From assembly GCF_001956855.1 (NCBI RefSeq), contig NZ_MTHD01000002.1, positions 496,001 through 560,000 on the forward strand: a stretch of DNA of 64,000 bases, in the 5' to 3' direction. This stretch comes from Azonexus hydrophilus (GTDB taxonomy: Bacteria; Pseudomonadota; Gammaproteobacteria; Burkholderiales; Rhodocyclaceae). The translations under genes and the position numbers were made by a program. The notes under the pieces were generated by a model, which was given only the letters and a program-made list of their open reading frames with translations, was not told the origin of the DNA and searched no databases. Of the stretch, positions 1 to 64,000 are shown one piece after another (the stretch's first letter is position 1; each line of letters starts with the position of its first letter).

Positions 1-194
1 GGCACCCCGGCCGACTGCCCGCGCGTGGTCAGCGTGATGTCGAGCAGCCGCGCCGCCTTCTCGGCGTCCTCGTAGAACAGCTCGTAGAAGTCGCCCATAC
101 GGTAGAAGAGCAGGGTGTTCGGATGCTTCGCCTTGAGCCCGAGATACTGGACCATCATCGGGGTGTGCTTGGGGCTGTCGGCGGTTTTGCTCAT
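1..194 (-). CDS. mutS: DNA mismatch repair protein MutS, N-terminal fragment
   Basis: This is the first 64 codons of a gene that runs off the left edge of the window. The ATG lies at 192-194 and the translation reads [20 protein letters not shown] followed by the MutS domain I signature [17 protein letters not shown] and then [14 protein letters not shown]. In MutS the conserved Phe-x-Glu of the mismatch-binding domain inserts at the mispaired base; here it is seen as F-Y-E within the GDFYELF stretch. MutS starts methyl-directed mismatch repair together with MutL. The gene points away from the hipBA-helicase unit, so the 195-421 spacer must hold promoters for both directions. Identification is firm despite the short fragment; the ATPase domain is outside the window. 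Confidence 0.95.
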
Positions 195-362
195 GGTGCT
201 AGGGGAGGAAAAGGTGGTGATTTTAACAGGGGCGCACTAAGCGGTGAGCGCATGCGAGAGTTGATTATGGTTTGTTCATGGTGACCGCACAGATCAGGGT
301 TTGTTTTCGTATAACGCTCCCATAAGGTCTCTATTGTTTAATAAGCAGTCTGATAGGAGTTG

Positions 363-392
363 TTGTTTCAAGTTCGTCATTGCTTGTATAGA
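363..392 (+). promoter_or_regulatory. candidate sigma-70 promoter of the hipBA-helicase unit
   Basis: TTGTTT at 363-368 and TATAGA at 387-392 are separated by 18 bases, upstream of the first ATG at 422. The surrounding 300-421 stretch is clearly more AT-rich than its flanks. This is a pattern match only; a start site has not been shown. Confidence 0.35.
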
Positions 393-401
393 ATTGATCC
401 T

Positions 402-416
402 GTAAAAAATTTTTAC
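402..416. promoter_or_regulatory. inverted repeat overlapping the hipB leader, possible operator
   Basis: GTAAAAAATTTTTAC is a 7-base inverted repeat around one central base, lying between the candidate -10 box and the hipB start at 422. HipB-type antitoxins usually repress their own operon by binding dyads at the promoter, so an operator is a reasonable inference. It does not match the E. coli HipB operator pattern TATCC-N8-GGATA. Confidence 0.35.
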
Positions 417-421
417 GGAGC

Positions 422-772
422 ATGATCGCTCTCATCGGAACGCCTGACATGGACTCCCACATCCCGCTGCCCGTCGAACGGGCCATACAGAAATTCGGTG
501 CCGACATTTCCCTGGCGCGTCGACGCCGGCATATCTCCCAGGTCTCGCTGGCCGAGCGCATGGGCGCCTCGGTGTCTACCGTACGACGCATGGAGAAAGG
601 CGATGTGCGAGTGCCCATCCACTTCTTCGCCCGCGCGCTGCATGTCTTCGGTGAAATCCAGGCGTTGGAAAACCTCCTGGATACGGCTAAAGACGATATC
701 GGCCTGACTCTGATGGATGAGCGCCTGCCCAAGCGAGTGCGCAGCAAGCCAGCTTCGTCGGGAGCGCTGTGA
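422..772 (+). CDS. HipB-like antitoxin, XRE-family helix-turn-helix protein
   Basis: A protein of 116 residues with a Cro/C1-type helix-turn-helix at about residues 30-70: ISLARRRRHISQVSLAERMG, then SVSTVRRMEKGD, the typical XRE recognition helix. In HipBA modules this protein neutralises the HipA kinase and represses the operon. The stop TGA at 770-772 overlaps the GTG start of the hipA-like gene (769-771), so the two are translationally coupled. An alternative start is the ATG at 449 (MDSHIPLPVERAI), which would remove nine residues before the conserved part; GGAG at 417-420 sits very close to the first ATG, so the start is not settled. The antitoxin role rests on the adjacent hipA-like gene. 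Confidence 0.8.
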   Translation: MIALIGTPDMDSHIPLPVERAIQKFGADISLARRRRHISQVSLAERMGASVSTVRRMEKGDVRVPIHFFARALHVFGEIQALENLLDTAKDDIGLTLMDERLPKRVRSKPASSGAL

Positions 773-2061
773 TGGCGGTCGTTGCCACGATCCGCCGACA
801 GGTACAGCTCTGTATCGGTAAGGTCGGTCTGCCCGTGGGTTCGCTCGTTTATGTCCGCCAGGGACGGCGCGAGAACAGTGCCTTTGCCTATGACGAGGAC
901 TGGTTGGCGAGCACGGCACGTTTCAACGTCTCGGCCGATCTGCAACTGATGGCTGGGCACCAGTCACACAAGGCGGCCTCGCTCCATGATTCGGTATTCC
1001 ACGGCGCTATCGCTGACACCGCGCCCGATGCCTGGGGCCGCCGCGTCATCGCCCGAGATCACGCCAAACGGCGCAAGGACGATCCGCGACTGCCTGCCCT
1101 GACGGAACTGGACTACCTGCTTGCGGTGGATGACTTCAGCCGGGTTGGCGCGCTGCGCCTGCGCGACCCGAATGGCACCTGGCAACGGATGACGATGAGT
1201 GGGCAGCGCAGCACACCGCCGTTGATCGAACTGGAGCGGGTATTTTTGGCCAGCCGTGCTGTGGAGCGCGGTGATGAGACTGCCGAAGATCTGCGCTATC
1301 TGCAAGGCAGGGGCACGTCACTGGGTGGCATGCGCCCCAAGTGCACACTGATTGACGAGGATGGCCGGCTCGCCATCGGCAAGTTCCCGAGCGTGGGCGA
1401 CGCTCGCAGTGTCACCAGTGGTGAGGTTCTGGCCTTGAAGCTGGCGGCATTGGCAGGCATTGATGCGGCACCGGCACGGGTCGTTTTGCTGGGCGAGGTG
1501 CCGGTGGCCGTTATCGGTCGATTCGATCGAGACCAAGCGGATGGACGCATCCCGTATCAATCCGCCGCGTCGCTACTGCAGGCTTCGCGCGACGAAGATC
1601 GCAGCTACACCGAGATCGCCGACGCCATCCGCGCCCACGGCCATGCTCCAACGCAGGATGTGCGGCAACTCTGGCGCCGGCTGGTTTTCAATCTACTGAT
1701 CACCAATGTGGACGACCACCTGCAGAACCACGGCTTTCTGCATGTGGCACATGGCCAATGGCGTTTGGCGCCGGCCTTCGACATCAATCCGTTTCCGGAA
1801 AAGGACCGGGAATCTAAGACCTGGCTGTCCGAGCAGGATGGGCCGATCACCGATGTCGGCATGCTGCTGGCGCGTGCCGCCTATTTCGGGCTGGACGAAG
1901 CGCAGGCCCGCACCGTGCTGGCTGAAGTACATGCTGCAGTGGCGAACTGGCGGCAGGTGGCACTCAGTGCGGAAGTGGGCTTGCGGCAGGAGGAGCTCGA
2001 TGACTTCGCGCCGGCTTTCGAGCATGAGCAGATGACTCTGGTAGACAGCTTGCTCCGATGA
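769..2061 (+). CDS. HipA-family serine/threonine kinase toxin
   Basis: A 430-residue protein, close to the length of E. coli HipA. It shows the order expected of HipA kinases: an N-terminal HipA_N part, a Gly-rich loop GTSLGGMRPKCTL near residue 182 (equivalent to the HipA autophosphorylation loop), a catalytic-loop motif NVDDHLQNHGFL near residue 313 with the catalytic Asp, and a metal-binding Asp in AFDINPFP near residue 338. E. coli HipA phosphorylates glutamyl-tRNA synthetase and causes growth arrest; the target of this homologue cannot be read from sequence. Start is GTG 769, or ATG 772 one codon later. It overlaps the antitoxin gene and is followed 37 bases later by the helicase gene on the same strand. 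Confidence 0.9.
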   Translation: MMAVVATIRRQVQLCIGKVGLPVGSLVYVRQGRRENSAFAYDEDWLASTARFNVSADLQLMAGHQSHKAASLHDSVFHGAIADTAPDAWGRRVIARDHAKRRKDDPRLPALTELDYLLAVDDFSRVGALRLRDPNGTWQRMTMSGQRSTPPLIELERVFLASRAVERGDETAEDLRYLQGRGTSLGGMRPKCTLIDEDGRLAIGKFPSVGDARSVTSGEVLALKLAALAGIDAAPARVVLLGEVPVAVIGRFDRDQADGRIPYQSAASLLQASRDEDRSYTEIADAIRAHGHAPTQDVRQLWRRLVFNLLITNVDDHLQNHGFLHVAHGQWRLAPAFDINPFPEKDRESKTWLSEQDGPITDVGMLLARAAYFGLDEAQARTVLAEVHAAVANWRQVALSAEVGLRQEELDDFAPAFEHEQMTLVDSLLR

Positions 2062-2064
2062 TTG

Positions 2065-2081
2065 TGAAAATGGCATTTTCA
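2065..2081. promoter_or_regulatory. perfect 17-bp dyad between hipA and the helicase gene
   Basis: TGAAAATG-G-CATTTTCA is a perfect 8+1+8 inverted repeat immediately after the hipA stop codon. The outer bases GATGAT (2058-2063) and ATCATC (2081-2086) are also complementary. No T-run follows, so it is unlikely to be an intrinsic terminator; it may be an operator or an RNA hairpin affecting helicase expression, whose start lies at 2099. Confidence 0.45.
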
Positions 2082-2098
2082 TCATCCGGGAATCGGAC

Positions 2099-5000
2099 AT
2101 GACGCTACCTCTGGGGCTCTATGATCAGTTGCTTACCGAGACCCTATGGCAGACGCTCTCCCGGACGGCCGACGCTGATAGCCGGCTGCTCGATTCGCTC
2201 ACGGCACAAGATGCGCCTGCTTGCCTGACCGATGCCTTGGCACACCAGCTCAAGAAAATTCTGGAAGACATGCAAGGGGAGGGAAAAGAAAAACTCCTCG
2301 GTCAGCTGGATCTGGTCAATTCCCTACTCGTCAGCTTGCGCCAGCGTCTTGAGCCTGAAACTGCCGTCGCCGCGGTGGATATGTTGGCCACTCCGCCGCA
2401 GGTGCTGCGGGCCATCTATCGGCAGTCGGTGCCACCCGAGATGCCGGCAACCGGCCTGGCACTACCGTGGTTGTTCACGGCGGGCAAGGGTTCTCCCTCG
2501 CTATTGACCGAGTTGCGTCGGGAACTGGCAGCTTGCGATCAGGTGGATATCCTGGTCAGTTTCATTACCCATTCCGGGGTGCGCAAGCTGCTCGACATCC
2601 TGCAGTCGGTCACTGCTCAGGGCGCTGACGGTCTCCCGCGCACTCGTCTGCGGGTGTTGACCACGACCTACACCGGCGCCACGGAAATTCTGGCACTCGA
2701 TGAACTGGCTCGTCTGCCTGGTTGTGAAATCCGGGTTTCCCTTGATGGCCGGCGGACCCGGCTACATGCCAAAGCGTGGCTGTTCCGACGTCGGACCGGC
2801 TTTGGTGCAGCCTATGTGGGTAGCGCCAATCTGTCAGGCGCCGCCTTGATGGGCGGTCTGGAATGGACGGTGAAATTCACCGAGCGCGGGCAATCAGACC
2901 TGTTTGAACGAGCCCGGGCACACTTTGAAACGCTCTGGGAAGACAGCGAATTCCAGCGCTATGACCCGGCCAATCCGGCGCACCGCCAGGCGCTGGGCGA
3001 GGCGCTCAAGCGCGAGTCGGGCGAGGATATCGTCGCCCGTCCGACCTATTTTGATCTTGAGCCCAAGGCCTATCAGCAGGAAATGCTCGATCAACTGTAC
3101 GTCGAGCGGGAACACGACCGCTGGCGCAATCTGGTGGTGGCGGCGACGGGTACCGGTAAGACGGTGGTGGCCGCCTTCGACTACCGGCGCATCTGTCAGC
3201 AGGAGGGCGGGCGGCCGCGCTTGCTGTTCGTCGCGCATCGCGAGGAAATCCTCAAGCAGGCCCTGCGGACTTACCGCGAGGTGCTGCGCGATCACGCTTT
3301 CGGTGAGTTGCTGCTCGGTGGCGCGATTCCGCAAAGTTTTGATCACCTTTTTGCCACCATCGACAGCATAGCGGCGCGGGATTTGCTGGCGCGTTGCGGT
3401 GCTGAACACTGGTACGTTGTCGTGGTGGATGAGTGTCATCGCCTGGCGGCGGACCGTTTCGACGCGTTTGTCACCACGGTTCGGCCGCGCATCCTGCTGG
3501 GGCTGACGGCGACGCCGGAACGTAGCGATGGCAAGCCGATTCTTGGGTATTTCAGCAATCGGCCGGATGGCTCACCTGCCGTTGAATTGCGGCTCTGGCA
3601 TGCCCTCGAACAACAATTGCTGGCGCCCTTCGAGTACTACGCCTGTGATGACGAGACCGACTTTTCCGAAGTGCCTTGGCAGCAGCCCGGGGAACTTGCG
3701 GCGGTAGATAAGCTGGTGACCGGTAACGACGCCCGCGCCCGTTTGGTGCTCAATGAATGGCGCCGTCTGGCGGGCGATCTGACCCGTGGCCGGGCGCTGC
3801 TGTTCTGCGTTTCGGTGGCTCACGCGCAGTTCATGACGGCGAAGCTGAATCAAGCCGGTATCAAGTCCTTGTGCGTGGTCGGCGATACACCCCTTGAAGA
3901 ACGGCGACGCGCACCGGAAAGGCTAGCCAGGGGCGAGGTGGCGGCGCTCGTTACTTGTGACCTCTATAACGAGGGCGTGGACCTGCCGCTGGTCGATACG
4001 CTGTTGCTCCTTCGTCCGACCCAAAGCCCGGTGCTGTTCCAGCAACAGATCGGCCGCGGGCTGCGTTTGGCCAAAGGCAAGGAAAGTTGCCTGATCCTCG
4101 ATTTCGTCGGACGCCATCGGGAGGAGTTCCGCTTCGATCGCCTGCTGTCGACGATTACCGGGCTTTCGCGCGGTCAACTGGTTGAATCGGTCGAAAAAGG
4201 CTTCGGGACACTACCGCCTGGCTGCCATATCCAGTTGCAACGTCAGACGCGAGAGCAAGTGCTGCGCAGCCTGAGAAAGCTGGTGCAGCAGAACTGGCGC
4301 CGGCTGCGCACCGAGTTGCAGGCTTTCGCCGCTTTGCGCGGGCGCAGCAATATCCGCCTGGCCACTTTTCTGAGGGAACAGGGGATTGAACTGGATGACA
4401 TCTACCGCAGCACCGGTCGTTCCGGGTGGGCCAATCTCAAACGCGATGCTGGCCTGCTGACGATGCCGGTGGGGGACGAAGACGATTATTTCGGCCGTCG
4501 TTTCAGCGACCTTTTGCACATGGATGATCCTGCGCGTACCGACATGCTTTTCAGGATTGCCGAGCCGACGGCGATTTACCAATGTGTTGATGCACGAGAG
4601 CAACGCCTGCTGCAGATGCTTGCCTATCAGGTGGATGCGCAACAGCAGCAACTGGGTACTGGCGAAGCGTTTCTTGAAAGATTGCGGGCTCACCCGGCGC
4701 ATCTTGCCGAGTTGGCGGAAATTGGCGAGGTGTTGCAAGCCAGAAGCGTGTTGAGGCAGCGCGCTGTGCCTGGATTGGAAGATGTTTCCCTCTGTCTGCA
4801 TGGGGCTTATGGAATCCGCGAAATCCTTACCGCAGTCGGCTGGTTGACACCGAACAAACGCGCCCCTTTCCAGGCGGGTGTCCTTGCGCTACAGGATCGC
4901 AAGGTCGAACTGCTGTTTGTAACCCTCGATAAAAGCGAGGGCTACCACGCGCAGATCGCTTATCACGACTATGCCATCAGCGCTGATTTGTTCCATTGGC

Positions 5001-5239
5001 AGTCGCAGAATGCTGCCGGCCCGAACACGATGGCGGGGCGGCGCTACCTGGAAAGCCCCGATAACGGCTGGCGTTTCCAGCTTTTTGTCCGGACGACGAA
5101 AGGGACACCCTATCGCGCTTGTGGCCCGGTCATGCTGGAGCGTGCGGAAGGGCAGAAACCGATGAATATTCAGTGGCGTCTGTCGGTGCCATTGCCGGGA
5201 AGCTTGTTCCGGGAATTCAGTATTCTGCGCGGGGAGTAA
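2099..5239 (+). CDS. PLD-nuclease / superfamily 2 helicase / DUF3427 fusion protein
   Basis: A 1046-residue multidomain protein. Residues about 130-280 form a phospholipase D-like nuclease domain with RLHAKAWLF (HxK near residue 222) and GSANLSG near 241. A superfamily 2 helicase core follows: Walker A ATGTGKTVVAAF near 351, a DEAD-box variant VVDECHRL near 444, motif III-like LGLTATPERSDG near 468 and motif VI QQQIGRGLRLAKG near 650. The C-terminal 250 residues fit DUF3427. Proteins of this architecture occur in genomic islands and are suspected of acting on foreign DNA or in restriction-like defence; that role is inference. The gene follows hipA after 37 bases with a dyad in between, so co-transcription is likely. 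No frameshift or truncation is seen. Confidence 0.88.
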   Translation: MTLPLGLYDQLLTETLWQTLSRTADADSRLLDSLTAQDAPACLTDALAHQLKKILEDMQGEGKEKLLGQLDLVNSLLVSLRQRLEPETAVAAVDMLATPPQVLRAIYRQSVPPEMPATGLALPWLFTAGKGSPSLLTELRRELAACDQVDILVSFITHSGVRKLLDILQSVTAQGADGLPRTRLRVLTTTYTGATEILALDELARLPGCEIRVSLDGRRTRLHAKAWLFRRRTGFGAAYVGSANLSGAALMGGLEWTVKFTERGQSDLFERARAHFETLWEDSEFQRYDPANPAHRQALGEALKRESGEDIVARPTYFDLEPKAYQQEMLDQLYVEREHDRWRNLVVAATGTGKTVVAAFDYRRICQQEGGRPRLLFVAHREEILKQALRTYREVLRDHAFGELLLGGAIPQSFDHLFATIDSIAARDLLARCGAEHWYVVVVDECHRLAADRFDAFVTTVRPRILLGLTATPERSDGKPILGYFSNRPDGSPAVELRLWHALEQQLLAPFEYYACDDETDFSEVPWQQPGELAAVDKLVTGNDARARLVLNEWRRLAGDLTRGRALLFCVSVAHAQFMTAKLNQAGIKSLCVVGDTPLEERRRAPERLARGEVAALVTCDLYNEGVDLPLVDTLLLLRPTQSPVLFQQQIGRGLRLAKGKESCLILDFVGRHREEFRFDRLLSTITGLSRGQLVESVEKGFGTLPPGCHIQLQRQTREQVLRSLRKLVQQNWRRLRTELQAFAALRGRSNIRLATFLREQGIELDDIYRSTGRSGWANLKRDAGLLTMPVGDEDDYFGRRFSDLLHMDDPARTDMLFRIAEPTAIYQCVDAREQRLLQMLAYQVDAQQQQLGTGEAFLERLRAHPAHLAELAEIGEVLQARSVLRQRAVPGLEDVSLCLHGAYGIREILTAVGWLTPNKRAPFQAGVLALQDRKVELLFVTLDKSEGYHAQIAYHDYAISADLFHWQSQNAAGPNTMAGRRYLESPDNGWRFQLFVRTTKGTPYRACGPVMLERAEGQKPMNIQWRLSVPLPGSLFREFSILRGE

Positions 5240-5271
5240 TTGGAGGTTGGCTTGTGGCTTTGCTGGTGCCT

Positions 5272-5287
5272 ATCTAGGCGCCTAGAT
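5272..5287. other. 16-bp perfect palindrome between convergent genes
   Basis: ATCTAGGCGCCTAGAT is a perfect palindrome sitting at the end of the accessory hipBA-helicase unit and touching the lplT stop codon. It is the junction between the accessory unit and housekeeping sequence. No T-tract follows on either strand, so it is not a typical intrinsic terminator. Confidence 0.4.
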
Positions 5288-6549
5288 CAGTGCGCCGTAT
5301 CGTCCAGATGCTTCACATCGTCGCGGTCGCGCTGGTTGGCGAAGTGGCGTTCGCGGATCAGGTACATGATGCCGCTGACGAACAGGCCGAATAGCGTGAG
5401 GACCCAGTAGATCGACATGTCGGCGCGGATCATCACGTAGTAGAGGCCGGTCATCACGAGGATCGACAGGTTCTCGTTGAAGTTCTGCACGGCGATCGAG
5501 TGGCCGGCGCCCATCAGGATGTGGCCGCGATGTTGCAGTAGCGCGTTCATCGGCACGACGAAGAAGCCGGACAGGCCGCCGATCAGGATCAGCAGCGGGA
5601 CAGCCAGCCACATGTCGTGCACGAAATTCATGATCAGCACGATGACGCCCATGGCGATGCCGAGCGGGATGACCTTCACCGATTTGCGCAGCGTGATGAA
5701 CTTGGCGGCAACGATCGCGCCGCCGGCGACGCCAAAGGCGACGACGCCCTGGAGCATTGAGGATTTGGACAGGTCGAGGCCGAGGGCGACTTCGGACCAT
5801 TTGATGACGATGAATTGCAGCGTTGCACCGGCACCCCAGAACAGCGTGGTGACGGCCAGCGAGATCTGGCCGAGGCGGTCGCGCCAGAGCAGCGCCAGGC
5901 AGTGGTTGAATTCGTGCAGCAGGTAGAAGGGATTCTTCTTCAGCGGCTTGTGATCCACGCCGGTATTCGGGACATAGAGATTGAACAGTGCAGCCGTCAG
6001 GTAGAGGACGGCGATGATGGCGACCGCCATTTCGCCGGAGGTGTCGATGCCGGTATCGATCAACGGGAAGTCGAAGGCGAGCAGGTTGTAGGCGACGGCG
6101 GGCTGGATCAACAGGCCGCCGACGACCACGCCGATGATGATGGCGCCGACCGTCAGTCCCTCGATCCAGCCGTTGGCGACGACGAGCAGGCGAGGTGGCA
6201 GGTATTCGGTGAGGATGCCATATTTGGCCGGCGAATAGGCGGCGGCGCCGAGGCCGACGACGGCGTAGGCAATCAGCGGGTGTACGTCAAAGAACATCAG
6301 GCTGCAGCCGAATATCTTGATCGTGTTGCTGATCAGCATGACCCGACCCTTGGCCATCGAATCGGCAAAGGCGCCGACGAAGGCGGCCAGGACGACGTAG
6401 GAAAGGGTGAAGCAGGTCTTGAGCAGGGGTTCGTATTCGGCCGGTGCCTGCATCTCGCGCAACGCGGCGATGGCGGCAATGAGCAGGGCGTTGTCGGCCA
6501 GCGCGGAGAAAAACTGCGCGGCCATGATGATGTAGAAGCCGAACGGCAC
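5287..6549 (-). CDS. lplT: Lysophospholipid transporter LplT (MFS family)
   Basis: A 420-residue, strongly hydrophobic protein with about 11-12 membrane segments. The N-terminus MAAQFFSALADNALLIAA matches the LplT signature (AQFLSAFGDNALLFA in E. coli). LplT flips lysophospholipids such as lyso-PE across the inner membrane for re-acylation by Aas. The start used is GTG at 6547-6549 (MPFGFYII); an internal ATG at residue 9 (about 6525) is possible. No aas gene is adjacent here. The gene is convergent with the helicase gene and divergent from the LysR-type regulator at 6756, which makes that regulator a possible but unproven controller. Confidence 0.88.
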   Translation of the reverse strand: MPFGFYIIMAAQFFSALADNALLIAAIAALREMQAPAEYEPLLKTCFTLSYVVLAAFVGAFADSMAKGRVMLISNTIKIFGCSLMFFDVHPLIAYAVVGLGAAAYSPAKYGILTEYLPPRLLVVANGWIEGLTVGAIIIGVVVGGLLIQPAVAYNLLAFDFPLIDTGIDTSGEMAVAIIAVLYLTAALFNLYVPNTGVDHKPLKKNPFYLLHEFNHCLALLWRDRLGQISLAVTTLFWGAGATLQFIVIKWSEVALGLDLSKSSMLQGVVAFGVAGGAIVAAKFITLRKSVKVIPLGIAMGVIVLIMNFVHDMWLAVPLLILIGGLSGFFVVPMNALLQHRGHILMGAGHSIAVQNFNENLSILVMTGLYYVMIRADMSIYWVLTLFGLFVSGIMYLIRERHFANQRDRDDVKHLDDTAH

Positions 6550-6581
6550 GAAGCGATGTCTCTTTTTTGTATTACTTTGGG

Positions 6582-6597
6582 CGTGGTTTATACCACG
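6582..6597. promoter_or_regulatory. dyad overlapping a TATA-like box upstream of lplT
   Basis: CGTGGT-TTAT-ACCACG is a perfect 6-base inverted repeat 33 bases upstream of the lplT start. On the minus strand its centre gives TATAAA, so it could be an operator overlapping the lplT -10 box. The factor is unknown; the divergent LysR-type gene is one candidate. Confidence 0.35.
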
Positions 6598-6655
6598 GAT
6601 TGCCGTTGGTGAATCGGGTTGGTGCAGTCTGCAGCAGGCAGTTTACGCGCCGATG

Positions 6656-6690
6656 ACGCGGTCGACCGGGAAAATCTGCAAAAAATACAC
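6656..6690 (+). repeat. dispersed GCGGTCGACCG motif with A-rich tail, copy 1
   Basis: GCGGTCGACCGG followed by GAAAATCTGCAAAAAAT in the lplT-lysR spacer. The same arrangement, a GTCGAC-centred palindrome followed by two A-tracts about seven bases apart, recurs at 19712 and 44160, and shorter versions occur at 39116 (reverse strand), 54992 and 51095. Confidence 0.5.
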
Positions 6691-6755
6691 GCCGTTACGT
6701 GGCGGCAGGCTTGAGTGTGGTTGAATATCGCTCTTCCGCATACTGGAGATTTCCC

Positions 6756-7658
6756 ATGGCTGACCGGCGTTTGCAGGTTTTTCATGCCGTAGCCAAACAG
6801 CTCAGCTTTACGCGCGCCGCCGATGCCTTGTTCATGACACAGCCGGCGGTGACCTTCCAGATCAAGCAACTGGAAGAGCAGTACAGTACCCGCCTGTTCG
6901 AACGCCGGCACGGCAGCATCGCGCTGACGCCGGCCGGCGAACTGGTGCTTGAATACGCCGAGAAGATCCTCGCCCTGTCCGATGAGATGGATATCCGCAT
7001 CGGCGAGATGACTGGCGAGATGCGCGGCCCCTTGCTGGTTGGCGCCAGCACGACCATCGCCGAATTCATGCTGCCGCGCGTGCTCGGCGAGTTCAACGCG
7101 CTTTATCCGCAGGTGCGGGCGCGGCTGATCGTCGCCAATTCGGAAAGCATCGAGAACCGGGTTGCCGAGCACACGCTTGATGTCGGCCTGATCGAAGCGC
7201 CGGCCAAAGTCTCCGGTCTGAACAGCCAGATCTGCTGCGAGGACGAACTGGAGGTCATCTGCGTGCCGGATTATCCGCTGGCCGAGTTCGCTGTGTTGCG
7301 GCCGGCTGATCTGGCCGACTATGAATTCATCTCGCGTGAGCCCGGTTCCGGTACGCGCGAAATAACTGATGCCTATTTCCGCAATCACGGCATCGCGCCG
7401 GAATCGCTGAAGACGCAGATGGAACTGGGTAGCCCGGAGGCGTTGAAGGGGGTGGTATCCACCGGGCTCGGTTTTGCCATCGTGTCGCGGGCGGTTGCTG
7501 CCAAGGAAAAGCAGCTCGGTGAATTGCTGAGCATTCCGCTCGACCCGCCGCTCAAGCGCAGCCTTTATCTGGTGCATCCGCAGGAGCGCTTCCAGTCGCG
7601 CCTGCTCGTTACCTTCATCGACTTTGCCCGGCGCAAGCTCAAGGAGCGGGCAGTATGA
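6756..7658 (+). CDS. LysR-family transcriptional regulator (CysB/CbbR-like)
   Basis: A 300-residue LysR-type regulator. The N-terminal winged helix-turn-helix is clear at residues 1-62 (LSFTRAADALFMTQPAVTF, then IKQLEEQYSTRLFERR). The remainder is the periplasmic-binding-like effector domain, with GPLLVGASTTIAEFMLP near residue 90 and EPGSGTREITDAYF near 200. The ATG at 6756 gives the standard LysR N-terminus. The stop overlaps the alr start by four bases, so regulator, alr, radA and the permease form one coupled run. The effector and regulon are unknown; close homologues are often annotated only as LysR family. Confidence 0.88.
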   Translation: MADRRLQVFHAVAKQLSFTRAADALFMTQPAVTFQIKQLEEQYSTRLFERRHGSIALTPAGELVLEYAEKILALSDEMDIRIGEMTGEMRGPLLVGASTTIAEFMLPRVLGEFNALYPQVRARLIVANSESIENRVAEHTLDVGLIEAPAKVSGLNSQICCEDELEVICVPDYPLAEFAVLRPADLADYEFISREPGSGTREITDAYFRNHGIAPESLKTQMELGSPEALKGVVSTGLGFAIVSRAVAAKEKQLGELLSIPLDPPLKRSLYLVHPQERFQSRLLVTFIDFARRKLKERAV

Positions 7659-8749
7659 ATACCTCCCGGCCCATTCGCGCGCGCATTTCGCCCGCGGCCA
7701 TTCTGCACAATTACCGCCAGGCCAAGGCTAGTGCCCCGGATGCCTGGGCGTGGGCGGTGGTCAAGGCCGATGCCTATGGTCACGGCCAGTTGCGCGCTGT
7801 CGAAGCGCTGCAGGGCGAGGCCGATGGTTTTGCCCTGCTCGAATGCGAAAACGCCGTCGCCCTGCGCGAAAGCGGCGTGCGCCAGCCGATCCTGCTGCTC
7901 GAAGGCATCTTCAGCGAGCGCGATGCCCAGCAGGTGGTCAAGCACGGCCTGCACAGCGCCGTCCATTGCCTGGAACAGATCGACATGCTGGTCGCCCACG
8001 CGCGCGCCGACCGGCCGCTGAGCATCTATCTCAAGTTGAACACCGGCATGAACCGGCTCGGTTTCGATGAAGCCACGCTGCCACTGGCCTGGGAGCGGCT
8101 CAAGCGCATTCCTGCGGTCAACCTGACCTTGATGACACATTTTGCCGAAGCCGACGGCGAGCGCGGCGTGCTCTGGCAACTGGAGCGCTTCCAGGCGCTG
8201 GCCGGCGAATGGCACGGCCCGGTCAGCCTGGGCAATTCCGCCGCCATCCTGCGCCATCCATTGGCGCACGGCGACTGGGTGCGCCCCGGGATCATGCTCT
8301 ACGGTGCCAGTCCCTTTGCCGATCAATCGGCCGACAGTTTCGGCCTGCAGCCGGCGATGGCGCTGGAGAGCCGGATCATCGGCGTGCAGACGGTGAAGAC
8401 CGGTGACCGCATCGGTTATGGCGGCACTTACACGGCGGAACGGCCGATGCGTATCGGCATCGTCGCCTGCGGTTACGCCGACGGCTATCCGCGCTCGGCG
8501 CCGACCGGCACGCCGATTGCCGTTGCCGGCCAGATGACGCGTACCCTCGGCCGGGTCTCGATGGACATGCTGGCCTGCGATCTCAACGATCTGCCCGAGG
8601 CCGGCATCGGCGCGCCGGTGACCTTGTGGGGACGCGGCGCCGCCGGTTACGTGCCGGCCGACGAAGTCGCTGCCGCTGCCGGGACCATCGCCTACGAACT
8701 GTTCTGTGCACTGGCGCCGCGCGTGCCTGTTGCGGTCGACGGGCAATAA
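7655..8749 (+). CDS. alr: Alanine racemase
   Basis: A 364-residue PLP-dependent racemase that interconverts L- and D-alanine for peptidoglycan synthesis. The PLP lysine is in AVVKADAYGHG near residue 33 and the second catalytic base, Tyr, is in DRIGYGGTYTAERP near residue 255. SMDMLACDL near residue 310 is part of the C-terminal beta domain. The ATG overlaps the upstream regulator stop (ATGA), and the radA start follows the stop codon directly. Length is normal for the family (about 355-375). Whether the cell has a second, catabolic racemase cannot be judged from this window. Confidence 0.95.
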   Translation: MNTSRPIRARISPAAILHNYRQAKASAPDAWAWAVVKADAYGHGQLRAVEALQGEADGFALLECENAVALRESGVRQPILLLEGIFSERDAQQVVKHGLHSAVHCLEQIDMLVAHARADRPLSIYLKLNTGMNRLGFDEATLPLAWERLKRIPAVNLTLMTHFAEADGERGVLWQLERFQALAGEWHGPVSLGNSAAILRHPLAHGDWVRPGIMLYGASPFADQSADSFGLQPAMALESRIIGVQTVKTGDRIGYGGTYTAERPMRIGIVACGYADGYPRSAPTGTPIAVAGQMTRTLGRVSMDMLACDLNDLPEAGIGAPVTLWGRGAAGYVPADEVAAAAGTIAYELFCALAPRVPVAVDGQ

Positions 8750-10104
<1,355 letters not shown>

Positions 10105-10108
<4 letters not shown>

Positions 10109-12585
10109 TGTTCACCATGGCCTGGCGCATGCTCCGGCGCGAACTGCAGGCCGGCGAATTGCGCCTGCTGTTCGTGGCGCTGCTGATCGCCGTGGCGGCA
10201 GTGTCGGCGGTCGGTTTTCTCGCCGACCGGGTCGGCCGGGCGCTGGAACTGGAGGCGCGGCAGATGCTCGGCGCCGATCTGGTGGTTGTCGCCGACCAGC
10301 CGTTGTCCGATGCATTCGTCGAAGAAGCGCATCGGCTCGGTTTGCGCACGGCACGGACAATGATTTTTCCGAGCATGGTGTTCGCCGACGGCCGGGCCCA
10401 GCTGGTCGAAATCAAGGCGGTCAGCAGCGAATATCCCTTGCGCGGCCAGTTGCGCACGGCGCCGGGGCTGGATGCAGCGGATGTTGCGGTCGACGGCGGT
10501 CCGGCGGCAAAAACCGCGTGGGGCGACGAGCGCCTGTTCAGCAGTCTCGACCTGAAACCGTCGATGCCGCTCGGCGTCGGCCAGTTGCACCTGCCGGTGA
10601 CGGCGCTGCTGACGCGCGAGCCGGATCGCAGCCTGAACCTGTTTTCGGTGGCGCCGCGTCTGCTGATGCACATCGACGACGTGCCGGCCAGCGGCCTGAT
10701 CCAGTTCGGCGCCCGCGTCCGTTACCGCCTGCTGCTCGCCGGCCCCGACCAGGCGCTCGCCGATTGGCGCGGCTGGGTTGAAACCCGGCTCGATCGCGGT
10801 CAACGCCTTGAAGGCATCGAAAATGCCCGGCCGGAAATCCGCAATGCGCTCGACAAGGCGCAGCGTTTTCTCGGGCTGGCGACGCTGTTGACCGTGATTT
10901 TGTCGGCGATTGCCGTGGCGCTGGCTGCCCGCCGCTACATGCAGCGCCATCTCGACGCCTGCGCCGTGCTGCGCTGCCTGGGCACGACACAGGGCCGCCT
11001 GCTGCGCCTGCATGCGCTGTCCTTCCTGATCATGGCGCTGCTGGCCGCCGTGCTTGGCGCGCTGCTCGGTTTTGCCGCGCATTTCGTGCTGGTTTCGGCA
11101 ATGGCCGGGCTGGTGACGGCGGATCTGCCGCTGCCCGGTGCCGGGCCGGCTTTAGAAGGCGCGCTGGTGGCCGGCGTGCTGCTGTTCGGTTTCGCCATGC
11201 CGCCCTTGCTGCAACTGGCCCGGGTGCCGACGCTGCGCGTGCTCCGGCGCGAACTCGGGCCACCGGCGCCGCTTGCTGTCATCGGCTACGTTGTCGGTTT
11301 CCTGCTGTTGTGCGGCCTGATCGTCCGGGCCGCCGGCGACCTGCGCCTGGGCGGGCTGGCGGTGGCCGGTTTTTCTGCGGCGCTGGCGCTGTTCTGGCTG
11401 TTGGCCTGGCTGTCTGTTCGTCTGGCCGGCCGCCTGCGCGGCGGTGCCGGTTTTGGCTGGCGCCAGGGACTGGCGACGCTGGCCCGTCACGGTACGGCCA
11501 ACACGCTGAAGATCGTGGCCCTGGGCATTGGCCTGATGGCCTTGCTGCTGCTTGGCGTGACCCGCCTGGAACTGGTTGATGCCTGGCAGAAATCGGTGCC
11601 GGTCGATGCACCGAACCGCTTCGTCATCAACATCCAGCCGGAGCAGCGGCAGGCGGTCGCCGACTGGCTGGCCGCTCGCCAGATTGCCGCCGAGCTGGCA
11701 CCGATGGTGCGGGCGCGGCTGCTGCGGATCAACGACCGCGCAGTCAGTGCCGCCGATTTTCCGGACGATGACCGGGCGCAGCGCCTGGTCGAGCGCGAGT
11801 TCAACCTGTCGTGGCGCGCGGAATTGCCAACCGGCAACGAGGTGGTCGATGGCCGCTGGTTTTCCGGCAAGCCGGGTGAGGCCTCGGTCGAGGTCGGTCT
11901 GGCGCAGACGCTCGGCGTGACGCTCGGTGACCGGCTGGTGTTTTCGGTCGCCGGTATGGAAAAAAATGTCACCGTGACCAGCCTGCGCAAGCTGGACTGG
12001 GATTCGATGCGCGTCAATTTCTTCGTGCTGACACCGCCCGGCGTGCTCGACGATGCGCCGGCCAGCTACATCACCAGCTTCCATCTGCCGGCAGAAAAGC
12101 GCGCGGCGGCCGGGCAAATGGTCGAAGCTTTTCCCAATCTGACGGTGATCGACATCGACGCCATCCTGGCGCAGATCCAGTCGGTGGTCGGGCAGGTGGT
12201 CGGCGCTGTCCAGTTCGTCTTCCTGTTCACGCTGGCGGCGGGGGCGGTGGTGCTCTACGCGGCTTTCCTGTCGGCGATTGACGAGCGCCGCTTCGAACTG
12301 GCGGTGATGCGCGCGCTCGGCGCCCGCCGCGAGCAGTTGCGCGCCGCCTTGCTGGTCGAACTGGCGGCGATCGGCGGTCTGGCCGGCCTGATTGCCGCTT
12401 TGGGCGCGGCCGGGGTCGGCCAGTTGCTGGCGCGTCAGGTGTTCCAGATCGAACCGGCGTTCTCGCTGACGTCGCCGTTGCTGGCTGCCGCCGGCTGTGC
12501 CGTGGCGACGACCTTTGCCGGTTGGCTGGGCATGCGCCGCCTGCTCGGCGTGCCGCCACTGGAGGCCTTGCGCCAGGGCGCTTAG
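10105..12585 (+). CDS. FtsX-family ABC transporter permease (YbbP-like)
   Basis: An 826-residue integral membrane protein resembling YbbP. It has an N-terminal transmembrane segment (about 17-40), a periplasmic domain, a first FtsX domain with several helices (about 250-470), a second periplasmic domain, and a last FtsX domain with three helices near the C-terminus, including ELAVMRALGARREQLRAALL, the usual coupling-helix region. Related permeases work with a YbbA/LolD-type ATPase in lipoprotein or lipid export. No ATPase gene lies beside it here, so the partner must be encoded elsewhere. The substrate is unknown. Confidence 0.8.
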
Positions 12586-12590
12586 GGAAA

Positions 12591-12622
12591 TGCTGGATTG
12601 TCGCGCTGCGCTCGCAATGACG
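12591..12622 (-). repeat. REP-like element
   Basis: The minus strand reads CGTCATTGCGAGCGCAGCGC followed by GACAATCCAGCA, resembling the CGTCATTGCGAG...GCAATCC repeats scattered between genes of many proteobacteria. Only one copy is seen in this window, so the assignment is from memory of the family. It lies between the convergent permease and rsbW-like genes. Confidence 0.4.
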
Positions 12623-12633
12623 TTGGTGTCGGG

Positions 12634-13044
12634 TCAATCAGCAGTTTCCTGCAGCAGCAGTTCGATGATGTTGCGGTTGCCATCGCGGCGGTAGCCGATT
12701 TCCTGGCTCATGCCCTGCAACAGGGCCAGCCCGAGGCCGCCGATTGTGTTGTCGTCCGTGGCTGGTGGTGGCTGGCGTGGATCGAAGGCGAGGGCGGTAT
12801 CTTCGTAATGCAGCGTCAGTCCGCGCTTGTCGCGGGTTAGCCGGAGATGGACCGGCGCGCCGGTTTTTCCGGAAAAGCCGTGGTCGACCGTATTGATGAA
12901 CAATTCTTCCGCCAGCAGTTGCAGACGCAGGCTGTCGCCGTCGCTGACCGAGAGTTGCGCGCAGGCAACGACCAGACCTGCGAACAGGTCCGCCAGTGCG
13001 CTGTGGCACGCTGTGACAGAAATTTCCGTAGAATGCTGAGTCAT
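12634..13044 (-). CDS. RsbW-type ATP-binding anti-sigma/serine kinase protein
   Basis: A protein of 136 residues from the ATG at 13044 (a TTG at 13068 would add eight residues but lacks a better ribosome site). It is a GHKL ATPase of the HATPase_c_2 type: the N box is LLAEELFINTVDHGF near residue 47, with the Glu and Asn that hold magnesium and ATP, and the Gly-rich box is GGLGLALLQGM near residue 105. Such proteins phosphorylate a STAS antagonist and release a bound target. A STAS protein and a SpoIIE-type phosphatase are encoded 1.5-4.5 kb away, which suggests a partner-switch set although this gene is not in the same operon. The target protein is unknown. Confidence 0.8.
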   Translation of the reverse strand: MTQHSTEISVTACHSALADLFAGLVVACAQLSVSDGDSLRLQLLAEELFINTVDHGFSGKTGAPVHLRLTRDKRGLTLHYEDTALAFDPRQPPPATDDNTIGGLGLALLQGMSQEIGYRRDGNRNIIELLLQETAD

Positions 13045-13067
13045 GACATCGGAGGGAAAGTACGGCA

Positions 13068-13526
13068 ATGATTAAATCACATCGCGTCACCGCTTTCATG
13101 CTCGCCGGCATGGCTTTTTGCTATCCAGCCTGGGCGGCCGAAGTCGCCGGCATGATCAAGACCAGCAGCGGCCAGGCTGTCATCGAACGCAACGGCGAGA
13201 AACTCGCGGCTACCGTAGGCACCCGTGTGCTGGTGGCCGACAAGTTGCGTACCGGTGGTGATGGCGCAGTCGGCGTGACCTTGCGCGATAACACCCGTCT
13301 GTCGGCCGGTCCGAATTCGCTGATCGTCATCGAAAAGTTCGCCTTCAACAGCTCGACGCACGACGGCAACATGTCGGTCGGTGTGCGCAAGGGAACGCTG
13401 TCCGTGGCGACCGGCAAGATTGCCAAACGCACGCCGGAATCGGTGGATTTCCATACGCCGACCTCGGTGCTCGGCGTACGCGGCACGGAATTCATCGTCG
13501 AAGTGGAAAATGGTCGCGATGATTAA
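13068..13526 (+). CDS. FecR-domain periplasmic protein
   Basis: A protein of 152 residues with a signal peptide (VTAFMLAGMAFCYPAWAAEV, cut probably after AWA) and a FecR domain. The pattern is typical: GTRVLVADKLRTGGDGAVGV, then a middle sheet, then a closing FHTPTSVLGVRGTEFIVE. A GGAGGG ribosome site precedes the ATG. Stand-alone FecR proteins of this kind often sit beside CHASE2-domain sensors, as here. The C-terminus is short, ending soon after the FecR fold, and the stop overlaps the start of the OmpA-like gene by eight bases. Confidence 0.85.
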   Translation: MIKSHRVTAFMLAGMAFCYPAWAAEVAGMIKTSSGQAVIERNGEKLAATVGTRVLVADKLRTGGDGAVGVTLRDNTRLSAGPNSLIVIEKFAFNSSTHDGNMSVGVRKGTLSVATGKIAKRTPESVDFHTPTSVLGVRGTEFIVEVENGRDD

Positions 13527-14103
13527 GCCAGGCCATCTCCTGCTGCTGGTGGGTTTGCTCAGTGGTTGCGTCAGCGACCGTGTCGTCCTGCTGCCGTCGC
13601 CCGATGGCGCAGAGACGGCACTGGTGGTCCGCGACGCATCGGGCGAGCGGGTGCTTGACCGGCCATATGCCGCAACCAATACCCAAGCCCTGGCGGCACC
13701 CTTCGATTTTCGTGCCAATCCCGAATATGTCGAAACGCGCTATGCAGCGGTCTTGCAGGCTTTGCCGCGCGGTGCGGTCAGCCATGTGCTTTATTTCGAG
13801 ACCGGCGGCGATCGCCTGACCCAGGCGTCGTTGGCAGAGCTCTCCGCCTTGCGCCAGCAGATTGCCAACTGGCAGGCATCTGAAATCATGGTCATCGGCC
13901 ATACCGACCGTGTCGGTTCGCTGGCCGCCAACGATGCCTTGTCTGCGAAGCGGGCGGAAGCGGTGCGTGAATTGTTGATCGGCGAGGGGATTCCGGCGGA
14001 GAAGCTCGAAGTGGCCGGGCGCGGTGAGCGCGAGCCGCTGGTGCCGACCGCCGACGAGGTCGATGAGCCGCGCAACCGTCGTGTCGAGATCAACGTTCGC
14101 TGA
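13519..14103 (+). CDS. OmpA-family lipoprotein
   Basis: From ATG 13519 the product is 194 residues with a lipoprotein signal: MIKPGHLLLLVGLLSGC, where the lipobox is LLSGC and Cys 17 would be lipidated. The C-terminal 110 residues are an OmpA/MotB peptidoglycan-binding domain, including VIGHTDRVGSLAANDALSAK and AGRGEREPL, with the Asp and Arg that bind diaminopimelate. It overlaps the FecR gene by eight bases, so the two are probably made together. Its last 14 bases overlap the 3' end of the convergent CHASE2 phosphatase gene. A role in presenting cell-wall or envelope state to the CHASE2 sensor is inference. Confidence 0.85.
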   Translation: MIKPGHLLLLVGLLSGCVSDRVVLLPSPDGAETALVVRDASGERVLDRPYAATNTQALAAPFDFRANPEYVETRYAAVLQALPRGAVSHVLYFETGGDRLTQASLAELSALRQQIANWQASEIMVIGHTDRVGSLAANDALSAKRAEAVRELLIGEGIPAEKLEVAGRGEREPLVPTADEVDEPRNRRVEINVR

Positions 14104-16216
14104 GCTTCGGTCCCGGCCAGCTCAGCAGCAGTAGCGTCAGGTCGTCGGCGGGTGCTTCGCCGGCTTCGAAACGGCGGACTTCATCGCGGATCTGCCGGCA
14201 CAGGGTGTCTACCGGTGCCAGCGGCAAATCGGCCAGGCAGGCGATCAGCCGCTCGCTGCCGAACAGCTGTTCGCCGTGGCAGGCTTCGCTGACGCCGTCA
14301 GTAAACAGGCACAGCAGGTCACCCGCCTGCAACTGGGTCCGGCCGCTCGGGTAGGGGTAATCACCGAGCGCACACAGCGGCGGGCCGGCGATATCGGCGG
14401 TTTCGATGCGCATGACTGTGCCCTGGCGTTTGATCAAGGGGGCATCGTGGCCGGCACAGACGTAGTCGAGCGTGCCTCGGTCGACATCGAGAATGGCGAT
14501 AAAAGCGGTGACGAACAGGAAGCCTGGATTTTCCCGGCTGAGTTCGCGTTCGATGTCGCAGACCGCAGCGGCCAGATCGTCATGGCGGCGGGTCAGCGTG
14601 CCGCTGAGGGTTTTCGCGATGGCCATGAACAGGCTGGCCGGCAGGCCCTTGCCCGAGACGTCGCCGATGGCGATGCACAGGTGGCTGGCGTCGAGCATGA
14701 AACAATCGTAATAATCGCCGCCGACAGCGCGGGCCGGTTCGAGGATGGCGGCGATGGCGAAACGCGTCTCGCCGGCAAAGATTTTCCCGGGATCTGGTAG
14801 CAGGCCCATCTGGATGCGTCGGGCGGCGTCGAGTTCGCCAGCGACCCGCGCAGCGTCTTCACGGCTGGCCTGCAACTGTTGTTCGGCTAAGCGCCGGCGA
14901 CCGTCGGCAACGATCAGCGTATTGCCGAGCAGCGACATGAAAACCGGACTGAGCAGCAGCGTCAGCGATGGCCCGTCGAACAGCCAGCGGCCGGTGACGA
15001 AGGCGAGGTAGCCGGTACCGACCAGCACTGCGCCGACACCGGCAAAGGTGAACACGGCATAACGCGGGCGTAGCGCCGGCACGGCACTGATCAGCAGCAA
15101 TCCACCGGCGAGCAGCGCCGTCATTTCCAGCAGCGGCATCCAGTGCGGACGCCGCAATGCCGTCTGTTCGAGCAGGCTTTCGATGACCTGGGCGTGGATG
15201 TCGGCGCCGGGCAGGCTGTCGCCGAGCGGGCTGATGACCCGGTCCTGCAGCCCGATGCCGTTGAAGCCGACGATGACGAACCGTGAGGCGAATATTTCCG
15301 GCGGATGCACGCCGGCCAGGACATCGGCGGCTGACAGGTAGTAGTTCGCGCTGGCCTTGCCGAAATGCAGCAGCAACTCCCCGTTTTTCTGCGTTGGCAG
15401 GCGGTAGTCGCCGATGCGGATCGCCTGCATGCCGGACGCGCCGCCTTCGACAACAACCTGGCCGCCACCCAGGGCCAGGCGGAACATTTCCAGCGGTAGC
15501 GACAGATAGGGCTGGTCTTGGATATGGGCCAGCGTCGGTACCCGGCGCAGGATGCCACGCTCGCTGTGCGAGATCAGGCCGTCCGGGCTGGCATTGATGA
15601 AGCCTTCGCCGGCGGCGGCGAGCTGCAGCTCCGGACGGCTGGACAAGGCGCTGGCAAAACGGGGCAGGGCGGTGTCTGCATCCGGGTCGATGTGCAGTGT
15701 GGGCAGCGGGTGAATCGGGTTACGGGCGCCGGGCAGCTCGCGGCTCAGTCCGACCACTGCGAGCGCCGTGGGGGCCTGGGCGATGACATTGGCCAGCGCA
15801 CGATCCGGGTCCGGCAACTTGTGCAGAAGCTCGGCGGAAGCGGCGGGCAGGCGGCGGGCGATCAGGTCCGGCGCGTGCTGGTCGCGCTCGGCAAAGACGA
15901 AGTCGAGGCCGACCGCCAGCGGCCCGCCGGCCTGTATGCGCGCCAGCAGTTCGCCGACGCGGTCGCGCGGCCACGGCCATTGGCCCAGCGCGACGAGGCT
16001 CTGGCTGTCGATGCCGACGATGATCACCGGCTCGTTCGCGCGCGTTCGCGGCAGCAAGCGCTGATAGCGGTCGAACTGGCTCGACTGCATGCTGTGCAGC
16101 GGCGTCGCTTCGATGTTGTGCAGGAGGACTGCCGCGAGTATCAGCAGCAGGCCGGGAAGCAGCCGCCCCTGCCCGGCGCGCAGCAGGGCGACGGCCAGGG
16201 CAAGCGACTTGCTCAC
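14090..16216 (-). CDS. CHASE2-sensor SpoIIE-type serine/threonine phosphatase
   Basis: A 708-residue membrane protein. An N-terminal transmembrane helix (about 14-33) is followed by a periplasmic CHASE2 domain (about 40-330; PVIIVGIDSQSLVALGQWPW and PPEIFASRFVIVGFNGIG), three transmembrane helices (about 345-430) and a cytoplasmic PP2C/SpoIIE phosphatase domain (about 470-700) with AVGGDYYDCFMLD, IAIGDVSGKGLPASLFMA and LFTDGVSEACHG, which carry the metal-binding Asp residues. Such phosphatases dephosphorylate STAS proteins in response to envelope signals. It starts four bases inside the MBL gene (ATGA) and is third in the STAS-MBL-phosphatase operon. The ligand sensed by CHASE2 is unknown. 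Confidence 0.9.
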   Translation of the reverse strand: MSKSLALAVALLRAGQGRLLPGLLLILAAVLLHNIEATPLHSMQSSQFDRYQRLLPRTRANEPVIIVGIDSQSLVALGQWPWPRDRVGELLARIQAGGPLAVGLDFVFAERDQHAPDLIARRLPAASAELLHKLPDPDRALANVIAQAPTALAVVGLSRELPGARNPIHPLPTLHIDPDADTALPRFASALSSRPELQLAAAGEGFINASPDGLISHSERGILRRVPTLAHIQDQPYLSLPLEMFRLALGGGQVVVEGGASGMQAIRIGDYRLPTQKNGELLLHFGKASANYYLSAADVLAGVHPPEIFASRFVIVGFNGIGLQDRVISPLGDSLPGADIHAQVIESLLEQTALRRPHWMPLLEMTALLAGGLLLISAVPALRPRYAVFTFAGVGAVLVGTGYLAFVTGRWLFDGPSLTLLLSPVFMSLLGNTLIVADGRRRLAEQQLQASREDAARVAGELDAARRIQMGLLPDPGKIFAGETRFAIAAILEPARAVGGDYYDCFMLDASHLCIAIGDVSGKGLPASLFMAIAKTLSGTLTRRHDDLAAAVCDIERELSRENPGFLFVTAFIAILDVDRGTLDYVCAGHDAPLIKRQGTVMRIETADIAGPPLCALGDYPYPSGRTQLQAGDLLCLFTDGVSEACHGEQLFGSERLIACLADLPLAPVDTLCRQIRDEVRRFEAGEAPADDLTLLLLSWPGPKLSER

Positions 16217-17175
16217 AGGTCGAGGGTCAGTCCGTCGTAGGCGGAAACGACATCCAGTGGCAGGTTTTCACCGCGCGTGATCTGTTCGAAACGGCGGGTT
16301 TCGGTGGCCAGGCGGCTCAACTGCTTGTCGTCGTGGATCGGTTCGTGGTGGAACAGCGCCAGACGCTTGACGGCCGCAGCCTGGCACAGTTCGACGCCGA
16401 CTACGTTGCTCGAATGTCCCCAGTCGGATTTGACCGATGCGGCTTCGGCCAGCGAGTACATGGCATCGAAAATGACGAGGTCGGCCTTGGCAAAGAATTC
16501 GACGAAGCCGTTGAAGGATTCGATGTCGTCGAGCTTGTGTTCGGAATCGGTGCTGTACACCACCGACTTGTCGAGGCTGTCGAAACGGTAGCCGTAGGAA
16601 TCGCCGGCGTGCAGCTGCAGTTTGGGCGTGACGTTGAGGCCGCAGATGAAATGCGGCTTGCCCGGGGTCATCAGGTCGAATTCGATCTTCGCGCCGGCCT
16701 GCGAGTAATCGACCGGGAAGCAGGGCGCCCGCATCTGCAGGCGGAAGGCTTCCTCGATGCGTTCATGGCAGCCGTGGACGATGATGCGGTTGCCCGGGAT
16801 GTACATCGGCGCAAAGAACGGGAAACCCATCAGGTGATCCCAGTGCAGATGCGAAATGAAGATGTGGTAGGTCTGCGGATTGGGCACGCCGTAACGGGCG
16901 ATCTTGGCCTGGCCGAGCGGACGGGCGCCGCTGCCCATGTCGCAGATGATGTGTTCGCGTTCGTCGGTCAGGATTTCGACACACGACGAATTGCCGCCAA
17001 AAGTGCCGTTGACCGCAAAAGGCAGCGAATCGACGAATTCGTCGAGGGCGGCGCGGTTGCGGAAATTGCGACCATTGGCCGAAACCAGTGCCGAGGCGAT
17101 CTTGTCACGGATGTCGCGGCTGGTCAGTGCTGTCGGCAGCGAGCCGCGGGTTCCCCAGAAGATGACCTGTTTCAT
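16213..17175 (-). CDS. Metallo-beta-lactamase-fold hydrolase (PhnP/phosphodiesterase-like)
   Basis: A 320-residue MBL-fold protein. The metal motif HLHWDH sits at residues 109-114, and further ligands are suggested by YSTDSEH, FDAMYS and SDWGHSS. The opening VIFWGTRGSLP followed by a GNSSCVEI segment resembles RNase Z/PhnP-like phosphodiesterases, some of which act on cyclic nucleotides. It overlaps both the STAS gene upstream and the CHASE2 phosphatase gene downstream by four bases, so the three proteins are made in fixed proportion. A second-messenger hydrolase in the partner switch is a plausible but untested idea. Confidence 0.8.
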   Translation of the reverse strand: MKQVIFWGTRGSLPTALTSRDIRDKIASALVSANGRNFRNRAALDEFVDSLPFAVNGTFGGNSSCVEILTDEREHIICDMGSGARPLGQAKIARYGVPNPQTYHIFISHLHWDHLMGFPFFAPMYIPGNRIIVHGCHERIEEAFRLQMRAPCFPVDYSQAGAKIEFDLMTPGKPHFICGLNVTPKLQLHAGDSYGYRFDSLDKSVVYSTDSEHKLDDIESFNGFVEFFAKADLVIFDAMYSLAEAASVKSDWGHSSNVVGVELCQAAAVKRLALFHHEPIHDDKQLSRLATETRRFEQITRGENLPLDVVSAYDGLTLDL

Positions 17176-17522
17176 TGGCCGAGCACCTTGCAGGCCGCTT
17201 CGATGCTGGTGTAGCAGGGAACGATCAGGTTGAAGCGGCTGATCGTGAATACTTCCTGCACCAGCGGCGTCAGTGCGGCAATGGCAAAACCGCCCTGCTG
17301 GGCCTTGGCCTGGCGTGAGGCCATCATCAGCACGCGCAGGCCGGCACTGCTGATGTAAGTGACCTGGGAGAAGTCGAGCAGCACGGGCGCCTGGCCCTGG
17401 ACGCAGCGGGCGAGCAGGGGATCGAGCGCCTGAGTGAACTCTTCGGCAATGGCGTGGTCTATCCGGCCGCTGACGGAAACAACCAGAACGCCAGCCTGTT
17501 CGCGGGTTGGGAGATTCATCAT
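17172..17522 (-). CDS. STAS-domain anti-sigma factor antagonist
   Basis: A 116-residue single STAS domain. The phosphoacceptor region reads DFSQVTYISSAGLRVLMMA, with Ser 58 or Ser 59 as the likely kinase target. Antagonists of this SpoIIAA/RsbV type bind an RsbW kinase when unphosphorylated and so free its client. It is the first gene of the operon STAS-MBL-CHASE2/SpoIIE, and the last protein contains the matching phosphatase. The matching kinase is probably the one encoded at 12634-13044. What is released at the end of the switch is not encoded here in recognisable form. Confidence 0.88.
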   Translation of the reverse strand: MMNLPTREQAGVLVVSVSGRIDHAIAEEFTQALDPLLARCVQGQAPVLLDFSQVTYISSAGLRVLMMASRQAKAQQGGFAIAALTPLVQEVFTISRFNLIVPCYTSIEAACKVLGQ

Positions 17523-17598
17523 TGCTTGAACGGTTTCAGGCTATAGGGTGAAGGGCAAGTATGCCATGGCGGTCAGCGCACTCAGGTAAAATATTGCA

Positions 17599-19833
17599 AT
17601 GCTCTCCAACACGACACAGCCGGCCCAGCGGCCTCTTTTTTCCTATCGCAAATTCTGGGCGCACCGCTTTGGTCCAGCCCCCTTCCTGCCCATGTCCCGG
17701 GCTGAAATGGACCAGCTCGGCTGGGATTCGTGCGACATCATCCTGATCACCGGCGACGCCTACATCGACCACCCCAGCTTCGGCATGGCACTGGTCGGGC
17801 GTCTGCTCGAAGCACAGGGCTTCCGCGTCGGCATCATCTGCCAGCCGGACTGGAATTCTGCGGTCGACTTCCGCAAACTGGGCAAACCCAACCTGTTCTT
17901 CGGCGTCACCGCCGGCAACATGGATTCGATGGTCAATCGCTACACGTCGGACCACAAGCCGCGCTCGGATGATGCCTACACGCCGCATGCCGAGGCGAAC
18001 AAGCGCCCGGATCGGGCCGTCACCGTCTATGCCCAGCGCTGCCGCGAAGCCTTTCCCGGTACCGCCGTGGTGATCGGTTCGATCGAGGCCAGTCTGCGCC
18101 GTATCGCGCACTATGATTACTGGTCGGACAAGGTGCGCCGTTCGGTGCTGCCCGATTCGAAGGCCGACCTGCTGGTTTTCGGCAATGCCGAGCGCGCCAT
18201 CGTCGAACTGGCGCACCGGCTGGCCAAGGGTGAAAAGATCGCCGACATCCGCGACCTGCGCGGTACCGCCTTCATGGTGCCGCATGGCTGGCTGCCGTCG
18301 GCCGACTGGGACGAGATGGACTCGACCGAGGTCGACACACCGGGACCGCTGGTCAAGCACGCCGACCCGTACGCGATGGAACCGGCAAAAAATACGCAGG
18401 ATGCGCCGGCGACCGCAGCAGGCGAGCAGGTCGTGCGCATCATCTCGCGTGCCGAACGTCTGGCCGCCCGGCGCGAGCGTCGTGCCCACACCGTCGTCCG
18501 GCTGCCGGCCTACGAGCAGGTCAAGGACGATCCGGTGCTCTACGCGCACGCCTCGCGTACCTTCCATCTCGAATCTAACCCGGGCAACGCCCGCGCGCTG
18601 CGCCAGGCGCACGGTGAGCGCGATGTCTGGCTGAACCCGCCGCCGATCCCGCTGACCACCGAGGAACTCGACGGCGTCTACGAACTGCCGTATGCCCGCC
18701 GGCCACATCCGGCCTACGGCGACGCCAAGATCCCGGCCTGGGAAATGATCCGCTTCTCGGTCAACATCATGCGCGGCTGCTTCGGCGGCTGTACCTTCTG
18801 CTCGATCACCGAGCACGAGGGACGCATCATCCAGAGCCGCTCGGAAGACTCGGTGATCCGCGAGATCGAGGAAATGCGCGACAAGACGCCGGGTTTCACC
18901 GGCATCGTCTCCGACCTCGGCGGCCCGACCGCCAACATGTATCACCTGAAGTGCAAGGACGAAAAGATCGAATCGGCCTGTCGCCGCTTGTCCTGCGTTT
19001 ACCCGGACATCTGCGAGAACCTCGGTACCGACCATTCGAAACTGATTTCGCTGTACCGCAAGGCGCGCGAACTGAAGGGCGTGAAGAAGGTGCTGATCGG
19101 CTCCGGCCTGCGCTACGACCTGGCCGTGCGCTCGCCCGAGTACATCAAGGAACTGGTCACCCATCACGTCGGCGGTTACCTGAAGATCGCGCCGGAACAC
19201 ACGGAAGAGGGCCCGCTGTCGAAGATGATGAAGCCCGGCATGGGCGCCTACGACCGCTTCAAGCAGTTGTTCGACCGCTTTTCGCGCGAGGCCGGCAAGG
19301 AACAGTACCTGATCCCGTATTTCATCGCCGCGCATCCGGGAACGACCGACGAGGACATGCTCAACCTGGCGCTGTGGCTGAAGAAGAACAACTTCCGCCT
19401 GGACCAGGTGCAGACCTTCCTGCCGACGCCGATGGCGCTGGCAACGACGATGTACCACACCGAGAAGAATCCGCTGAAGAAACTGCAGCGCCGGGGTGGC
19501 GAGCATGTCGGGGCGGTGCGCAACGGGCGCCAGCGCAAGCTGCACAAGGCTTTCCTGCGCTACCACGACGCCGAGAACTGGCCGCTGCTGCGTGAAGCGC
19601 TGAAGGAAATGGGCCGCTCCGACCTGATCGGCAACGGCAAGAAGCAACTGGTGCCAGCCTGGCAGCCCGCCGGCACAGGCTTGAAGCACAGCGTGAAAAA
19701 TGCCGAATTTTCGCGGTCGACCGCAGAAAATCGCAAAAAACCGTCAGCCGCACCTGCCGCCGCTCAGCGTCCGGTGCCAGGCCGGCCGTTTGTCGCCGGC
19801 AAGCCGGCACGCAAGCCACGGCCGGGCAGATAA
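17599..19833 (+). CDS. YgiQ-family radical SAM protein
   Basis: A 744-residue protein of the UPF0313/YgiQ family. The N-terminal domain ([20 protein letters not shown]) is typical, and the radical SAM cluster motif [10 protein letters not shown] (CxxxCxxC, Cys about 394, 398 and 401) binds the 4Fe-4S centre. The C-terminal 60 residues are basic and low in complexity ([17 protein letters not shown]), as in other members. The substrate has not been established. The gene stands alone on the plus strand and is followed 18 bases later by a truncated hemoglobin gene. Copy 2 of the GTCGAC motif lies inside its 3' end. Confidence 0.92.
19712..19744 (+). repeat. dispersed GCGGTCGACCGC motif, copy 2
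   Basis: A perfect 12-base palindrome GCGGTCGACCGC followed by AGAAAATCGCAAAAAACCG, inside the poorly conserved 3' end of the ygiQ gene. It matches the arrangement at 6656 and 44160. Confidence 0.5.
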
Positions 19834-19851
19834 ACAAGACAGGGAGAACCC

Positions 19852-20244
19852 ATGGAAAACAGCACCACGACGACTTACGAAAAGATCGGCGGCGAAGCAG
19901 CCGTCGGCAAACTGGCCGATCGCTTCTATGAATTGATGGATACCGTGCCGCAGTTCGCCGAACTGCGCGCGATGCACCCGGAAAGCCTGAAGGGATCGCG
20001 GGAAAAGCTCTTCATGTTCCTCTCCGGCTGGTTCGGTGGTCCGGACCTGTTCGTCGAGAATTACGGCCATCCACGCCTGCGCGCCCGCCACATGCCGTTC
20101 GCCATCGGCACCCAGGAGCGTGATCAGTGGGTCGCCTGCATGGTGCTGGCGATGGAGGATGTCGGTATCGAGGAGGGCATCCGCGCCAAGCTGCTGGAGA
20201 ATTTCTTCAACACCGCCGACTTCATGCGCAACAAGGAAGGCTGA
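19852..20244 (+). CDS. Group II truncated hemoglobin (GlbO-like)
   Basis: A 130-residue 2-over-2 globin. It begins TTYEKIGGEAAVGKLADRFY and has the group II features YELMDTVPQFAELRAMHP, LFMFLSGWFGGPDLFVENYG and HPRLRARHMPFAIG; the His of RARHMPF is the likely proximal haem ligand, and the Trp of DQWVACM fits the G8 position. Group II globins bind oxygen tightly and are linked to oxygen or NO chemistry, but the role here is open. A GGAGAA ribosome site precedes the ATG. The gene may be co-transcribed with ygiQ. Confidence 0.93.
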   Translation: MENSTTTTYEKIGGEAAVGKLADRFYELMDTVPQFAELRAMHPESLKGSREKLFMFLSGWFGGPDLFVENYGHPRLRARHMPFAIGTQERDQWVACMVLAMEDVGIEEGIRAKLLENFFNTADFMRNKEG

Positions 20245-20257
20245 GCGCTGCCCCGGG

Positions 20258-21238
20258 TCAGCGCGCTGCGCTGGCCTTGAAGAAGTCCCAGATCACGTCG
20301 TTGGCCTGCAGGGCCTGCGAAGCTTCTTCCTTGCCCCGGCGCGTGGTTTGGACGCCGGGCCACGAATGGCCGCCAGCATCGGTCACGCATAGCCGGACTG
20401 TCGCCGTCTCGGCGCAGCCGGAATATTCGTCGCAATAGGCGCCAGGCTTGTCCAGCACGCGGCGCGGGCGGCTGTCGCAACGATTGCGCTTGACCCAGCG
20501 CGCTACCGTCTCGGGCACCGAGACGAAATTCATGACCTTGGCCGAATCGCGGAACGCATCCGGTCCGGCACCGCCATCGAACAGCACATGCGTATCGTTG
20601 CGGGCATGGATGTGCAGCACCGGGATCGGTCGTGCCGGGCGGCAATCGGCCAGCGCCTCGGTTCCTGCCACCGACGCCACGGCATGGAACAGGTCGGCTG
20701 CTTCACAGGCCAGGCGATAGGCCATCATGCCGCCGTTGGACATGCCGGTGGCGAAAATCCGTTGCCGATCGATACGCACCTGCGCGCCGATTTCGTCCAC
20801 CAGCGCACGCACGAAACCGACGTCGTCGCTGTTCCGATCCCGTGCATCCCCGCAACACCCGCCGGCATTCCAGGTCGCCAGCCGGCCGCGCGGAAATTTG
20901 CTGTAGTCGTTGGGGAATACGACGATGAAACCTTCACGTTCCGCCTTGGCGATCAGTCCGTAGCGCTCGTCGTCGGCCATGTGTGCAGCGTGTCCGCCTC
21001 CGCCGTAGAACGCCATCACCAGCACCGCAGGCCGGGCCGGGTCATGGGTGCGCGGGATGTGCAGCACGTAGTTTCGCAGCACGCCCTGAAAACGCAATTT
21101 CAGTTCATGACTGCCGATGCTGGCTGGCTTGGCTGGTGTTTGTTCGGAGTGCTCGCGCAAGCCTGCCGCCAGCACTCCGGTCAGATTGACGGCAAGAAGC
21201 AGTGCAAGGACAAGTTGTTTGCAGTAGTGGCCTGGCAT
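20258..21238 (-). CDS. Secreted alpha/beta-hydrolase, PHB-depolymerase/feruloyl-esterase-like
   Basis: A 326-residue protein with an N-terminal signal peptide (LVLALLLAVNLTGVLAAG). The lipase box is GMSNGGMMAYRLACEAADLF with the catalytic Ser near residue 169, and the catalytic His is likely the one in GGHSWPG near 300. The esterase family includes poly(3-hydroxybutyrate) depolymerases, LpqC and feruloyl esterases. Cysteines in GGCCGDARD and CDEYSGCAETA could form disulphides, in line with export. The true substrate is unknown. It is convergent with the truncated hemoglobin gene (13 bases apart). Confidence 0.8.
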   Translation of the reverse strand: MPGHYCKQLVLALLLAVNLTGVLAAGLREHSEQTPAKPASIGSHELKLRFQGVLRNYVLHIPRTHDPARPAVLVMAFYGGGGHAAHMADDERYGLIAKAEREGFIVVFPNDYSKFPRGRLATWNAGGCCGDARDRNSDDVGFVRALVDEIGAQVRIDRQRIFATGMSNGGMMAYRLACEAADLFHAVASVAGTEALADCRPARPIPVLHIHARNDTHVLFDGGAGPDAFRDSAKVMNFVSVPETVARWVKRNRCDSRPRRVLDKPGAYCDEYSGCAETATVRLCVTDAGGHSWPGVQTTRRGKEEASQALQANDVIWDFFKASAAR

Positions 21239-21249
21239 GCTCTGGGCAG

Positions 21250-21765
21250 TTATCGAACGATGGCCGTGATGATATCAACATCCCGTTCGGCTGCCTTGCG
21301 TGTACTTGAGCTCGTCTCGGTTTTTCCTTTGCCGGTTTTCTTGGCGAGCGCTGTCTTGTTGATGTTTTTACGTGGTGTTGCCGGTTTTTTTGATGGTTGT
21401 TTGACGTCGTCATTTCTCTGCTGTGCTGTTTTTCCTGCGGCCGGCAAGCTGTCTTTTTCCTTTGCGCCATCTTCCGTGGGCGGACTGACAGTGATCAAGG
21501 CAGCCTGCGTTTCCTTTGCAGCTAGTTGCTGGGGCAATTTTCCGGTTTGTGCAATCAGCTGAGGGCTGGCGTGAGCTGGTTTTTCCGAAGTTGCTGAAAA
21601 CATGGAGGCCAGTTGATTGCCGTAATGCAGAGCAAGAAACAATCCGGTCGCGGCGATACCGAACAGTACCAGTGGTGCAGTCCAGGACATTTTGTCGGCA
21701 TTCAGGGAGGAGGCGTTCCCGGAAAGCCTGGCGTTTTGCGGGTCAAGATCTTGCAGGATGCTCAT
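21250..21765 (-). CDS. Hypothetical single-pass membrane protein with Lys-rich tail
   Basis: From ATG 21765, which has GAAGG upstream, the product is 171 residues. One transmembrane helix is visible at about residues 28-47 (APLVLFGIAATGLFLALHYG). The rest is hydrophilic, rich in Lys, Ala, Thr and Ser (KKPATPRKNINKTALAKKTG) and looks unstructured. I do not recognise the family. A longer frame reaches 21879 but the added part lacks a good ribosome site. It is encoded on the strand opposite the T6SS genes that begin at 21973 and may mark the edge of that locus. Confidence 0.6.
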   Translation of the reverse strand: MSILQDLDPQNARLSGNASSLNADKMSWTAPLVLFGIAATGLFLALHYGNQLASMFSATSEKPAHASPQLIAQTGKLPQQLAAKETQAALITVSPPTEDGAKEKDSLPAAGKTAQQRNDDVKQPSKKPATPRKNINKTALAKKTGKGKTETSSSTRKAAERDVDIITAIVR

Positions 21766-21972
21766 TGTCGTGCCTTCGTTTTTCGTGGAACTCAACCGTC
21801 TCGGGGTTCGTTTTCGTGGGGTTATGAATATACTGAAGGCATTGTAATATGAAAAATGGAAGTTCACTAAGCTACTCATATGTACTAAAATCTGCCGGTT
21901 TTCAGTTTATTAATGGGGAAATAATATGTTGAATGAATTATCCGCTGGTGGGTGTGAAGAGGGTTCGGTGAC

Positions 21973-22818
21973 GTGCTAATCCTTGGTGCGGTCAGCTATT
22001 TCCTGTTGATCGCCGCCATTGTCCTGATGGTTGCTTTTCCCGCATGGCGTTATCGTCTGGCGTCGATATGCCGCCTGACCTTGAACAACGGTGCGAAACC
22101 TGTCACTCGATTTGCCCACGGTTTTTTCACGAATCTCCGGCGCATTCATCTTGGCTCGACCTCAGCCATTCATCGCCTGCGGATACTGGTCATCTCTCAT
22201 TCAGCACTGTCGCTAGCGGCAATCCTGATGCTCGTCCTGCCGTCGATGTTTGCCTGGGTGCTGGGTAGTCCTGTGGTGTTCGATTTTTCTGAAAACGGAA
22301 GTGGCGGGGATCGTCAGATTGCCGTGTTGCTGGAAGGGGAACAGCTGGTTCCCCCGCCATCCCTGCCGCCAGAGGCGTTCGCCACGCGTGAGGTGGAATT
22401 GGTGCGCCCCGACGCCATTCATGCCAGCCGGAACTGGGATTTGCTGGATGCCGAATTCACGCAGCGTCTTCTCGTTGTATTCAAACTGATGAAAGAACGA
22501 CATGGATATGACATGGTTCTCATCGAGGGCTATCGCAGCCCTGAGCGGCAGGAAGCCTTGCTGGCACAGGGAAGTCATGTCACCCGGGCCGGGGCCAACA
22601 TGAGTTACCACCAGTACGGGCTGGCTGCCGACTCGGCCTTCCTCAGGAACGGGCAGGTCATCATCTCCGAGCGGGATTCCTGGGCCATGAGAGGTTACGA
22701 GTTGTACGGGGAAACTGCCGAACTGGTCGGGCTGACCTGGGGGGGGCGTTGGCAGATGCGTGACTACGGTCATGTCGAGATGCGTCGCAAAGGCGTTCTT
22801 GGGCAATCAGGACGTTGA
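21973..22818 (+). CDS. Membrane-anchored M15-family peptidoglycan peptidase (TagX-like)
   Basis: A 281-residue protein starting at GTG 21973, with GAGGG upstream. Two transmembrane segments lie in the N-terminal 100 residues (about 2-23 and 75-96), and the periplasmic part is an M15 D-Ala/L-Ala-type zinc peptidase: IEGYRSPERQEALLAQGS, the metal motif SYHQYGLAADSAF, and DYGHVEM with the third ligand. The first gene of a T6SS locus, it resembles in position and fold TagX of Acinetobacter, an L,D-endopeptidase needed to open the cell wall for T6SS assembly. That equivalence is inference; the alternative is an effector, but the membrane anchor argues against it. Confidence 0.82.
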   Translation: MLILGAVSYFLLIAAIVLMVAFPAWRYRLASICRLTLNNGAKPVTRFAHGFFTNLRRIHLGSTSAIHRLRILVISHSALSLAAILMLVLPSMFAWVLGSPVVFDFSENGSGGDRQIAVLLEGEQLVPPPSLPPEAFATREVELVRPDAIHASRNWDLLDAEFTQRLLVVFKLMKERHGYDMVLIEGYRSPERQEALLAQGSHVTRAGANMSYHQYGLAADSAFLRNGQVIISERDSWAMRGYELYGETAELVGLTWGGRWQMRDYGHVEMRRKGVLGQSGR

Positions 22819-22858
22819 GATTCATGTCTCTTCCACAGAAACAACATTGGAGAAATCA

Positions 22859-23125
22859 ATGACCAGGCCATTCATCCTGCTGGGAGACAAGACCGATCAC
22901 GGTGGTGTCGTGATCTCGGCATCCGGCTCAAGCGATTGCAACGGCAAGGGAATCGCCAGGATCGGCGACAAGGTTACCTGCCCGCGAAAGGGGCATGGCA
23001 GTGTCACGATCATCGTTACCGGGGATCCGACGGCAATCATCGATGGTCAGCCGGCTGCCCGGCATGGTGACAGAACTGCCTGTGGCGCAATTCTCCTGGC
23101 CAGCCAGTCGCTGACCACCGATTGA
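22859..23125 (+). CDS. PAAR-domain T6SS spike-tip protein
   Basis: An 88-residue protein that is almost entirely a PAAR domain: FILLGDKTDHGGVVISASG, ARIGDKVTCPRKGHG, DGQPAARHGDRTACGA. The His and Cys residues fit the zinc site at the tip of the cone. PAAR proteins cap VgrG and carry effectors. No C-terminal toxin domain is fused to it, so any cargo is separate. The ATG at 22859 gives a standard N-terminus; a longer frame upstream overlaps the M15 gene and is unlikely. Confidence 0.93.
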   Translation: MTRPFILLGDKTDHGGVVISASGSSDCNGKGIARIGDKVTCPRKGHGSVTIIVTGDPTAIIDGQPAARHGDRTACGAILLASQSLTTD

Positions 23126-23142
23126 AAGGGGCAGGTCGAGGC

Positions 23143-24558
23143 ATGCGGGCGATGGCATACAGGGTGCTGAGCGGGCTTGGTCTGACACTGCTCATCTGGA
23201 TACTGGTCCTCGCATGGTGGCAATCCAACGACCATCAGCCGAGCAGTGCGGATCTCCTGCTCTACCTTGTAGCTGTGCCAGGCGCATTGATCGCCGGCTA
23301 CTGGTTGCTGCGGGGCGTTATTGAACAGCTGAAAGCGCCTCCGCTCGCTCTTTCTCCAGCACCGCTTGTGCCGGATGACGACCCATTGTCTGGTGCGCGG
23401 GCGATCAGTACGGCAACCGAGCGCGGATTTTCATTATTTCTGGTTGATGCCTGGGTACATGTGGCGGCAGGAAATTCAGCCGATGACATCGTGGCTGCCG
23501 TCGAAGCGGGTTCGCGTCCCGGGCCCAGTGAGGAAATCATGGACGATGCAGGGTTCCCCGTTTTTGCTGCCGAGGTGAAGGATATCGATGTTGACGGCAT
23601 GAACGAGCAACTGCTGCGCGACGGCAAGGATATCCATCCTGCCCTGGCGATACCCGCGATACTTCGCTCGATCGTCTTGCTGGATGGTGTCATGGCAGCG
23701 GCGATGGACCGTGCCAAAGAGATCATGGAGTCCGCTGGGGAAAAGATATCCCTGCAAGTGTTCTGGTTGCTGCCGGGCGATTGGGATCCGGCGCATCGCG
23801 ATGCCTTGCGGGGCTGGTTCGAAAAAACCTGCGGGGCAGGGCATTTCGCCAGCACGCATGACGTGCACCTGATTTCCGTCGCGAGCGAAGCAGATGCGAT
23901 GAAGCAGCTTGATGAACTGATATTGCGTGCGAATCGAAGTTTGCCTGACAAGACGCTGATGCTGATCGCCGGAGCAGTATCAGCCGTGGATGAACAAGTG
24001 GTCGCACGATGGTCTTCCCGTCAGGGATTGTTCTCGGCAGGGCATCAGCAGGGGCAGATTCCCGGGGAAGGGGCTGTTGCCCTGCTGCTGGCTGAGCGCA
24101 ATGCGGTCGAGTTTCTGCGATTGGAGGATGTCGCAGAGGTGAGCCGGGTGATGCTTGGTGCGAGAGACAAACGGCTGGATGCCGGAGGCCGGATCAGCGG
24201 CAGACTTGTCGAGCAACTGCTTGCCGGCCTGCTTGACTCAAGCGGTCTGGAAGGCGAGTCCATCAAGGCTGTCGTTCTTGATACCGACCACCGCGTCGGG
24301 CATGTGGCAGAGGCCATGGAGGGGGTGTTGGGAAGCTTGCCCCATCTCGATCCAGTCAGTGATTTTCTGGCGACTGGTTCAGCCTGTGGCGCCCTCGATC
24401 CCATTGGCAGCCTGGTAGCACTTGCCTGTGCGAGGACAAAAGTACTTGCAGGCCAGAGCCCCGTGATCTGTTTAAGCAATCAGCATGCCCTGGAAAGGGC
24501 GATGCTGATTGTCAGCCCTTTTGTTGCCTCTGACAAAACCGAACCCCGTATTTCTTGA
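23143..24558 (+). CDS. T6SS-locus membrane protein with degenerate ketoacyl-synthase (thiolase-like) fold
   Basis: A 471-residue protein from ATG 23143 (a TTG at 23122 is possible). Two transmembrane segments lie in the first 60 residues (VLSGLGLTLLIWILVLAWW, LLLYLVAVPGALIAGYWLL). The remainder lines up by eye with the FabF encoded at 58998-60242: KTLMLIAGAVSAVD for [22 protein letters not shown] for [12 protein letters not shown], and ATGSACGALDPIGSLVALA for [19 protein letters not shown]. The catalytic Cys and both active-site His appear to be missing, so it is probably a pseudoenzyme. It lies between PAAR and tssM, in the same direction. The function is unknown; a structural role next to TssM is a guess. 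Confidence 0.65.
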   Translation: MRAMAYRVLSGLGLTLLIWILVLAWWQSNDHQPSSADLLLYLVAVPGALIAGYWLLRGVIEQLKAPPLALSPAPLVPDDDPLSGARAISTATERGFSLFLVDAWVHVAAGNSADDIVAAVEAGSRPGPSEEIMDDAGFPVFAAEVKDIDVDGMNEQLLRDGKDIHPALAIPAILRSIVLLDGVMAAAMDRAKEIMESAGEKISLQVFWLLPGDWDPAHRDALRGWFEKTCGAGHFASTHDVHLISVASEADAMKQLDELILRANRSLPDKTLMLIAGAVSAVDEQVVARWSSRQGLFSAGHQQGQIPGEGAVALLLAERNAVEFLRLEDVAEVSRVMLGARDKRLDAGGRISGRLVEQLLAGLLDSSGLEGESIKAVVLDTDHRVGHVAEAMEGVLGSLPHLDPVSDFLATGSACGALDPIGSLVALACARTKVLAGQSPVICLSNQHALERAMLIVSPFVASDKTEPRIS

Positions 24559-24574
24559 TCGAAGCCCAAATCCG

Positions 24575-27500
24575 ATGTCCCGAATCCGCTCATTGATTAC
24601 CGACTCACGCTTTCTTTCCTTCATTGGCATCGCAGCCATCACGGCATTTCTTTTCCTTGGAGCAAGGACGCTCAAAGTAGCAATGATCTGGGCCCTCATG
24701 GCCAGCGTAATGATCCTTCTGGTCTGGGCCGGGATGTGGCTTGTTCGCCGGCATCGCGCCAGAAAGGCTGGTGAAGCCATCGGCTCGATGCTCGAGAAGC
24801 AGGGTGAGGTCTTGCAGAAGCGCAGCGGTGCCAGTTCGGGTGCGGAAATCGAGACATTGAAGAAGCGCATGCACGATGCGATCAAGACGATCAAGACATC
24901 CAAGCTCGGACAGATATCCGGGTCGGAGGCGCTGTACGAATTGCCCTGGTACATCACAATTGGCAATCCGGCAGCCGGGAAAAGCACTGCCATCGTCAAT
25001 TCCGGACTGAAGTTTCCTTTTGACGACGGTGGCAATGCAATCATCAAGGGCATCGGTGGTACCCGGAACTGCGACTGGTTCTTTACCACCGAGGGTATCC
25101 TGCTTGATACCGCAGGTCGGTATTCGGTTCACGAAGAAGATCGGGAGGAATGGCTGGGGTTTCTCGAATTGCTCAGGAAAAACCGACCGCACGCACCGAT
25201 CAACGGGATACTGGTAACTGTCAGCATTGGTGAACTCATGGGAAGTTCACCAGGTTTCGCCATTACGCTGGCGAAGAATCTGCGCCAGCGTGTGCAGGAA
25301 CTGACTGAAAGACTGGAGGTTTTTGCTCCAGTCTATGTCTTGTTCACCAAGGTGGACCTGATTCCCGGTTTTCATGATTTCTTTCTTGATCTCGACTGGA
25401 CCGAGCGCGACCGGGTCTGGGGCGCAACCATTCCTTATGAGCAGGCGACCGGCAACGAATTGATTGCCTTGTTCGGGCGTCATTTCGACGAGCTGTATGA
25501 AGGGCTGCGTGCGATGAGCGTAGCCCAGCTATCGAGAATTCAGGGAGAGGGAGCCTTGCCCGGGTTGCTTATCTTTCCTGCCGAGTTCGCCGCCATCAAG
25601 CCGGCGCTCCAGTCGTTCATCGCCACCTTGTTTGAAGACAATCCTTTTCAGTTCAAGCCGGTTTTCCGTGGTTTCTACATTACTTCAGCGATTCAAAGCG
25701 CAGATATCAAGCCTCTTTCCAGCGACCGGGTCCTGAAAAAATTCTCCTTGCAGGGTGGCGGTGCTGTACCCGTACGCACCGCGCTGAATCATGGCTATTT
25801 TCTCAAGGAATTGTTTTCAAAGGTCATATTTCCGGACAAGACACTGGTTCGTCGGCACACCACAAGAATGAAGGCGAGATACCGCCAGTTGGCTGTCCTT
25901 GGGGCCTTGTGTTTGCTTGGGCTGACGCTGGGAGGTTGGAGCTGGTCATATATCAACAACCGGGCTCTGCTGGATAACGTCCAGCAGGACGTGGTCAAGG
26001 CTGTTCGATTGCAGGAAGGAAGAATCGATCTGCAATCCCGGCTCGAAGCCCTTGAAATCATTCAGGACCGTCTGGGGCAACTCGAACGTTTCAACGATGA
26101 GCATCCTCTCTCGATCGGTTTGGGGTTGTATCAGGGCGAAGCAATGGCCAGGAAGTTGCGTACCGAATATTTTTCCGGAATCAGCAACATCATGCTTGCC
26201 CCGGTGAAGGAAAATCTCGAGGCCTTCCTTATCGAGGTCAATGCGCAGGATAAATTGAAGGCGAAGGCAGACAAAGCCTCTGTGAAACTCTCGGCAGGCA
26301 GTCCGTACAAGGATGCCAGGCCATCCGATACGGAGGATGGCTATAACGCCCTGAAAACCTATCTGATGCTGTCATCGCGCGAGCACCTGGATACCGGGCA
26401 TTTGTCGGACCAGATAACACGATTCTGGCGTGGTTGGCTCGAGGCCAATCGTGGATCGATGAGTCGTGAGCAGATGATCCGATCAGCCGGTAGCATTCTT
26501 TCATTTCATCTGGAGTTGGCGAATGATCCGGAATGGCCTTTGATCGATACCAACCTGGTATTGGTCGACGAGGTACGCGACAAATTACGCCATGTGGTTC
26601 GGGGAATGCCAGCCGCCGAGCGCGTATATGCCGAGATCAAGGCTCGGGCATCCACCCGCTTTGTTCCGATGACTGTTGCCAGCATTGTCGGTCCAGACAA
26701 TGCTGGCCTGATCGTTGGCAGCTCGACGGTCTCTGGTGCATTTACCGTCGAAGCCTGGCGGGAATATGTGCAGGATGCAATAAAGGATGCGGCAACCAAT
26801 GAACAGAAGAATGTTGACTGGGTTCTGCTGACTTCCGGAACGGATGACCTTACGCTCGAGGGTAGTCCCGAACAGATTCAGAAATCCTTGATTGCAATGT
26901 ACAAGCGCGATTATGCGGCTGAGTGGAAGCGCTTTGTGCAGGGCATCAGCGTTTCATCATTCGCATCATTCGCCGACGCAGTATCGGCAATGAATCGTCT
27001 CGGTGATCCCCAGACATCGCCGATCGGTACGCTGGTCAAGGTGATGTTTGACCAGACGGCCTGGGACAACCCGGCGATGGCCAATGCTGGATTGATGCGT
27101 GCCCAGACAGGATTCATCGAGTGGTTCAAACGCTCCGTGCTGCAAATGTCACCCGCCAGAGTCCAGGTTGACGTCAATGTGTCCGCCAAGGCCGCCGAGG
27201 TACCCATGGGGCCGATCGGCAAGGAGTTTGCCGGTTTGGGCCGACTGGTAATCTCGCGCGACAAGGGGGATTCTCCGGTCGACACCTATCTGAAGCTGCT
27301 TTCCAGGATTCGTACCAAACTGAATCAGCTGCAAAATCAAGGCGATCCGGGAACCGGGGCCCTCAAGCTGATGCAGCAGACGGTAGAAGGTGGGGATTCG
27401 GCACTGGCCGAGACCTTGCGGTTTGTCGATGAGCAGATGTTGACCGGGATGCCGGATGAGCAGCGGGCTGTCTTGCGTCCTCTTCTGCTGCATCCATTAC

Positions 27501-28402
27501 TGGAAACGTATGCTTCGGTAATCAAGCCGGCAGCCGTTGAGTTGAACAAAACCTGGATTGCTCAGGTGTTTGAGCCTTTCAATCGCAAGCTGGCTGTCAA
27601 ATATCCGTTTTCACCGAAGGCTGGCATTGAGGCTTCACCGGCTGAAATTGCCACGATATTTGGTCCGGAAGGTGCAATTGCAAAGTATGTCGAATTGTCC
27701 ATGGGGGGATTGGTCGTCAGACGTGGCAATACGATCACACCGCGTACGTGGGGGGATCTCGGATTGACGCTGCAGGCAGATTTCACGGCGGGATTTGCAC
27801 GGTGGGTGGCCCCCCTCGAAGGTGGTGCCGCTTCCGATGCTGCGGGCGGCGGAGGGGCAGGGCAGGCGCAAACCGTTTTCATGCTCCGTCCACAGCCGGC
27901 TCCTGGAACTACCGGTTACGTGATCGAGATCGACGGACAGAAATTGAACTATCGCAACGGTGTTTCTCAATGGGCCAACTTCATTTGGCCGAATGCTGCA
28001 GGAACACCCGGTGCGCGCATTGTTGCCACGACATTCGAGGGTGAAATCATCGAAGTCATCAATATTCCCGGGCGTTTCGGGCTGGAAAAAATGATCAACT
28101 CGGCCTCCAGAAGCCGGCAAGATGATGGAACATTCCGCTTGTCCTGGTCCAGCAAGGGCGTGGAGGTTGCTCTTGATCTTCGTCTGCTCAGCAGTGCACA
28201 GGCTCAGGTTGCATCTGGATCCGAGCATCCGGGGAGTGGTGGCTTTGGCAGTCTCGTGCTGCCGGACCGTGTAGCACTTGCTACCGCCATGGAAAATGCG
28301 CAGATACCGCAATCTACCCCCTCTGATGTCAATGTTGCAGCGCTTCCGGAGGGTTCACGTGAACTATCTGTCCAGGCTGGGGTGGCAGGAGGTAAGTCAT
28401 GA
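24575..28402 (+). CDS. tssM: T6SS membrane complex subunit TssM (IcmF)
   Basis: A 1275-residue protein with the TssM plan. Two transmembrane helices lie in the first 60 residues (FLSFIGIAAITAFLFLGA and WALMASVMILLVWAGMWL), a cytoplasmic NTPase-like domain has Walker A ITIGNPAAGKSTAIVNSG near residue 130, and a third helix near 440 (LGALCLLGLTLGGWSW) leads to a large periplasmic domain. TssM with TssJ and TssL forms the envelope channel of the type VI secretion system. ATG 24575 is chosen because it gives a normal N-terminus. The stop overlaps tagF (ATGA). tssJ and tssL are not in the window. Confidence 0.95.
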   Translation: MSRIRSLITDSRFLSFIGIAAITAFLFLGARTLKVAMIWALMASVMILLVWAGMWLVRRHRARKAGEAIGSMLEKQGEVLQKRSGASSGAEIETLKKRMHDAIKTIKTSKLGQISGSEALYELPWYITIGNPAAGKSTAIVNSGLKFPFDDGGNAIIKGIGGTRNCDWFFTTEGILLDTAGRYSVHEEDREEWLGFLELLRKNRPHAPINGILVTVSIGELMGSSPGFAITLAKNLRQRVQELTERLEVFAPVYVLFTKVDLIPGFHDFFLDLDWTERDRVWGATIPYEQATGNELIALFGRHFDELYEGLRAMSVAQLSRIQGEGALPGLLIFPAEFAAIKPALQSFIATLFEDNPFQFKPVFRGFYITSAIQSADIKPLSSDRVLKKFSLQGGGAVPVRTALNHGYFLKELFSKVIFPDKTLVRRHTTRMKARYRQLAVLGALCLLGLTLGGWSWSYINNRALLDNVQQDVVKAVRLQEGRIDLQSRLEALEIIQDRLGQLERFNDEHPLSIGLGLYQGEAMARKLRTEYFSGISNIMLAPVKENLEAFLIEVNAQDKLKAKADKASVKLSAGSPYKDARPSDTEDGYNALKTYLMLSSREHLDTGHLSDQITRFWRGWLEANRGSMSREQMIRSAGSILSFHLELANDPEWPLIDTNLVLVDEVRDKLRHVVRGMPAAERVYAEIKARASTRFVPMTVASIVGPDNAGLIVGSSTVSGAFTVEAWREYVQDAIKDAATNEQKNVDWVLLTSGTDDLTLEGSPEQIQKSLIAMYKRDYAAEWKRFVQGISVSSFASFADAVSAMNRLGDPQTSPIGTLVKVMFDQTAWDNPAMANAGLMRAQTGFIEWFKRSVLQMSPARVQVDVNVSAKAAEVPMGPIGKEFAGLGRLVISRDKGDSPVDTYLKLLSRIRTKLNQLQNQGDPGTGALKLMQQTVEGGDSALAETLRFVDEQMLTGMPDEQRAVLRPLLLHPLLETYASVIKPAAVELNKTWIAQVFEPFNRKLAVKYPFSPKAGIEASPAEIATIFGPEGAIAKYVELSMGGLVVRRGNTITPRTWGDLGLTLQADFTAGFARWVAPLEGGAASDAAGGGGAGQAQTVFMLRPQPAPGTTGYVIEIDGQKLNYRNGVSQWANFIWPNAAGTPGARIVATTFEGEIIEVINIPGRFGLEKMINSASRSRQDDGTFRLSWSSKGVEVALDLRLLSSAQAQVASGSEHPGSGGFGSLVLPDRVALATAMENAQIPQSTPSDVNVAALPEGSRELSVQAGVAGGKS

Positions 28403-29382
28403 GTGGCAGGGGTTCCTCCACCGCCACCTGTTTCGGCAAGATCCCCTCAAGGGGAGATTTCGTCAAGGGAGCAGGGCAGCATCGCCTGATCAATGTACTC
28501 GATCAATGGGTTTCCCTAGCAATGGAGCATCTTTCCGAAAATCCGCGGTGGAAAATTGCCTATGACAGTGCGTGTGCCGTTGATTTTGCTTTCGTCGGCG
28601 CCCGTAGCAGGTTATCGGTAGTGGGACATCTGAGACCCAGTAGCGATTCGTCTGGCCGTCGTTTCCCTTTTATTGCCGCAGCTACGGTAGAGCGTGATGA
28701 CTCGCTGATGTTTCGCTGCGCACCGGCAGGTATGGGGTATTCGTTTGGTTCCTTGGCAAGGATATGTGAATCGGGCGTCAAAGGAGCCGATGTCTCGCAG
28801 CTTCTGTCTGAACTGGACACCGTCGATTGCGCCAATGATTTTGAAATGGCCATACAAGCTGATCCCCTTGGCAACTTTGTCAGGCGCACAACGCTCGGTT
28901 CCCTGGCTGGAATGCTTGGGTTTTCAAGTTGCGCCTCCCTGCGGCGAAGCATCCTTGCGATCGGGTTGTTGATGCGACCGGTGCTGGGACAAGGGGAACT
29001 TGCCATCAGCAGGGATGTTTATCTGCCATTACCCGCTGACGAACGTAACCGCAATCTGGTAGCCGCATTCTGGATTTATCTCGTCACGGCGTTTTTTCGT
29101 AAAACAGCAGTTGAGGCCCAGTTCATCATGGAACGCCGCACTCAGTCGCCAAAGCTGCTTATCGGTTTCAACGGCAGTTCATCAACAACGCTGTTAACAG
29201 CACTTGCACCGGACAGCGTGGCTGAACGGGTCATCTCGCTGGTTGATCCCGAGTGGATAGACGATCAGCCAGAGGTGACTGGCGAATATGGAATTGCAAA
29301 GCTTTCGGCATATCTTGAGCAGCCCGGGATCACCCTGGAACAGGGAATAAAGACATTCAGGGAAATATTTCTAGGGGAGTAA
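28399..29382 (+). CDS. tagF: T6SS-associated protein TagF
   Basis: A 327-residue TagF/ImpM protein. The N-terminus TCFGKIPSRGDFVKGAG is the family signature, and AVDFAFVGARSRLSVVGHLRPSSDSSGRRFPF belongs to the same conserved domain (about residues 10-170). TagF acts as a post-translational repressor of T6SS assembly in Pseudomonas; threonine phosphorylation can bypass it. Here it overlaps tssM by four bases. The C-terminal 150 residues are less conserved and are not a phosphatase, unlike TagF-PppA fusions. Confidence 0.9.
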   Translation: MSGRGSSTATCFGKIPSRGDFVKGAGQHRLINVLDQWVSLAMEHLSENPRWKIAYDSACAVDFAFVGARSRLSVVGHLRPSSDSSGRRFPFIAAATVERDDSLMFRCAPAGMGYSFGSLARICESGVKGADVSQLLSELDTVDCANDFEMAIQADPLGNFVRRTTLGSLAGMLGFSSCASLRRSILAIGLLMRPVLGQGELAISRDVYLPLPADERNRNLVAAFWIYLVTAFFRKTAVEAQFIMERRTQSPKLLIGFNGSSSTTLLTALAPDSVAERVISLVDPEWIDDQPEVTGEYGIAKLSAYLEQPGITLEQGIKTFREIFLGE

Positions 29383-29384
29383 GC

Positions 29385-30161
29385 ATGATGTTTCGAGTCA
29401 TCACCACTGCAGCCTGTTTGGCGCTGAGTCCGCCAGTTTTTGCCGATACGGCGGCATCACTGCAGGCGCATTCAAAAGTGGTCGCTTCCGGTAGCGTTCC
29501 CGATGAAGCTGCGCGAGCTGCGATTCTCGGTAAATTGCGCGATCTGTACGGTGCGACAAACGTCGTCGACCGCCTTGAAGTAGGTGGAGTGGTTCCTCCA
29601 CCAAACTGGACGGAGTACATGACCAAGCTTCTTGTCGACAATCTGAAGGCTGTTCATGCCGGAGAGATGCAAGTCAACGGAACGCAAATCGCCATCAAGG
29701 GTAACGTCAGTAACGAAGCCATGCGACAGCAAGTGGTCAGCAACATGGCGATTGCGCTGAATCCGACGTATACGGTGAACAATGGGTTGGTGGTCTCAGA
29801 AGGTGCGCAAGGCGTACTTGATAAAACGCTTTCCAATCGAGTTGTCGAGTTCGAGAGTGGCTCTGCCAGGCTGACGCCAGCGGGAATTGCGATCCTTGAT
29901 GAAATGCTTCTTGCAATGAAGCAGATTGGCATGCCCAGAATTCAGATTATCGGACATACGGATAGCTCTGGAAATCGCCTGGCAAACATAGGGCTCAGCC
30001 TGGCGCGAGCCAATGCAGTCCGCGGTTATTTGATCGACAAGGGTGTGCCGGCTGATTCATTGAGTGCGGTGGGATCCGGCCCTGATCATCCGGTTGATTC
30101 AAACCAGACGGTTGAGGGCAGGGCAAAGAACCGAAGAATCGAATTTCGGCTTGCTGGATAG
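29385..30161 (+). CDS. BON- and OmpA-domain T6SS accessory protein
   Basis: A 258-residue exported protein with a signal peptide (FRVITTAACLALSPPVFADT). Two stretches have the BON pattern (ASGSVPDEAARAAILGKL near residue 35 and IKGNVSNEAMRQQVVSNM near 105), followed by a C-terminal OmpA/MotB domain with IQIIGHTDSSGNRLANIGLS and RAKNRRIEFRLAG, which would bind peptidoglycan. This order resembles mycobacterial OmpATb. In T6SS loci, peptidoglycan-binding proteins such as TagL anchor the membrane complex; a similar role is inferred. It begins two bases after the tagF stop. Confidence 0.83.
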   Translation: MMFRVITTAACLALSPPVFADTAASLQAHSKVVASGSVPDEAARAAILGKLRDLYGATNVVDRLEVGGVVPPPNWTEYMTKLLVDNLKAVHAGEMQVNGTQIAIKGNVSNEAMRQQVVSNMAIALNPTYTVNNGLVVSEGAQGVLDKTLSNRVVEFESGSARLTPAGIAILDEMLLAMKQIGMPRIQIIGHTDSSGNRLANIGLSLARANAVRGYLIDKGVPADSLSAVGSGPDHPVDSNQTVEGRAKNRRIEFRLAG

Positions 30162-30170
30162 CATCTCATA

Positions 30171-31268
30171 TCAGGAGCCGGCTCCCGCTTGATCCTGAAA
30201 TTCTCTCTCCACACCAAGCAGTTCTTCCATGCTGGATAGCGCGGTATCGTCCTTGATGACTGAACGCAGCCAGACATGAAGGGGCATGCCCCCCCAGCGA
30301 GCAGCCTTTTCAGCGAGATAGGCGACCGGACTATGGGGCTCGGTACGTTTGAAGAAGGCTGCGATTTCATTCAGTTGGCGAATGGCATGCTCCCGGGAGC
30401 GAACTGGCCCGCCAGCAGACTCTGGTCCTGGATCGCCAATGCTGGGCTCCAGTCGGCCTGTCTGAGCGGATGTATGTCCGGTATCGGCCTTGGTGTCAGG
30501 CTGAGGGTTGCCCGATTGGTTACCTGCGTAACGTCGGAAAAACCGCGAAAGATCGTCAAGGGTATCGAACGTATGTCCGAAGGCTGGTGCGTTTTCGCCC
30601 AATTGCCGCTCAAGAACCAATTGCAGCCTGCTTACTGCAGCTTTCAGCTGTTCTGCTGCATTGATGCCTTCGACGAAATGACGGGTAGGCGTATCTTTCA
30701 ATGCTGCATCGAATAGCTCCTGAGTGACACATCCAGAGCGAATTACCTCATCCGCAAGCTGTGGATTTAGTTCAAGGTTTCTTGCTGTTGTGCGTGCTGA
30801 TTCTTGATCGATGCAGGAAAAATTGCCCTTGATGGATTTGGTCAGCGCTGTTTCACGGATCAGGCGTGCGCTCTGGTTGACCAACCAGTCAAGTACGCCG
30901 ATTCTGGCTTCCTGATCATCATCATCCGATTGAGGATGAATGTCCTGCCAGAATTTTTCGCACAGTTCAGCCAGCAGGGTGTAGCCATTAGCCAAGCCGC
31001 CAAGACCATGGGTTTTGCCCATGGCTTCAGTCATCCAGGCAGCAAGACGCAAGTCTTTTGTTCTGCTGGTCAGAAGGCTGTCACAGATACGAATTACGGT
31101 GTTCCAGTCAGCGTCCTTTACAGAAGTGATCCATTCTCCTTGCGACAGAGAGGGGTCATCGAAGCGCCGTGCTTCCTGTATTTCGTCAAAGTCGGTCGAA
31201 AAAATCAAATCCTCGCCACAGTGGCCTCGTTCAGATTTTATCGGTTGAAGCAGATGTCCAAGATCCAT
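30171..31268 (-). CDS. tssA: T6SS protein TssA (ImpA N-terminal domain)
   Basis: A 365-residue protein. The N-terminal ImpA domain is clear (LGHLLQPIKSERGHCGEDL, AAWMTEAMGKTHGLGGLANG, then LLAELCEKFWQDIHPQSDDD). TssA proteins organise sheath and tube growth at the baseplate or distal end. The C-terminal part, which decides the TssA class, is short here (DLSRFFRRYAGNQSG, then HSPVAYLAEKAARWGGMPLHVWL), the last stretch matching the conserved region found in many class 1/3 proteins. It is convergent with the OmpA gene, nine bases apart, and has AAGGG upstream of its ATG. Confidence 0.9.
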   Translation of the reverse strand: MDLGHLLQPIKSERGHCGEDLIFSTDFDEIQEARRFDDPSLSQGEWITSVKDADWNTVIRICDSLLTSRTKDLRLAAWMTEAMGKTHGLGGLANGYTLLAELCEKFWQDIHPQSDDDDQEARIGVLDWLVNQSARLIRETALTKSIKGNFSCIDQESARTTARNLELNPQLADEVIRSGCVTQELFDAALKDTPTRHFVEGINAAEQLKAAVSRLQLVLERQLGENAPAFGHTFDTLDDLSRFFRRYAGNQSGNPQPDTKADTGHTSAQTGRLEPSIGDPGPESAGGPVRSREHAIRQLNEIAAFFKRTEPHSPVAYLAEKAARWGGMPLHVWLRSVIKDDTALSSMEELLGVEREFQDQAGAGS

Positions 31269-31433
31269 CGTCCGTGCCCTTGCTTGAATGTGAGGTGTTG
31301 CTGCTGATCAGGGATGCCTGTGTTGGCGCAGATAAATTATCTGTTTTGAATAATGGATGTCATTTTAATAAATTTCGTGGTAAAAAACCTCGATGCTGAA
31401 AATTCATTCGTAGTTGGCGATCGGGTTTCCGGA

Positions 31434-31462
31434 TTGATTTGCATAGATAAATTGCGTATAAT
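31434..31462 (+). promoter_or_regulatory. sigma-70 promoter of the DUF3309/BON/coiled-coil cassette
   Basis: TTGATT at 31434-31439 and a perfect TATAAT at 31457-31462 are exactly 17 bases apart. Transcription would begin near 31470, leaving a leader of about 197 bases before the ATG at 31667. Confidence 0.65.
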
Positions 31463-31571
31463 TTGTATTATGTTAAATTTTGAATTCGTTCTTGTGAGGT
31501 AAGTCTGAATACGTGCAGGAAAGAATGAAGGGCATTCCTTCTGGATCGATTTTCATCGCGGCAAGATGGGT

Positions 31572-31595
31572 GGTCTGTGCGCTGGCGAACAGACC
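31572..31595 (+). other. hairpin in the 5' leader of the DUF3309 cassette
   Basis: GGTCTGT (31572-31578) and ACAGACC (31589-31595) form a perfect 7-base stem around a 10-base loop. There is no T-run, so it is not a terminator; it may be part of a regulatory leader or stabilise the RNA. Confidence 0.4.
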
Positions 31596-31666
31596 TCTGG
31601 CATGGCCTCCGTAAGATGAGCGGCAAGGCATCGATCCTCGCTGCCCTGCAACCGAGGAAAAATGAA

Positions 31667-31825
31667 ATGAACCTGGGAACCATTCTGCTGATCGTACTTG
31701 TACTGCTGCTGATCGGTGCCATACCAAGTTGGCCACATAGTCGTGGCTGGGGTTATGCCCCGAGCGGTGGCATCGGACTGTTGCTGGCCGCCCTGCTCAT
31801 CCTGGTCTTGCTGGGCAAGATCTAG
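31667..31825 (+). CDS. DUF3309 small membrane protein
   Basis: A 52-residue protein made of two hydrophobic segments (LGTILLIVLVLLLIGAIP and GGIGLLLAALLILVLLGKI) joined by SWPHSRGWGYAPS, the usual DUF3309 signature. GAGG stands upstream of the ATG at 31667. These proteins are common beside stress-response genes, and the function is not known. It is the first gene after the strong promoter at 31434. Confidence 0.8.
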   Translation: MNLGTILLIVLVLLLIGAIPSWPHSRGWGYAPSGGIGLLLAALLILVLLGKI

Positions 31826-31856
31826 AGACCATTACATCACATTGGAGAATCCAAAC

Positions 31857-32276
31857 ATGACTCAGAAAAAAACCACGCTCATCACGATCTCGCTGCTCTT
31901 CGCCCTTGGCATGAGTGCCTGCGAAAAGCCGGGTCCGGCCGAGGAAGCCGGCAAGAAACTGGATCAAGTCGTCAGTGACGCAGGCAAGAAAGTCGATGAT
32001 GTCGTCGACAAGGCTGAAAAAAAAATGACTGAGCAAGGTGAGAAAACGGCACAGATCATTGATGACACCGAAATCACCGCCAAGGTCAAGGGCGATATCC
32101 TTGCTGAACCAGGTCTGAAGTCACTGCAAATCAGTGTCGACACTGTCAACGGTGCCGTGACCCTGAGTGGTAGCGTTGATCTGAACAGCAGCAGGGAAAA
32201 GGCAGGGATGGTTGCGGCGGCAGTCAATGGCGTCAAGGAAGTCAATAATCAGTTGATAGTCGGGCCGGCCAAATAA
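31857..32276 (+). CDS. BON-domain lipoprotein (OsmY-like)
   Basis: A 139-residue protein with a lipoprotein signal ending in LGMSAC, so the mature chain would start with a lipidated Cys near residue 22. Next comes a helical stretch of AGKKLDQVVSDAGKKVDDVV repeats, then a BON domain (DTEITAKVKGDILAEPGLKS, VDTVNGAVTLSGSVD). BON proteins such as OsmY and DolP bind phospholipid at the envelope and are often stress-induced. TTGGAGAAT upstream gives a good ribosome site. It is the second gene of the cassette. Confidence 0.87.
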   Translation: MTQKKTTLITISLLFALGMSACEKPGPAEEAGKKLDQVVSDAGKKVDDVVDKAEKKMTEQGEKTAQIIDDTEITAKVKGDILAEPGLKSLQISVDTVNGAVTLSGSVDLNSSREKAGMVAAAVNGVKEVNNQLIVGPAK

Positions 32277-32309
32277 GGTCGTTCGATCTCCTCGATAAAA
32301 GGAAAGATC

Positions 32310-32597
32310 ATGGAAGTGCATAAGGAATACAAGGAAAGAATGAGCGCACAACTCAAGGAGTGGAGCGCTCAGATCAACCTGCTCGAAGCCCGGATGGACG
32401 GCTTTGCCGCCGACATGAAGATCAAGCGGGCGGAGGAAGTCCAGGCATTGCGTGCCAAGCAGCACGCTGCCAGCGAGAAAATGCACGAACTCGGCAAGGC
32501 CAGCGGTGAAGCCTGGGAACAGGTCAGGATAACCGCCGACCGGATGTGGGATGAACTGAAAAACGGGCTGGCCGATGCTCAGTCCAAATTCAAATAA
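32310..32597 (+). CDS. Small coiled-coil stress protein (sll1863-like)
   Basis: A 95-residue, fully helical protein with heptad-like runs (KEWSAQINLLEARMDGFAAD, RAKQHAASEKMHELGKASG) and an EAWEQVRITADRMWDELKNG end that is typical of the sll1863-type family. AAAGGAAAG precedes the ATG. Function is unknown; homologues are found beside BON and small membrane proteins. An intrinsic terminator follows at 32614. Confidence 0.75.
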   Translation: MEVHKEYKERMSAQLKEWSAQINLLEARMDGFAADMKIKRAEEVQALRAKQHAASEKMHELGKASGEAWEQVRITADRMWDELKNGLADAQSKFK

Positions 32598-32613
32598 CTA
32601 AAACACAGAATAT

Positions 32614-32636
32614 GGCGCCTTCGGGCGCCTTTTTTT
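32614..32636 (+). terminator. intrinsic terminator after the stress cassette
   Basis: GGCGCC-TTCGG-GCGCC followed by seven or eight T residues, just after the last gene of the plus-strand cassette. On the minus strand there is no T-run, so it serves the plus strand only. Confidence 0.85.
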
Positions 32637-32639
32637 CGT

Positions 32640-32789
32640 CTAGAGGATTCTGCCGCCGCGGATGATCCGAAGCAGGATGGCGATAACGGCAATGACCAGA
32701 AGAATATGAATGAGTCCTCCCGCACTGTAGGCAGTGAGCAGCCCCAGCAGCCAGAGAATGATCAATATGACGGCAATCGTGTATAGCAT
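32640..32789 (-). CDS. lmo0937-family small membrane protein
   Basis: A 49-residue protein with two hydrophobic segments (YTIAVILIILWLLGLLTAY and GLIHILLVIAVIAILLRII) ending in RGGRIL, the pattern of the lmo0937 family. GAAAGGG is found upstream of the ATG at 32789. The family is common near stress genes; function is unknown. It is convergent with the coiled-coil gene and lies downstream of the phosphoketolase gene on the same strand. Confidence 0.78.
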   Translation of the reverse strand: MLYTIAVILIILWLLGLLTAYSAGGLIHILLVIAVIAILLRIIRGGRIL

Positions 32790-32928
32790 GGTGTTTTTCC
32801 CTTTCGTGTCCATTTTTGTGGCGGCATGCCAAGGCTGGCCGCCACGTGCCAAGTCTAGGGGCAACGAAGAACGCTTACCGTTCGCTAACGCACATACCCC
32901 AGTCCGGGGCCGGTTGGCGTAATCCGGC

Positions 32929-35295
32929 TCAGGACTTGAGCCCCGGCCATTGCCATTCGAGGATACCCGGCATGTCTTCCCCATGTTCGAGGATGTATTG
33001 GGCATGTTGGTTCAACTTGTCGCGCATACTCTGCTTGATGTGTGCCGCCTGTGCCTGTAACTTGGGAACCCGACTGGCGACGTCCATGACCAGATGGAAG
33101 CGGTCCAGGGTGTTGAGCACCGTCATGTCGAACGGTGTTGTCGTGGTGCCCTCCTCCTTGTAGCCGCGTACGTGCAGGTTGGTATTGGTGCGACGGTAGG
33201 TCAGGCGGTGAATCAGCCACGGGTAGCCATGGTAGGCGAAGATGATCGGCTTGTCGGTGGTGAACAGGGAGTCGAACTCGTCGCTCGACAGGCCGTGCGG
33301 ATGCTCTTCCTGCGGTTGCAGGGTCATCAGGTCGACGACATTGATGTAGCGGATCTTCAGGGCTGGTACCAGCTGGTGCAGGATGTCGATGGCGGCCAGC
33401 ATTTCCAGCGTCGGTACATCGCCGGCAGAAGCGAGCACGATGTCCGGTTCGCCCGGCTGGTCGTTGCAGGCCCATTCCCACAGGCCGATGCCGGCACTGG
33501 CGTGGTTGATCGCAGCTTCCATGTCCAGCCACTGCCACTCCGGTTGCTTGCCGGCGACGATGACATTGACCAGATTGCGGCTTTTCATGCAGCGTTCGGT
33601 GACGTAGAGCAGCGTGTTGGCATCGGGTGGCAGATAGACGCGGATGAAGTCGGCCTTCTTGTTGACCACGTGGTCGATGAAACCCGGGTCCTGGTGCGAG
33701 AAGCCGTTGTGATCCTGGCGCCAGACGTGCGAGGTAAGCAGGATGTTGAGCGAGGCGATCGGCCGTCGCCAGGGAATCTCGCTACACATCTTGAGCCACT
33801 TGGCGTGCTGGTTGAACATCGAATCGACGATGTGGATGAAGGCTTCGTAGCAGGAGAACAGGCCGTGCCGGCCGGTCAGCAGGTAGCCTTCAAGCCAGCC
33901 CTGACAGGCGTGTTCGGACAGGATTTCCATGACCCGGCCGTCCGGAGCCAGATGGTCATCGTCGGCTAGGTGCTCGGCCATCCAGCTGCGGTTGGTGACT
34001 TCGAACAAGGCGCCGAGACGATTGGATGTGGTTTCGTCAGGGCCGAAGACACGGAAATTGTCCGGGTTCTGGCGCATCACGTCGCGCAGGAAAACGCCCA
34101 TGGCACGGGTCGCCTCGGCTTTCATGCTTCCAGGCGTCACCACTGGCACGGCGTAGTCACGGAAATCCGGCAGGCGCAGGTCACGCATCAGGCAGCCGCC
34201 ATTGGCATGGGGGTTGGCCCCCATGCGGCGCTTTCCGGATGGCGCCAGTGCAGCGATCTCCGGCTTGAGCCAGCCGCTGGCATCGAACAGTTCGGCGGGC
34301 TTGTAGGAGGCCAGCCATTCGGCCAGCAGCTGAACATGTTCGGGTTTTTCCATGTCACCGAACGGAACTTGGTGCGAGCGCCAGGAGCCTTCGCTGCGCT
34401 TGCCATCGACTTCCTTCGGCCCGGTCCATCCTTTGGGCGAACGCAAAATGATCATCGGCCAGCGCGGGCGGGTCATGTCGCCACCTTCCCGTGCCTGACG
34501 CTGGATGGCGAAAATGCCTGCAACAGCCGCGTCGACCGCAGCAGCCATCAACTGGTGCATGATTTCCGGGTCGTCGCCTTCGACAAAGATCGGCTGGTAA
34601 CCGTAACCGACGAACAGGCATTCCAGTTCCGTGTGGCTGATACGTGCAAGGATCGTCGGATTGGCGATCTTGTAGCCGTTCAGGTGCAGGATGGGCAGCA
34701 CGGCACCGTCAGTCTGCGGATTGAGAAACTTGTTGGAATGCCAGGAAGTGGCGAGGGGTCCGGTTTCCGCTTCGCCGTCACCGATGACGCAGCAGGTTAT
34801 CAGTTGCGGATTGTCGAAAACGGCGCCGTAGGCATGCAGCAGGGCATAACCCAGTTCGCCGCCTTCATGGATCGACCCCGGGGTATCCGGTGAGGCATGG
34901 CTGGGAATGCCGCCGGGGAAGGAAAACTGGCGGAATAGCCGGCGCATGCCCTCTTCGTCCGGTGAAATGTCCTGGTATAGCTCGCTGTAGCTGCCTTCCA
35001 GCCAGGTGTTGGCGACTACGGCCGGCCCACCATGGCCGGGGCCGGCGATCAGGATCATGTTCAGGTCGTGCTGCCGTATCGCCCGGTTCATGTGCACGTA
35101 GATGAAATTCAGACCGGGTGTCGTACCCCAGTGTCCAAGCAGCCTGGGCTTGATGTGTGAGCGGCTGAGCGATTCCTTGAGCAAGGGATTGCCGAGCAGG
35201 TAGATCTGCCCGACCGACAGGTAATTTGCCGCACGCCACCAGGCATTCATGAGCGCGAGTTCTTCGGCGGCGAGGGGCGTATGGCTTGTCTGCAT
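32929..35295 (-). CDS. Xylulose-5-phosphate/fructose-6-phosphate phosphoketolase
   Basis: From ATG 35295, preceded by AAGGA, the product is 788 residues, normal for the family; a longer frame to 35346 lacks such a site. Two phosphoketolase signatures are present: [15 protein letters not shown] and [19 protein letters not shown]. The enzyme is thiamine-diphosphate dependent and splits xylulose 5-phosphate (or fructose 6-phosphate) with phosphate to acetyl phosphate plus an aldose phosphate. No acetate kinase or phosphotransacetylase gene lies beside it. The location beside BON and small membrane stress proteins suggests stress-linked expression, but no shared operon is visible. Confidence 0.95.
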
Positions 35296-35466
35296 GTCGT
35301 TATCCTTGCTCCAGTTCATTGGGACCGGCTTCGTCATCGTGGACAATCACCGCCGGGTAGCCGAGTGCTACCTGCGTGACTATGCATCGTCCATGAAAAT
35401 TGTTCGGTACGCCAGCAAACATGCCGGGCGGAGCATGCAGTGTTGTCGGACTGGCAGCGTGGACTG

Positions 35467-35925
35467 CTAGTTCAGGTCTTCTTCCTTCAACGCCGGCAGG
35501 TGCAGGATATCGATGCCTTCGTCCCGCAATGCTTCACACTCGTCGGGAGTGGCCTCGCCGCGGATGGAGCGCTCCGGGGCTTCGTTGTAATGGATTTTTC
35601 TGGCTTCGTCAGCGAATGAGGTTCCCACGTCCTCGCTGTTGCTGATGATCGCCTGAACCAGCTGGCGATATATTGCCGCCACTTGAGTGCCGGCTGGCAT
35701 CAAGGTTGCTGTCGCATTGTTGCGGGGTGTTGCGGATGGCTCCTGGCTACGAGGCGCCTGATGGCCGCCGATCGCAACTGCTGACGGAACGCGCCGGATG
35801 CTGGCGCTGTCGCACTGCGGACAACGGACAAGATGACGCTCGATCTGGGCGTCGAAATCTTCGGCACTGCGAAACCAGCCTTCAAAGCGATGCTCGTTGT
35901 CGCAGCTCAGGTCGTAAATGATCAT
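35467..35925 (-). CDS. DUF1178 family protein
   Basis: A 152-residue protein. The start MIIYDLSCDNEHRFEGWFRS and the two-cysteine pair CPQCDSASIRRVPS near residue 35 are typical of DUF1178, with Cys 8 possibly sharing a metal site. The middle is a variable linker and the C-terminus (FADEARKIHYNEAPERSIRG, EEGIDILHLP-like) matches the family's conserved end. Function is unknown. It lies just downstream of the tRNA cluster on the same strand. Confidence 0.88.
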   Translation of the reverse strand: MIIYDLSCDNEHRFEGWFRSAEDFDAQIERHLVRCPQCDSASIRRVPSAVAIGGHQAPRSQEPSATPRNNATATLMPAGTQVAAIYRQLVQAIISNSEDVGTSFADEARKIHYNEAPERSIRGEATPDECEALRDEGIDILHLPALKEEDLN

Positions 35926-35934
35926 GTTTTGCCT

Positions 35935-36019
35935 TGGTGCCCGGGACGGGACTCGAACCCGTACACCTTTCGGCGAGAGATTTTAAGTCTCTTGTGTCTA
36001 CCGATTTCACCACCCGGGC
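35935..36019 (-). tRNA. leuZ: tRNA-Leu (anticodon TAA)
   Basis: The 85-base minus-strand sequence begins GCCCGGGTGGTGAAATCGGT, has the anticodon loop CTTAAAATC (TAA), a long variable arm (CGCCGAAAGGTG) and ends CCCGGGCACCA. The 7-base acceptor stem pairs fully and CCA is encoded. Last of four tRNA genes downstream of pgsA, as in the E. coli uvrC-pgsA-glyW-cysT-leuZ order. A terminator lies just upstream of it. Confidence 0.95.
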
Positions 36020-36031
36020 GGGGTTTCGATT

Positions 36032-36049
36032 ATATCGGGAGCCCGATAT
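36032..36049. promoter_or_regulatory. 18-bp dyad upstream of tRNA-Leu
   Basis: ATATCGGG-AG-CCCGATAT is a perfect 8-base inverted repeat with a two-base centre, between the terminator at 36051 and the tRNA-Leu gene. It could be a second RNA hairpin or a protein site at a separate leuZ promoter. Confidence 0.4.
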
Positions 36050-36050
36050 G

Positions 36051-36082
36051 AAAAAGGGAAAGCGACGTGCGCTTTCCCTTTA
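36051..36082 (-). terminator. intrinsic terminator inside the tRNA cluster
   Basis: On the minus strand GGGAAAGCG-CACGT-CGCTTTCCC is followed by TTTTTC. It lies between tRNA-Gly (36086) and tRNA-Leu (36019), so it would separate the leucine tRNA from the three upstream tRNAs. Confidence 0.75.
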
Positions 36083-36085
36083 ATT

Positions 36086-36161
36086 TGGAGCGGCAGAAGA
36101 GTCTCGAACTCTCGACCTATACCTTGGCAAGGTATCGCTCTACCAACTGAGCTACTGCCGC
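36086..36161 (-). tRNA. tRNA-Gly (anticodon GCC), copy 2
   Basis: The 76-base minus-strand sequence begins GCGGCAGTAGCTCAGTTGGT, carries the anticodon loop CTTGCCAAG (GCC), and ends CTGCCGCTCCA with encoded CCA. It is identical over its whole length to the copy at 36295-36370, and both are followed by the same AATT-type flank, which points to a tandem duplication around tRNA-Cys. Confidence 0.96.
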
Positions 36162-36168
36162 ATGTTCC

Positions 36169-36242
36169 TGGAGGCGCGAGCCGGAGTCGAACCGACCTAC
36201 ACGGATTTGCAATCCGGTGCATAACCGCTTTGCTATCGCGCC
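36169..36242 (-). tRNA. cysT: tRNA-Cys (anticodon GCA)
   Basis: The 74-base minus-strand sequence begins GGCGCGATAGCAAAGCGGTT, with the anticodon loop ATTGCAAAT (GCA), and ends CTCGCGCCTCCA with encoded CCA. It sits between the two identical tRNA-Gly genes. Confidence 0.96.
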
Positions 36243-36294
36243 ACGCCTGAAAACTTTTACTACTAACGAAGAAGCCATGCTTCCCCGAGGAATT

Positions 36295-36370
36295 TGGAGC
36301 GGCAGAAGAGTCTCGAACTCTCGACCTATACCTTGGCAAGGTATCGCTCTACCAACTGAGCTACTGCCGC
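36295..36370 (-). tRNA. glyW: tRNA-Gly (anticodon GCC), copy 1
   Basis: Identical to the tRNA at 36086-36161. It is the first tRNA after pgsA, the position of glyW in E. coli, so this is likely the ancestral copy. The gap to pgsA is 54 bases. Confidence 0.96.
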
Positions 36371-36424
36371 GTCAAACAGAGCGCGCATTATAGATGCCCC
36401 AAGGGATTTGTCAACATCCCCCGT

Positions 36425-37003
36425 TTATTTTTCTGCGCTGCGCCGGGCGATTTCCGGCCACGCCATGCGCAGGTAATAGCCCATCGACCACAAGGTGAGC
36501 AAGGCGGCCAGCCAGATCAACCAGTTGCCGGCGAGCATCGTGTCGTATCCATGAACGGGGGCCTGGTAAAGCAGCAACGGAATTGCGGCCATCTGGGCGG
36601 TGGTCTTGATCTTGCCGAGCATCGAGACAGCCACGCTCTTTGCCGCACCGATCTTGGCCATCCATTCACGCAGGGCGGAGATGGTGATTTCCCGGCCGAT
36701 GATGATCGTGGCGACGATGGCATCGGCCCTGCCCAGCTGGACCAGCACGATCAGCGCAGCGGCCACCATCAGCTTGTCGGCAACCGGGTCGAGGAAGGCG
36801 CCAAAGGCGGAAGTCTGGTCGAGTTTGCGGGCCAGGTAGCCGTCAGCCCAGTCGGTCAGCGCGGCGGCGACGAAAATCAGCGTTGCGATCAGGTTGCGCT
36901 CGTGTGCCGACGCCCAGTCTGGCGGCAGGTAATAGACGGCGATGAGCAACGGGATGGCAACGATGCGCATCCAGGTCAGCAGGATGGGGATATTGAAAGG
37001 CAT
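36425..37003 (-). CDS. pgsA: CDP-diacylglycerol-glycerol-3-phosphate 3-phosphatidyltransferase
   Basis: A 192-residue membrane enzyme with the CDP-alcohol phosphotransferase motif DGYLARKLDQTSAFGAFLDP followed by VADK (DGxxAR...GxxxDxxxD, from about residue 54). It makes phosphatidylglycerol phosphate, the committed step to phosphatidylglycerol and cardiolipin. Four or five transmembrane segments are visible. It follows uvrC by six bases, and the tRNAs come next, as in E. coli. The N-terminus MPFNIPILLTWMRIVAIPLL is typical. Confidence 0.95.
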   Translation of the reverse strand: MPFNIPILLTWMRIVAIPLLIAVYYLPPDWASAHERNLIATLIFVAAALTDWADGYLARKLDQTSAFGAFLDPVADKLMVAAALIVLVQLGRADAIVATIIIGREITISALREWMAKIGAAKSVAVSMLGKIKTTAQMAAIPLLLYQAPVHGYDTMLAGNWLIWLAALLTLWSMGYYLRMAWPEIARRSAEK

Positions 37004-37009
37004 AAGCCG

Positions 37010-38827
37010 TCAGTGTAAAGCGGAATGGATCTTTTCGGCCATCTCGCGGCTGATGCCGGGCACTTCCGCGAGTTGTTCCGGGCTAGCCGCCAGCACGCCG
37101 GCGATGCCGCCGAAACGGGCGACCAGTGCCTTGCGCCGGGCCGGGCCGACACCGGGCAGGCTTTCCAGTGTCGAGGTCTTGCGTGCCTTGCCGCGTTGGG
37201 CACGGTGCCCGGTGATGGCGAAACGGTGGGCCTCGTCGCGGACTTCCTGGATCAAATGCAGCGCCGGGTGGTCGGACGGCAGATTGAGTGGCGGTCGACC
37301 GTCAGCCTCCGGAAAAATCAGGCTTTCCAGGCCGGGTTTGCGCTCTTCTCCCTTGGCGACGCCGATCATGTTGAGGTGGGTCAGGCCGAGATCGGCGAGC
37401 GCCGCCCAGGCCGAAGCCACCTGCCCCTTGCCGCCGTCGATCAGGATCAGGTCGGGCGCCGTGCCTTCGCCGTTGGCGATGCCGTCGTAGCGTCGCGTCA
37501 CCGCCTGGCGCATCGCGGCGTAATCGTCGCCGGGCGTGATGTCGCGGATGTTGAAGCGGCGGTAATCGCTCTTCTTCATCTTGTTGCCGTCGTATACCAC
37601 GCACGAAGCAACAGCCTTTTCGCCCATGGTGTGGCTGATGTCGAAGCATTCGATGCGCGCCACCGGCTCGGCCAGTTGCAGCGCTTCCTGCAGCGCGGCC
37701 AGGCGCTGTTCCTGCTGTGCCGTTGCCTGATTGCGCGCCAGGATGGCCAGGCGGGCGTTCTGCAAGGCCATTTCGATCCAGGCTTTCTGGCTCAGGCTGC
37801 GCGCTTCCTGGACCGGAACCGGGCGCCCGGCCAGTTCGCCGAGGACGGCAGCGCTACCGCCCTCCTCTTCCTCGTTCGGCAACGGCGAGACGAGCAGGCG
37901 GGCCGGTGCCGGATGCGCGGCGTAATGCTGGCGCAGGAAGGCGGCGACGGCGTCGGCGGCGCTCGAATCACCGGCGTTGCTGGGGAAGAACGGGCGGTCG
38001 CCGAGGTGGCGGCCACCGCGAACCATCGCCAGATTGACGCAAAGCTGGCCGTCCTGCTTCAGGGCGACGACGATGTCTACGTCTTCGCCCTTGTTGCTGG
38101 AAACGAACTGCTTCTCCTGAACCTGATGCAAGGAATGGATCTGGTCGCGGTAGATTGCTGCCTGCTCGAAAGCCAGTTGCGCCGACGCCTCTTCCATCGA
38201 CCGGGTCAGGCGCTTGGTGACTTCCTGCTGCTTGCCGAGCAGGAACATCGCCGCCAGTTGCACGTCGGCCGCGTAATCGGCCGGTGTGATGCGGTCGACG
38301 CAGGGCCCGCTGCAGCGCTTGATCTGGTATAGCAGACAGGGGCGCGAACGGTTGGCGAAAACGCTGTCCTCGCAGGTGCGCAGGCGGAACATCTTCTGCA
38401 GCAGATGGATGCTGTCACGCACCGCCCAGCTTGACGGATACGGGCCGTAATAGTCGGCCTTGCGGTCCGGGTTGCCGCGAAAGAAGCCGAGGCGCGGATA
38501 GTTGCCGCGGGTCAGCACGATGTACGGGTAGGACTTGTCGTCGCGGAACAGGATGTTGTAGCGCGGCGCCAGCGACTTGATCAGGTTGTTTTCAAGCAGC
38601 AGCGCTTCCGCTTCGGTGCGCGTCGCCGTCGTCTCGATCGCGGCGATCTGACTGACCATGTGGGCGATGCGCGGGCTGGACAGGTTCTCGCGGAAATAGG
38701 AGGCGACCCGCTTCTTCAGGTTCTTCGCCTTGCCGACGTAGAGCACCGCGCCGTCGGCGCCGAGCATGCGATATACGCCGGGCAGTTCGGTCAGCGAAGC
38801 GAGAAAGGATTTTGCGTCGAAAGCCAC
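37010..38827 (-). CDS. uvrC: Excinuclease ABC subunit C
   Basis: A 605-residue UvrC starting at GTG 38825-38827 (V/M-AFDAKSFLASLTELPGVY). The N-terminal GIY-YIG nuclease (GVYRMLGADGAVLYVGKAKN) makes the 3' incision, a UVR motif around SMEEASAQLAFEQAAIYRDQ binds UvrB, the RNase H-like domain (IECFDISHTMGE, LILIDGGKGQ) makes the 5' incision, and a C-terminal helix-hairpin-helix pair (LESLPGVGPARRKALVARFG) binds DNA. The frame stays open a further 480 bases upstream, but that part runs antisense to earP and is not expected to be coding. Confidence 0.96.
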   Translation of the reverse strand: MAFDAKSFLASLTELPGVYRMLGADGAVLYVGKAKNLKKRVASYFRENLSSPRIAHMVSQIAAIETTATRTEAEALLLENNLIKSLAPRYNILFRDDKSYPYIVLTRGNYPRLGFFRGNPDRKADYYGPYPSSWAVRDSIHLLQKMFRLRTCEDSVFANRSRPCLLYQIKRCSGPCVDRITPADYAADVQLAAMFLLGKQQEVTKRLTRSMEEASAQLAFEQAAIYRDQIHSLHQVQEKQFVSSNKGEDVDIVVALKQDGQLCVNLAMVRGGRHLGDRPFFPSNAGDSSAADAVAAFLRQHYAAHPAPARLLVSPLPNEEEEGGSAAVLGELAGRPVPVQEARSLSQKAWIEMALQNARLAILARNQATAQQEQRLAALQEALQLAEPVARIECFDISHTMGEKAVASCVVYDGNKMKKSDYRRFNIRDITPGDDYAAMRQAVTRRYDGIANGEGTAPDLILIDGGKGQVASAWAALADLGLTHLNMIGVAKGEERKPGLESLIFPEADGRPPLNLPSDHPALHLIQEVRDEAHRFAITGHRAQRGKARKTSTLESLPGVGPARRKALVARFGGIAGVLAASPEQLAEVPGISREMAEKIHSALH

Positions 38828-38893
38828 GGTTGACCGTAAAAGTGGGTGAAAAACGGGAAGAAAGGCATGGGGCGCGATGTTAACATGCCGGCC

Positions 38894-39961
38894 ATGCAGC
38901 TTCATTGGGACATCTTCTGCCGGGTCGTCGACAACTACGGCGACATCGGCGTCTGCTGGCGCCTCGCCCGGCAGTTGGCGGCCGAGCATGGCAAGGCGGT
39001 GCGCCTGTGGGTCGACGATCCGGCGAGCCTGTCGCCGCTCTGTCCGGAAGCCGATCCCGCGCTGGCGGTGCAACAGGTTTGCGGCGTTGAAATCAGACGC
39101 TGGGACGAAAATTTTGCGGTCGACCGCGTGGCCGAGGTAATTATCGAAGCCTTCGCCTGCGAACTGCCGCCGGCTTATATCGACGCCATGGCGGCGACCT
39201 TGCCCAGGCCGTGCTGGATCAATCTCGAATACCTGACCGCCGAGCCCTGGGCGGAAAGCTGTCACGGTATGGCGTCGCCGCATCCGCGGCTGCCGTTGGT
39301 CAAGCATTTCTTTTTCCCCGGATTTTCATCGTCGACCGGCGGTTTGCTGCTTGAATCCGGTTTGCCGGTCGATGCGCCATCGGCGCACCCGGGATGCCTG
39401 GAAATCAGCCTGTTCTGCTATGACACGGCGCCGGTCGGCAGCCTGCTCGACGCCATCGCCGCCACGACCCAGCCCGTTCGCTGCCACGTGCCGCCGGGCA
39501 AGCCGCTGGCGGCGGTGGCGTCGCACCTGGGTGGCAACGGGCCATGGCAACTAGGCCAGGCGGTGATCGAGCCGATTCCCTTCCTGCCGATGGATGAATA
39601 CGACGCGCTGCTGTGCCGTTGCGACATCAATTTCGTCCGCGGCGAAGATTCCTTCGTGCGTGCCCAGTGGGCCGGCAAGCCTTTCGTCTGGCAAATCTAT
39701 CGCCAGGAAGACGATGCCCACCGGGTCAAGCTGGCGGCTTTTGTCGAGCGCTATTGCCAGGCTATGGACAGTCATGCGGCGCAGGCTGTGCGTCGATTGT
39801 TCCTGGCCTGGAACGACGGCGACGATTGCCGCGAACCCTGGCAGGCGTTTCTCGCCCAGCGCGGGGAAATCGCCCGGCACACGTTGGATTGGCGCGATTT
39901 TTTGACTCGGGATGCCGATCTGGCGACAAAGCTCGTCAAGTTTTGCGCTGGCAAGGTATAA
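38894..39961 (+). CDS. earP: Elongation factor P arginine rhamnosyltransferase EarP
   Basis: A 355-residue glycosyltransferase that attaches rhamnose from dTDP-rhamnose to Arg 32 of EF-P. The start MQLHWDIFCRVVDNYGDIGV is the family hallmark; the Asp of DNYGDIG is the likely catalytic base. The C-terminal half has the nucleotide-binding pattern FVRGEDSFVRAQWAGKPFVWQIY, with conserved Glu and Asp. efp follows 39 bases downstream and carries the matching Arg 32. A perfect GCGGTCGACCGC lies inside the gene at 39116. The ATG at 38894 is chosen over an earlier one at 38846 by family length. Confidence 0.95.
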   Translation: MQLHWDIFCRVVDNYGDIGVCWRLARQLAAEHGKAVRLWVDDPASLSPLCPEADPALAVQQVCGVEIRRWDENFAVDRVAEVIIEAFACELPPAYIDAMAATLPRPCWINLEYLTAEPWAESCHGMASPHPRLPLVKHFFFPGFSSSTGGLLLESGLPVDAPSAHPGCLEISLFCYDTAPVGSLLDAIAATTQPVRCHVPPGKPLAAVASHLGGNGPWQLGQAVIEPIPFLPMDEYDALLCRCDINFVRGEDSFVRAQWAGKPFVWQIYRQEDDAHRVKLAAFVERYCQAMDSHAAQAVRRLFLAWNDGDDCREPWQAFLAQRGEIARHTLDWRDFLTRDADLATKLVKFCAGKV

Positions 39962-39962
39962 T
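39957..39962 (+). promoter_or_regulatory. candidate -10 box of efp
   Basis: A perfect TATAAT overlaps the earP stop codon, 38 bases ahead of the efp ATG. A weak -35 (CGTCAA at 39934-39939) stands 17 bases upstream. It would give efp its own promoter in addition to read-through from earP. Confidence 0.45.
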
Positions 39963-40000
39963 TTAACGTTTTTCTTTTTCAGAATCTTTGGATATCTCAC

Positions 40001-40558
40001 ATGAAGACCGCTCAGGAACTCCGCTCCGGTAACGTGATCATGGTCGGCACCGAGCCGCTCGTGGTGCAGAAGACCGAATACAACAAGTCCGGCCGCAACG
40101 CCGCCGTCGTCAAGATGAAGCTCAAGAACCTGCTGTCCGGCAATCCGTCGGAAGCGGTTTACAAGGCTGACGACAAGTTCGAAATCGTCCTCCTCGACAA
40201 GAAGGAAGTGACCTACTCCTACTTCGCCGATCCGATGTACGTGTTCATGGACGCCGAGTACAACCAGTACGAAGTCGAAGCCGAGAACATGGTCGACGCG
40301 CTCAAGTACCTCGAAGCCGACATGCCGTGCGAAGTCGTGTTCTACGACGGCAAGGCCATCTCGGTTGAAATGCCGAACTCGCTGGTCCGCGAAGTCATCT
40401 ACACCGAGCCGGCCGTCAAGGGCGACACCTCGGGCAAGGTCATGAAGCCGGCCAAGATCTCCACTGGTTTCGAACTGCCGGTCCCGGCCTTCGTCGAAAT
40501 CGGCGACAAGATCGAAATCGATACCCGCACCGACGAATACCGCAGCCGCAGCAAGTAA
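40001..40558 (+). CDS. efp: Elongation factor P
   Basis: A 185-residue EF-P of three beta-barrel domains. It relieves ribosome stalling at polyproline stretches. The tip loop reads [10 protein letters not shown], placing Arg at position 32, the residue rhamnosylated by EarP, whose gene is immediately upstream. The C-terminal signature [20 protein letters not shown] is complete. It has its own candidate promoter at 39957 and an intrinsic terminator at 40583. Confidence 0.97.
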
Positions 40559-40582
40559 TTCCCGCTCCTGCCGGAACCCGCA

Positions 40583-40612
40583 AAGGGCAGCTTCGGCTGC
40601 CCTTGCGTTTTT
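40583..40612 (+). terminator. intrinsic terminator after efp
   Basis: AAGGGCAGC-TTCG-GCTGCCCTT followed by GCGTTTTT, 25 bases after the efp stop codon. Confidence 0.8.
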
Positions 40613-40687
40613 CCGGCGCTGTCGCCAAAGCGACACGCTTTTCTGCCAGAATTCTTTACTCAAACAACCCCAACCGCGGACCCCACC

Positions 40688-41638
40688 ATGAGCTACAAAG
40701 TCTTTGTCGACGGCCAGGAAGGCACCACCGGCCTGCAGATCAACGAATATCTCGCGCAGCGTGCCGACATCGAACTGTTGAAGATCGACGCCGACAAGCG
40801 CAAGGACCTCGCCGAGCGCAAGCGCCTGATCAATGCCTCCGACGTGACTTTCCTGTGTTTGCCGGACGAAGCGGCAAAGCAGTCGGCCAGCCTGGTGGAT
40901 AACCCGAACACCTGCATCATCGACGCCTCGACCGCGCACCGCGTCAACCCGGACTGGGTTTTCGGCCTGCCCGAACTGTGCCCGGAACAGCGCGCGAAGA
41001 TCCGCGCCAGCAAGCGCATCGCCAACCCCGGTTGCCATGCCACCGCCTTCATCCTGGCACTGCGCCCGCTGGTCGCTGCCGGGCTGATTGCGGTCGACAC
41101 GCAAATTGCGGCAAATTCCATCACCGGCTATTCCGGTGGCGGCAAATCGATGATTGCCGATTACGAAGCCGCCAGTGCCAGCACGACGCAGCTGAAGGCC
41201 CCGCGTCCTTACGCGCTCGCCCTAGCGCACAAGCACCTGCCGGAAATGCAGGCGTACACCGGGTTGACCGTAGCACCGATCTTCCAGCCCATCGTCGGTC
41301 CGTTCTACAAGGGCCTGGCCGTCACTGCCTACCTGCATCCGGCGCAATTCACCCGTGCCGCGACGCCGGCCGACGTGCAGAAGATCATCGCCGACTATTA
41401 CGCTGGCGAGCAGTTCATCAACGTCCTGCCGGTCGATCTTGAAGCCACCACCGAAGGCGGTTTCTTCAATATCGAGGCCAATAACGACAGCAACCGCGTC
41501 GACCTTGCCGTCTTCGGCAACGCCGAACGCATGCTGGTCATGGCGCGGCTCGACAATCTCGGCAAGGGCGCGTCCGGCGCCGCCGTGCAGGCGATGAACG
41601 TGCATCTCGGCGTCGAGGAAAGCGTTGGTCTGCTTTGA
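40688..41638 (+). CDS. argC: N-acetyl-gamma-glutamyl-phosphate reductase (type 2)
   Basis: A 316-residue NADPH-dependent reductase of arginine synthesis that turns N-acetylglutamyl phosphate into the semialdehyde. The active-site Cys is in [15 protein letters not shown] near residue 117, and [17 protein letters not shown] starts the nucleotide fold. Its short length and the [10 protein letters not shown] start mark the type 2 ArgC rather than the 340-residue type 1. The stop overlaps the TTG start of the ABC-F gene. No other arg gene is nearby. Confidence 0.93.
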
Positions 41639-43308
41639 TCGTCCTCAGCAAAGTCACCCTGCGCCGCGGCACGAAAGTGCTGCTCGACAAGACCACGGTC
41701 ACCATCAATCCGGGCGAGAAAGTCGGCCTGGTCGGGCGCAACGGCGCCGGCAAATCGACGCTGTTCGCGCTGCTCAACGGCACGCTGCATGAAGATGGCG
41801 GCGACTTTTCCATGCCCAGCCAGTGGCGCATGGGCCAGGTCGCCCAAGACATGCCGGAAACCGAGCAGTCGGCGACCGATTTCGTCATCGACGGTGACAC
41901 GCCGCTGCTCGCCGCCCGCAACGAGGTGCATGATGCCGAAGCCAGCGACGACGGCATGCGCATGGCCGAAGCCTACATGGCGCTGCACGATGCCGGCGAG
42001 CATGATGCCGAGGCACGCGCCCAGGCGCTGATCCTCGGCCTTGGCTTCAAGGTCTCGGAACTGCACAACCCGGTCAACAGCTTCTCCGGCGGCTGGCGCA
42101 TGCGCCTGCAACTGGCGCGCGCGCTGATGTGCCCGTCCGACATCCTGCTGCTCGACGAACCGACCAACCACCTCGACCTCGACGCTCTGGTCTGGCTCGA
42201 AGCCTGGCTCAAGCGCTACCAGGGCACGCTGGTGATGATCAGCCACGACCGCGAATTCCTTGACGCGATCACCACCGTCACGCTGCATATCGACAATGCC
42301 AAGCTGGTCCGCTACGGCGGCAACTACAGCAAGTTCGAGGACATGCGCGCCGAACAGATGCTGCTGCAACAGGCAACGATGGCCAAGCAGGCCGACAAGA
42401 TCGCCCACCTGCAGTCCTTCATCAACCGCTTCAAGGCCAAGGCCAGCAAGGCCAAGCAGGCACAGAGCCGGGTCAAGGCGCTGGAGCGCATGGAAAAGAT
42501 CGCGCCGGTGCTGGCCGATGCCGAATTCAGTTTCGAATTCCAGGAGCCGCAAAACCTGCCCAACCCGATGCTGTCGCTGGTCGATGTCGCCATCGGCTAC
42601 CCGCCGGCCGACGATGCGCCGGTCAGCACGTCACCGACCGTCATCGTCCGCGGCATCAACCGCTCGGTGATGGCTGGTCAACGCATCGGCATCCTCGGCG
42701 CCAACGGCCAGGGCAAATCGACGCTGGTCAAGACCATCGCCCGGGACCTGCAGGCGGTCAGCGGTGAAGTCACCGAAGGCAAGGGCCTGAACATCGGCTA
42801 CTTCGCGCAGCAGGAACTCGACGTGTTGCGGCCGCAGGACACGCCGCTCGAACACATGATCCGGCTGGCCAAGGAAGCCATCGCCAACGGTCGCAGCAAT
42901 GTGCCGGGGCGCGAGCAGGAACTGCGCAACTTCCTCGGCAACTTCAATTTCGGCGGCGAAATGGTCAAGCAGGCGGTCGGTACCATGAGCGGCGGCGAAA
43001 AGGCCCGGCTGGTGCTGTGCATGCTGGTCTGGCAACGGCCCAACCTGCTGTTGCTCGACGAACCGACCAACCACCTCGACCTCAATACCCGCGAGGCATT
43101 GGCTGTCGCCCTCAACGAGTTCGAAGGCACGGTCATGCTGGTCAGCCACGACCGCGCCATGCTGCGCTCGGTCTGCGACGAGTTCTGGCTGGTCTCGCGT
43201 GGCGGCGTCGGTCCGTTCGACGGCGACCTCGACGACTACCAGCGCTACCTGCTCGACGAAGCCAAGCGCAGCCGCGAGGAAGCCTCGGCGCTGCTCAAGG
43301 CGGCCTGA
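41635..43308 (+). CDS. ABC-F family ATPase (YheS-like)
   Basis: A 557-residue protein with two ABC ATPase domains and no membrane domain. Each half has Walker A ([14 protein letters not shown] and [11 protein letters not shown]), a signature ([13 protein letters not shown] and [13 protein letters not shown]) and [12 protein letters not shown]. The linker between them ([20 protein letters not shown]) is the P-site tRNA-interaction motif of the ABC-F class. These proteins act on stalled ribosomes. Position and sequence best fit YheS. It starts at TTG 41635, overlapping the argC stop by four bases. Confidence 0.9.
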
Positions 43309-43316
43309 ATCCGGCG

Positions 43317-44159
43317 ATGGGCACGACGCCGTTCACTGCCCTCGCCTGCCCGCTCGACGGCGCACCGCTGACGCGTGGCGCCGCCGGCTGGCAATGCCCG
43401 GCCGGCCACAGCTACGACAGCGCCGCCCAAGGCTACGTGAATCTCCTGCCGGTGCAGCACAAACGTTCGCGCGACCCTGGCGACAGCAAGGAAATGGTCG
43501 CTGCCCGCCGCCGCTTTCTCGAGGCCGGACACTACCGGCCAATTGCCGAACTGGCAGCCAGCGCCGTGCTCGCCGACCTGGCGCCAGAAGCCGCCTGCCT
43601 TGACGCCGGCTGTGGCGAAGGCTATTACCTGCGCCAACTCGCCGCCCGCGCCGACACCGCTGGCCAAACTCCGGCCCTGCTCGGCCTCGATATCTCGAAA
43701 TGGGCCGTCCAGGCAGCGGCCAAGGCCCAACGCGGCAGCGCCACCTGGGTCGTCGGCAGCAACGCCAATCTGCCGGTGCGCCCGGCCACGCTTGATCGCG
43801 TGCTGTGCATGTTCGGCTTCCCGGTTTACCCGGAATTCGCCCGCGTGCTCAAACCGGGCGGTGCGCTGATCATGCTCGACGCCGGCCCCGATCACCTGCG
43901 CGAACTGCGCGAGATCATCTATCCCAGCTTGAAAGCGCCGCGCAGCAGCGACATGGCAATCCCGGAAGGTTTCGCCGCCGGCCCCGGGGAAAGCCTGCGC
44001 CATTCACTGATGCTGGACGGTGCGGCGACGATCGCCGACCTGCTGACGATGACGCCACATCTCTACCGCGCGACACCGGCTGGCCGTGCCCGCGCTGCCG
44101 CGCTGGAGCGGCTGACGCTGACGGTCGACGTGCGCCTGACGCGTTTTTTCCGGATTTAG
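43317..44159 (+). CDS. RlmA-like 23S rRNA (guanine) methyltransferase
   Basis: From ATG 43317 the product is 280 residues. The N-terminus has a zinc-binding pattern (LACPLDGAPL and WQCPAGHSYDSAAQGYVNLL) followed by HKRSRDPGDSKEMVAARRRF, all typical of RlmA(I)/RrmA, which methylates G745 of 23S rRNA. A class I SAM-binding motif follows (LDAGCGEGYYLRQL near residue 88). Eight bases separate it from the ABC-F stop. The rRNA position cannot be confirmed from sequence alone, and the family also has other members. Confidence 0.82.
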   Translation: MGTTPFTALACPLDGAPLTRGAAGWQCPAGHSYDSAAQGYVNLLPVQHKRSRDPGDSKEMVAARRRFLEAGHYRPIAELAASAVLADLAPEAACLDAGCGEGYYLRQLAARADTAGQTPALLGLDISKWAVQAAAKAQRGSATWVVGSNANLPVRPATLDRVLCMFGFPVYPEFARVLKPGGALIMLDAGPDHLRELREIIYPSLKAPRSSDMAIPEGFAAGPGESLRHSLMLDGAATIADLLTMTPHLYRATPAGRARAAALERLTLTVDVRLTRFFRI

Positions 44160-44192
44160 CCGGTCGACCGCAAGATTCCGGCAAAAACCGTC
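44160..44192 (+). repeat. dispersed GTCGAC motif, copy 3
   Basis: CCGGTCGACCGC followed by AAGATTCCGGCAAAAACCGTC between two convergent methyltransferase genes. It matches the pattern at 6656 and 19712, and shares the closing AAAAACCGTC with the latter. Confidence 0.5.
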
Positions 44193-45215
44193 TCAACGCC
44201 GGGCGAGCAGCAACGAACCCTTCTCGCGCGGGTCGAGGTCGATCCGCTCGACTGCAGCGAAGCCGGCCTCGTCCAACCACTCGTGATAATCGCTTTCGCG
44301 GTGGATCTGCGTTCCGGTCTCGTACAGCAGCGTCAGCTTGAAGGCTGCGTGGTAGGCGCTCGGTGGCTGGTCGTCGAGGTATTCGTGGATGACCAGCAGG
44401 CCACCGGGGTTGAGGCTGTCGTGTATGCGCCGGATCACCCGGCGGTTGTCGTCGGCGTTCTGGTTGTGCGCGACCGAGAGGTAGAAAACGAGGTCGAAGC
44501 CCTGCCCCCAGTCGTGCTCGAGAACATCGCCCGGCGTCAGCGCGATGCGCCCGGCCAGGCCGTGCGCGGCAATGGTCGCTGGCGTCTGCGTCAGCGCACT
44601 GGGCAGGTCGACAATCTGCGCGCTCAGTTGCGGATGGCGCTCGCAGAAACGGATCGAATGCAGGCCGTGGGAGCCGCCGAGGTCGAGCAGGCGGCGCTGG
44701 TCGGCGCGCACCGGCACCCGCGCCAGCAGGTCCGGGCCGAGGTCGCGGGCGAAGGCGCCCATGTAGGCGGAAAACGCCTGGCCGAGTTGCGGCCGCGCCT
44801 GCATCGCTTGCCACAGCGTCGTCTGCGGCCCACCACGCTGCACCGCTCCGGCCAGTTCGCCCATCATCGGCCAGGCTTCTGCGGTCCACAGCAGGCCCGG
44901 CGTGTAATCGACGGCGCCGCGCGCGGTGAACCAGCGCTGCGTTGAGGCGGTGTTGGCGTAGGCGTCGTCGTGGCGTTCGAGGTAGCCGATGGCAACGAGA
45001 AAATCAGCGAGCATGGCGATGCCGCGCGCCGACGACTGCAGCCGTTCCGCCAGTACGCCCTCCGCCAGCGGCCCGTCGGCCAGTGCCTCGAACAAGCCCA
45101 GCTGGCCGGCCGAAATGATCGCGGCCGATTTCATCATCGGCATGTAGACATCGAGCATCGGCAGGTCGGCCGTGCCGGTCGGCTGGCAGACGTCGGGTTT
45201 GGCTGGCGAAATCAT
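44193..45215 (-). CDS. SAM-dependent O-methyltransferase with dimerisation domain
   Basis: From ATG 45215 the product is 340 residues. The N-terminal half is a winged-helix dimerisation domain ([36 protein letters not shown]) and the C-terminal half is a class I methyltransferase with [15 protein letters not shown] near residue 174 and [20 protein letters not shown]. This order is that of the plant-type O-methyltransferase family (PF00891-like), which also includes CrtF and many secondary-metabolism enzymes. Substrate unknown. The frame runs on to 45695, but that part is antisense to arfB and is not expected to be coding. Confidence 0.82.
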
Positions 45216-45318
45216 TGTGGGCTCTTCATCAAAATGGCGGACGGGGATGTATTCATGCTGCGGCATTTTACGCAACTCCCGGCGTACACTGGCGGCCTGT
45301 CGATCAATACCTGCCGCC

Positions 45319-45723
45319 ATGTCCATCCCGTTCACCCTTTCGCCCGATGAAATCGAATTCACCGCCATCCGCGCCCAGGGTGCGGGCGGGCAGAACGTCA
45401 ACAAGGTGTCGAATGCGGTCCACCTGCGTTTCGACATCAAAAACTCGTCGTTGCCGGAAATCCTGCGCGAGCGGTTGCTGGCACTCGGCGACCAGCGCAT
45501 CAGCAAGGACGGCGTGGTGGTGATCAAGGCGCAGGAATTCCGCAGTCTGGAAAAGAACCGGGCCGAAGCCTTGCAACGCCTGGAACTGCTGATCGCCAGC
45601 GCGGCCAAAGTGGAGAAGAAACGGCGGCCGACCCGGCCGACGCACGGCTCGGTGAAACGCCGGCTGGAAGCCAAGGGCCGCCGCTCGGCGATCAAGGCCG
45701 ACCGGCGCGGCGACGGCGACTAG
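45319..45723 (+). CDS. arfB: Alternative ribosome-rescue factor ArfB
   Basis: A 134-residue peptidyl-tRNA hydrolase of the ICT1/YaeJ type. The GGQ catalytic loop is [18 protein letters not shown] near residue 27, and the basic C-terminal tail ([20 protein letters not shown] and following) is the part that enters the empty mRNA channel of stalled ribosomes. The ATG at 45319 gives the normal N-terminus [11 protein letters not shown]. Its last four bases overlap the convergent nagZ gene. Confidence 0.94.
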
Positions 45724-46730
45724 ACCGGCGTTATTGCCTGCACCGCGCCCAGCGCCTCACGATAGACGTGCGGATCGGGGTAGGCGCAGGGCTCAGCCGG
45801 CAGCAGACGGGCAATGCGTTCGCTGCGGCTGGGATCACTTTCCGGCTGCCAGTTGTCCAGTACCAGCGCCACCGATTCGGGCGAGTTGCACACCAGCAGC
45901 ATGTCGCAGCCGGCCGCCCAGGCGGTCTGCACGCGCGCCAGCATGTCGCCGACGACACCGGCGCCGGCCATCGACAGATCGTCGGTGAAAACGACGCCAT
46001 CAAATTTAATGTCGTTTCTCAAATAACTTATCCATTTATTTGAAAATACAGCAGTATTACAGTCAAAGCATTCGTAAATGACGTGTGCTGCCATGACTGC
46101 GTCGAGCGGCAGTTGGCGGTAAGGCTGCAGGTCTTCGGTCATCGCTGCCAGCGGCCGGTCGTCGATCGGCAACTCGACGTGTGAGTCGGGAATGACGTAG
46201 CCGTGCCCCGGATAATGCTTGCCGCAGGTGCCCATGCCGCCCTGCTTCAGGCCTTCGCCCAGCGCGCCGGCCAGGGCGACGACCACCGCCGGATCGCGGT
46301 GAAAGGCGCGGTCGCCGATGACCCGCGACGGACCGTAGTCGAGGTCGAGCACCGGCGTGAAGGAGTAATCGACACCGCAGGCGCGCAGCTCGGCCGCCAG
46401 CACGAAACCGACGGCGCGGGCGGCGGCCAGCGCAGCTTGCGGATCGCTGTCGTACAACTGGCCGAGCGCACGCATCGGCGGCAGCCGGGTGAAACCGTCG
46501 CGAAAGCGTTGCACCCTGCCCCCTTCGTGATCGACGGCGATGAGCAGGCGCGGCTCGCGCAACGCGTGGATTTCAGCGGTGAGTGCGGTCAACTGCGCGC
46601 GACTGGCAAAATTGCGCGAGAACAGGATGATGCCGCCGACCAGCGGATGGCGCAGGCGCTGGCGGTCGACATCGGTCAGTGCGGTGCCGGCGATGTCGAT
46701 CATCAGCGGACCGTAGGGCAAATGGCTCAT
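45720..46730 (-). CDS. nagZ: Beta-N-acetylhexosaminidase NagZ
   Basis: A 336-residue glycoside hydrolase family 3 enzyme that removes N-acetylglucosamine from muropeptides in the cytoplasm. The signature [16 protein letters not shown], with His and Asp of the mobile loop, and the nucleophile Asp in [11 protein letters not shown] are present. It is the last of the pdxJ-acpS-nagZ run, overlapping acpS by four bases. Bases 46003-46082 inside it are about 27% GC against over 60% around, yet the frame stays open and the encoded stretch ([19 protein letters not shown]) fits the family. Confidence 0.93.
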
Positions 46731-47098
46731 CGTTGCTCTAGGATGACGTAGGCGACGGCGTATTCGGCTTCGTCGCTGATCGAGAGATGGGCGGTCAGGT
46801 TTTTGGCCGCTTCGGCCAGTTGACCGCAGAATTCGAAAACCGGCTTGCCGAGTTCGTCGTGACCGATGGCGATGGCCGGCAACAGTACCGGCGGTCGCAC
46901 GCCGGTGCCGAAGGCCTTGGCGAAGGCTTCCTTGGCGGCAAAACGCTTGGCCAGAAAACGCCCCTTGTCGGCCGCCAGCGCGAATTCGGCGCGCTCCTGC
47001 GGCGCCAGCAGCTTGTCCAGCGCCCGTTCACCGTGGCGTTCCCACATGCCGCGCAAGCGGGCGACGGCGACGATGTCGGTGCCGATGCCGTGGATCAC
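46727..47098 (-). CDS. acpS: Holo-[acyl-carrier-protein] synthase
   Basis: A 123-residue phosphopantetheinyl transferase that loads the 4'-phosphopantetheine arm of CoA onto AcpP. The start is GTG 47098: [20 protein letters not shown]. The second signature, [15 protein letters not shown], holds the Glu and Lys of the active site, and the Asp of GTDIV binds magnesium. It overlaps pdxJ (GTGA) and nagZ by four bases each. Confidence 0.95.
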
Positions 47099-47850
47099 TC
47101 GCCCTGCTCTGCGCCAGCGCGCATCAAGGCCTTCATTTCGCGCACCGCTTCGCGCAGGCCGACAAAGACGGCGCGGCTGACGATGGCGTGGCCGATGTGC
47201 AGTTCGCGTATGCCGGCCAGCCGGGCGACCGGCTGCACGTTGTAGTAATTCAGCGCATGGCCGGCATTGAAGCGCATGCCCAGTTGCTGTACCAGCTGGC
47301 CGGCGCTGCGAATCTTGGCCAGTTCCGCCAGCACCGCCGGCGCCTCGGCATCGCGCCCCTTGTCGTAAAAGGCATGGGCGTAGGGACCGGTGTGGATTTC
47401 GCAAACGCGGGCGCCGATGCGCGCCGCCGCTTCGATCTGCGGCAATTCGGCGTCAATGAACACGCTGGTCGTGATGCCGGCATCGGCCAGCCGGGCGATG
47501 ATGTCCTTCAACCGGGCTTCCTGGCCGAGAATGTCGAGACCGCCCTCGGTCGTCACCTCATGCCGCCCTTCCGGCACCAGCATGGCCATTTCCGGCTTGA
47601 TCGCACAGGCGATGCCGACCATCTCGTCAGTCGCCGCCATTTCGAGGTTCAGCTTGATCTGCGTCGTTTCCTTGAGCCGGCGCACGTCGGCGTCCTGAAT
47701 ATGCCGGCGATCCTCGCGCAGATGTACGGTGATGCCGTCGGCGCCGCCCAGATGCGCCTCGACGGCGCCCCACAGCGGATCCGGCTCGTAGGTGCGACGG
47801 GCCTGGCGGATGGTGGCAATGTGGTCAATGTTGACGCCGAGTTCGATCAT
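47095..47850 (-). CDS. pdxJ: Pyridoxine 5'-phosphate synthase
   Basis: A 251-residue TIM-barrel enzyme that joins 3-amino-2-oxopropyl phosphate and deoxyxylulose phosphate to make pyridoxine 5'-phosphate. The start [20 protein letters not shown] and [14 protein letters not shown] are family hallmarks. ATG 47850 gives the normal N-terminus. In E. coli it follows recO directly; here a trypsin-like gene on the other strand lies between them. Confidence 0.96.
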
Positions 47851-48053
47851 CTGGAGTGATTCCTTGTGAGCTGGAAACGGACCTTTTTCTCTAGCGCGGT
47901 CCGGCCGGCATTTTAGCCTGAGTCGATAAACAGTTGGGATGAGCCGGGAATTTCGGCTACGCTTGGGGCACATCCCTGCAGAAATCCCCAATTGCGGCAA
48001 GCTTGCCATCGCTTGTTTCCCCCCAAGTTCTCCCTTTGCCTGCGAGCCCGCCA

Positions 48054-48791
48054 ATGATCGAACCCATTCTGCTTACCGCTGCCCGTATCTCGACGTACAG
48101 CCAGAGTTCGCTGCTGACCAATGCCAGCGGCTTTTTCTTTGAGCGCGACGAGCGTCTGTATCTGGTCACCAGCCGCCATGTTCTGTTCAGCAAGAACAGC
48201 AAACACTATCCCGACCGGATCGAAATCGAGCTGCACATCAATGCCGAGAACATCGCCGAATCCACCGGCTTTTCCATTCCGCTGTACCGCGACGGCAAGA
48301 GTCTGTGGCGTCATGGCACCGATGCCGCCGGTGTCATCGATGTCGCGGCCATCGAAATCGACCGCAAGGCCCTGCCCAAAACAGCAGTTTATCGCGCCTT
48401 CAGTCCAAAACACCTGCTGGGCAGCCTGACTCAGGTCGAGGTTGGCTCGTCCTTGCTCATCGTCGGCTTCCCGCTGGGTTTCCATGATGCCTTGCATCAC
48501 ACGCCGGTTGTGCGTCATGCCATCATCGCTTCGTCATTCGGCCTGCGCTTCCAGGGCGAGGGATTCTTCCTGACCGATGCCCGAACCCATCGCGGCAGCA
48601 GCGGCGCCCCGGTGATCATGCGCATTGCCGAACCGCTGCCGGCGCACGGCGACCTGCCATGGATGCTGCTGGGGATTCATTCCTCGCGTTTCGATGTCGG
48701 CACCCGCGATTTGATCGAGGATGAGGCGCTGGGACTGAATGGCGCCTGGTACGCCGACATACTGCTCAAGCTGACCGAGCGTCCGGTGTGA
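48054..48791 (+). CDS. Trypsin-like serine peptidase domain protein
   Basis: A 245-residue protein with a trypsin-like fold. The His is in [13 protein letters not shown] near residue 43, the Asp in [11 protein letters not shown] near 97, and the Ser in [16 protein letters not shown] near 183, with the GxSGxP pattern. The N-terminal strand ([20 protein letters not shown]) is also typical. No signal peptide or transmembrane helix is seen, so it probably acts in the cytoplasm, which is unusual for the fold. It interrupts the conserved recO-pdxJ order on the opposite strand, with its stop directly abutting the recO stop. Target unknown. Confidence 0.82.
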
Positions 48792-49520
48792 TCAAAGCTC
48801 CTGCAAATCCTTGAAGATCCGCCGGGTTTCCAGTTCCTTGCCGGCCAGGTAATAGGCCAGCAGCGTGCGCATCAGCGCCTTCGCCTCGATCCTTGACCGC
48901 GGATCGGAAAAATCCTCATCGGCCAGATCGAGCAAGGTCTTGCCGCGCACTACCTGGATATCTGCCTCATCATGTTCGAGGCGGACCGGCCCCTGTTCCA
49001 TCCGGTAGGTATAGAAGTCATCGGCGGCGATGGCCTGGCCATCGGCATCGTATGTCAACGTCAGGCCGTAGCCGAGTTCCTGCAGCAAGGCCTTCTCGAA
49101 ACTGCGCAGATCGGCTTCGCGCACCTTGCCCGATGGATCGGCCGCCAACTGCTGCAGCATCGCCGCATAGCACCCGAACAGGTGTTCGTGAGCATCCTCT
49201 CGCGGCAGCAGGTTGATCAGCAACTCGTTCAGGTAATAGCCGCAGAACAGCGCCTCGCCGGCGAGCAGCGGCTGACCGCCCTGCCATTCGGCCTTCATCA
49301 GCGTCAGCACTTCACCTTTGCCGGCCCAGCCGATTTCCAGCGGCTGAAAACCCATCAGCAGGCCGCGAATGGCCGCCCGTGGGCGTCTGGCACCACGGGC
49401 CAGCAAGGCCATGCGGCCGAAATCGCGGGTGAATACCTCGACGATCAGGCTGGTTTCGCGGAAGGGATAGCTGTGCAGGACGTAGGCGGGTTGGCCATCG
49501 ACCTTGCTGCGCTGATTCAT
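48792..49520 (-). CDS. recO: DNA repair protein RecO
   Basis: A 242-residue RecO. The OB-fold N-terminus reads QPAYVLHSYPFRETSLIVEV and FTRDFGRMALLARGARRPRA, and the helical C-terminal part includes GYYLNELLINLLPREDAHEH. RecO loads RecA onto SSB-coated DNA with RecR in gap repair. It follows era by 15 bases and its stop abuts that of the convergent peptidase gene. Confidence 0.94.
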   Translation of the reverse strand: MNQRSKVDGQPAYVLHSYPFRETSLIVEVFTRDFGRMALLARGARRPRAAIRGLLMGFQPLEIGWAGKGEVLTLMKAEWQGGQPLLAGEALFCGYYLNELLINLLPREDAHEHLFGCYAAMLQQLAADPSGKVREADLRSFEKALLQELGYGLTLTYDADGQAIAADDFYTYRMEQGPVRLEHDEADIQVVRGKTLLDLADEDFSDPRSRIEAKALMRTLLAYYLAGKELETRRIFKDLQEL

Positions 49521-49535
49521 CGTCGTGGCAGTGGC

Positions 49536-50420
49536 TTATTCGTAACCGAGGCTCTTCAGCAGGCGCTCGTCGTCGTTCCAGCCGGATTTCACCTTGACCC
49601 AGACTTCGAGATAGACCTTGCCACCGAACAGGCGCTCCATGTCCTGGCGCGCCTCGCTGGCGATGCGCTTCAGAGAATCGCCGTTCTTGCCGATGACGAT
49701 GGCCTTGTGGCCTTCGCGGTCAACGACGATGGCGGCAAAGATCCGGCGCAGATTGCCTTCGGTTTCGAACTTCTCGATCTCGACGGCAGTGGCGTACGGC
49801 AATTCATCGCCGAGCAGGCGGAAAACCTTCTCGCGGATGTATTCCGAGGCAAGAAAGCGCTCGGATTTGTCGGTCAGGTCGTCCTCGGGGAACATCAGGC
49901 CTTCGTTCGGCAGATGCTTGCGCGCTTCATCGAGCAGATCCTTGGTCTGGCGCCCCTTGGCAGCGCTGACCGGCACTACGGCAGTGTATTCAAAGTCGGC
50001 GGCAACCTCGGCCAGGAACGGCAGCAAGGCGTTGCGCTCCTTCAGCAGGTCGGTCTTGTTGACCACCAGGATCACCGGCCGGTCCTTCGGCAGCAGACGG
50101 ACGACCGCCTTGTCCTTGGCGTCGTAGCGCCCGGCTTCGACGACGAACAACACGACATCCACGTCGTTCAGCGTCTGCGTGACGCCACGGTTCATCGCGC
50201 GATTCAGCGCATTGGAAAACTTGGTCTGGAAACCCGGCGTATCGACGAAGACGAACTGCGAGGTTTCATCGGTGAGGATGCCGGTGATCCGGTGTCGCGT
50301 CGTCTGCGCCTTGCGCGAGACGATGCTGATCTTCTCGCCGATCAGGTGGTTGAGCAGCGTCGATTTGCCGACGTTGGGGCGGCCGACGATGGCGATGTAG
50401 CCGGAATGATATTGGGTCAT
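49536..50420 (-). CDS. era: GTPase Era
   Basis: A 294-residue GTPase. G1 is [16 protein letters not shown] near residue 13, G3 is FVDTPGFQ, and G4 is [10 protein letters not shown]-terminal KH domain ([20 protein letters not shown]) binds the 3' end of 16S rRNA. Era checks assembly of the 30S subunit. The ATG overlaps the rnc stop (ATGA), the usual rnc-era coupling. Confidence 0.97.
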
Positions 50421-51085
50421 GGACTGAGTGCTTTCAGGGCCTGTTCGGCCGCATTCTGTTCGGCGATGCGCCGGCTGCTGCCGGCGCCCGTGGTACGCAG
50501 TGCCGGCTGGTCGATTTCGCAGGCGACGACGAAGGATTGTTCGTGGGCCGCGCCGCTGGTTTCCAGCAGGTGGTAGCGTGGCAGCGGTTTTTTCCGTCCC
50601 TGCAGGAGTTCCTGCAGGCGGGTTTTTGCATCCTTCTGGAACTGCCCGGGTTTCAGGCCTTCCAGCAGCGGCGCGTAGAGACGGGCGATGACCGCGCTGG
50701 CGGCGTCGAAACCGGCGTCGAGATAGATGGCACCGAACAGGGCTTCGAGTGCATCCGCCAGGATGGACGGACGGCTGGCGCCACCGCTTTTCAGTTCGCC
50801 CTCGCCCAGCCGCAGGCTGTTGCCGATGTCGAGCTTGAGTGCCAGGCCATGCAGCGCTTCCTGGCGTACCAGGTTGGCACGCAGACGCGACAGGTCGCCT
50901 TCCGGCAGTTCCGGGAAGCGGCGATAGAGTACGGCGGCGATGACGCAGTCGAGGATGCCGTCGCCGAGAAACTCCAAGCGTTCATTGTTCGGCGTGCCGA
51001 AGCTGCGATGCGTCAGCGCCGTACGTAACAGGGAGGGATCGGAAAACGAATGGCCGAGTTCCTGGGCGATGGTCTGCGCAGTCAT
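50417..51085 (-). CDS. rnc: Ribonuclease III
   Basis: A 222-residue double-strand RNase. The catalytic signature is [20 protein letters not shown] near residue 35 ([10 protein letters not shown] in most, here Gly in place of Ser), and the double-stranded-RNA-binding domain fills the C-terminal 70 residues ([40 protein letters not shown]). It processes rRNA precursors and cuts many mRNAs. It is two bases downstream of the DUF4845 gene and overlaps era. Confidence 0.96.
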
Positions 51086-51087
51086 GC

Positions 51088-51438
51088 CTATTTCGCGGTC
51101 GACCCCTTGTAATCGATCAAAAGGCTGACGTTGGCGAACAGCGGAATGCGCTTTTCGTAGCCGAATTCAATGACGATCTGCCCTTTGTCCTTATAGATCT
51201 CGAGTTCCTTCGATGAGAAGGCAAGATGGTCGACTTCTGCATACTTGTCGAATGACCGGCGCAATTCCGCCACTGTTGCCTCGGGCGACGCCTGGCCGAC
51301 AACGGCCTTGCTGCCTTGGAGAATCTTGTAATACTCGATGACCGTCGGTGTCACTTTCATCGCGAGCACAGCGACGAGAATCAGGACTATGCCCCAGAAG
51401 ATCAAGCCGGAAAGTGCCACGCCACGTTGATATTTCAT
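51088..51438 (-). CDS. DUF4845 membrane protein
   Basis: A 116-residue protein with one N-terminal transmembrane helix (GVALSGLIFWGIVLILVAVL) followed by an extracytoplasmic part (KVTPTVIEYYKILQGSKAVV, IVIEFGYEKRIPLFANVSLL), the DUF4845 pattern. AAGGTGAG stands ahead of the ATG. Genes of this family are regularly found between lepB and rnc in beta- and gammaproteobacteria. Function unknown; the type IV pilin-like start (GVALSGLIFWG) is only a resemblance. Confidence 0.85.
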   Translation of the reverse strand: MKYQRGVALSGLIFWGIVLILVAVLAMKVTPTVIEYYKILQGSKAVVGQASPEATVAELRRSFDKYAEVDHLAFSSKELEIYKDKGQIVIEFGYEKRIPLFANVSLLIDYKGSTAK

Positions 51439-51448
51439 TGTTCTCACC

Positions 51449-52237
51449 TTACCTGAATGCACCGATACGGCTGAAATCGCTGAAGTTCAGCCAGATGAAA
51501 AATGCCTTGCCAACGATGTTCTGCTCCGGTACGAAGCCCCAGGCGCGACTGTCACGGCTGTTGTCGCGGTTGTCACCCATCATGAAATAATGCCCGTCCG
51601 GCACCTTGCAGATCACGCCACTGGCATTGTAAGTGCAATTTTCCCGGTAAGGGAAGGAAGAAACCCCGGGGATGTATGCCGGCGCATCCGCGTCGTTGAG
51701 CACGCGGTGTTCGACATCGCCCAGCTTCTCGGTGTATTGCTCGGAGTAATAGAGGCGCTCGGGATGGAGAAAATCGGCGACCTGCTTCATCTCGACGGCT
51801 TGCCCGTTGATGCTGAGCTTCTTGTCCTGATAGGCCACCGTGTCGCCCGGCATGCCGACGACGCGCTTGATGTAATCGAGCGACGGATCTTCCGGGTAGC
51901 GGAAGACCATGACATCGCCACGCTGCGGTTCGTTGATGTCGATGATCTTGGTGTTGATCACCGGCAGGCGGATGCCGTAGGTGAACTTGTTGACCAGGAT
52001 GAAGTCGCCGACCAGCAGCGTCGGAATCATCGACCCAGAGGGAATCTTGAACGGTTCGAACAGGAAGGAGCGGAGCACGAAGACGATCAGGATGACCGGG
52101 AAGAAATCGGCGCCCCACTCCACCCACAATGGCTGCTTGTCATTGGCAGCGCGCAATTTCCGGAATTTCAGGATGTCGACCGCATAAAGAATGCCGGTCA
52201 GGACAACCAGGACAAGGAGGATCAGGGCAAAATTCAT
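51449..52237 (-). CDS. lepB: Signal peptidase I
   Basis: A 262-residue membrane peptidase that cuts signal peptides at the outer face of the inner membrane. The catalytic Ser is in IPSGSMIPTLLVGDFILVN near residue 72 and the Lys in DYIKRVVGMPGDTVAY near 130, with GDNRDNSRDSRAWGFVP as the box E signature. Two N-terminal helices are visible (ALILLVLVVLTGILYAV and FFPVILIVFVLRSFLF). It follows lepA by 16 bases. Confidence 0.96.
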   Translation of the reverse strand: MNFALILLVLVVLTGILYAVDILKFRKLRAANDKQPLWVEWGADFFPVILIVFVLRSFLFEPFKIPSGSMIPTLLVGDFILVNKFTYGIRLPVINTKIIDINEPQRGDVMVFRYPEDPSLDYIKRVVGMPGDTVAYQDKKLSINGQAVEMKQVADFLHPERLYYSEQYTEKLGDVEHRVLNDADAPAYIPGVSSFPYRENCTYNASGVICKVPDGHYFMMGDNRDNSRDSRAWGFVPEQNIVGKAFFIWLNFSDFSRIGAFR

Positions 52238-52253
52238 CGGGTTTGTCCGGTTC

Positions 52254-54044
52254 TCAGTTATCGACGCGCAATACGGCCAGGAAGGCTTCCTGCGGAATCT
52301 CCACGCTGCCGACCTGCTTCATGCGTTTCTTGCCGGCCTTCTGCTTTTCCAGCAGCTTCTTCTTGCGGCTGATGTCGCCGCCGTAACACTTGGCCAGCAC
52401 GTCCTTGCGCATTGCCTTGACGTTCTCGCGAGCGATGATGTGCGAGCCGATGGCCGCCTGGATGGCGACGTCGTACATCTGCCGGGGAATCAGTTCGCGC
52501 ATCTTCGACGCCAGTTCGCGGCCGCGGTACTGCGAATTCGAGCGGTGCACGATCAATGACAATGCATCGACCTTCTCGCTGTTGATCAGGATGTCGAGCT
52601 TGACCACATCGGCCGCGCGATATTCCTTGAAATCGTAGTCGAGCGAGGCGTAGCCCTTGGAGCAGGACTTCAGCTTGTCGAAGAAATCCATGACCACTTC
52701 GGCCATCGGCATTTCATAGATCAGCTTCACCTGGCGGCCGTGGTAGTGCATGTCCACCTGGTTGCCGCGCTTCTGGTTGCACAGCGTGATGACGTTGCCC
52801 AGGTAATCCTGGGGCACGAAGATGGTCGCGGTGATGATCGGCTCGCGGACTTCTTCGACCTTGCTCAGTTCGGGCAGCTTGGCCGGATTCTCGACCTGGA
52901 TGATCGAGCCGTCGCGATTGACCACCTCGTAGACCACCGTCGGTGCCGTGGTGATCAGATCCTGGTCGAATTCGCGCTCGAGGCGTTCCTGGACGATTTC
53001 CATGTGCAGCAGGCCGAGGAAGCCGCAACGGAAGCCGAAGCCCAGCGCCTGCGAGACTTCCGGCTCGTACTGTAGCGAGGCGTCGTTGAGTTTGAGTTTT
53101 TCCAGCGCTTCGCGCAGCGAATCGTACTGGTTGGATTCGACCGGGTACAGACCGGCGAAAACCTGCGGCTTGATTTCCTTGAAACCCGGCAGCGGTTCGG
53201 CTGCCTTGCGGTCGGCCAGAGTGATCGTGTCGCCAACCTTGGCGGCCTTCAGTTCCTTGATCCCGGAGATCACGAAACCAACCTCGCCGGCTTTCAGCGA
53301 AGTACGCTGCAGCGACTTCGGCGTGAATACGCCGACCTGCTCGCACAGCTGGGTGGTGCCGGTCGACATGAACTGCAGCTTGTCTTTCGGCTTCAGCTCG
53401 CCATCAACCACGCGCACCAGCATGACGACGCCGACGTAATTGTCGAACCACGAATCGATGATCAGCGCCTTCAGCGGTGCCGAAAGATCGCCCCTGGGAG
53501 CCGGCACGCGGGCAATCACGGCTTCGAGAATATCCTCGACGCCGAGACCCGTCTTGGCCGAGCACAGCACGGCGTCGGTGGCATCGATGCCGATCACGTC
53601 CTCGATTTCCTGGCGGGCGTTGTCCGGATCAGCCGACGGCAGATCGATCTTGTTCAGCACCGGCAGCACTTCGACATCGAGTTCGAGCGCCGTGTAGCAG
53701 TTCGCCACCGTCTGCGCCTCGACACCCTGCGAGGCATCGACGACCAGCAGCGCGCCTTCGCAGGCCGACAGCGAACGCGAGACCTCGTAGGAGAAGTCGA
53801 CGTGTCCCGGCGTATCGATCAGGTTCAGGTTGTACACCTTGCCGTCGCGCGCCTTGTACTGGAGCGCCGCTGTCTGCGCCTTGATGGTGATGCCGCGCTC
53901 GCGCTCGATATCCATCGAATCGAGCACCTGCGCCTCCATTTCCCGGTCGGACAGGCCGCCGCAGAGATGGATGATGCGATCGGCCAAGGTTGATTTGCCG
54001 TGGTCGATGTGGGCGATGATGCTGAAGTTTCTGATGTGGTCCAT
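52254..54044 (-). CDS. lepA: Elongation factor 4 (LepA)
   Basis: A 596-residue translational GTPase. The P-loop reads [19 protein letters not shown]3 is [12 protein letters not shown], and G4 is [10 protein letters not shown]. The C-terminal LepA-specific domain ([36 protein letters not shown]) is complete. LepA assists 30S assembly and back-translocation or stress translation. A terminator just upstream (54055) separates it from the mucD block, so it probably has its own promoter, with lepB downstream. Confidence 0.97.
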
Positions 54045-54054
54045 TGCAGCCAGT

Positions 54055-54080
54055 AAAAAAGGGCGCTAACGGCGCCCTAG
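54055..54080 (-). terminator. intrinsic terminator between the sigma-E block and lepA
   Basis: On the minus strand AGGGCGCC-GTTA-GCGCCC is followed by TTTTTTA. It ends the rpoE-rseC-mucD-glutaredoxin transcript and lies 11 bases ahead of the lepA start. Confidence 0.8.
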
Positions 54081-54101
54081 CGATTCGGAAGACCCTGAAT
54101 T

Positions 54102-54336
54102 CTAGCGGATTTGGGCCAAATATTCACGGGTTTTGGCCGCGTCGAGGAAGTAGTGACAGAGCTCGGTGTCGCCATGCAGCAATACCGGCACCAGTTCGTC
54201 GTACTTTGCTTCCAGCGCCGGGTCGGCATCGACGTCGAGCACTGTCACCGTTGCGCCGAACTCGGCCGCCAGCGGTGCCAGCGCCACCTCCATGTCGTGA
54301 CAGAGGTGGCAGTAGCCGCGGCTCATCAGGGTCAGT

Positions 54337-54347
<11 letters not shown>
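54102..54347 (-). CDS. Glutaredoxin-family thiol protein
   Basis: An 81-residue thioredoxin-fold protein with the redox pair CHLC (MSRGYCHLCHDMEVAL) near residue 13 and the cis-Pro region in ELVPVLLHGDTELCHYFLD. It is of the DUF836 / glutaredoxin-like type that often lies beside mucD in Betaproteobacteria. The partner and substrate are unknown. It overlaps the mucD stop by 11 bases. Confidence 0.87.
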
Positions 54348-55760
<1,413 letters not shown>

Positions 55761-55764
<4 letters not shown>

Positions 55765-56222
55765 TGGCTGCGCTCCTCCTGTTTCCGTGGCAAACGGGAA
55801 ATGATATGGGGATGGCTGTCGGAATTTCCAGCCGGGCGACGGGATTTTTGCACCACCAGCACGAAGGCCAGGATCAGCCCGAATGCCCCGCCGAACATTG
55901 CCCCGGTGTCGTCAAACACCTGGCCGCCGAGCAAGGCGCCGCCAATCAGGCCGAGGATCGGCAGGCCGTAGGCCAGGTTCGCGCCGCGCCGCAGACTGCC
56001 GGCTGATACTGCAACCAGCACGCGTTCGCCGACTTCGGCACCGATTGCATTGTCCACATGGTAGTGGCGCGGCCCGCCGCAAAACATCTGGGTCAGATGC
56101 TGGCCGCCGCAACCGCCTTCTTCGTGGCAACGGCCGCAACCGCCCTGCGCCACTTCAACGGTAGCCTGGCCGCCGTCGACGTGCCGTACCACCGCCTGGA
56201 TGGTGTTGGCTTCCCCGGTCAT
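55761..56222 (-). CDS. rseC: RseC/MucC-family membrane protein
   Basis: A 153-residue inner-membrane protein. The cytoplasmic N-terminus has four clustered cysteines (GGCGRCHEEGGCGGQ, then MFCGG) as in RseC/RsxC-associated proteins of the SoxR-reducing system, and two transmembrane helices follow (ANLAYGLPILGLIGGALLGG and MFGGAFGLILAFVLVV). The ATG at 56222 shares a base with the rpoE stop (TGATG). In E. coli rseA and rseB stand between these two genes; here nothing does. Confidence 0.9.
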
Positions 56223-56821
56223 CACCAGCGCCTGTCGGGAGCCGTGTCGAGCAAGGGGCGAAGTTTCAACGCGACGGCTTCGCGGGCGCGGAATATCCGC
56301 GAACGCACCGTGCCGATCGGGCAATCCATGATGCCGGCGATCTCTTCATACGACAGGCCTTCGATTTCGCGCAGCACGATGGCGGTGCGCAATTCTTCCG
56401 GCAAGGCGTCCATGGCGCTGTTGACCGTCTGGCCGATCTGTTTCGACATCAACAGGCTTTCCGGCGTGTTGATGTCACGCAACAGCGTTGCATCCTCGAA
56501 GCCTTCGGCCTCGTCGGCGTCGTATTCGGTGCTGGTCGGCGCCCGGCGTCCTTGCGATACCAGATAGTTCTTGGCTGTATTGATGCCAATCCGGTACAGC
56601 CAGGTGTAAAAGGCGCTATCGCCGCGGAAGGAAGGCAAGGCGCGGTAGGCCTTGATGAATGCTTCCTGCGAGACATCCTCGACCTCGGCCGAGTCGCGGA
56701 TGTAACGCGACAACAAGCGACCCAGCTTGCGCTGGTACTTGTTCACCAATTGGTCGAAGGCGCCTTGGTCGCCGCCTTGCGCCCGCTCGACCAGCAACTG
56801 ATCGACCTCGCGCTCGCTCAT
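56222..56821 (-). CDS. rpoE: RNA polymerase sigma factor RpoE (sigma-E/AlgU)
   Basis: A 199-residue ECF sigma factor. Region 2 is visible at residues about 25-95 (FDQLVNKYQRKLGRLLSRYI, AEVEDVSQEAFIKAYRALPS) and region 4 at about 140-190 (ALPEELRTAIVLREIEGLSY, EEIAGIMDCPIGTVRSRIFR). It directs the envelope stress response and controls mucD-type proteases. The neighbours match E. coli rpoE, divergent from nadB, but no rseA/mucA or rseB/mucB gene follows, so the usual adjacent anti-sigma is absent. Confidence 0.96.
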   Translation of the reverse strand: MSEREVDQLLVERAQGGDQGAFDQLVNKYQRKLGRLLSRYIRDSAEVEDVSQEAFIKAYRALPSFRGDSAFYTWLYRIGINTAKNYLVSQGRRAPTSTEYDADEAEGFEDATLLRDINTPESLLMSKQIGQTVNSAMDALPEELRTAIVLREIEGLSYEEIAGIMDCPIGTVRSRIFRAREAVALKLRPLLDTAPDRRW

Positions 56822-56858
56822 GACTCTGTTTTCCCGGGGAATGTTCTTGTTGAGGCGC

Positions 56859-56885
56859 AGTATAACGCAGGCTATTTGGCCTCAA
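56859..56885 (-). promoter_or_regulatory. candidate rpoE promoter
   Basis: On the minus strand TTGAGG (56885-56880) and TATACT (56864-56859) are separated by 15 bases, about 40 bases upstream of the rpoE ATG. The short spacer weakens the match, and GCTTGA two bases upstream gives a 17-base alternative. Confidence 0.35.
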
Positions 56886-56984
56886 GCCTAGGTAGTTATC
56901 CTTAATTGTGATTTTTCTGTAACGGCATGAATCCTTTCCTGCGTGCTATATTGCGCGCCGGATCAAATATCTCCGGGAATCATC

Positions 56985-58562
56985 GTGCGTAACTTTGATG
57001 TGCTCATCATCGGCAGCGGCCTTGCCGGCCAGTCGGCTGCTTTACGGCTTGCCGACCATCGACGCGTTGCACTGATCAGCAAACGCAAGCTTGAGGATTC
57101 GGCTTCGGGATGGGCGCAAGGCGGTATTGCCGCAGTACTTGATAACCGTGATTCGATCGAAGCCCACATTCAGGACACCTTTGTTGCCGGCGCCTGGCTG
57201 AACGACGAGAAGGCGACCCGCTTCGTCGTTGAAAACGGCCGCCGCGCCATCGACTGGCTGATCGAACAGGGTGTTCCCTTCACCAAGGACGAGTCGGGCT
57301 ATCACCTGACCCGTGAAGGCGGCCACAGCGCCCGCCGCGTCATCCACGTGGCCGATGCCACCGGCGCCTCGGTGCAGCAGACGCTGACCGAAAAAGTCCG
57401 CAAGAATCCGAATATCACGGTGTTCGAGGACCATATTGCGGTCGACCTGATTACCGGTCCAAAAATCGGCACCAGCGAAAACCGCTGTTACGGCGCTTAC
57501 GTGCTCAACAGCCAGTCCGGCGAAGTGCTGACCATCGGCGCCTCAAGCACCCTGCTCGCCACCGGCGGTGCCGGCAAGGTCTATCTGTTCACCACCAATC
57601 CCGACACCTCGACCGGCGACGGCATCGCCATGGCCTGGCGGGCCGGTTGTCGGGTCGCCAACATGGAATTCATTCAGTTCCATCCGACCTGCCTGTACCA
57701 CCCCAAGGCCAAGTCCTTCCTGATCTCGGAAGCCGTGCGTGGCGAAGGCGGTCTGCTCAAGCTGCCGGATGGTACGCGTTTCATGCCCGAACACGACGAA
57801 CGCGAGGAACTGGCGCCGCGCGACATCGTCGCCCGTGCCATCGACTTCGAAATGAAGAAACGCGGCCTTGACTGCGTTTATCTGGATATTTCGCACAAGG
57901 GCGAAGCTTTCATCCTCGAGCATTTCCCGAACATCCACGCACGCTGTCTGGAACTTGGCATCGATATCGCGCGCGAGCCGATCCCGGTCGTGCCGGCGGC
58001 GCATTACACGTGCGGTGGCATCGTCTGCGACCTGAAGGGACATACCGACGTCGAAGGCCTTTACGTCGCCGGCGAAGCTTCATGCACCGGCCTGCACGGT
58101 GCAAATCGCCTGGCTTCCAATTCGCTGCTGGAGTGCCTGGTGTTTTCGGAAGCTGCGGTCAACGACATGCTGGCGAAAGAAACGCAGGAACTTCCCGAGT
58201 TGCCGCAATGGGACGAGAGCCGCGTCACCGATGCCGATGAGGAAGTGGTCATTTCCCACAACTGGGACGAATTGCGCCGCTTCATGTGGGACTACGTCGG
58301 CATCGTCCGCACAACCAAGCGCCTGAAGCGTGCCGAACATCGCGTACGCCTGCTCAAGCGCGAAATTCACGAGTTCTACTCGCACTTCCGCGTTAGCCAC
58401 GACTTGATCGAATTGCGCAACCTGGTGTTGACGGCCGAACTGATCATCCGCTGTGCAATGCTGCGCAAGGAAAGTCGCGGTCTGCACTACTCCCGCGATT
58501 ATCCGGAAACTGCCAGCAAGCCGCGCAACACGCTGCTCAGGCAGCGTCGACGGGGTCGTTGA
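56985..58562 (+). CDS. nadB: L-aspartate oxidase
   Basis: A 525-residue flavoenzyme that oxidises aspartate to iminoaspartate, the first step of NAD synthesis. The FAD motif [14 protein letters not shown] is near residue 12, and [29 protein letters not shown] and [20 protein letters not shown] are family motifs. GTG 56985 gives the normal start ([12 protein letters not shown]); the open frame goes back to 56943. It is divergent from rpoE as in E. coli. The last 26 bases overlap the convergent ygfX gene. Confidence 0.95.
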
Positions 58563-58974
58563 ATCCGGCGCGCCAGCGCAGGAATACCCGCAGGCGTCGG
58601 AAATCTTCAGGATTTGTGCTGTCGACCGCAATCAGCAGCGTCGTTTTCCTGTTGCTGGCCAGTTTCAGCCGGAGCACGCTCAGCCAGGGATGCACCGTCG
58701 CACCTGGCAGGCAGGAAACAGGCTGGTAGTCGGTTTCGCCCGTCAGCAGGGCCTGCAGGCTACCGTCGCGGGCCAGTCGCAACGCGGAAACTGCTGGTTC
58801 GAGTTGCCGCCAGGCGTGAATGCCGATACCCCAGAAAATAGCCAGCAGGAGTGCCTGCAGCCCGGTATCGCGCGGATAAAACAGGATGACCAGCGAGCCG
58901 CCAAGCATCAGGCCGAACAGCGCGCGATCGAGAAAAAGCGAACGGTGCAGTCCGAGGGTGATCGGAAACTGCAA
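58537..58974 (-). CDS. YgfX-family membrane protein
   Basis: From TTG 58974, preceded by AAGGA, the product is 145 residues. Two close transmembrane segments near residues 22-60 ([17 protein letters not shown] and [18 protein letters not shown]) followed by a soluble C-terminal half with [14 protein letters not shown] and [15 protein letters not shown] are the YgfX/CptA pattern. The E. coli homologue was described as a toxin that inhibits FtsZ and MreB assembly, which is debated. It follows fabF by 23 bases and overlaps the end of convergent nadB by 26. Confidence 0.78.
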
Positions 58975-58997
58975 CGTTCGCTTCCTTGCAAAGACCG

Positions 58998-60242
58998 TCA
59001 GATGCGCTTGAAAACCAGCGAACCGTTGGTCCCGCCGAAGCCGAAGTTGTTCTTCAGCGCCACGTCGATCTTCATTGGCCGCGCCACATTGGCGCAGTAG
59101 TCCAGGTCGCATTCCGGATCCTGGTTGAAGATGTTGATGGTTGGCGGCGAGATCTGGTGATGAATCGCCAGCACCGTGAACAACGATTCAACGCCACCGG
59201 CGCCACCGAGCAGGTGACCGGTCATCGACTTGGTCGAATTGACGACGATCTTGTAGGCTGCGTCACCGAAAGCGGCCTTGATGGCATCCGACTCGTTCTT
59301 GTCGCCAAGCGGCGTCGAGGTGCCGTGAGCGTTGACGTACTGGACGTCGGACGGCGCGATGCCGGCATTCTTCAGTGCGTTGACCATGGAGCGACGCGGG
59401 CCATCCATGTTCGGTGCGGTGATGTGATAAGCATCGGCACTGCGACCGTATCCAGCCACTTCGGCGTAGATTTTTGCGCCACGGGCCTTCGCGTGCTCGT
59501 ACTCTTCGAGCACCAGAACGCCGGCGCCCTCGCCCAGCACGAAGCCGTCGCGATCCTTGTCCCACGGACGACTGGCGGTTGCCGGGTCGTCGTTGCGGGT
59601 GGACAGCGCACGGGCCGCGCAGAAACCGCCCATGCCCAGCGGCGAAACGGTCGATTCGGCACCACCGGCAACCATCACGTCGGCGTCGCCGTACTCGATG
59701 ATGCGGGCAGCTTCGCCGATGGAGTGCGTACCGGTCGTGCAGGCGGTGACGATGGCCAGGTTCGGCCCCTTGAAACCAAACTCGATCGACAGGTTGCCGG
59801 AGATCATGTTGATGATCGAACCGGGAACGAAGAACGGCGAGACCTTGCGCACACCGGCGGCGTTGTATTCGTCCTTGGTTTCCTCGATCAGCGGCAGACC
59901 GCCGATGCCGGAACCGATGGCAACACCGACGCGCTCGGGGTCGGCAGCGCCTTCCTGGTCGAGACCAGCGTCACGTACGGCCTGCATGCCGGCAGCCAGT
60001 CCGTAATGGATGAACCGGTCCATCCGGCGGGCATCCTTGGCGGAAATGTACTGGGTTATGTCGAAATTCTTGACCTCGCCGGCAAACTGGACCGGGAAGG
60101 TGGAGGTGTCGAAGCGGGTAACAGGGGCGATACCGGAACGGCCGGCAATGATGTTCTGCCAACCTTCTTCAACGCTGTTGCCGACCGGGGAAATCAGCCC
60201 GAGGCCGGTGATGACGACTCTACGACGTGCCAAGATATGCAC
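58998..60242 (-). CDS. fabF: 3-oxoacyl-[acyl-carrier-protein] synthase II
   Basis: A 414-residue condensing enzyme of fatty acid elongation. The catalytic Cys is in [16 protein letters not shown] near residue 163, and the two His are in [12 protein letters not shown] and [15 protein letters not shown]. It takes malonyl-ACP and an acyl-ACP to give the 3-oxo product. It follows acpP by 66 bases with a hairpin between, so its level may differ from that of acpP. It is a useful comparison for the degenerate protein at 23143-24558. Confidence 0.97.
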
Positions 60243-60254
60243 TCCGAAAGCAAA

Positions 60255-60285
60255 AATAGCAAAGCCGGCCTTGGTGGCCGGCCTT
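60255..60285 (-). terminator. hairpin between acpP and fabF, possible attenuator
   Basis: On the minus strand GCCGGCC-ACCAA-GGCCGGC is followed by TTTGCTATTTTTGC. The stem is strong but the T-tract is broken, so it may only partly stop transcription, consistent with the much higher demand for acpP. Confidence 0.55.
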
Positions 60286-60308
60286 GCCTGGTTGAAACCG
60301 GAATTGGC

Positions 60309-60545
60309 TTACTGCTTGTTAGCGAGGATGTAATCGACAGCCTGCTGGACGGTCGTGATCTTCTCGGCCTGGTCATCCGGAATTTCGCATTCGAATTCCT
60401 CTTCCAGCGCCATGACCAGCTCGACAGTGTCCAGGGAATCCGCGCCCAGATCGTCGACGAAAGAGGACTCGTTCTTGATGTCCGCTTCGTTCACGCCCAG
60501 TTGTTCGGCGACGATCTTCTTGACGCGCTCTACGATGTTATCCAT
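60309..60545 (-). CDS. acpP: Acyl carrier protein
   Basis: A 78-residue acidic helical protein carrying growing acyl chains. The phosphopantetheine site is the Ser in [18 protein letters not shown] near residue 37, loaded by the AcpS encoded at 46727. GGAAGGAG stands ahead of the ATG. It lies 72 bases downstream of fabG. Confidence 0.97.
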
Positions 60546-60617
60546 TCGAAAAACTCCTTCCCCTCGGGGTACGAAAAAAAACGTGTTGATTCTACCAAAA
60601 GCCGGGACTTGGTGAAA

Positions 60618-61358
60618 TCAATCCATGAACATGCCGCCATTCACATGCACGGTGGTACCCGTAACATAAGAGGCAGCGGGAGAAACCAGGAAGCCGACCG
60701 CACCGGCGACGTCTTCAGGTGTGCCGGCACGCGCCAGCGGAATCGAGGCCAGCATCGTGGCTTTTTGTTCTTCGGTCAAGGCATGCGTCATGTCGGTCGC
60801 AATAAAACCTGGCGCAACACAGTTGACCGTGATGTTGCGGCTGCCCAGTTCGCGGGCCAGCGACCGGGAAAGACCGGCGACACCGGCCTTCGCCGCGCAG
60901 TAATTGGCCTGCCCGGCATTGCCGGAATAGCCGACCACCGACGAGATATTGACGATACGGCCGAAGCGGGCCTTCATCATGCCGCGCATGACGCCACGCG
61001 ACAGGCGGAAGACCGCTTTCAGGTTGGTATCGATGACGGCATCCCATTCGTCGTCGCCCATGCGCATCGTCAGGTTGTCGCGGGTGATGCCGGCGTTGTT
61101 GACGAGCACGGTGATGGCGCCGAATTCCTTGGCGACTTCAGCCAGGACGGCATCGGTCTGGGTTGTATCGGTGACGTTGAGCACTACGCCACGGCCCTTG
61201 ATGCCGGCTTCGCCGAGGTAAGTCGAAATCTGTCCGGCGCCGGCTTCGCTGGTCGCCGTGCCGATCACCGTTGCCCCCTGGCGACCCAGTTCGAGCGCGA
61301 TGGCGCGGCCGATGCCGCGAGTGGCGCCAGTAACCAGCGCAATCTTGTCATTCAGCAT
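60618..61358 (-). CDS. fabG: 3-oxoacyl-[acyl-carrier-protein] reductase
   Basis: A 246-residue short-chain dehydrogenase. The NADPH loop is TGATRGIGRAIALEL near residue 11, and the catalytic Ser, Tyr and Lys are in NISSVVGYSGNAGQANYCAA followed by KAG. It reduces 3-oxoacyl-ACP in fatty acid elongation. The ATG at 61358 lies four bases after the fabD stop. Confidence 0.97.
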   Translation of the reverse strand: MLNDKIALVTGATRGIGRAIALELGRQGATVIGTATSEAGAGQISTYLGEAGIKGRGVVLNVTDTTQTDAVLAEVAKEFGAITVLVNNAGITRDNLTMRMGDDEWDAVIDTNLKAVFRLSRGVMRGMMKARFGRIVNISSVVGYSGNAGQANYCAAKAGVAGLSRSLARELGSRNITVNCVAPGFIATDMTHALTEEQKATMLASIPLARAGTPEDVAGAVGFLVSPAASYVTGTTVHVNGGMFMD

Positions 61359-61362
61359 GCGA

Positions 61363-62289
61363 TCACTCCAGGCCGAGGTTGGCTTCGATAGCCGCAGCGT
61401 CAGCCAGCGCAACGCCAGTAACGCCATCGGCACAACGCTTGGTCAGTCCGGCCAGGACCTTGCCCGGGCCGCACTCTGCTACGGTCGACACGCCCATGGC
61501 GGCCATTTTCTGGATGGTCTCGACCCAGCGCACAGGGTTGTAGGCCTGGCGCACCAGCGCATCCTTGATCCGGGCTGGATCGATCTCGATCTCGACATCG
61601 ACATTGTTGATCACCGGAATTTTTGGCGCGTTCAGCGTCAGTTCGGCCAATCGTGCCGCCAGCTTGTCGGCAGCCGGGCGAATCAGCGACGAATGGAACG
61701 GCGCCGACACTGGCAGGGCCTTGGCCATCTTGGCACCCCGTGCCTTGCAGGCATCCATGGCGCGTTCGACGGCGCCTTTGTGGCCAGCGATCACGGTTTG
61801 ACCGTTGGCGTTGAAATTGACCGGTTCGACAATTTCACCCTGCGCGGCTTCGGCACAGGCGGCAACGATGCCGGCGTTGTCCAGGCCAAGCACGGCAGCC
61901 ATCGCACCGGTGCCGAGCGGCACGGCTTCCTGCATGGCAGCGGCGCGCAGGCGAACCAGCGGCACGGCATCCTTGAAGTCGATGACACCGGCGGCGACCA
62001 GCGCCGAATATTCGCCGAGGCTGTGCCCTGCGACGACGGTCGGCATCTTGCCGCCCTTCTCGCACCACAGACGCCAGGCGGCGATACCGGCGGTGAGCAT
62101 CACCGGCTGGGTATTGACGGTTTGTGTCAGCACTTCGGCCGGACCTTCGGCAACCATCGCCCACAGGTCGTCGCCGAGGGCGGCGGAGGCTTCGTCAAAG
62201 GTGGCGCGAACCACTGCGGCATCGCCGTAGGCGGCCATCATGCCAACGCTCTGCGAGCCCTGGCCGGGAAATACGAAAGCAAAAGACAT
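61363..62289 (-). CDS. fabD: Malonyl-CoA:ACP transacylase
   Basis: A 308-residue acyltransferase that moves malonyl from CoA to AcpP. The nucleophile Ser is in VVAGHSLGEYSALVAAG near residue 92, the start AFVFPGQGSQSVGMM is the family motif, and the catalytic His is in PVSAPFHSSLIRPA near 200. It follows fabH by 17 bases. Confidence 0.97.
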   Translation of the reverse strand: MSFAFVFPGQGSQSVGMMAAYGDAAVVRATFDEASAALGDDLWAMVAEGPAEVLTQTVNTQPVMLTAGIAAWRLWCEKGGKMPTVVAGHSLGEYSALVAAGVIDFKDAVPLVRLRAAAMQEAVPLGTGAMAAVLGLDNAGIVAACAEAAQGEIVEPVNFNANGQTVIAGHKGAVERAMDACKARGAKMAKALPVSAPFHSSLIRPAADKLAARLAELTLNAPKIPVINNVDVEIEIDPARIKDALVRQAYNPVRWVETIQKMAAMGVSTVAECGPGKVLAGLTKRCADGVTGVALADAAAIEANLGLE

Positions 62290-62306
62290 GGTCCAGTCTC
62301 CTGATG

Positions 62307-63266
62307 TCAGAATTCGAGCAGGGCTGCGCCCCAGGTGAAACCGCCACCGACGCCTTCAAGCAGGACCTTGTGGCCACGCTGGATGCGTCCGTCACGGACG
62401 GCCTCGTCAAGCGCCAGCGGCACCGAGGCGGCAGAGGTATTGCCATGGCGATCGACGGAGACGATCACCCGTTCGCGATCAACACCCAGCTTTTTGCCGG
62501 TGGCCTCGATGATGCGGATATTGGCCTGATGCGGAATCAGCCAGTCAACCGCGGTGGTGGCAATGCCGGCGGTTGCACAGACTTCTTCGGCGACCTCGGC
62601 CAGCACCTTCACGGCAAACTTGAAAACGGCCTGACCATCCATGCGCAGGAAGGGGTCGCCGGTCACCTGGCCACCACAGATCTGCCCCGGGACGTTGAGG
62701 ATGCCGCTCTGGCTGCCGTCGGCGTGCATCGCGGTGGCCAGGATACCAGGCTTGTCGGAGGCTCCCAGCACGACGGCGCCGGCGCCGTCGCCGAACAGCA
62801 CGCAGGTGCCACGGTCGCTCCAGTCAAGGATGCGGGAAAAGACTTCGGCGCCGATCACCAGCGCTTTGCTGTGGCTGCCGGATGCGATGAATTTCTCGGC
62901 AATGCCCAGTGCGTAGGTGAAACCGGCACACACGGCCTGGACGTCGAAAGCCGCGGCGCCCTTGTTGCCGAGCCTGCCCTGGATGATGCAGGCGGTGCTT
63001 GGGAATATGTAGTCCGGGGTCGAGGTTGCGACGATGATCAAATCGAGGTCGGCGGCAGCGATACCAGCCATTTCCAGCGCACGCTGCGCGGCGATCAGGC
63101 CGAGTTCGCTCGAGGTCGTACCAGGCTCTGCCAGATGACGGCTGCGGATGCCTGTACGCGTCACGATCCACTCGTCGTTGGTCTCGATACCGCGTGCCGC
63201 CAGATCGGCATTGCTGACCGGGCTGCCCGGCAGATAGCTGCCGGTGCCAATCACACGTGCATACAT
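62307..63266 (-). CDS. fabH: 3-oxoacyl-[acyl-carrier-protein] synthase III
   Basis: A 319-residue enzyme that starts fatty acid synthesis from acetyl-CoA and malonyl-ACP. The catalytic Cys is in [17 protein letters not shown] near residue 113, His and Asn in [14 protein letters not shown] near 245, and the last Asn in [11 protein letters not shown] near 275. Its start abuts the plsX stop. Confidence 0.97.
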
Positions 63267-64000
63267 TCAGACATTCTCCACAGTGGCGAGCGGTGCCGCA
63301 CTTGTTTGGGTCAGGCGCCCGGTAATGCGCTCCAGCACGCGATTTTCCGCGGCATCGTAGGCGCGGGATATGGCATTGCCAAAAGACAACTCGTCGGCCG
63401 AGCCGTGGCTCTTGACCGAGATGCCCTTGAGCCCCAGCAGGATCGCGCCGTTGTAGCGGCGATGGTCGAAACGCCGCTTGAAGTTGTTCAGGACAGAGAT
63501 GGCGATCAGTGCGGCCAGCTTGGTCAGCCAGTTGCGCTTGAATTCGCTGCGCAGCGACGACGCAAGCATCTGCGCCAAGCCTTCGGATGTCTTCAGGGCG
63601 ACGTTGCCGACAAAGCCGTCGCAGACGATGACGTCCGCTTCACCCTTGTAGATGCCGTCTCCCTCGACATTGCCGATGAAGTTGAGATCCGAGCCACGCA
63701 GCAGTTCGGCTGCGGCCTTGACCACTTCGTTACCCTTGATCTCTTCTTCGCCGATGTTGAGGATGCCGACCGTCGGCCGTTCCTTGTGTTCCATCGCGGC
63801 TACCAGCATGGCGCCCATGATGCCGAACTGGAGCAGGTGCTCCGGTGCGCAATCGACATTGGCGCCAAGGTCCAGCATGTGCGTATGGCCGTTGACCGTC
63901 GGCAGCGGCGCGCAGATTGCCGGCCGGTCGATGCCGGGCAGCATTTTCAGCACGAAGCGTGAGATCGCCATCAGCGCGCCGGTGTTGCCGGCGGAAACGC
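63267..64000 (-). CDS. plsX: Phosphate acyltransferase PlsX, C-terminal part
   Basis: The gene continues beyond the right edge of the window. The visible 244 or so residues include [56 protein letters not shown] and [16 protein letters not shown], all typical of PlsX, which makes acyl phosphate from acyl-ACP for phospholipid synthesis. An internal ATG at 63971 is not the true start because the conserved motif extends past it. Upstream in such operons one expects rpmF and yceD, outside the window. Confidence 0.95.

Follow-up and report, generated by a model that had tools for sequence, protein, structure and literature searches.

The gene at positions 23143–24558 of the window (the whole 64,000-nucleotide stretch of DNA analysed here) encodes a membrane-anchored pseudo-ketosynthase that, judged from its sequence, is a TsmK/TagZ (AsaB) homologue of a Burkholderiales T6SS. 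The homology, the fold, the catalytic loss, the two membrane helices, the gene position and the coexistence with TssJ were all observed in the present analysis. The A. baumannii protein TsmK/AsaB (A1S_1301) has been described as a pseudo-ketoacyl synthase with a stabilising effect on the T6SS membrane complex and was called Acinetobacter-specific (PMC10564176), and asaB homologues had been named tagZ four years earlier in Ralstonia, Rubrivivax, Xanthomonas, Achromobacter and some Burkholderia (PMC6612558), so that both the family and its occurrence outside Acinetobacter were already known. Three things are added here, namely the coexistence of TsmK with TssJ, TvpD as the nearest relative found and the association of tsmK with one TssM subtype.

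Gene and locus

The reading frame runs on the + strand from an ATG at 23143 to a stop codon ending at 24558 (471 aa), with an alternative TTG start at 23122, and 12 full-length, collinear relatives with 39–49% identity to the window protein support a real gene. PAAR, tsmK and tssM genes are consecutive and all lie on the + strand. The PAAR gene (22841–23125) encodes a short protein of 94 aa with a canonical PAAR motif (Pfam PF05488, 3.4e-25; not DUF4150) and without a toxin domain. It is preceded by the gene of a TagX-like membrane protein with an M15 peptidase domain (21973–22818, +; Pfam PF13539, 1e-11), which shares 47% identity over 192 residues with an ORF of the A. baumannii T6SS locus (L089:26671-27624; blastp E 1.4e-54). 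On the other side of tsmK, tssM (IcmF; 24575–28402, +; TIGR03348, 1.5e-194) is of the Acinetobacter/Paraburkholderia subtype and is followed by tagF (28399–29382, +; TIGR03373, 5.6e-37), by the gene of a TagN-like OmpA/BON-domain protein (29385–30161, +; Pfam PF00691, 1.6e-20), which is 44% identical to the A. baumannii gene at the equivalent place of the cluster, and by tssA on the opposite strand (30171–31268, −; TIGR03363, 2.1e-113).

The T6SS genes are split, with the tagX-paar-tsmK-tssM-tagF-ompA/tssA block (21973–31268) located about 50–60 kb from the sheath/baseplate/tssJKL block. The latter, which holds the sheath, Hcp, baseplate and ClpV genes and tssJ-tssK-tssL, was found at about 580–592 kb of the same contig (G000:C10).

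Elsewhere in the window, three consecutive genes on the − strand (14090–17522) encode a CHASE2+SpoIIE phosphatase, a metallo-beta-lactamase-fold protein and a STAS protein, a trio that looks like a partner-switching signalling set. A 1046-aa helicase is encoded at 2099–5236; its best NCBIfam match was RadD-like and below the cut-off, its N-terminal part gave weak DISARM DrmC/PLD matches, and it is possibly a defence or repair gene.

Fold and catalytic residues

Two membrane helices precede the large domain, at residues 8–26 (23164–23220, +; hydropathy 2.15; helix 2–28 in the structural model) and 38–56 (23254–23310, +; hydropathy 2.05; model helix 35–64). Exactly two hydrophobic N-terminal segments were counted by a simple hydropathy rule in 29 of the 32 proteins of the family alignment, which includes A. 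baumannii TsmK; two members had three and one had a single segment. Basic residues precede helix 1 and follow helix 2, with an acidic loop between the helices, which suggests that the domain behind them is cytoplasmic. A long periplasmic region was suggested instead for Acinetobacter Hyp2 and its homologue TagZ (PMC6838775), and this suggestion was counted against a scaffold with an inward-facing domain.

The AlphaFold2 model of the window protein, built from a 6-sequence alignment, reached a mean pLDDT of 76.3 and a pTM of 0.74, with two of the five models at a pLDDT of only 54–56. Comparison of the model with the PDB by Foldseek matched ketosynthases (best E 1.7e-11; 666 matches at E ≤ 0.001), and the model and this search delimit a ketosynthase-fold pseudoenzyme domain at about residues 97–460 (23431–24522, +). 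In NCBIfam, the sole relevant match was PRK06147 at residues 259–321 (E 3.1e-5), and the Pfam search of the window protein gave no family at E ≤ 1.

At the columns of Cys168, His306, Lys338 and His343 of the FabF encoded in the window, the catalytic residue was kept in none of the 32 family members and was intact in 10/10 ketosynthase comparators, a reading that depends on a very divergent alignment. The window protein thus lacks the Cys-His-His triad and the Lys required of an active ketosynthase. The PGEG motif (residues 307–310; 24061–24072, +) is the counterpart of the FabF GEG, with P307 and E309 invariant in 32/32 members and the GEG glycine kept in 31. Invariant positions across the whole alignment were W26, P46, G110, P139, R175, S280, P307, E309 and G416. 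One conserved catalytic His was counted in A. baumannii TsmK in the corresponding paper (PMC10564176); it was not visible in the 32-row sequence alignment.

The initial annotation, made from the sequence before any search, had read the protein as two transmembrane segments followed by a FabF-like domain without the catalytic Cys and the two His. These points held throughout: the helices and the named motifs are real, and the only refinement concerns D382-H383-R384, which lies adjacent to the catalytic His columns and is invariant in the 13 closest proteins, not across all 32. Structure prediction with a fold search had been set beforehand as a check that a different fold would speak against the annotation, and it returned the thiolase/ketosynthase fold.

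Homology to TsmK, AsaB and TagZ

A profile of 14 relatives matched a 470-aa ORF directly 5′ of A. baumannii tssM with an E-value of 1.9e-19, and the window protein alone matched the same ORF with an E-value of 2.5e-7 (blastp), both values referring to a small ORF set from three loci; the A. baumannii reference was taken from chromosomes filed as plasmids, a 16S probe for Acinetobacter having matched 0 of 370 genomes. The alignment of the family profile with A. baumannii TsmK by hhalign gave 98.8% probability (E 6e-17) over 286 columns. Length, the two helices and the gene position agree with the TsmK described in PMC10564176, where two helices and a predicted ketosynthase fold are reported. 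Two observations were counted against this assignment, namely an identity to A. baumannii TsmK of only about 16% over the full alignment, and a good match to the single A. baumannii sequence in the N-terminal half only.

According to the same paper, deletion of tsmK in A. baumannii abolishes Hcp secretion and killing, and TsmK binds TssM, TssL, TagX and TssK. Weak matches outside Acinetobacter, in whose genomes TssJ was found in 77.1%, were dismissed there as not being TsmK (PMC10564176).

Distribution, gene order and TssM subtype

The tsmK gene was present in 11 of 60 relatives (the window genome counted), and the nearest named records carrying it were Dechloromonas, Azoarcus and unclassified Betaproteobacteria assemblies. 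Matches were obtained in 17/300 genomes of the order, or 15 after removal of two short TvpD-like matches (G153, G294), and in 6/370 genomes of the class, or 4 after removal of G354 and G383 (the window genome counted); only some first-look candidates were scored per genome in these profile searches (5 in the order sample, 4 in the class sample), so that with respect to absences of tsmK the counts are lower bounds. The search of plasmids by tblastn with the window protein gave no match, and a family search with PRK06147 alone returned mostly ordinary ketosynthases (21/21 genomes), none over the cut-off.

The gene order is well conserved, with tssM directly 3′ of tsmK in 30 of the 32 family loci and M15, PAAR, tagF and OmpA genes around. 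A PAAR gene lies directly 5′ in 25/32 loci; an adjacent upstream PAAR gene on the same strand is absent in the other seven, among them L069, L072, L084, L085 and the A. baumannii locus L089.

Two loci depart from this arrangement. A full-length TsmK-like gene at L068:9403-10827 (G285:C5) has neither tssM nor any homologue of the window's T6SS set nearby, and the same genome holds a second TsmK-like gene beside tssM. At L075:7635-10287 (G091:C1), a shortened TsmK-like gene of 432 aa stands directly after tssK and away from tssM, in a genome with a full TsmK beside another tssM.

The window TssM aligns with A. baumannii TssM over 93% of its length at 43% identity and is 53% identical to Paraburkholderia TssM, with less than 28% identity to the remaining records (among the 60 of 307 matches listed). 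Within the order sample, tsmK was found in 15 of the 20 genomes with a TssM of at least 51% identity and in 0/280 others (Fisher p 2e-21, with genomes treated as independent), the identity of the 300 genomes in the two counts being inferred from shared labels and settings. The five remaining genomes of this subtype were rechecked with the 32-row profile and all candidates scored, and no TsmK was found; weak matches obtained at the same time in three genomes whose TssM is less similar proved to be TvpD-like (223–235 bits to the TvpD-like profile against 46–50). Two Paraburkholderia loci (L090, L091) also have this TssM subtype without TsmK and carry an M15 gene directly before tssM. From these five genomes and two loci it follows that TsmK is not universally needed within the subtype, and comparison with the Paraburkholderia loci could show what takes the place of TsmK or makes it dispensable.

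The initial annotation had placed the gene between PAAR and tssM in one direction, had judged it likely to belong to the secretion machinery or its control rather than to lipid synthesis, and had allowed for a known but unfamiliar T6SS family; it had proposed a search to see whether homologues always neighbour tssM and had named their spread through genomes lacking a T6SS as the observation that would speak against it. The gene order given above agrees with the first of these claims, and all 15 genomes of the order sample with tsmK hold a TssM of the same subtype. The assignment to secretion was borne out, and such a family does exist in the literature as TsmK/AsaB (PMC10564176) and TagZ (PMC6612558), with TvpD (PMC13373197) as a further member of the published record.

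Relationship to TvpD and Tla3

By profile comparison, the nearest relative found of TsmK is soluble TvpD (PRK06147/PA0098) and not FabF. TsmK and TvpD-like profiles matched with 99.1% probability (E 8.7e-19) over 333 columns, and TvpD-like proteins and ketosynthases with 96.2% (E 2.1e-9); the direct comparison of TsmK with ketosynthases gave 17.2% (E 0.0014), which is weak, yet better than reversed or unrelated control profiles (E 0.09–0.8). The comparison sets were small (five TvpD-like proteins; ten ketosynthases, nine of one kind). PRK06147 was matched by 22 of the 32 TsmK members (best E 7.5e-12), and two other ketosynthase models were matched by one member each. The A. baumannii TsmK sequence alone missed the TvpD-like profile (hhalign probability 0.9%, E 0.059), so that the link between TsmK and TvpD runs through the beta/gamma relatives. 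No published statement of this link was found in the TsmK, TagZ and PRK06147 literature that is accessible without subscription.

TvpD (PA0098) is a soluble, thiolase-like T6SS protein that is predicted to act with DUF2169 in shielding a PAAR domain (PMC13373197). Five short TvpD-like proteins matched PRK06147 with E-values of 9e-42 to 1.2e-74 (143–252 bits, below the cut-off of 342), and in the loci tested their genes had DUF2169 and PAAR-like genes as neighbours. The window protein scored 23.3 bits against the same cut-off of 342, and no DUF2169 gene was found in the window genome; the protein was therefore rejected as TvpD proper.

Tla3 (DUF2875, PDB 8yz3), the adaptor of Tle3, ranked second in the Foldseek search (E 1.8e-10; TM 0.42/0.45; 11% identity). 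It was also the top PDB sequence match of the 32-row profile, collinear over about 110 residues, with an E-value of 0.027 that is not significant alone; with the 14-row profile, Tla3 was not listed and the only match was a chance one to lactate oxidase (E 0.018). DUF2875 was absent among the 14 Pfam families listed for the 32 TsmK members.

A 492-aa, two-helix ketosynthase-like protein without a Pfam match is encoded far from tssM at L143:6731-8532 (G091:C1). It matched the family profile weakly (E 3.2e-6), a PAAR gene lies immediately downstream (PF05488, 6.8e-26), and the protein may represent an additional branch lying between TsmK and Tla3.

Coexistence of TsmK and TssJ

For Acinetobacter it was proposed that TsmK and a GS-linker of TssM replace the missing outer-membrane lipoprotein TssJ, and the co-occurrence there of TsmK, the TssM linker and the absence of TssJ, as given in PMC10564176, favours such a substitution. 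As an account of the family treated here it is very improbable. The search for TssJ covered 30 genomes, 27 with TsmK and three with TvpD-like genes only, and TssJ was found in 28 of them overall and in 25/27 of those with TsmK, the two exceptions being incomplete assemblies (89% and 86%). When TssC was counted in 25 TsmK genomes (G008 and G035 left out), all 17 with a single TssC had exactly one TssJ; some of these assemblies are fragmented or mildly contaminated (G007, 83% complete; G025, 7% contamination), and the complete assemblies G238 and G200 likewise have one TssC and one TssJ beside TsmK. In several genomes, tsmK and tssJ lie within about 10–31 kb on one contig. One or other of four linker patterns sought in TssM was present in 11 of the 32 proteins examined, A. 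baumannii included. The window genome, with a single tssC, carries a tssJ with a lipobox beside tssK and tssL, and its TssM matches none of the four patterns, so that both features of the TssJ-less Acinetobacter-type membrane complex (no TssJ, a TssM linker) are missing.

Because TsmK coexists with TssJ in 25/27 genomes and in all 17 single-sheath genomes, TsmK is not in general a substitute for TssJ, and this general role was rejected. The coexistence also implies that TsmK either predates the loss of TssJ or is unconnected with it. Compensation for a lost TssJ is contradicted outside Acinetobacter and may at most hold within that genus, as a later event. The explanation by loss of TssJ is thereby removed for the relatives studied here, which mostly have both proteins in the same, often only, T6SS, and these environmental, non-pathogenic hosts offer a setting where TsmK and TssJ could be deleted separately.

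Proposed role

We consider it probable that TsmK/TagZ is an inner-membrane pseudo-ketosynthase scaffold joining TssL/TssM to TssK and TagX. The two helices would fix the protein in the inner membrane with the dead ketosynthase-fold domain facing the cytoplasm, where this domain would act as a protein-binding scaffold, holding TssL and TssM together and tying them to the baseplate protein TssK and the cell-wall hydrolase TagX; the membrane complex could then form and be used, with no lipid being made. From A. baumannii we infer by analogy which proteins TsmK binds, how it is oriented and that tsmK is needed. The adjacency of the shortened TsmK-like gene to tssK at L075 was counted in favour of this scaffold.

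The kinship with TvpD points to another, easily tested role, docking of the spike tip, which we hold to be possible but doubtful. By analogy with soluble TvpD, the TsmK domain might grip the PAAR tip or the PAAR–VgrG spike, and the helices would bring the loaded spike to TssL/TssM, so that baseplate and membrane complex would meet only with a spike in place. TvpD/PRK06147 is the closest relative found, no other ketosynthase model is matched by more than 1/32 members, and TvpD itself is a predicted chaperone of a PAAR domain with DUF2169 (PMC13373197); the spike adaptor Tla3 stands high in both the structural and the 32-row profile searches. Gene order points the same way, through the upstream PAAR gene in 25/32 loci, the PAAR gene beside the two-helix gene of L143 and, in Burkholderia, a paar-tagZ pair kept together away from tssM in VgrG clusters, as reported in PMC6612558. 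Against docking, the seven loci without an adjacent same-strand upstream PAAR gene include A. baumannii itself, and the word PAAR is absent from the main text of the TsmK paper (PMC10564176). The window PAAR is a canonical PF05488 protein, whereas the partners of TvpD are DUF4150/PIPY domains that need DUF2169, which was not found in the window genome, and Tla3 drops out of the PDB search with the 14-row profile. A speculative extension would unite TvpD, Tla3 and TsmK/TagZ in one T6SS superfamily, inactive ketosynthases concerned with the spike tip, with TsmK as the inner-membrane receptor or checkpoint for the PAAR spike. If this were true, the machine would assemble only when loaded, and the proposed substitution for TssJ would be an Acinetobacter coincidence.

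The retained fold and GEG motif would fit a catalytically active inner-membrane enzyme, an acyltransferase or one that modifies lipids, but with the four catalytic columns empty in every member and a strict T6SS gene context in 30/32 loci such an activity is the most improbable of the readings considered, and the acyltransferase was rejected on the empty columns. Two-helix proteins beside PAAR genes can be immunity proteins. The similarly folded Tla3 serves as an adaptor for an effector (PMC6560169). On these grounds TsmK could be an adaptor dedicated to one effector, or could confer immunity to the neighbouring PAAR protein. We judge this highly unlikely, as the place and length of tsmK beside tssM are fixed across several families and the short PAAR protein of the window has no toxin domain. 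A PAAR immunity protein was rejected on the fixed gene place and length. The scaffold remains the preferred role.

Comparison with known systems

FabF and related ketosynthases share the overall fold and the GEG motif with the window TsmK, which differs from them in lacking the catalytic residues and in having two membrane helices, and the profile similarity extends only to the E-value of 0.0014 given above. TvpD, a Class II Tvp accessory protein, is like TsmK a ketosynthase-like pseudoenzyme of a T6SS; in contrast to TsmK, it is soluble, has about 350 aa and is encoded with vgrG, DUF6484, DUF2169 and a PAAR-like toxin gene. Tla3 differs from the window TsmK in being, as reported in PMC6560169, cytoplasmic and specific for one effector, and no DUF2875 match was found in the window protein.

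TagZ agrees with the window protein in being an asaB homologue whose N terminus carries membrane helices and whose gene directly follows paar; in Burkholderia, unlike the window, this gene pair is located away from the T6SS-1 cluster (both from PMC6612558). The identity of the window protein with TagZ rests on the shared A. baumannii reference. A. baumannii TsmK and the window protein have in common a length of 470–471 aa, two N-terminal helices, a dead ketosynthase fold and a gene 5′ of tssM, in systems that both include TagX, TagF, OmpA and PAAR genes. The two systems differ in that the window system has TssJ and a TssM without the four linker patterns, and in the place of the PAAR gene, which lies directly upstream of tsmK in the window and downstream of the OmpA gene in A. 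baumannii.
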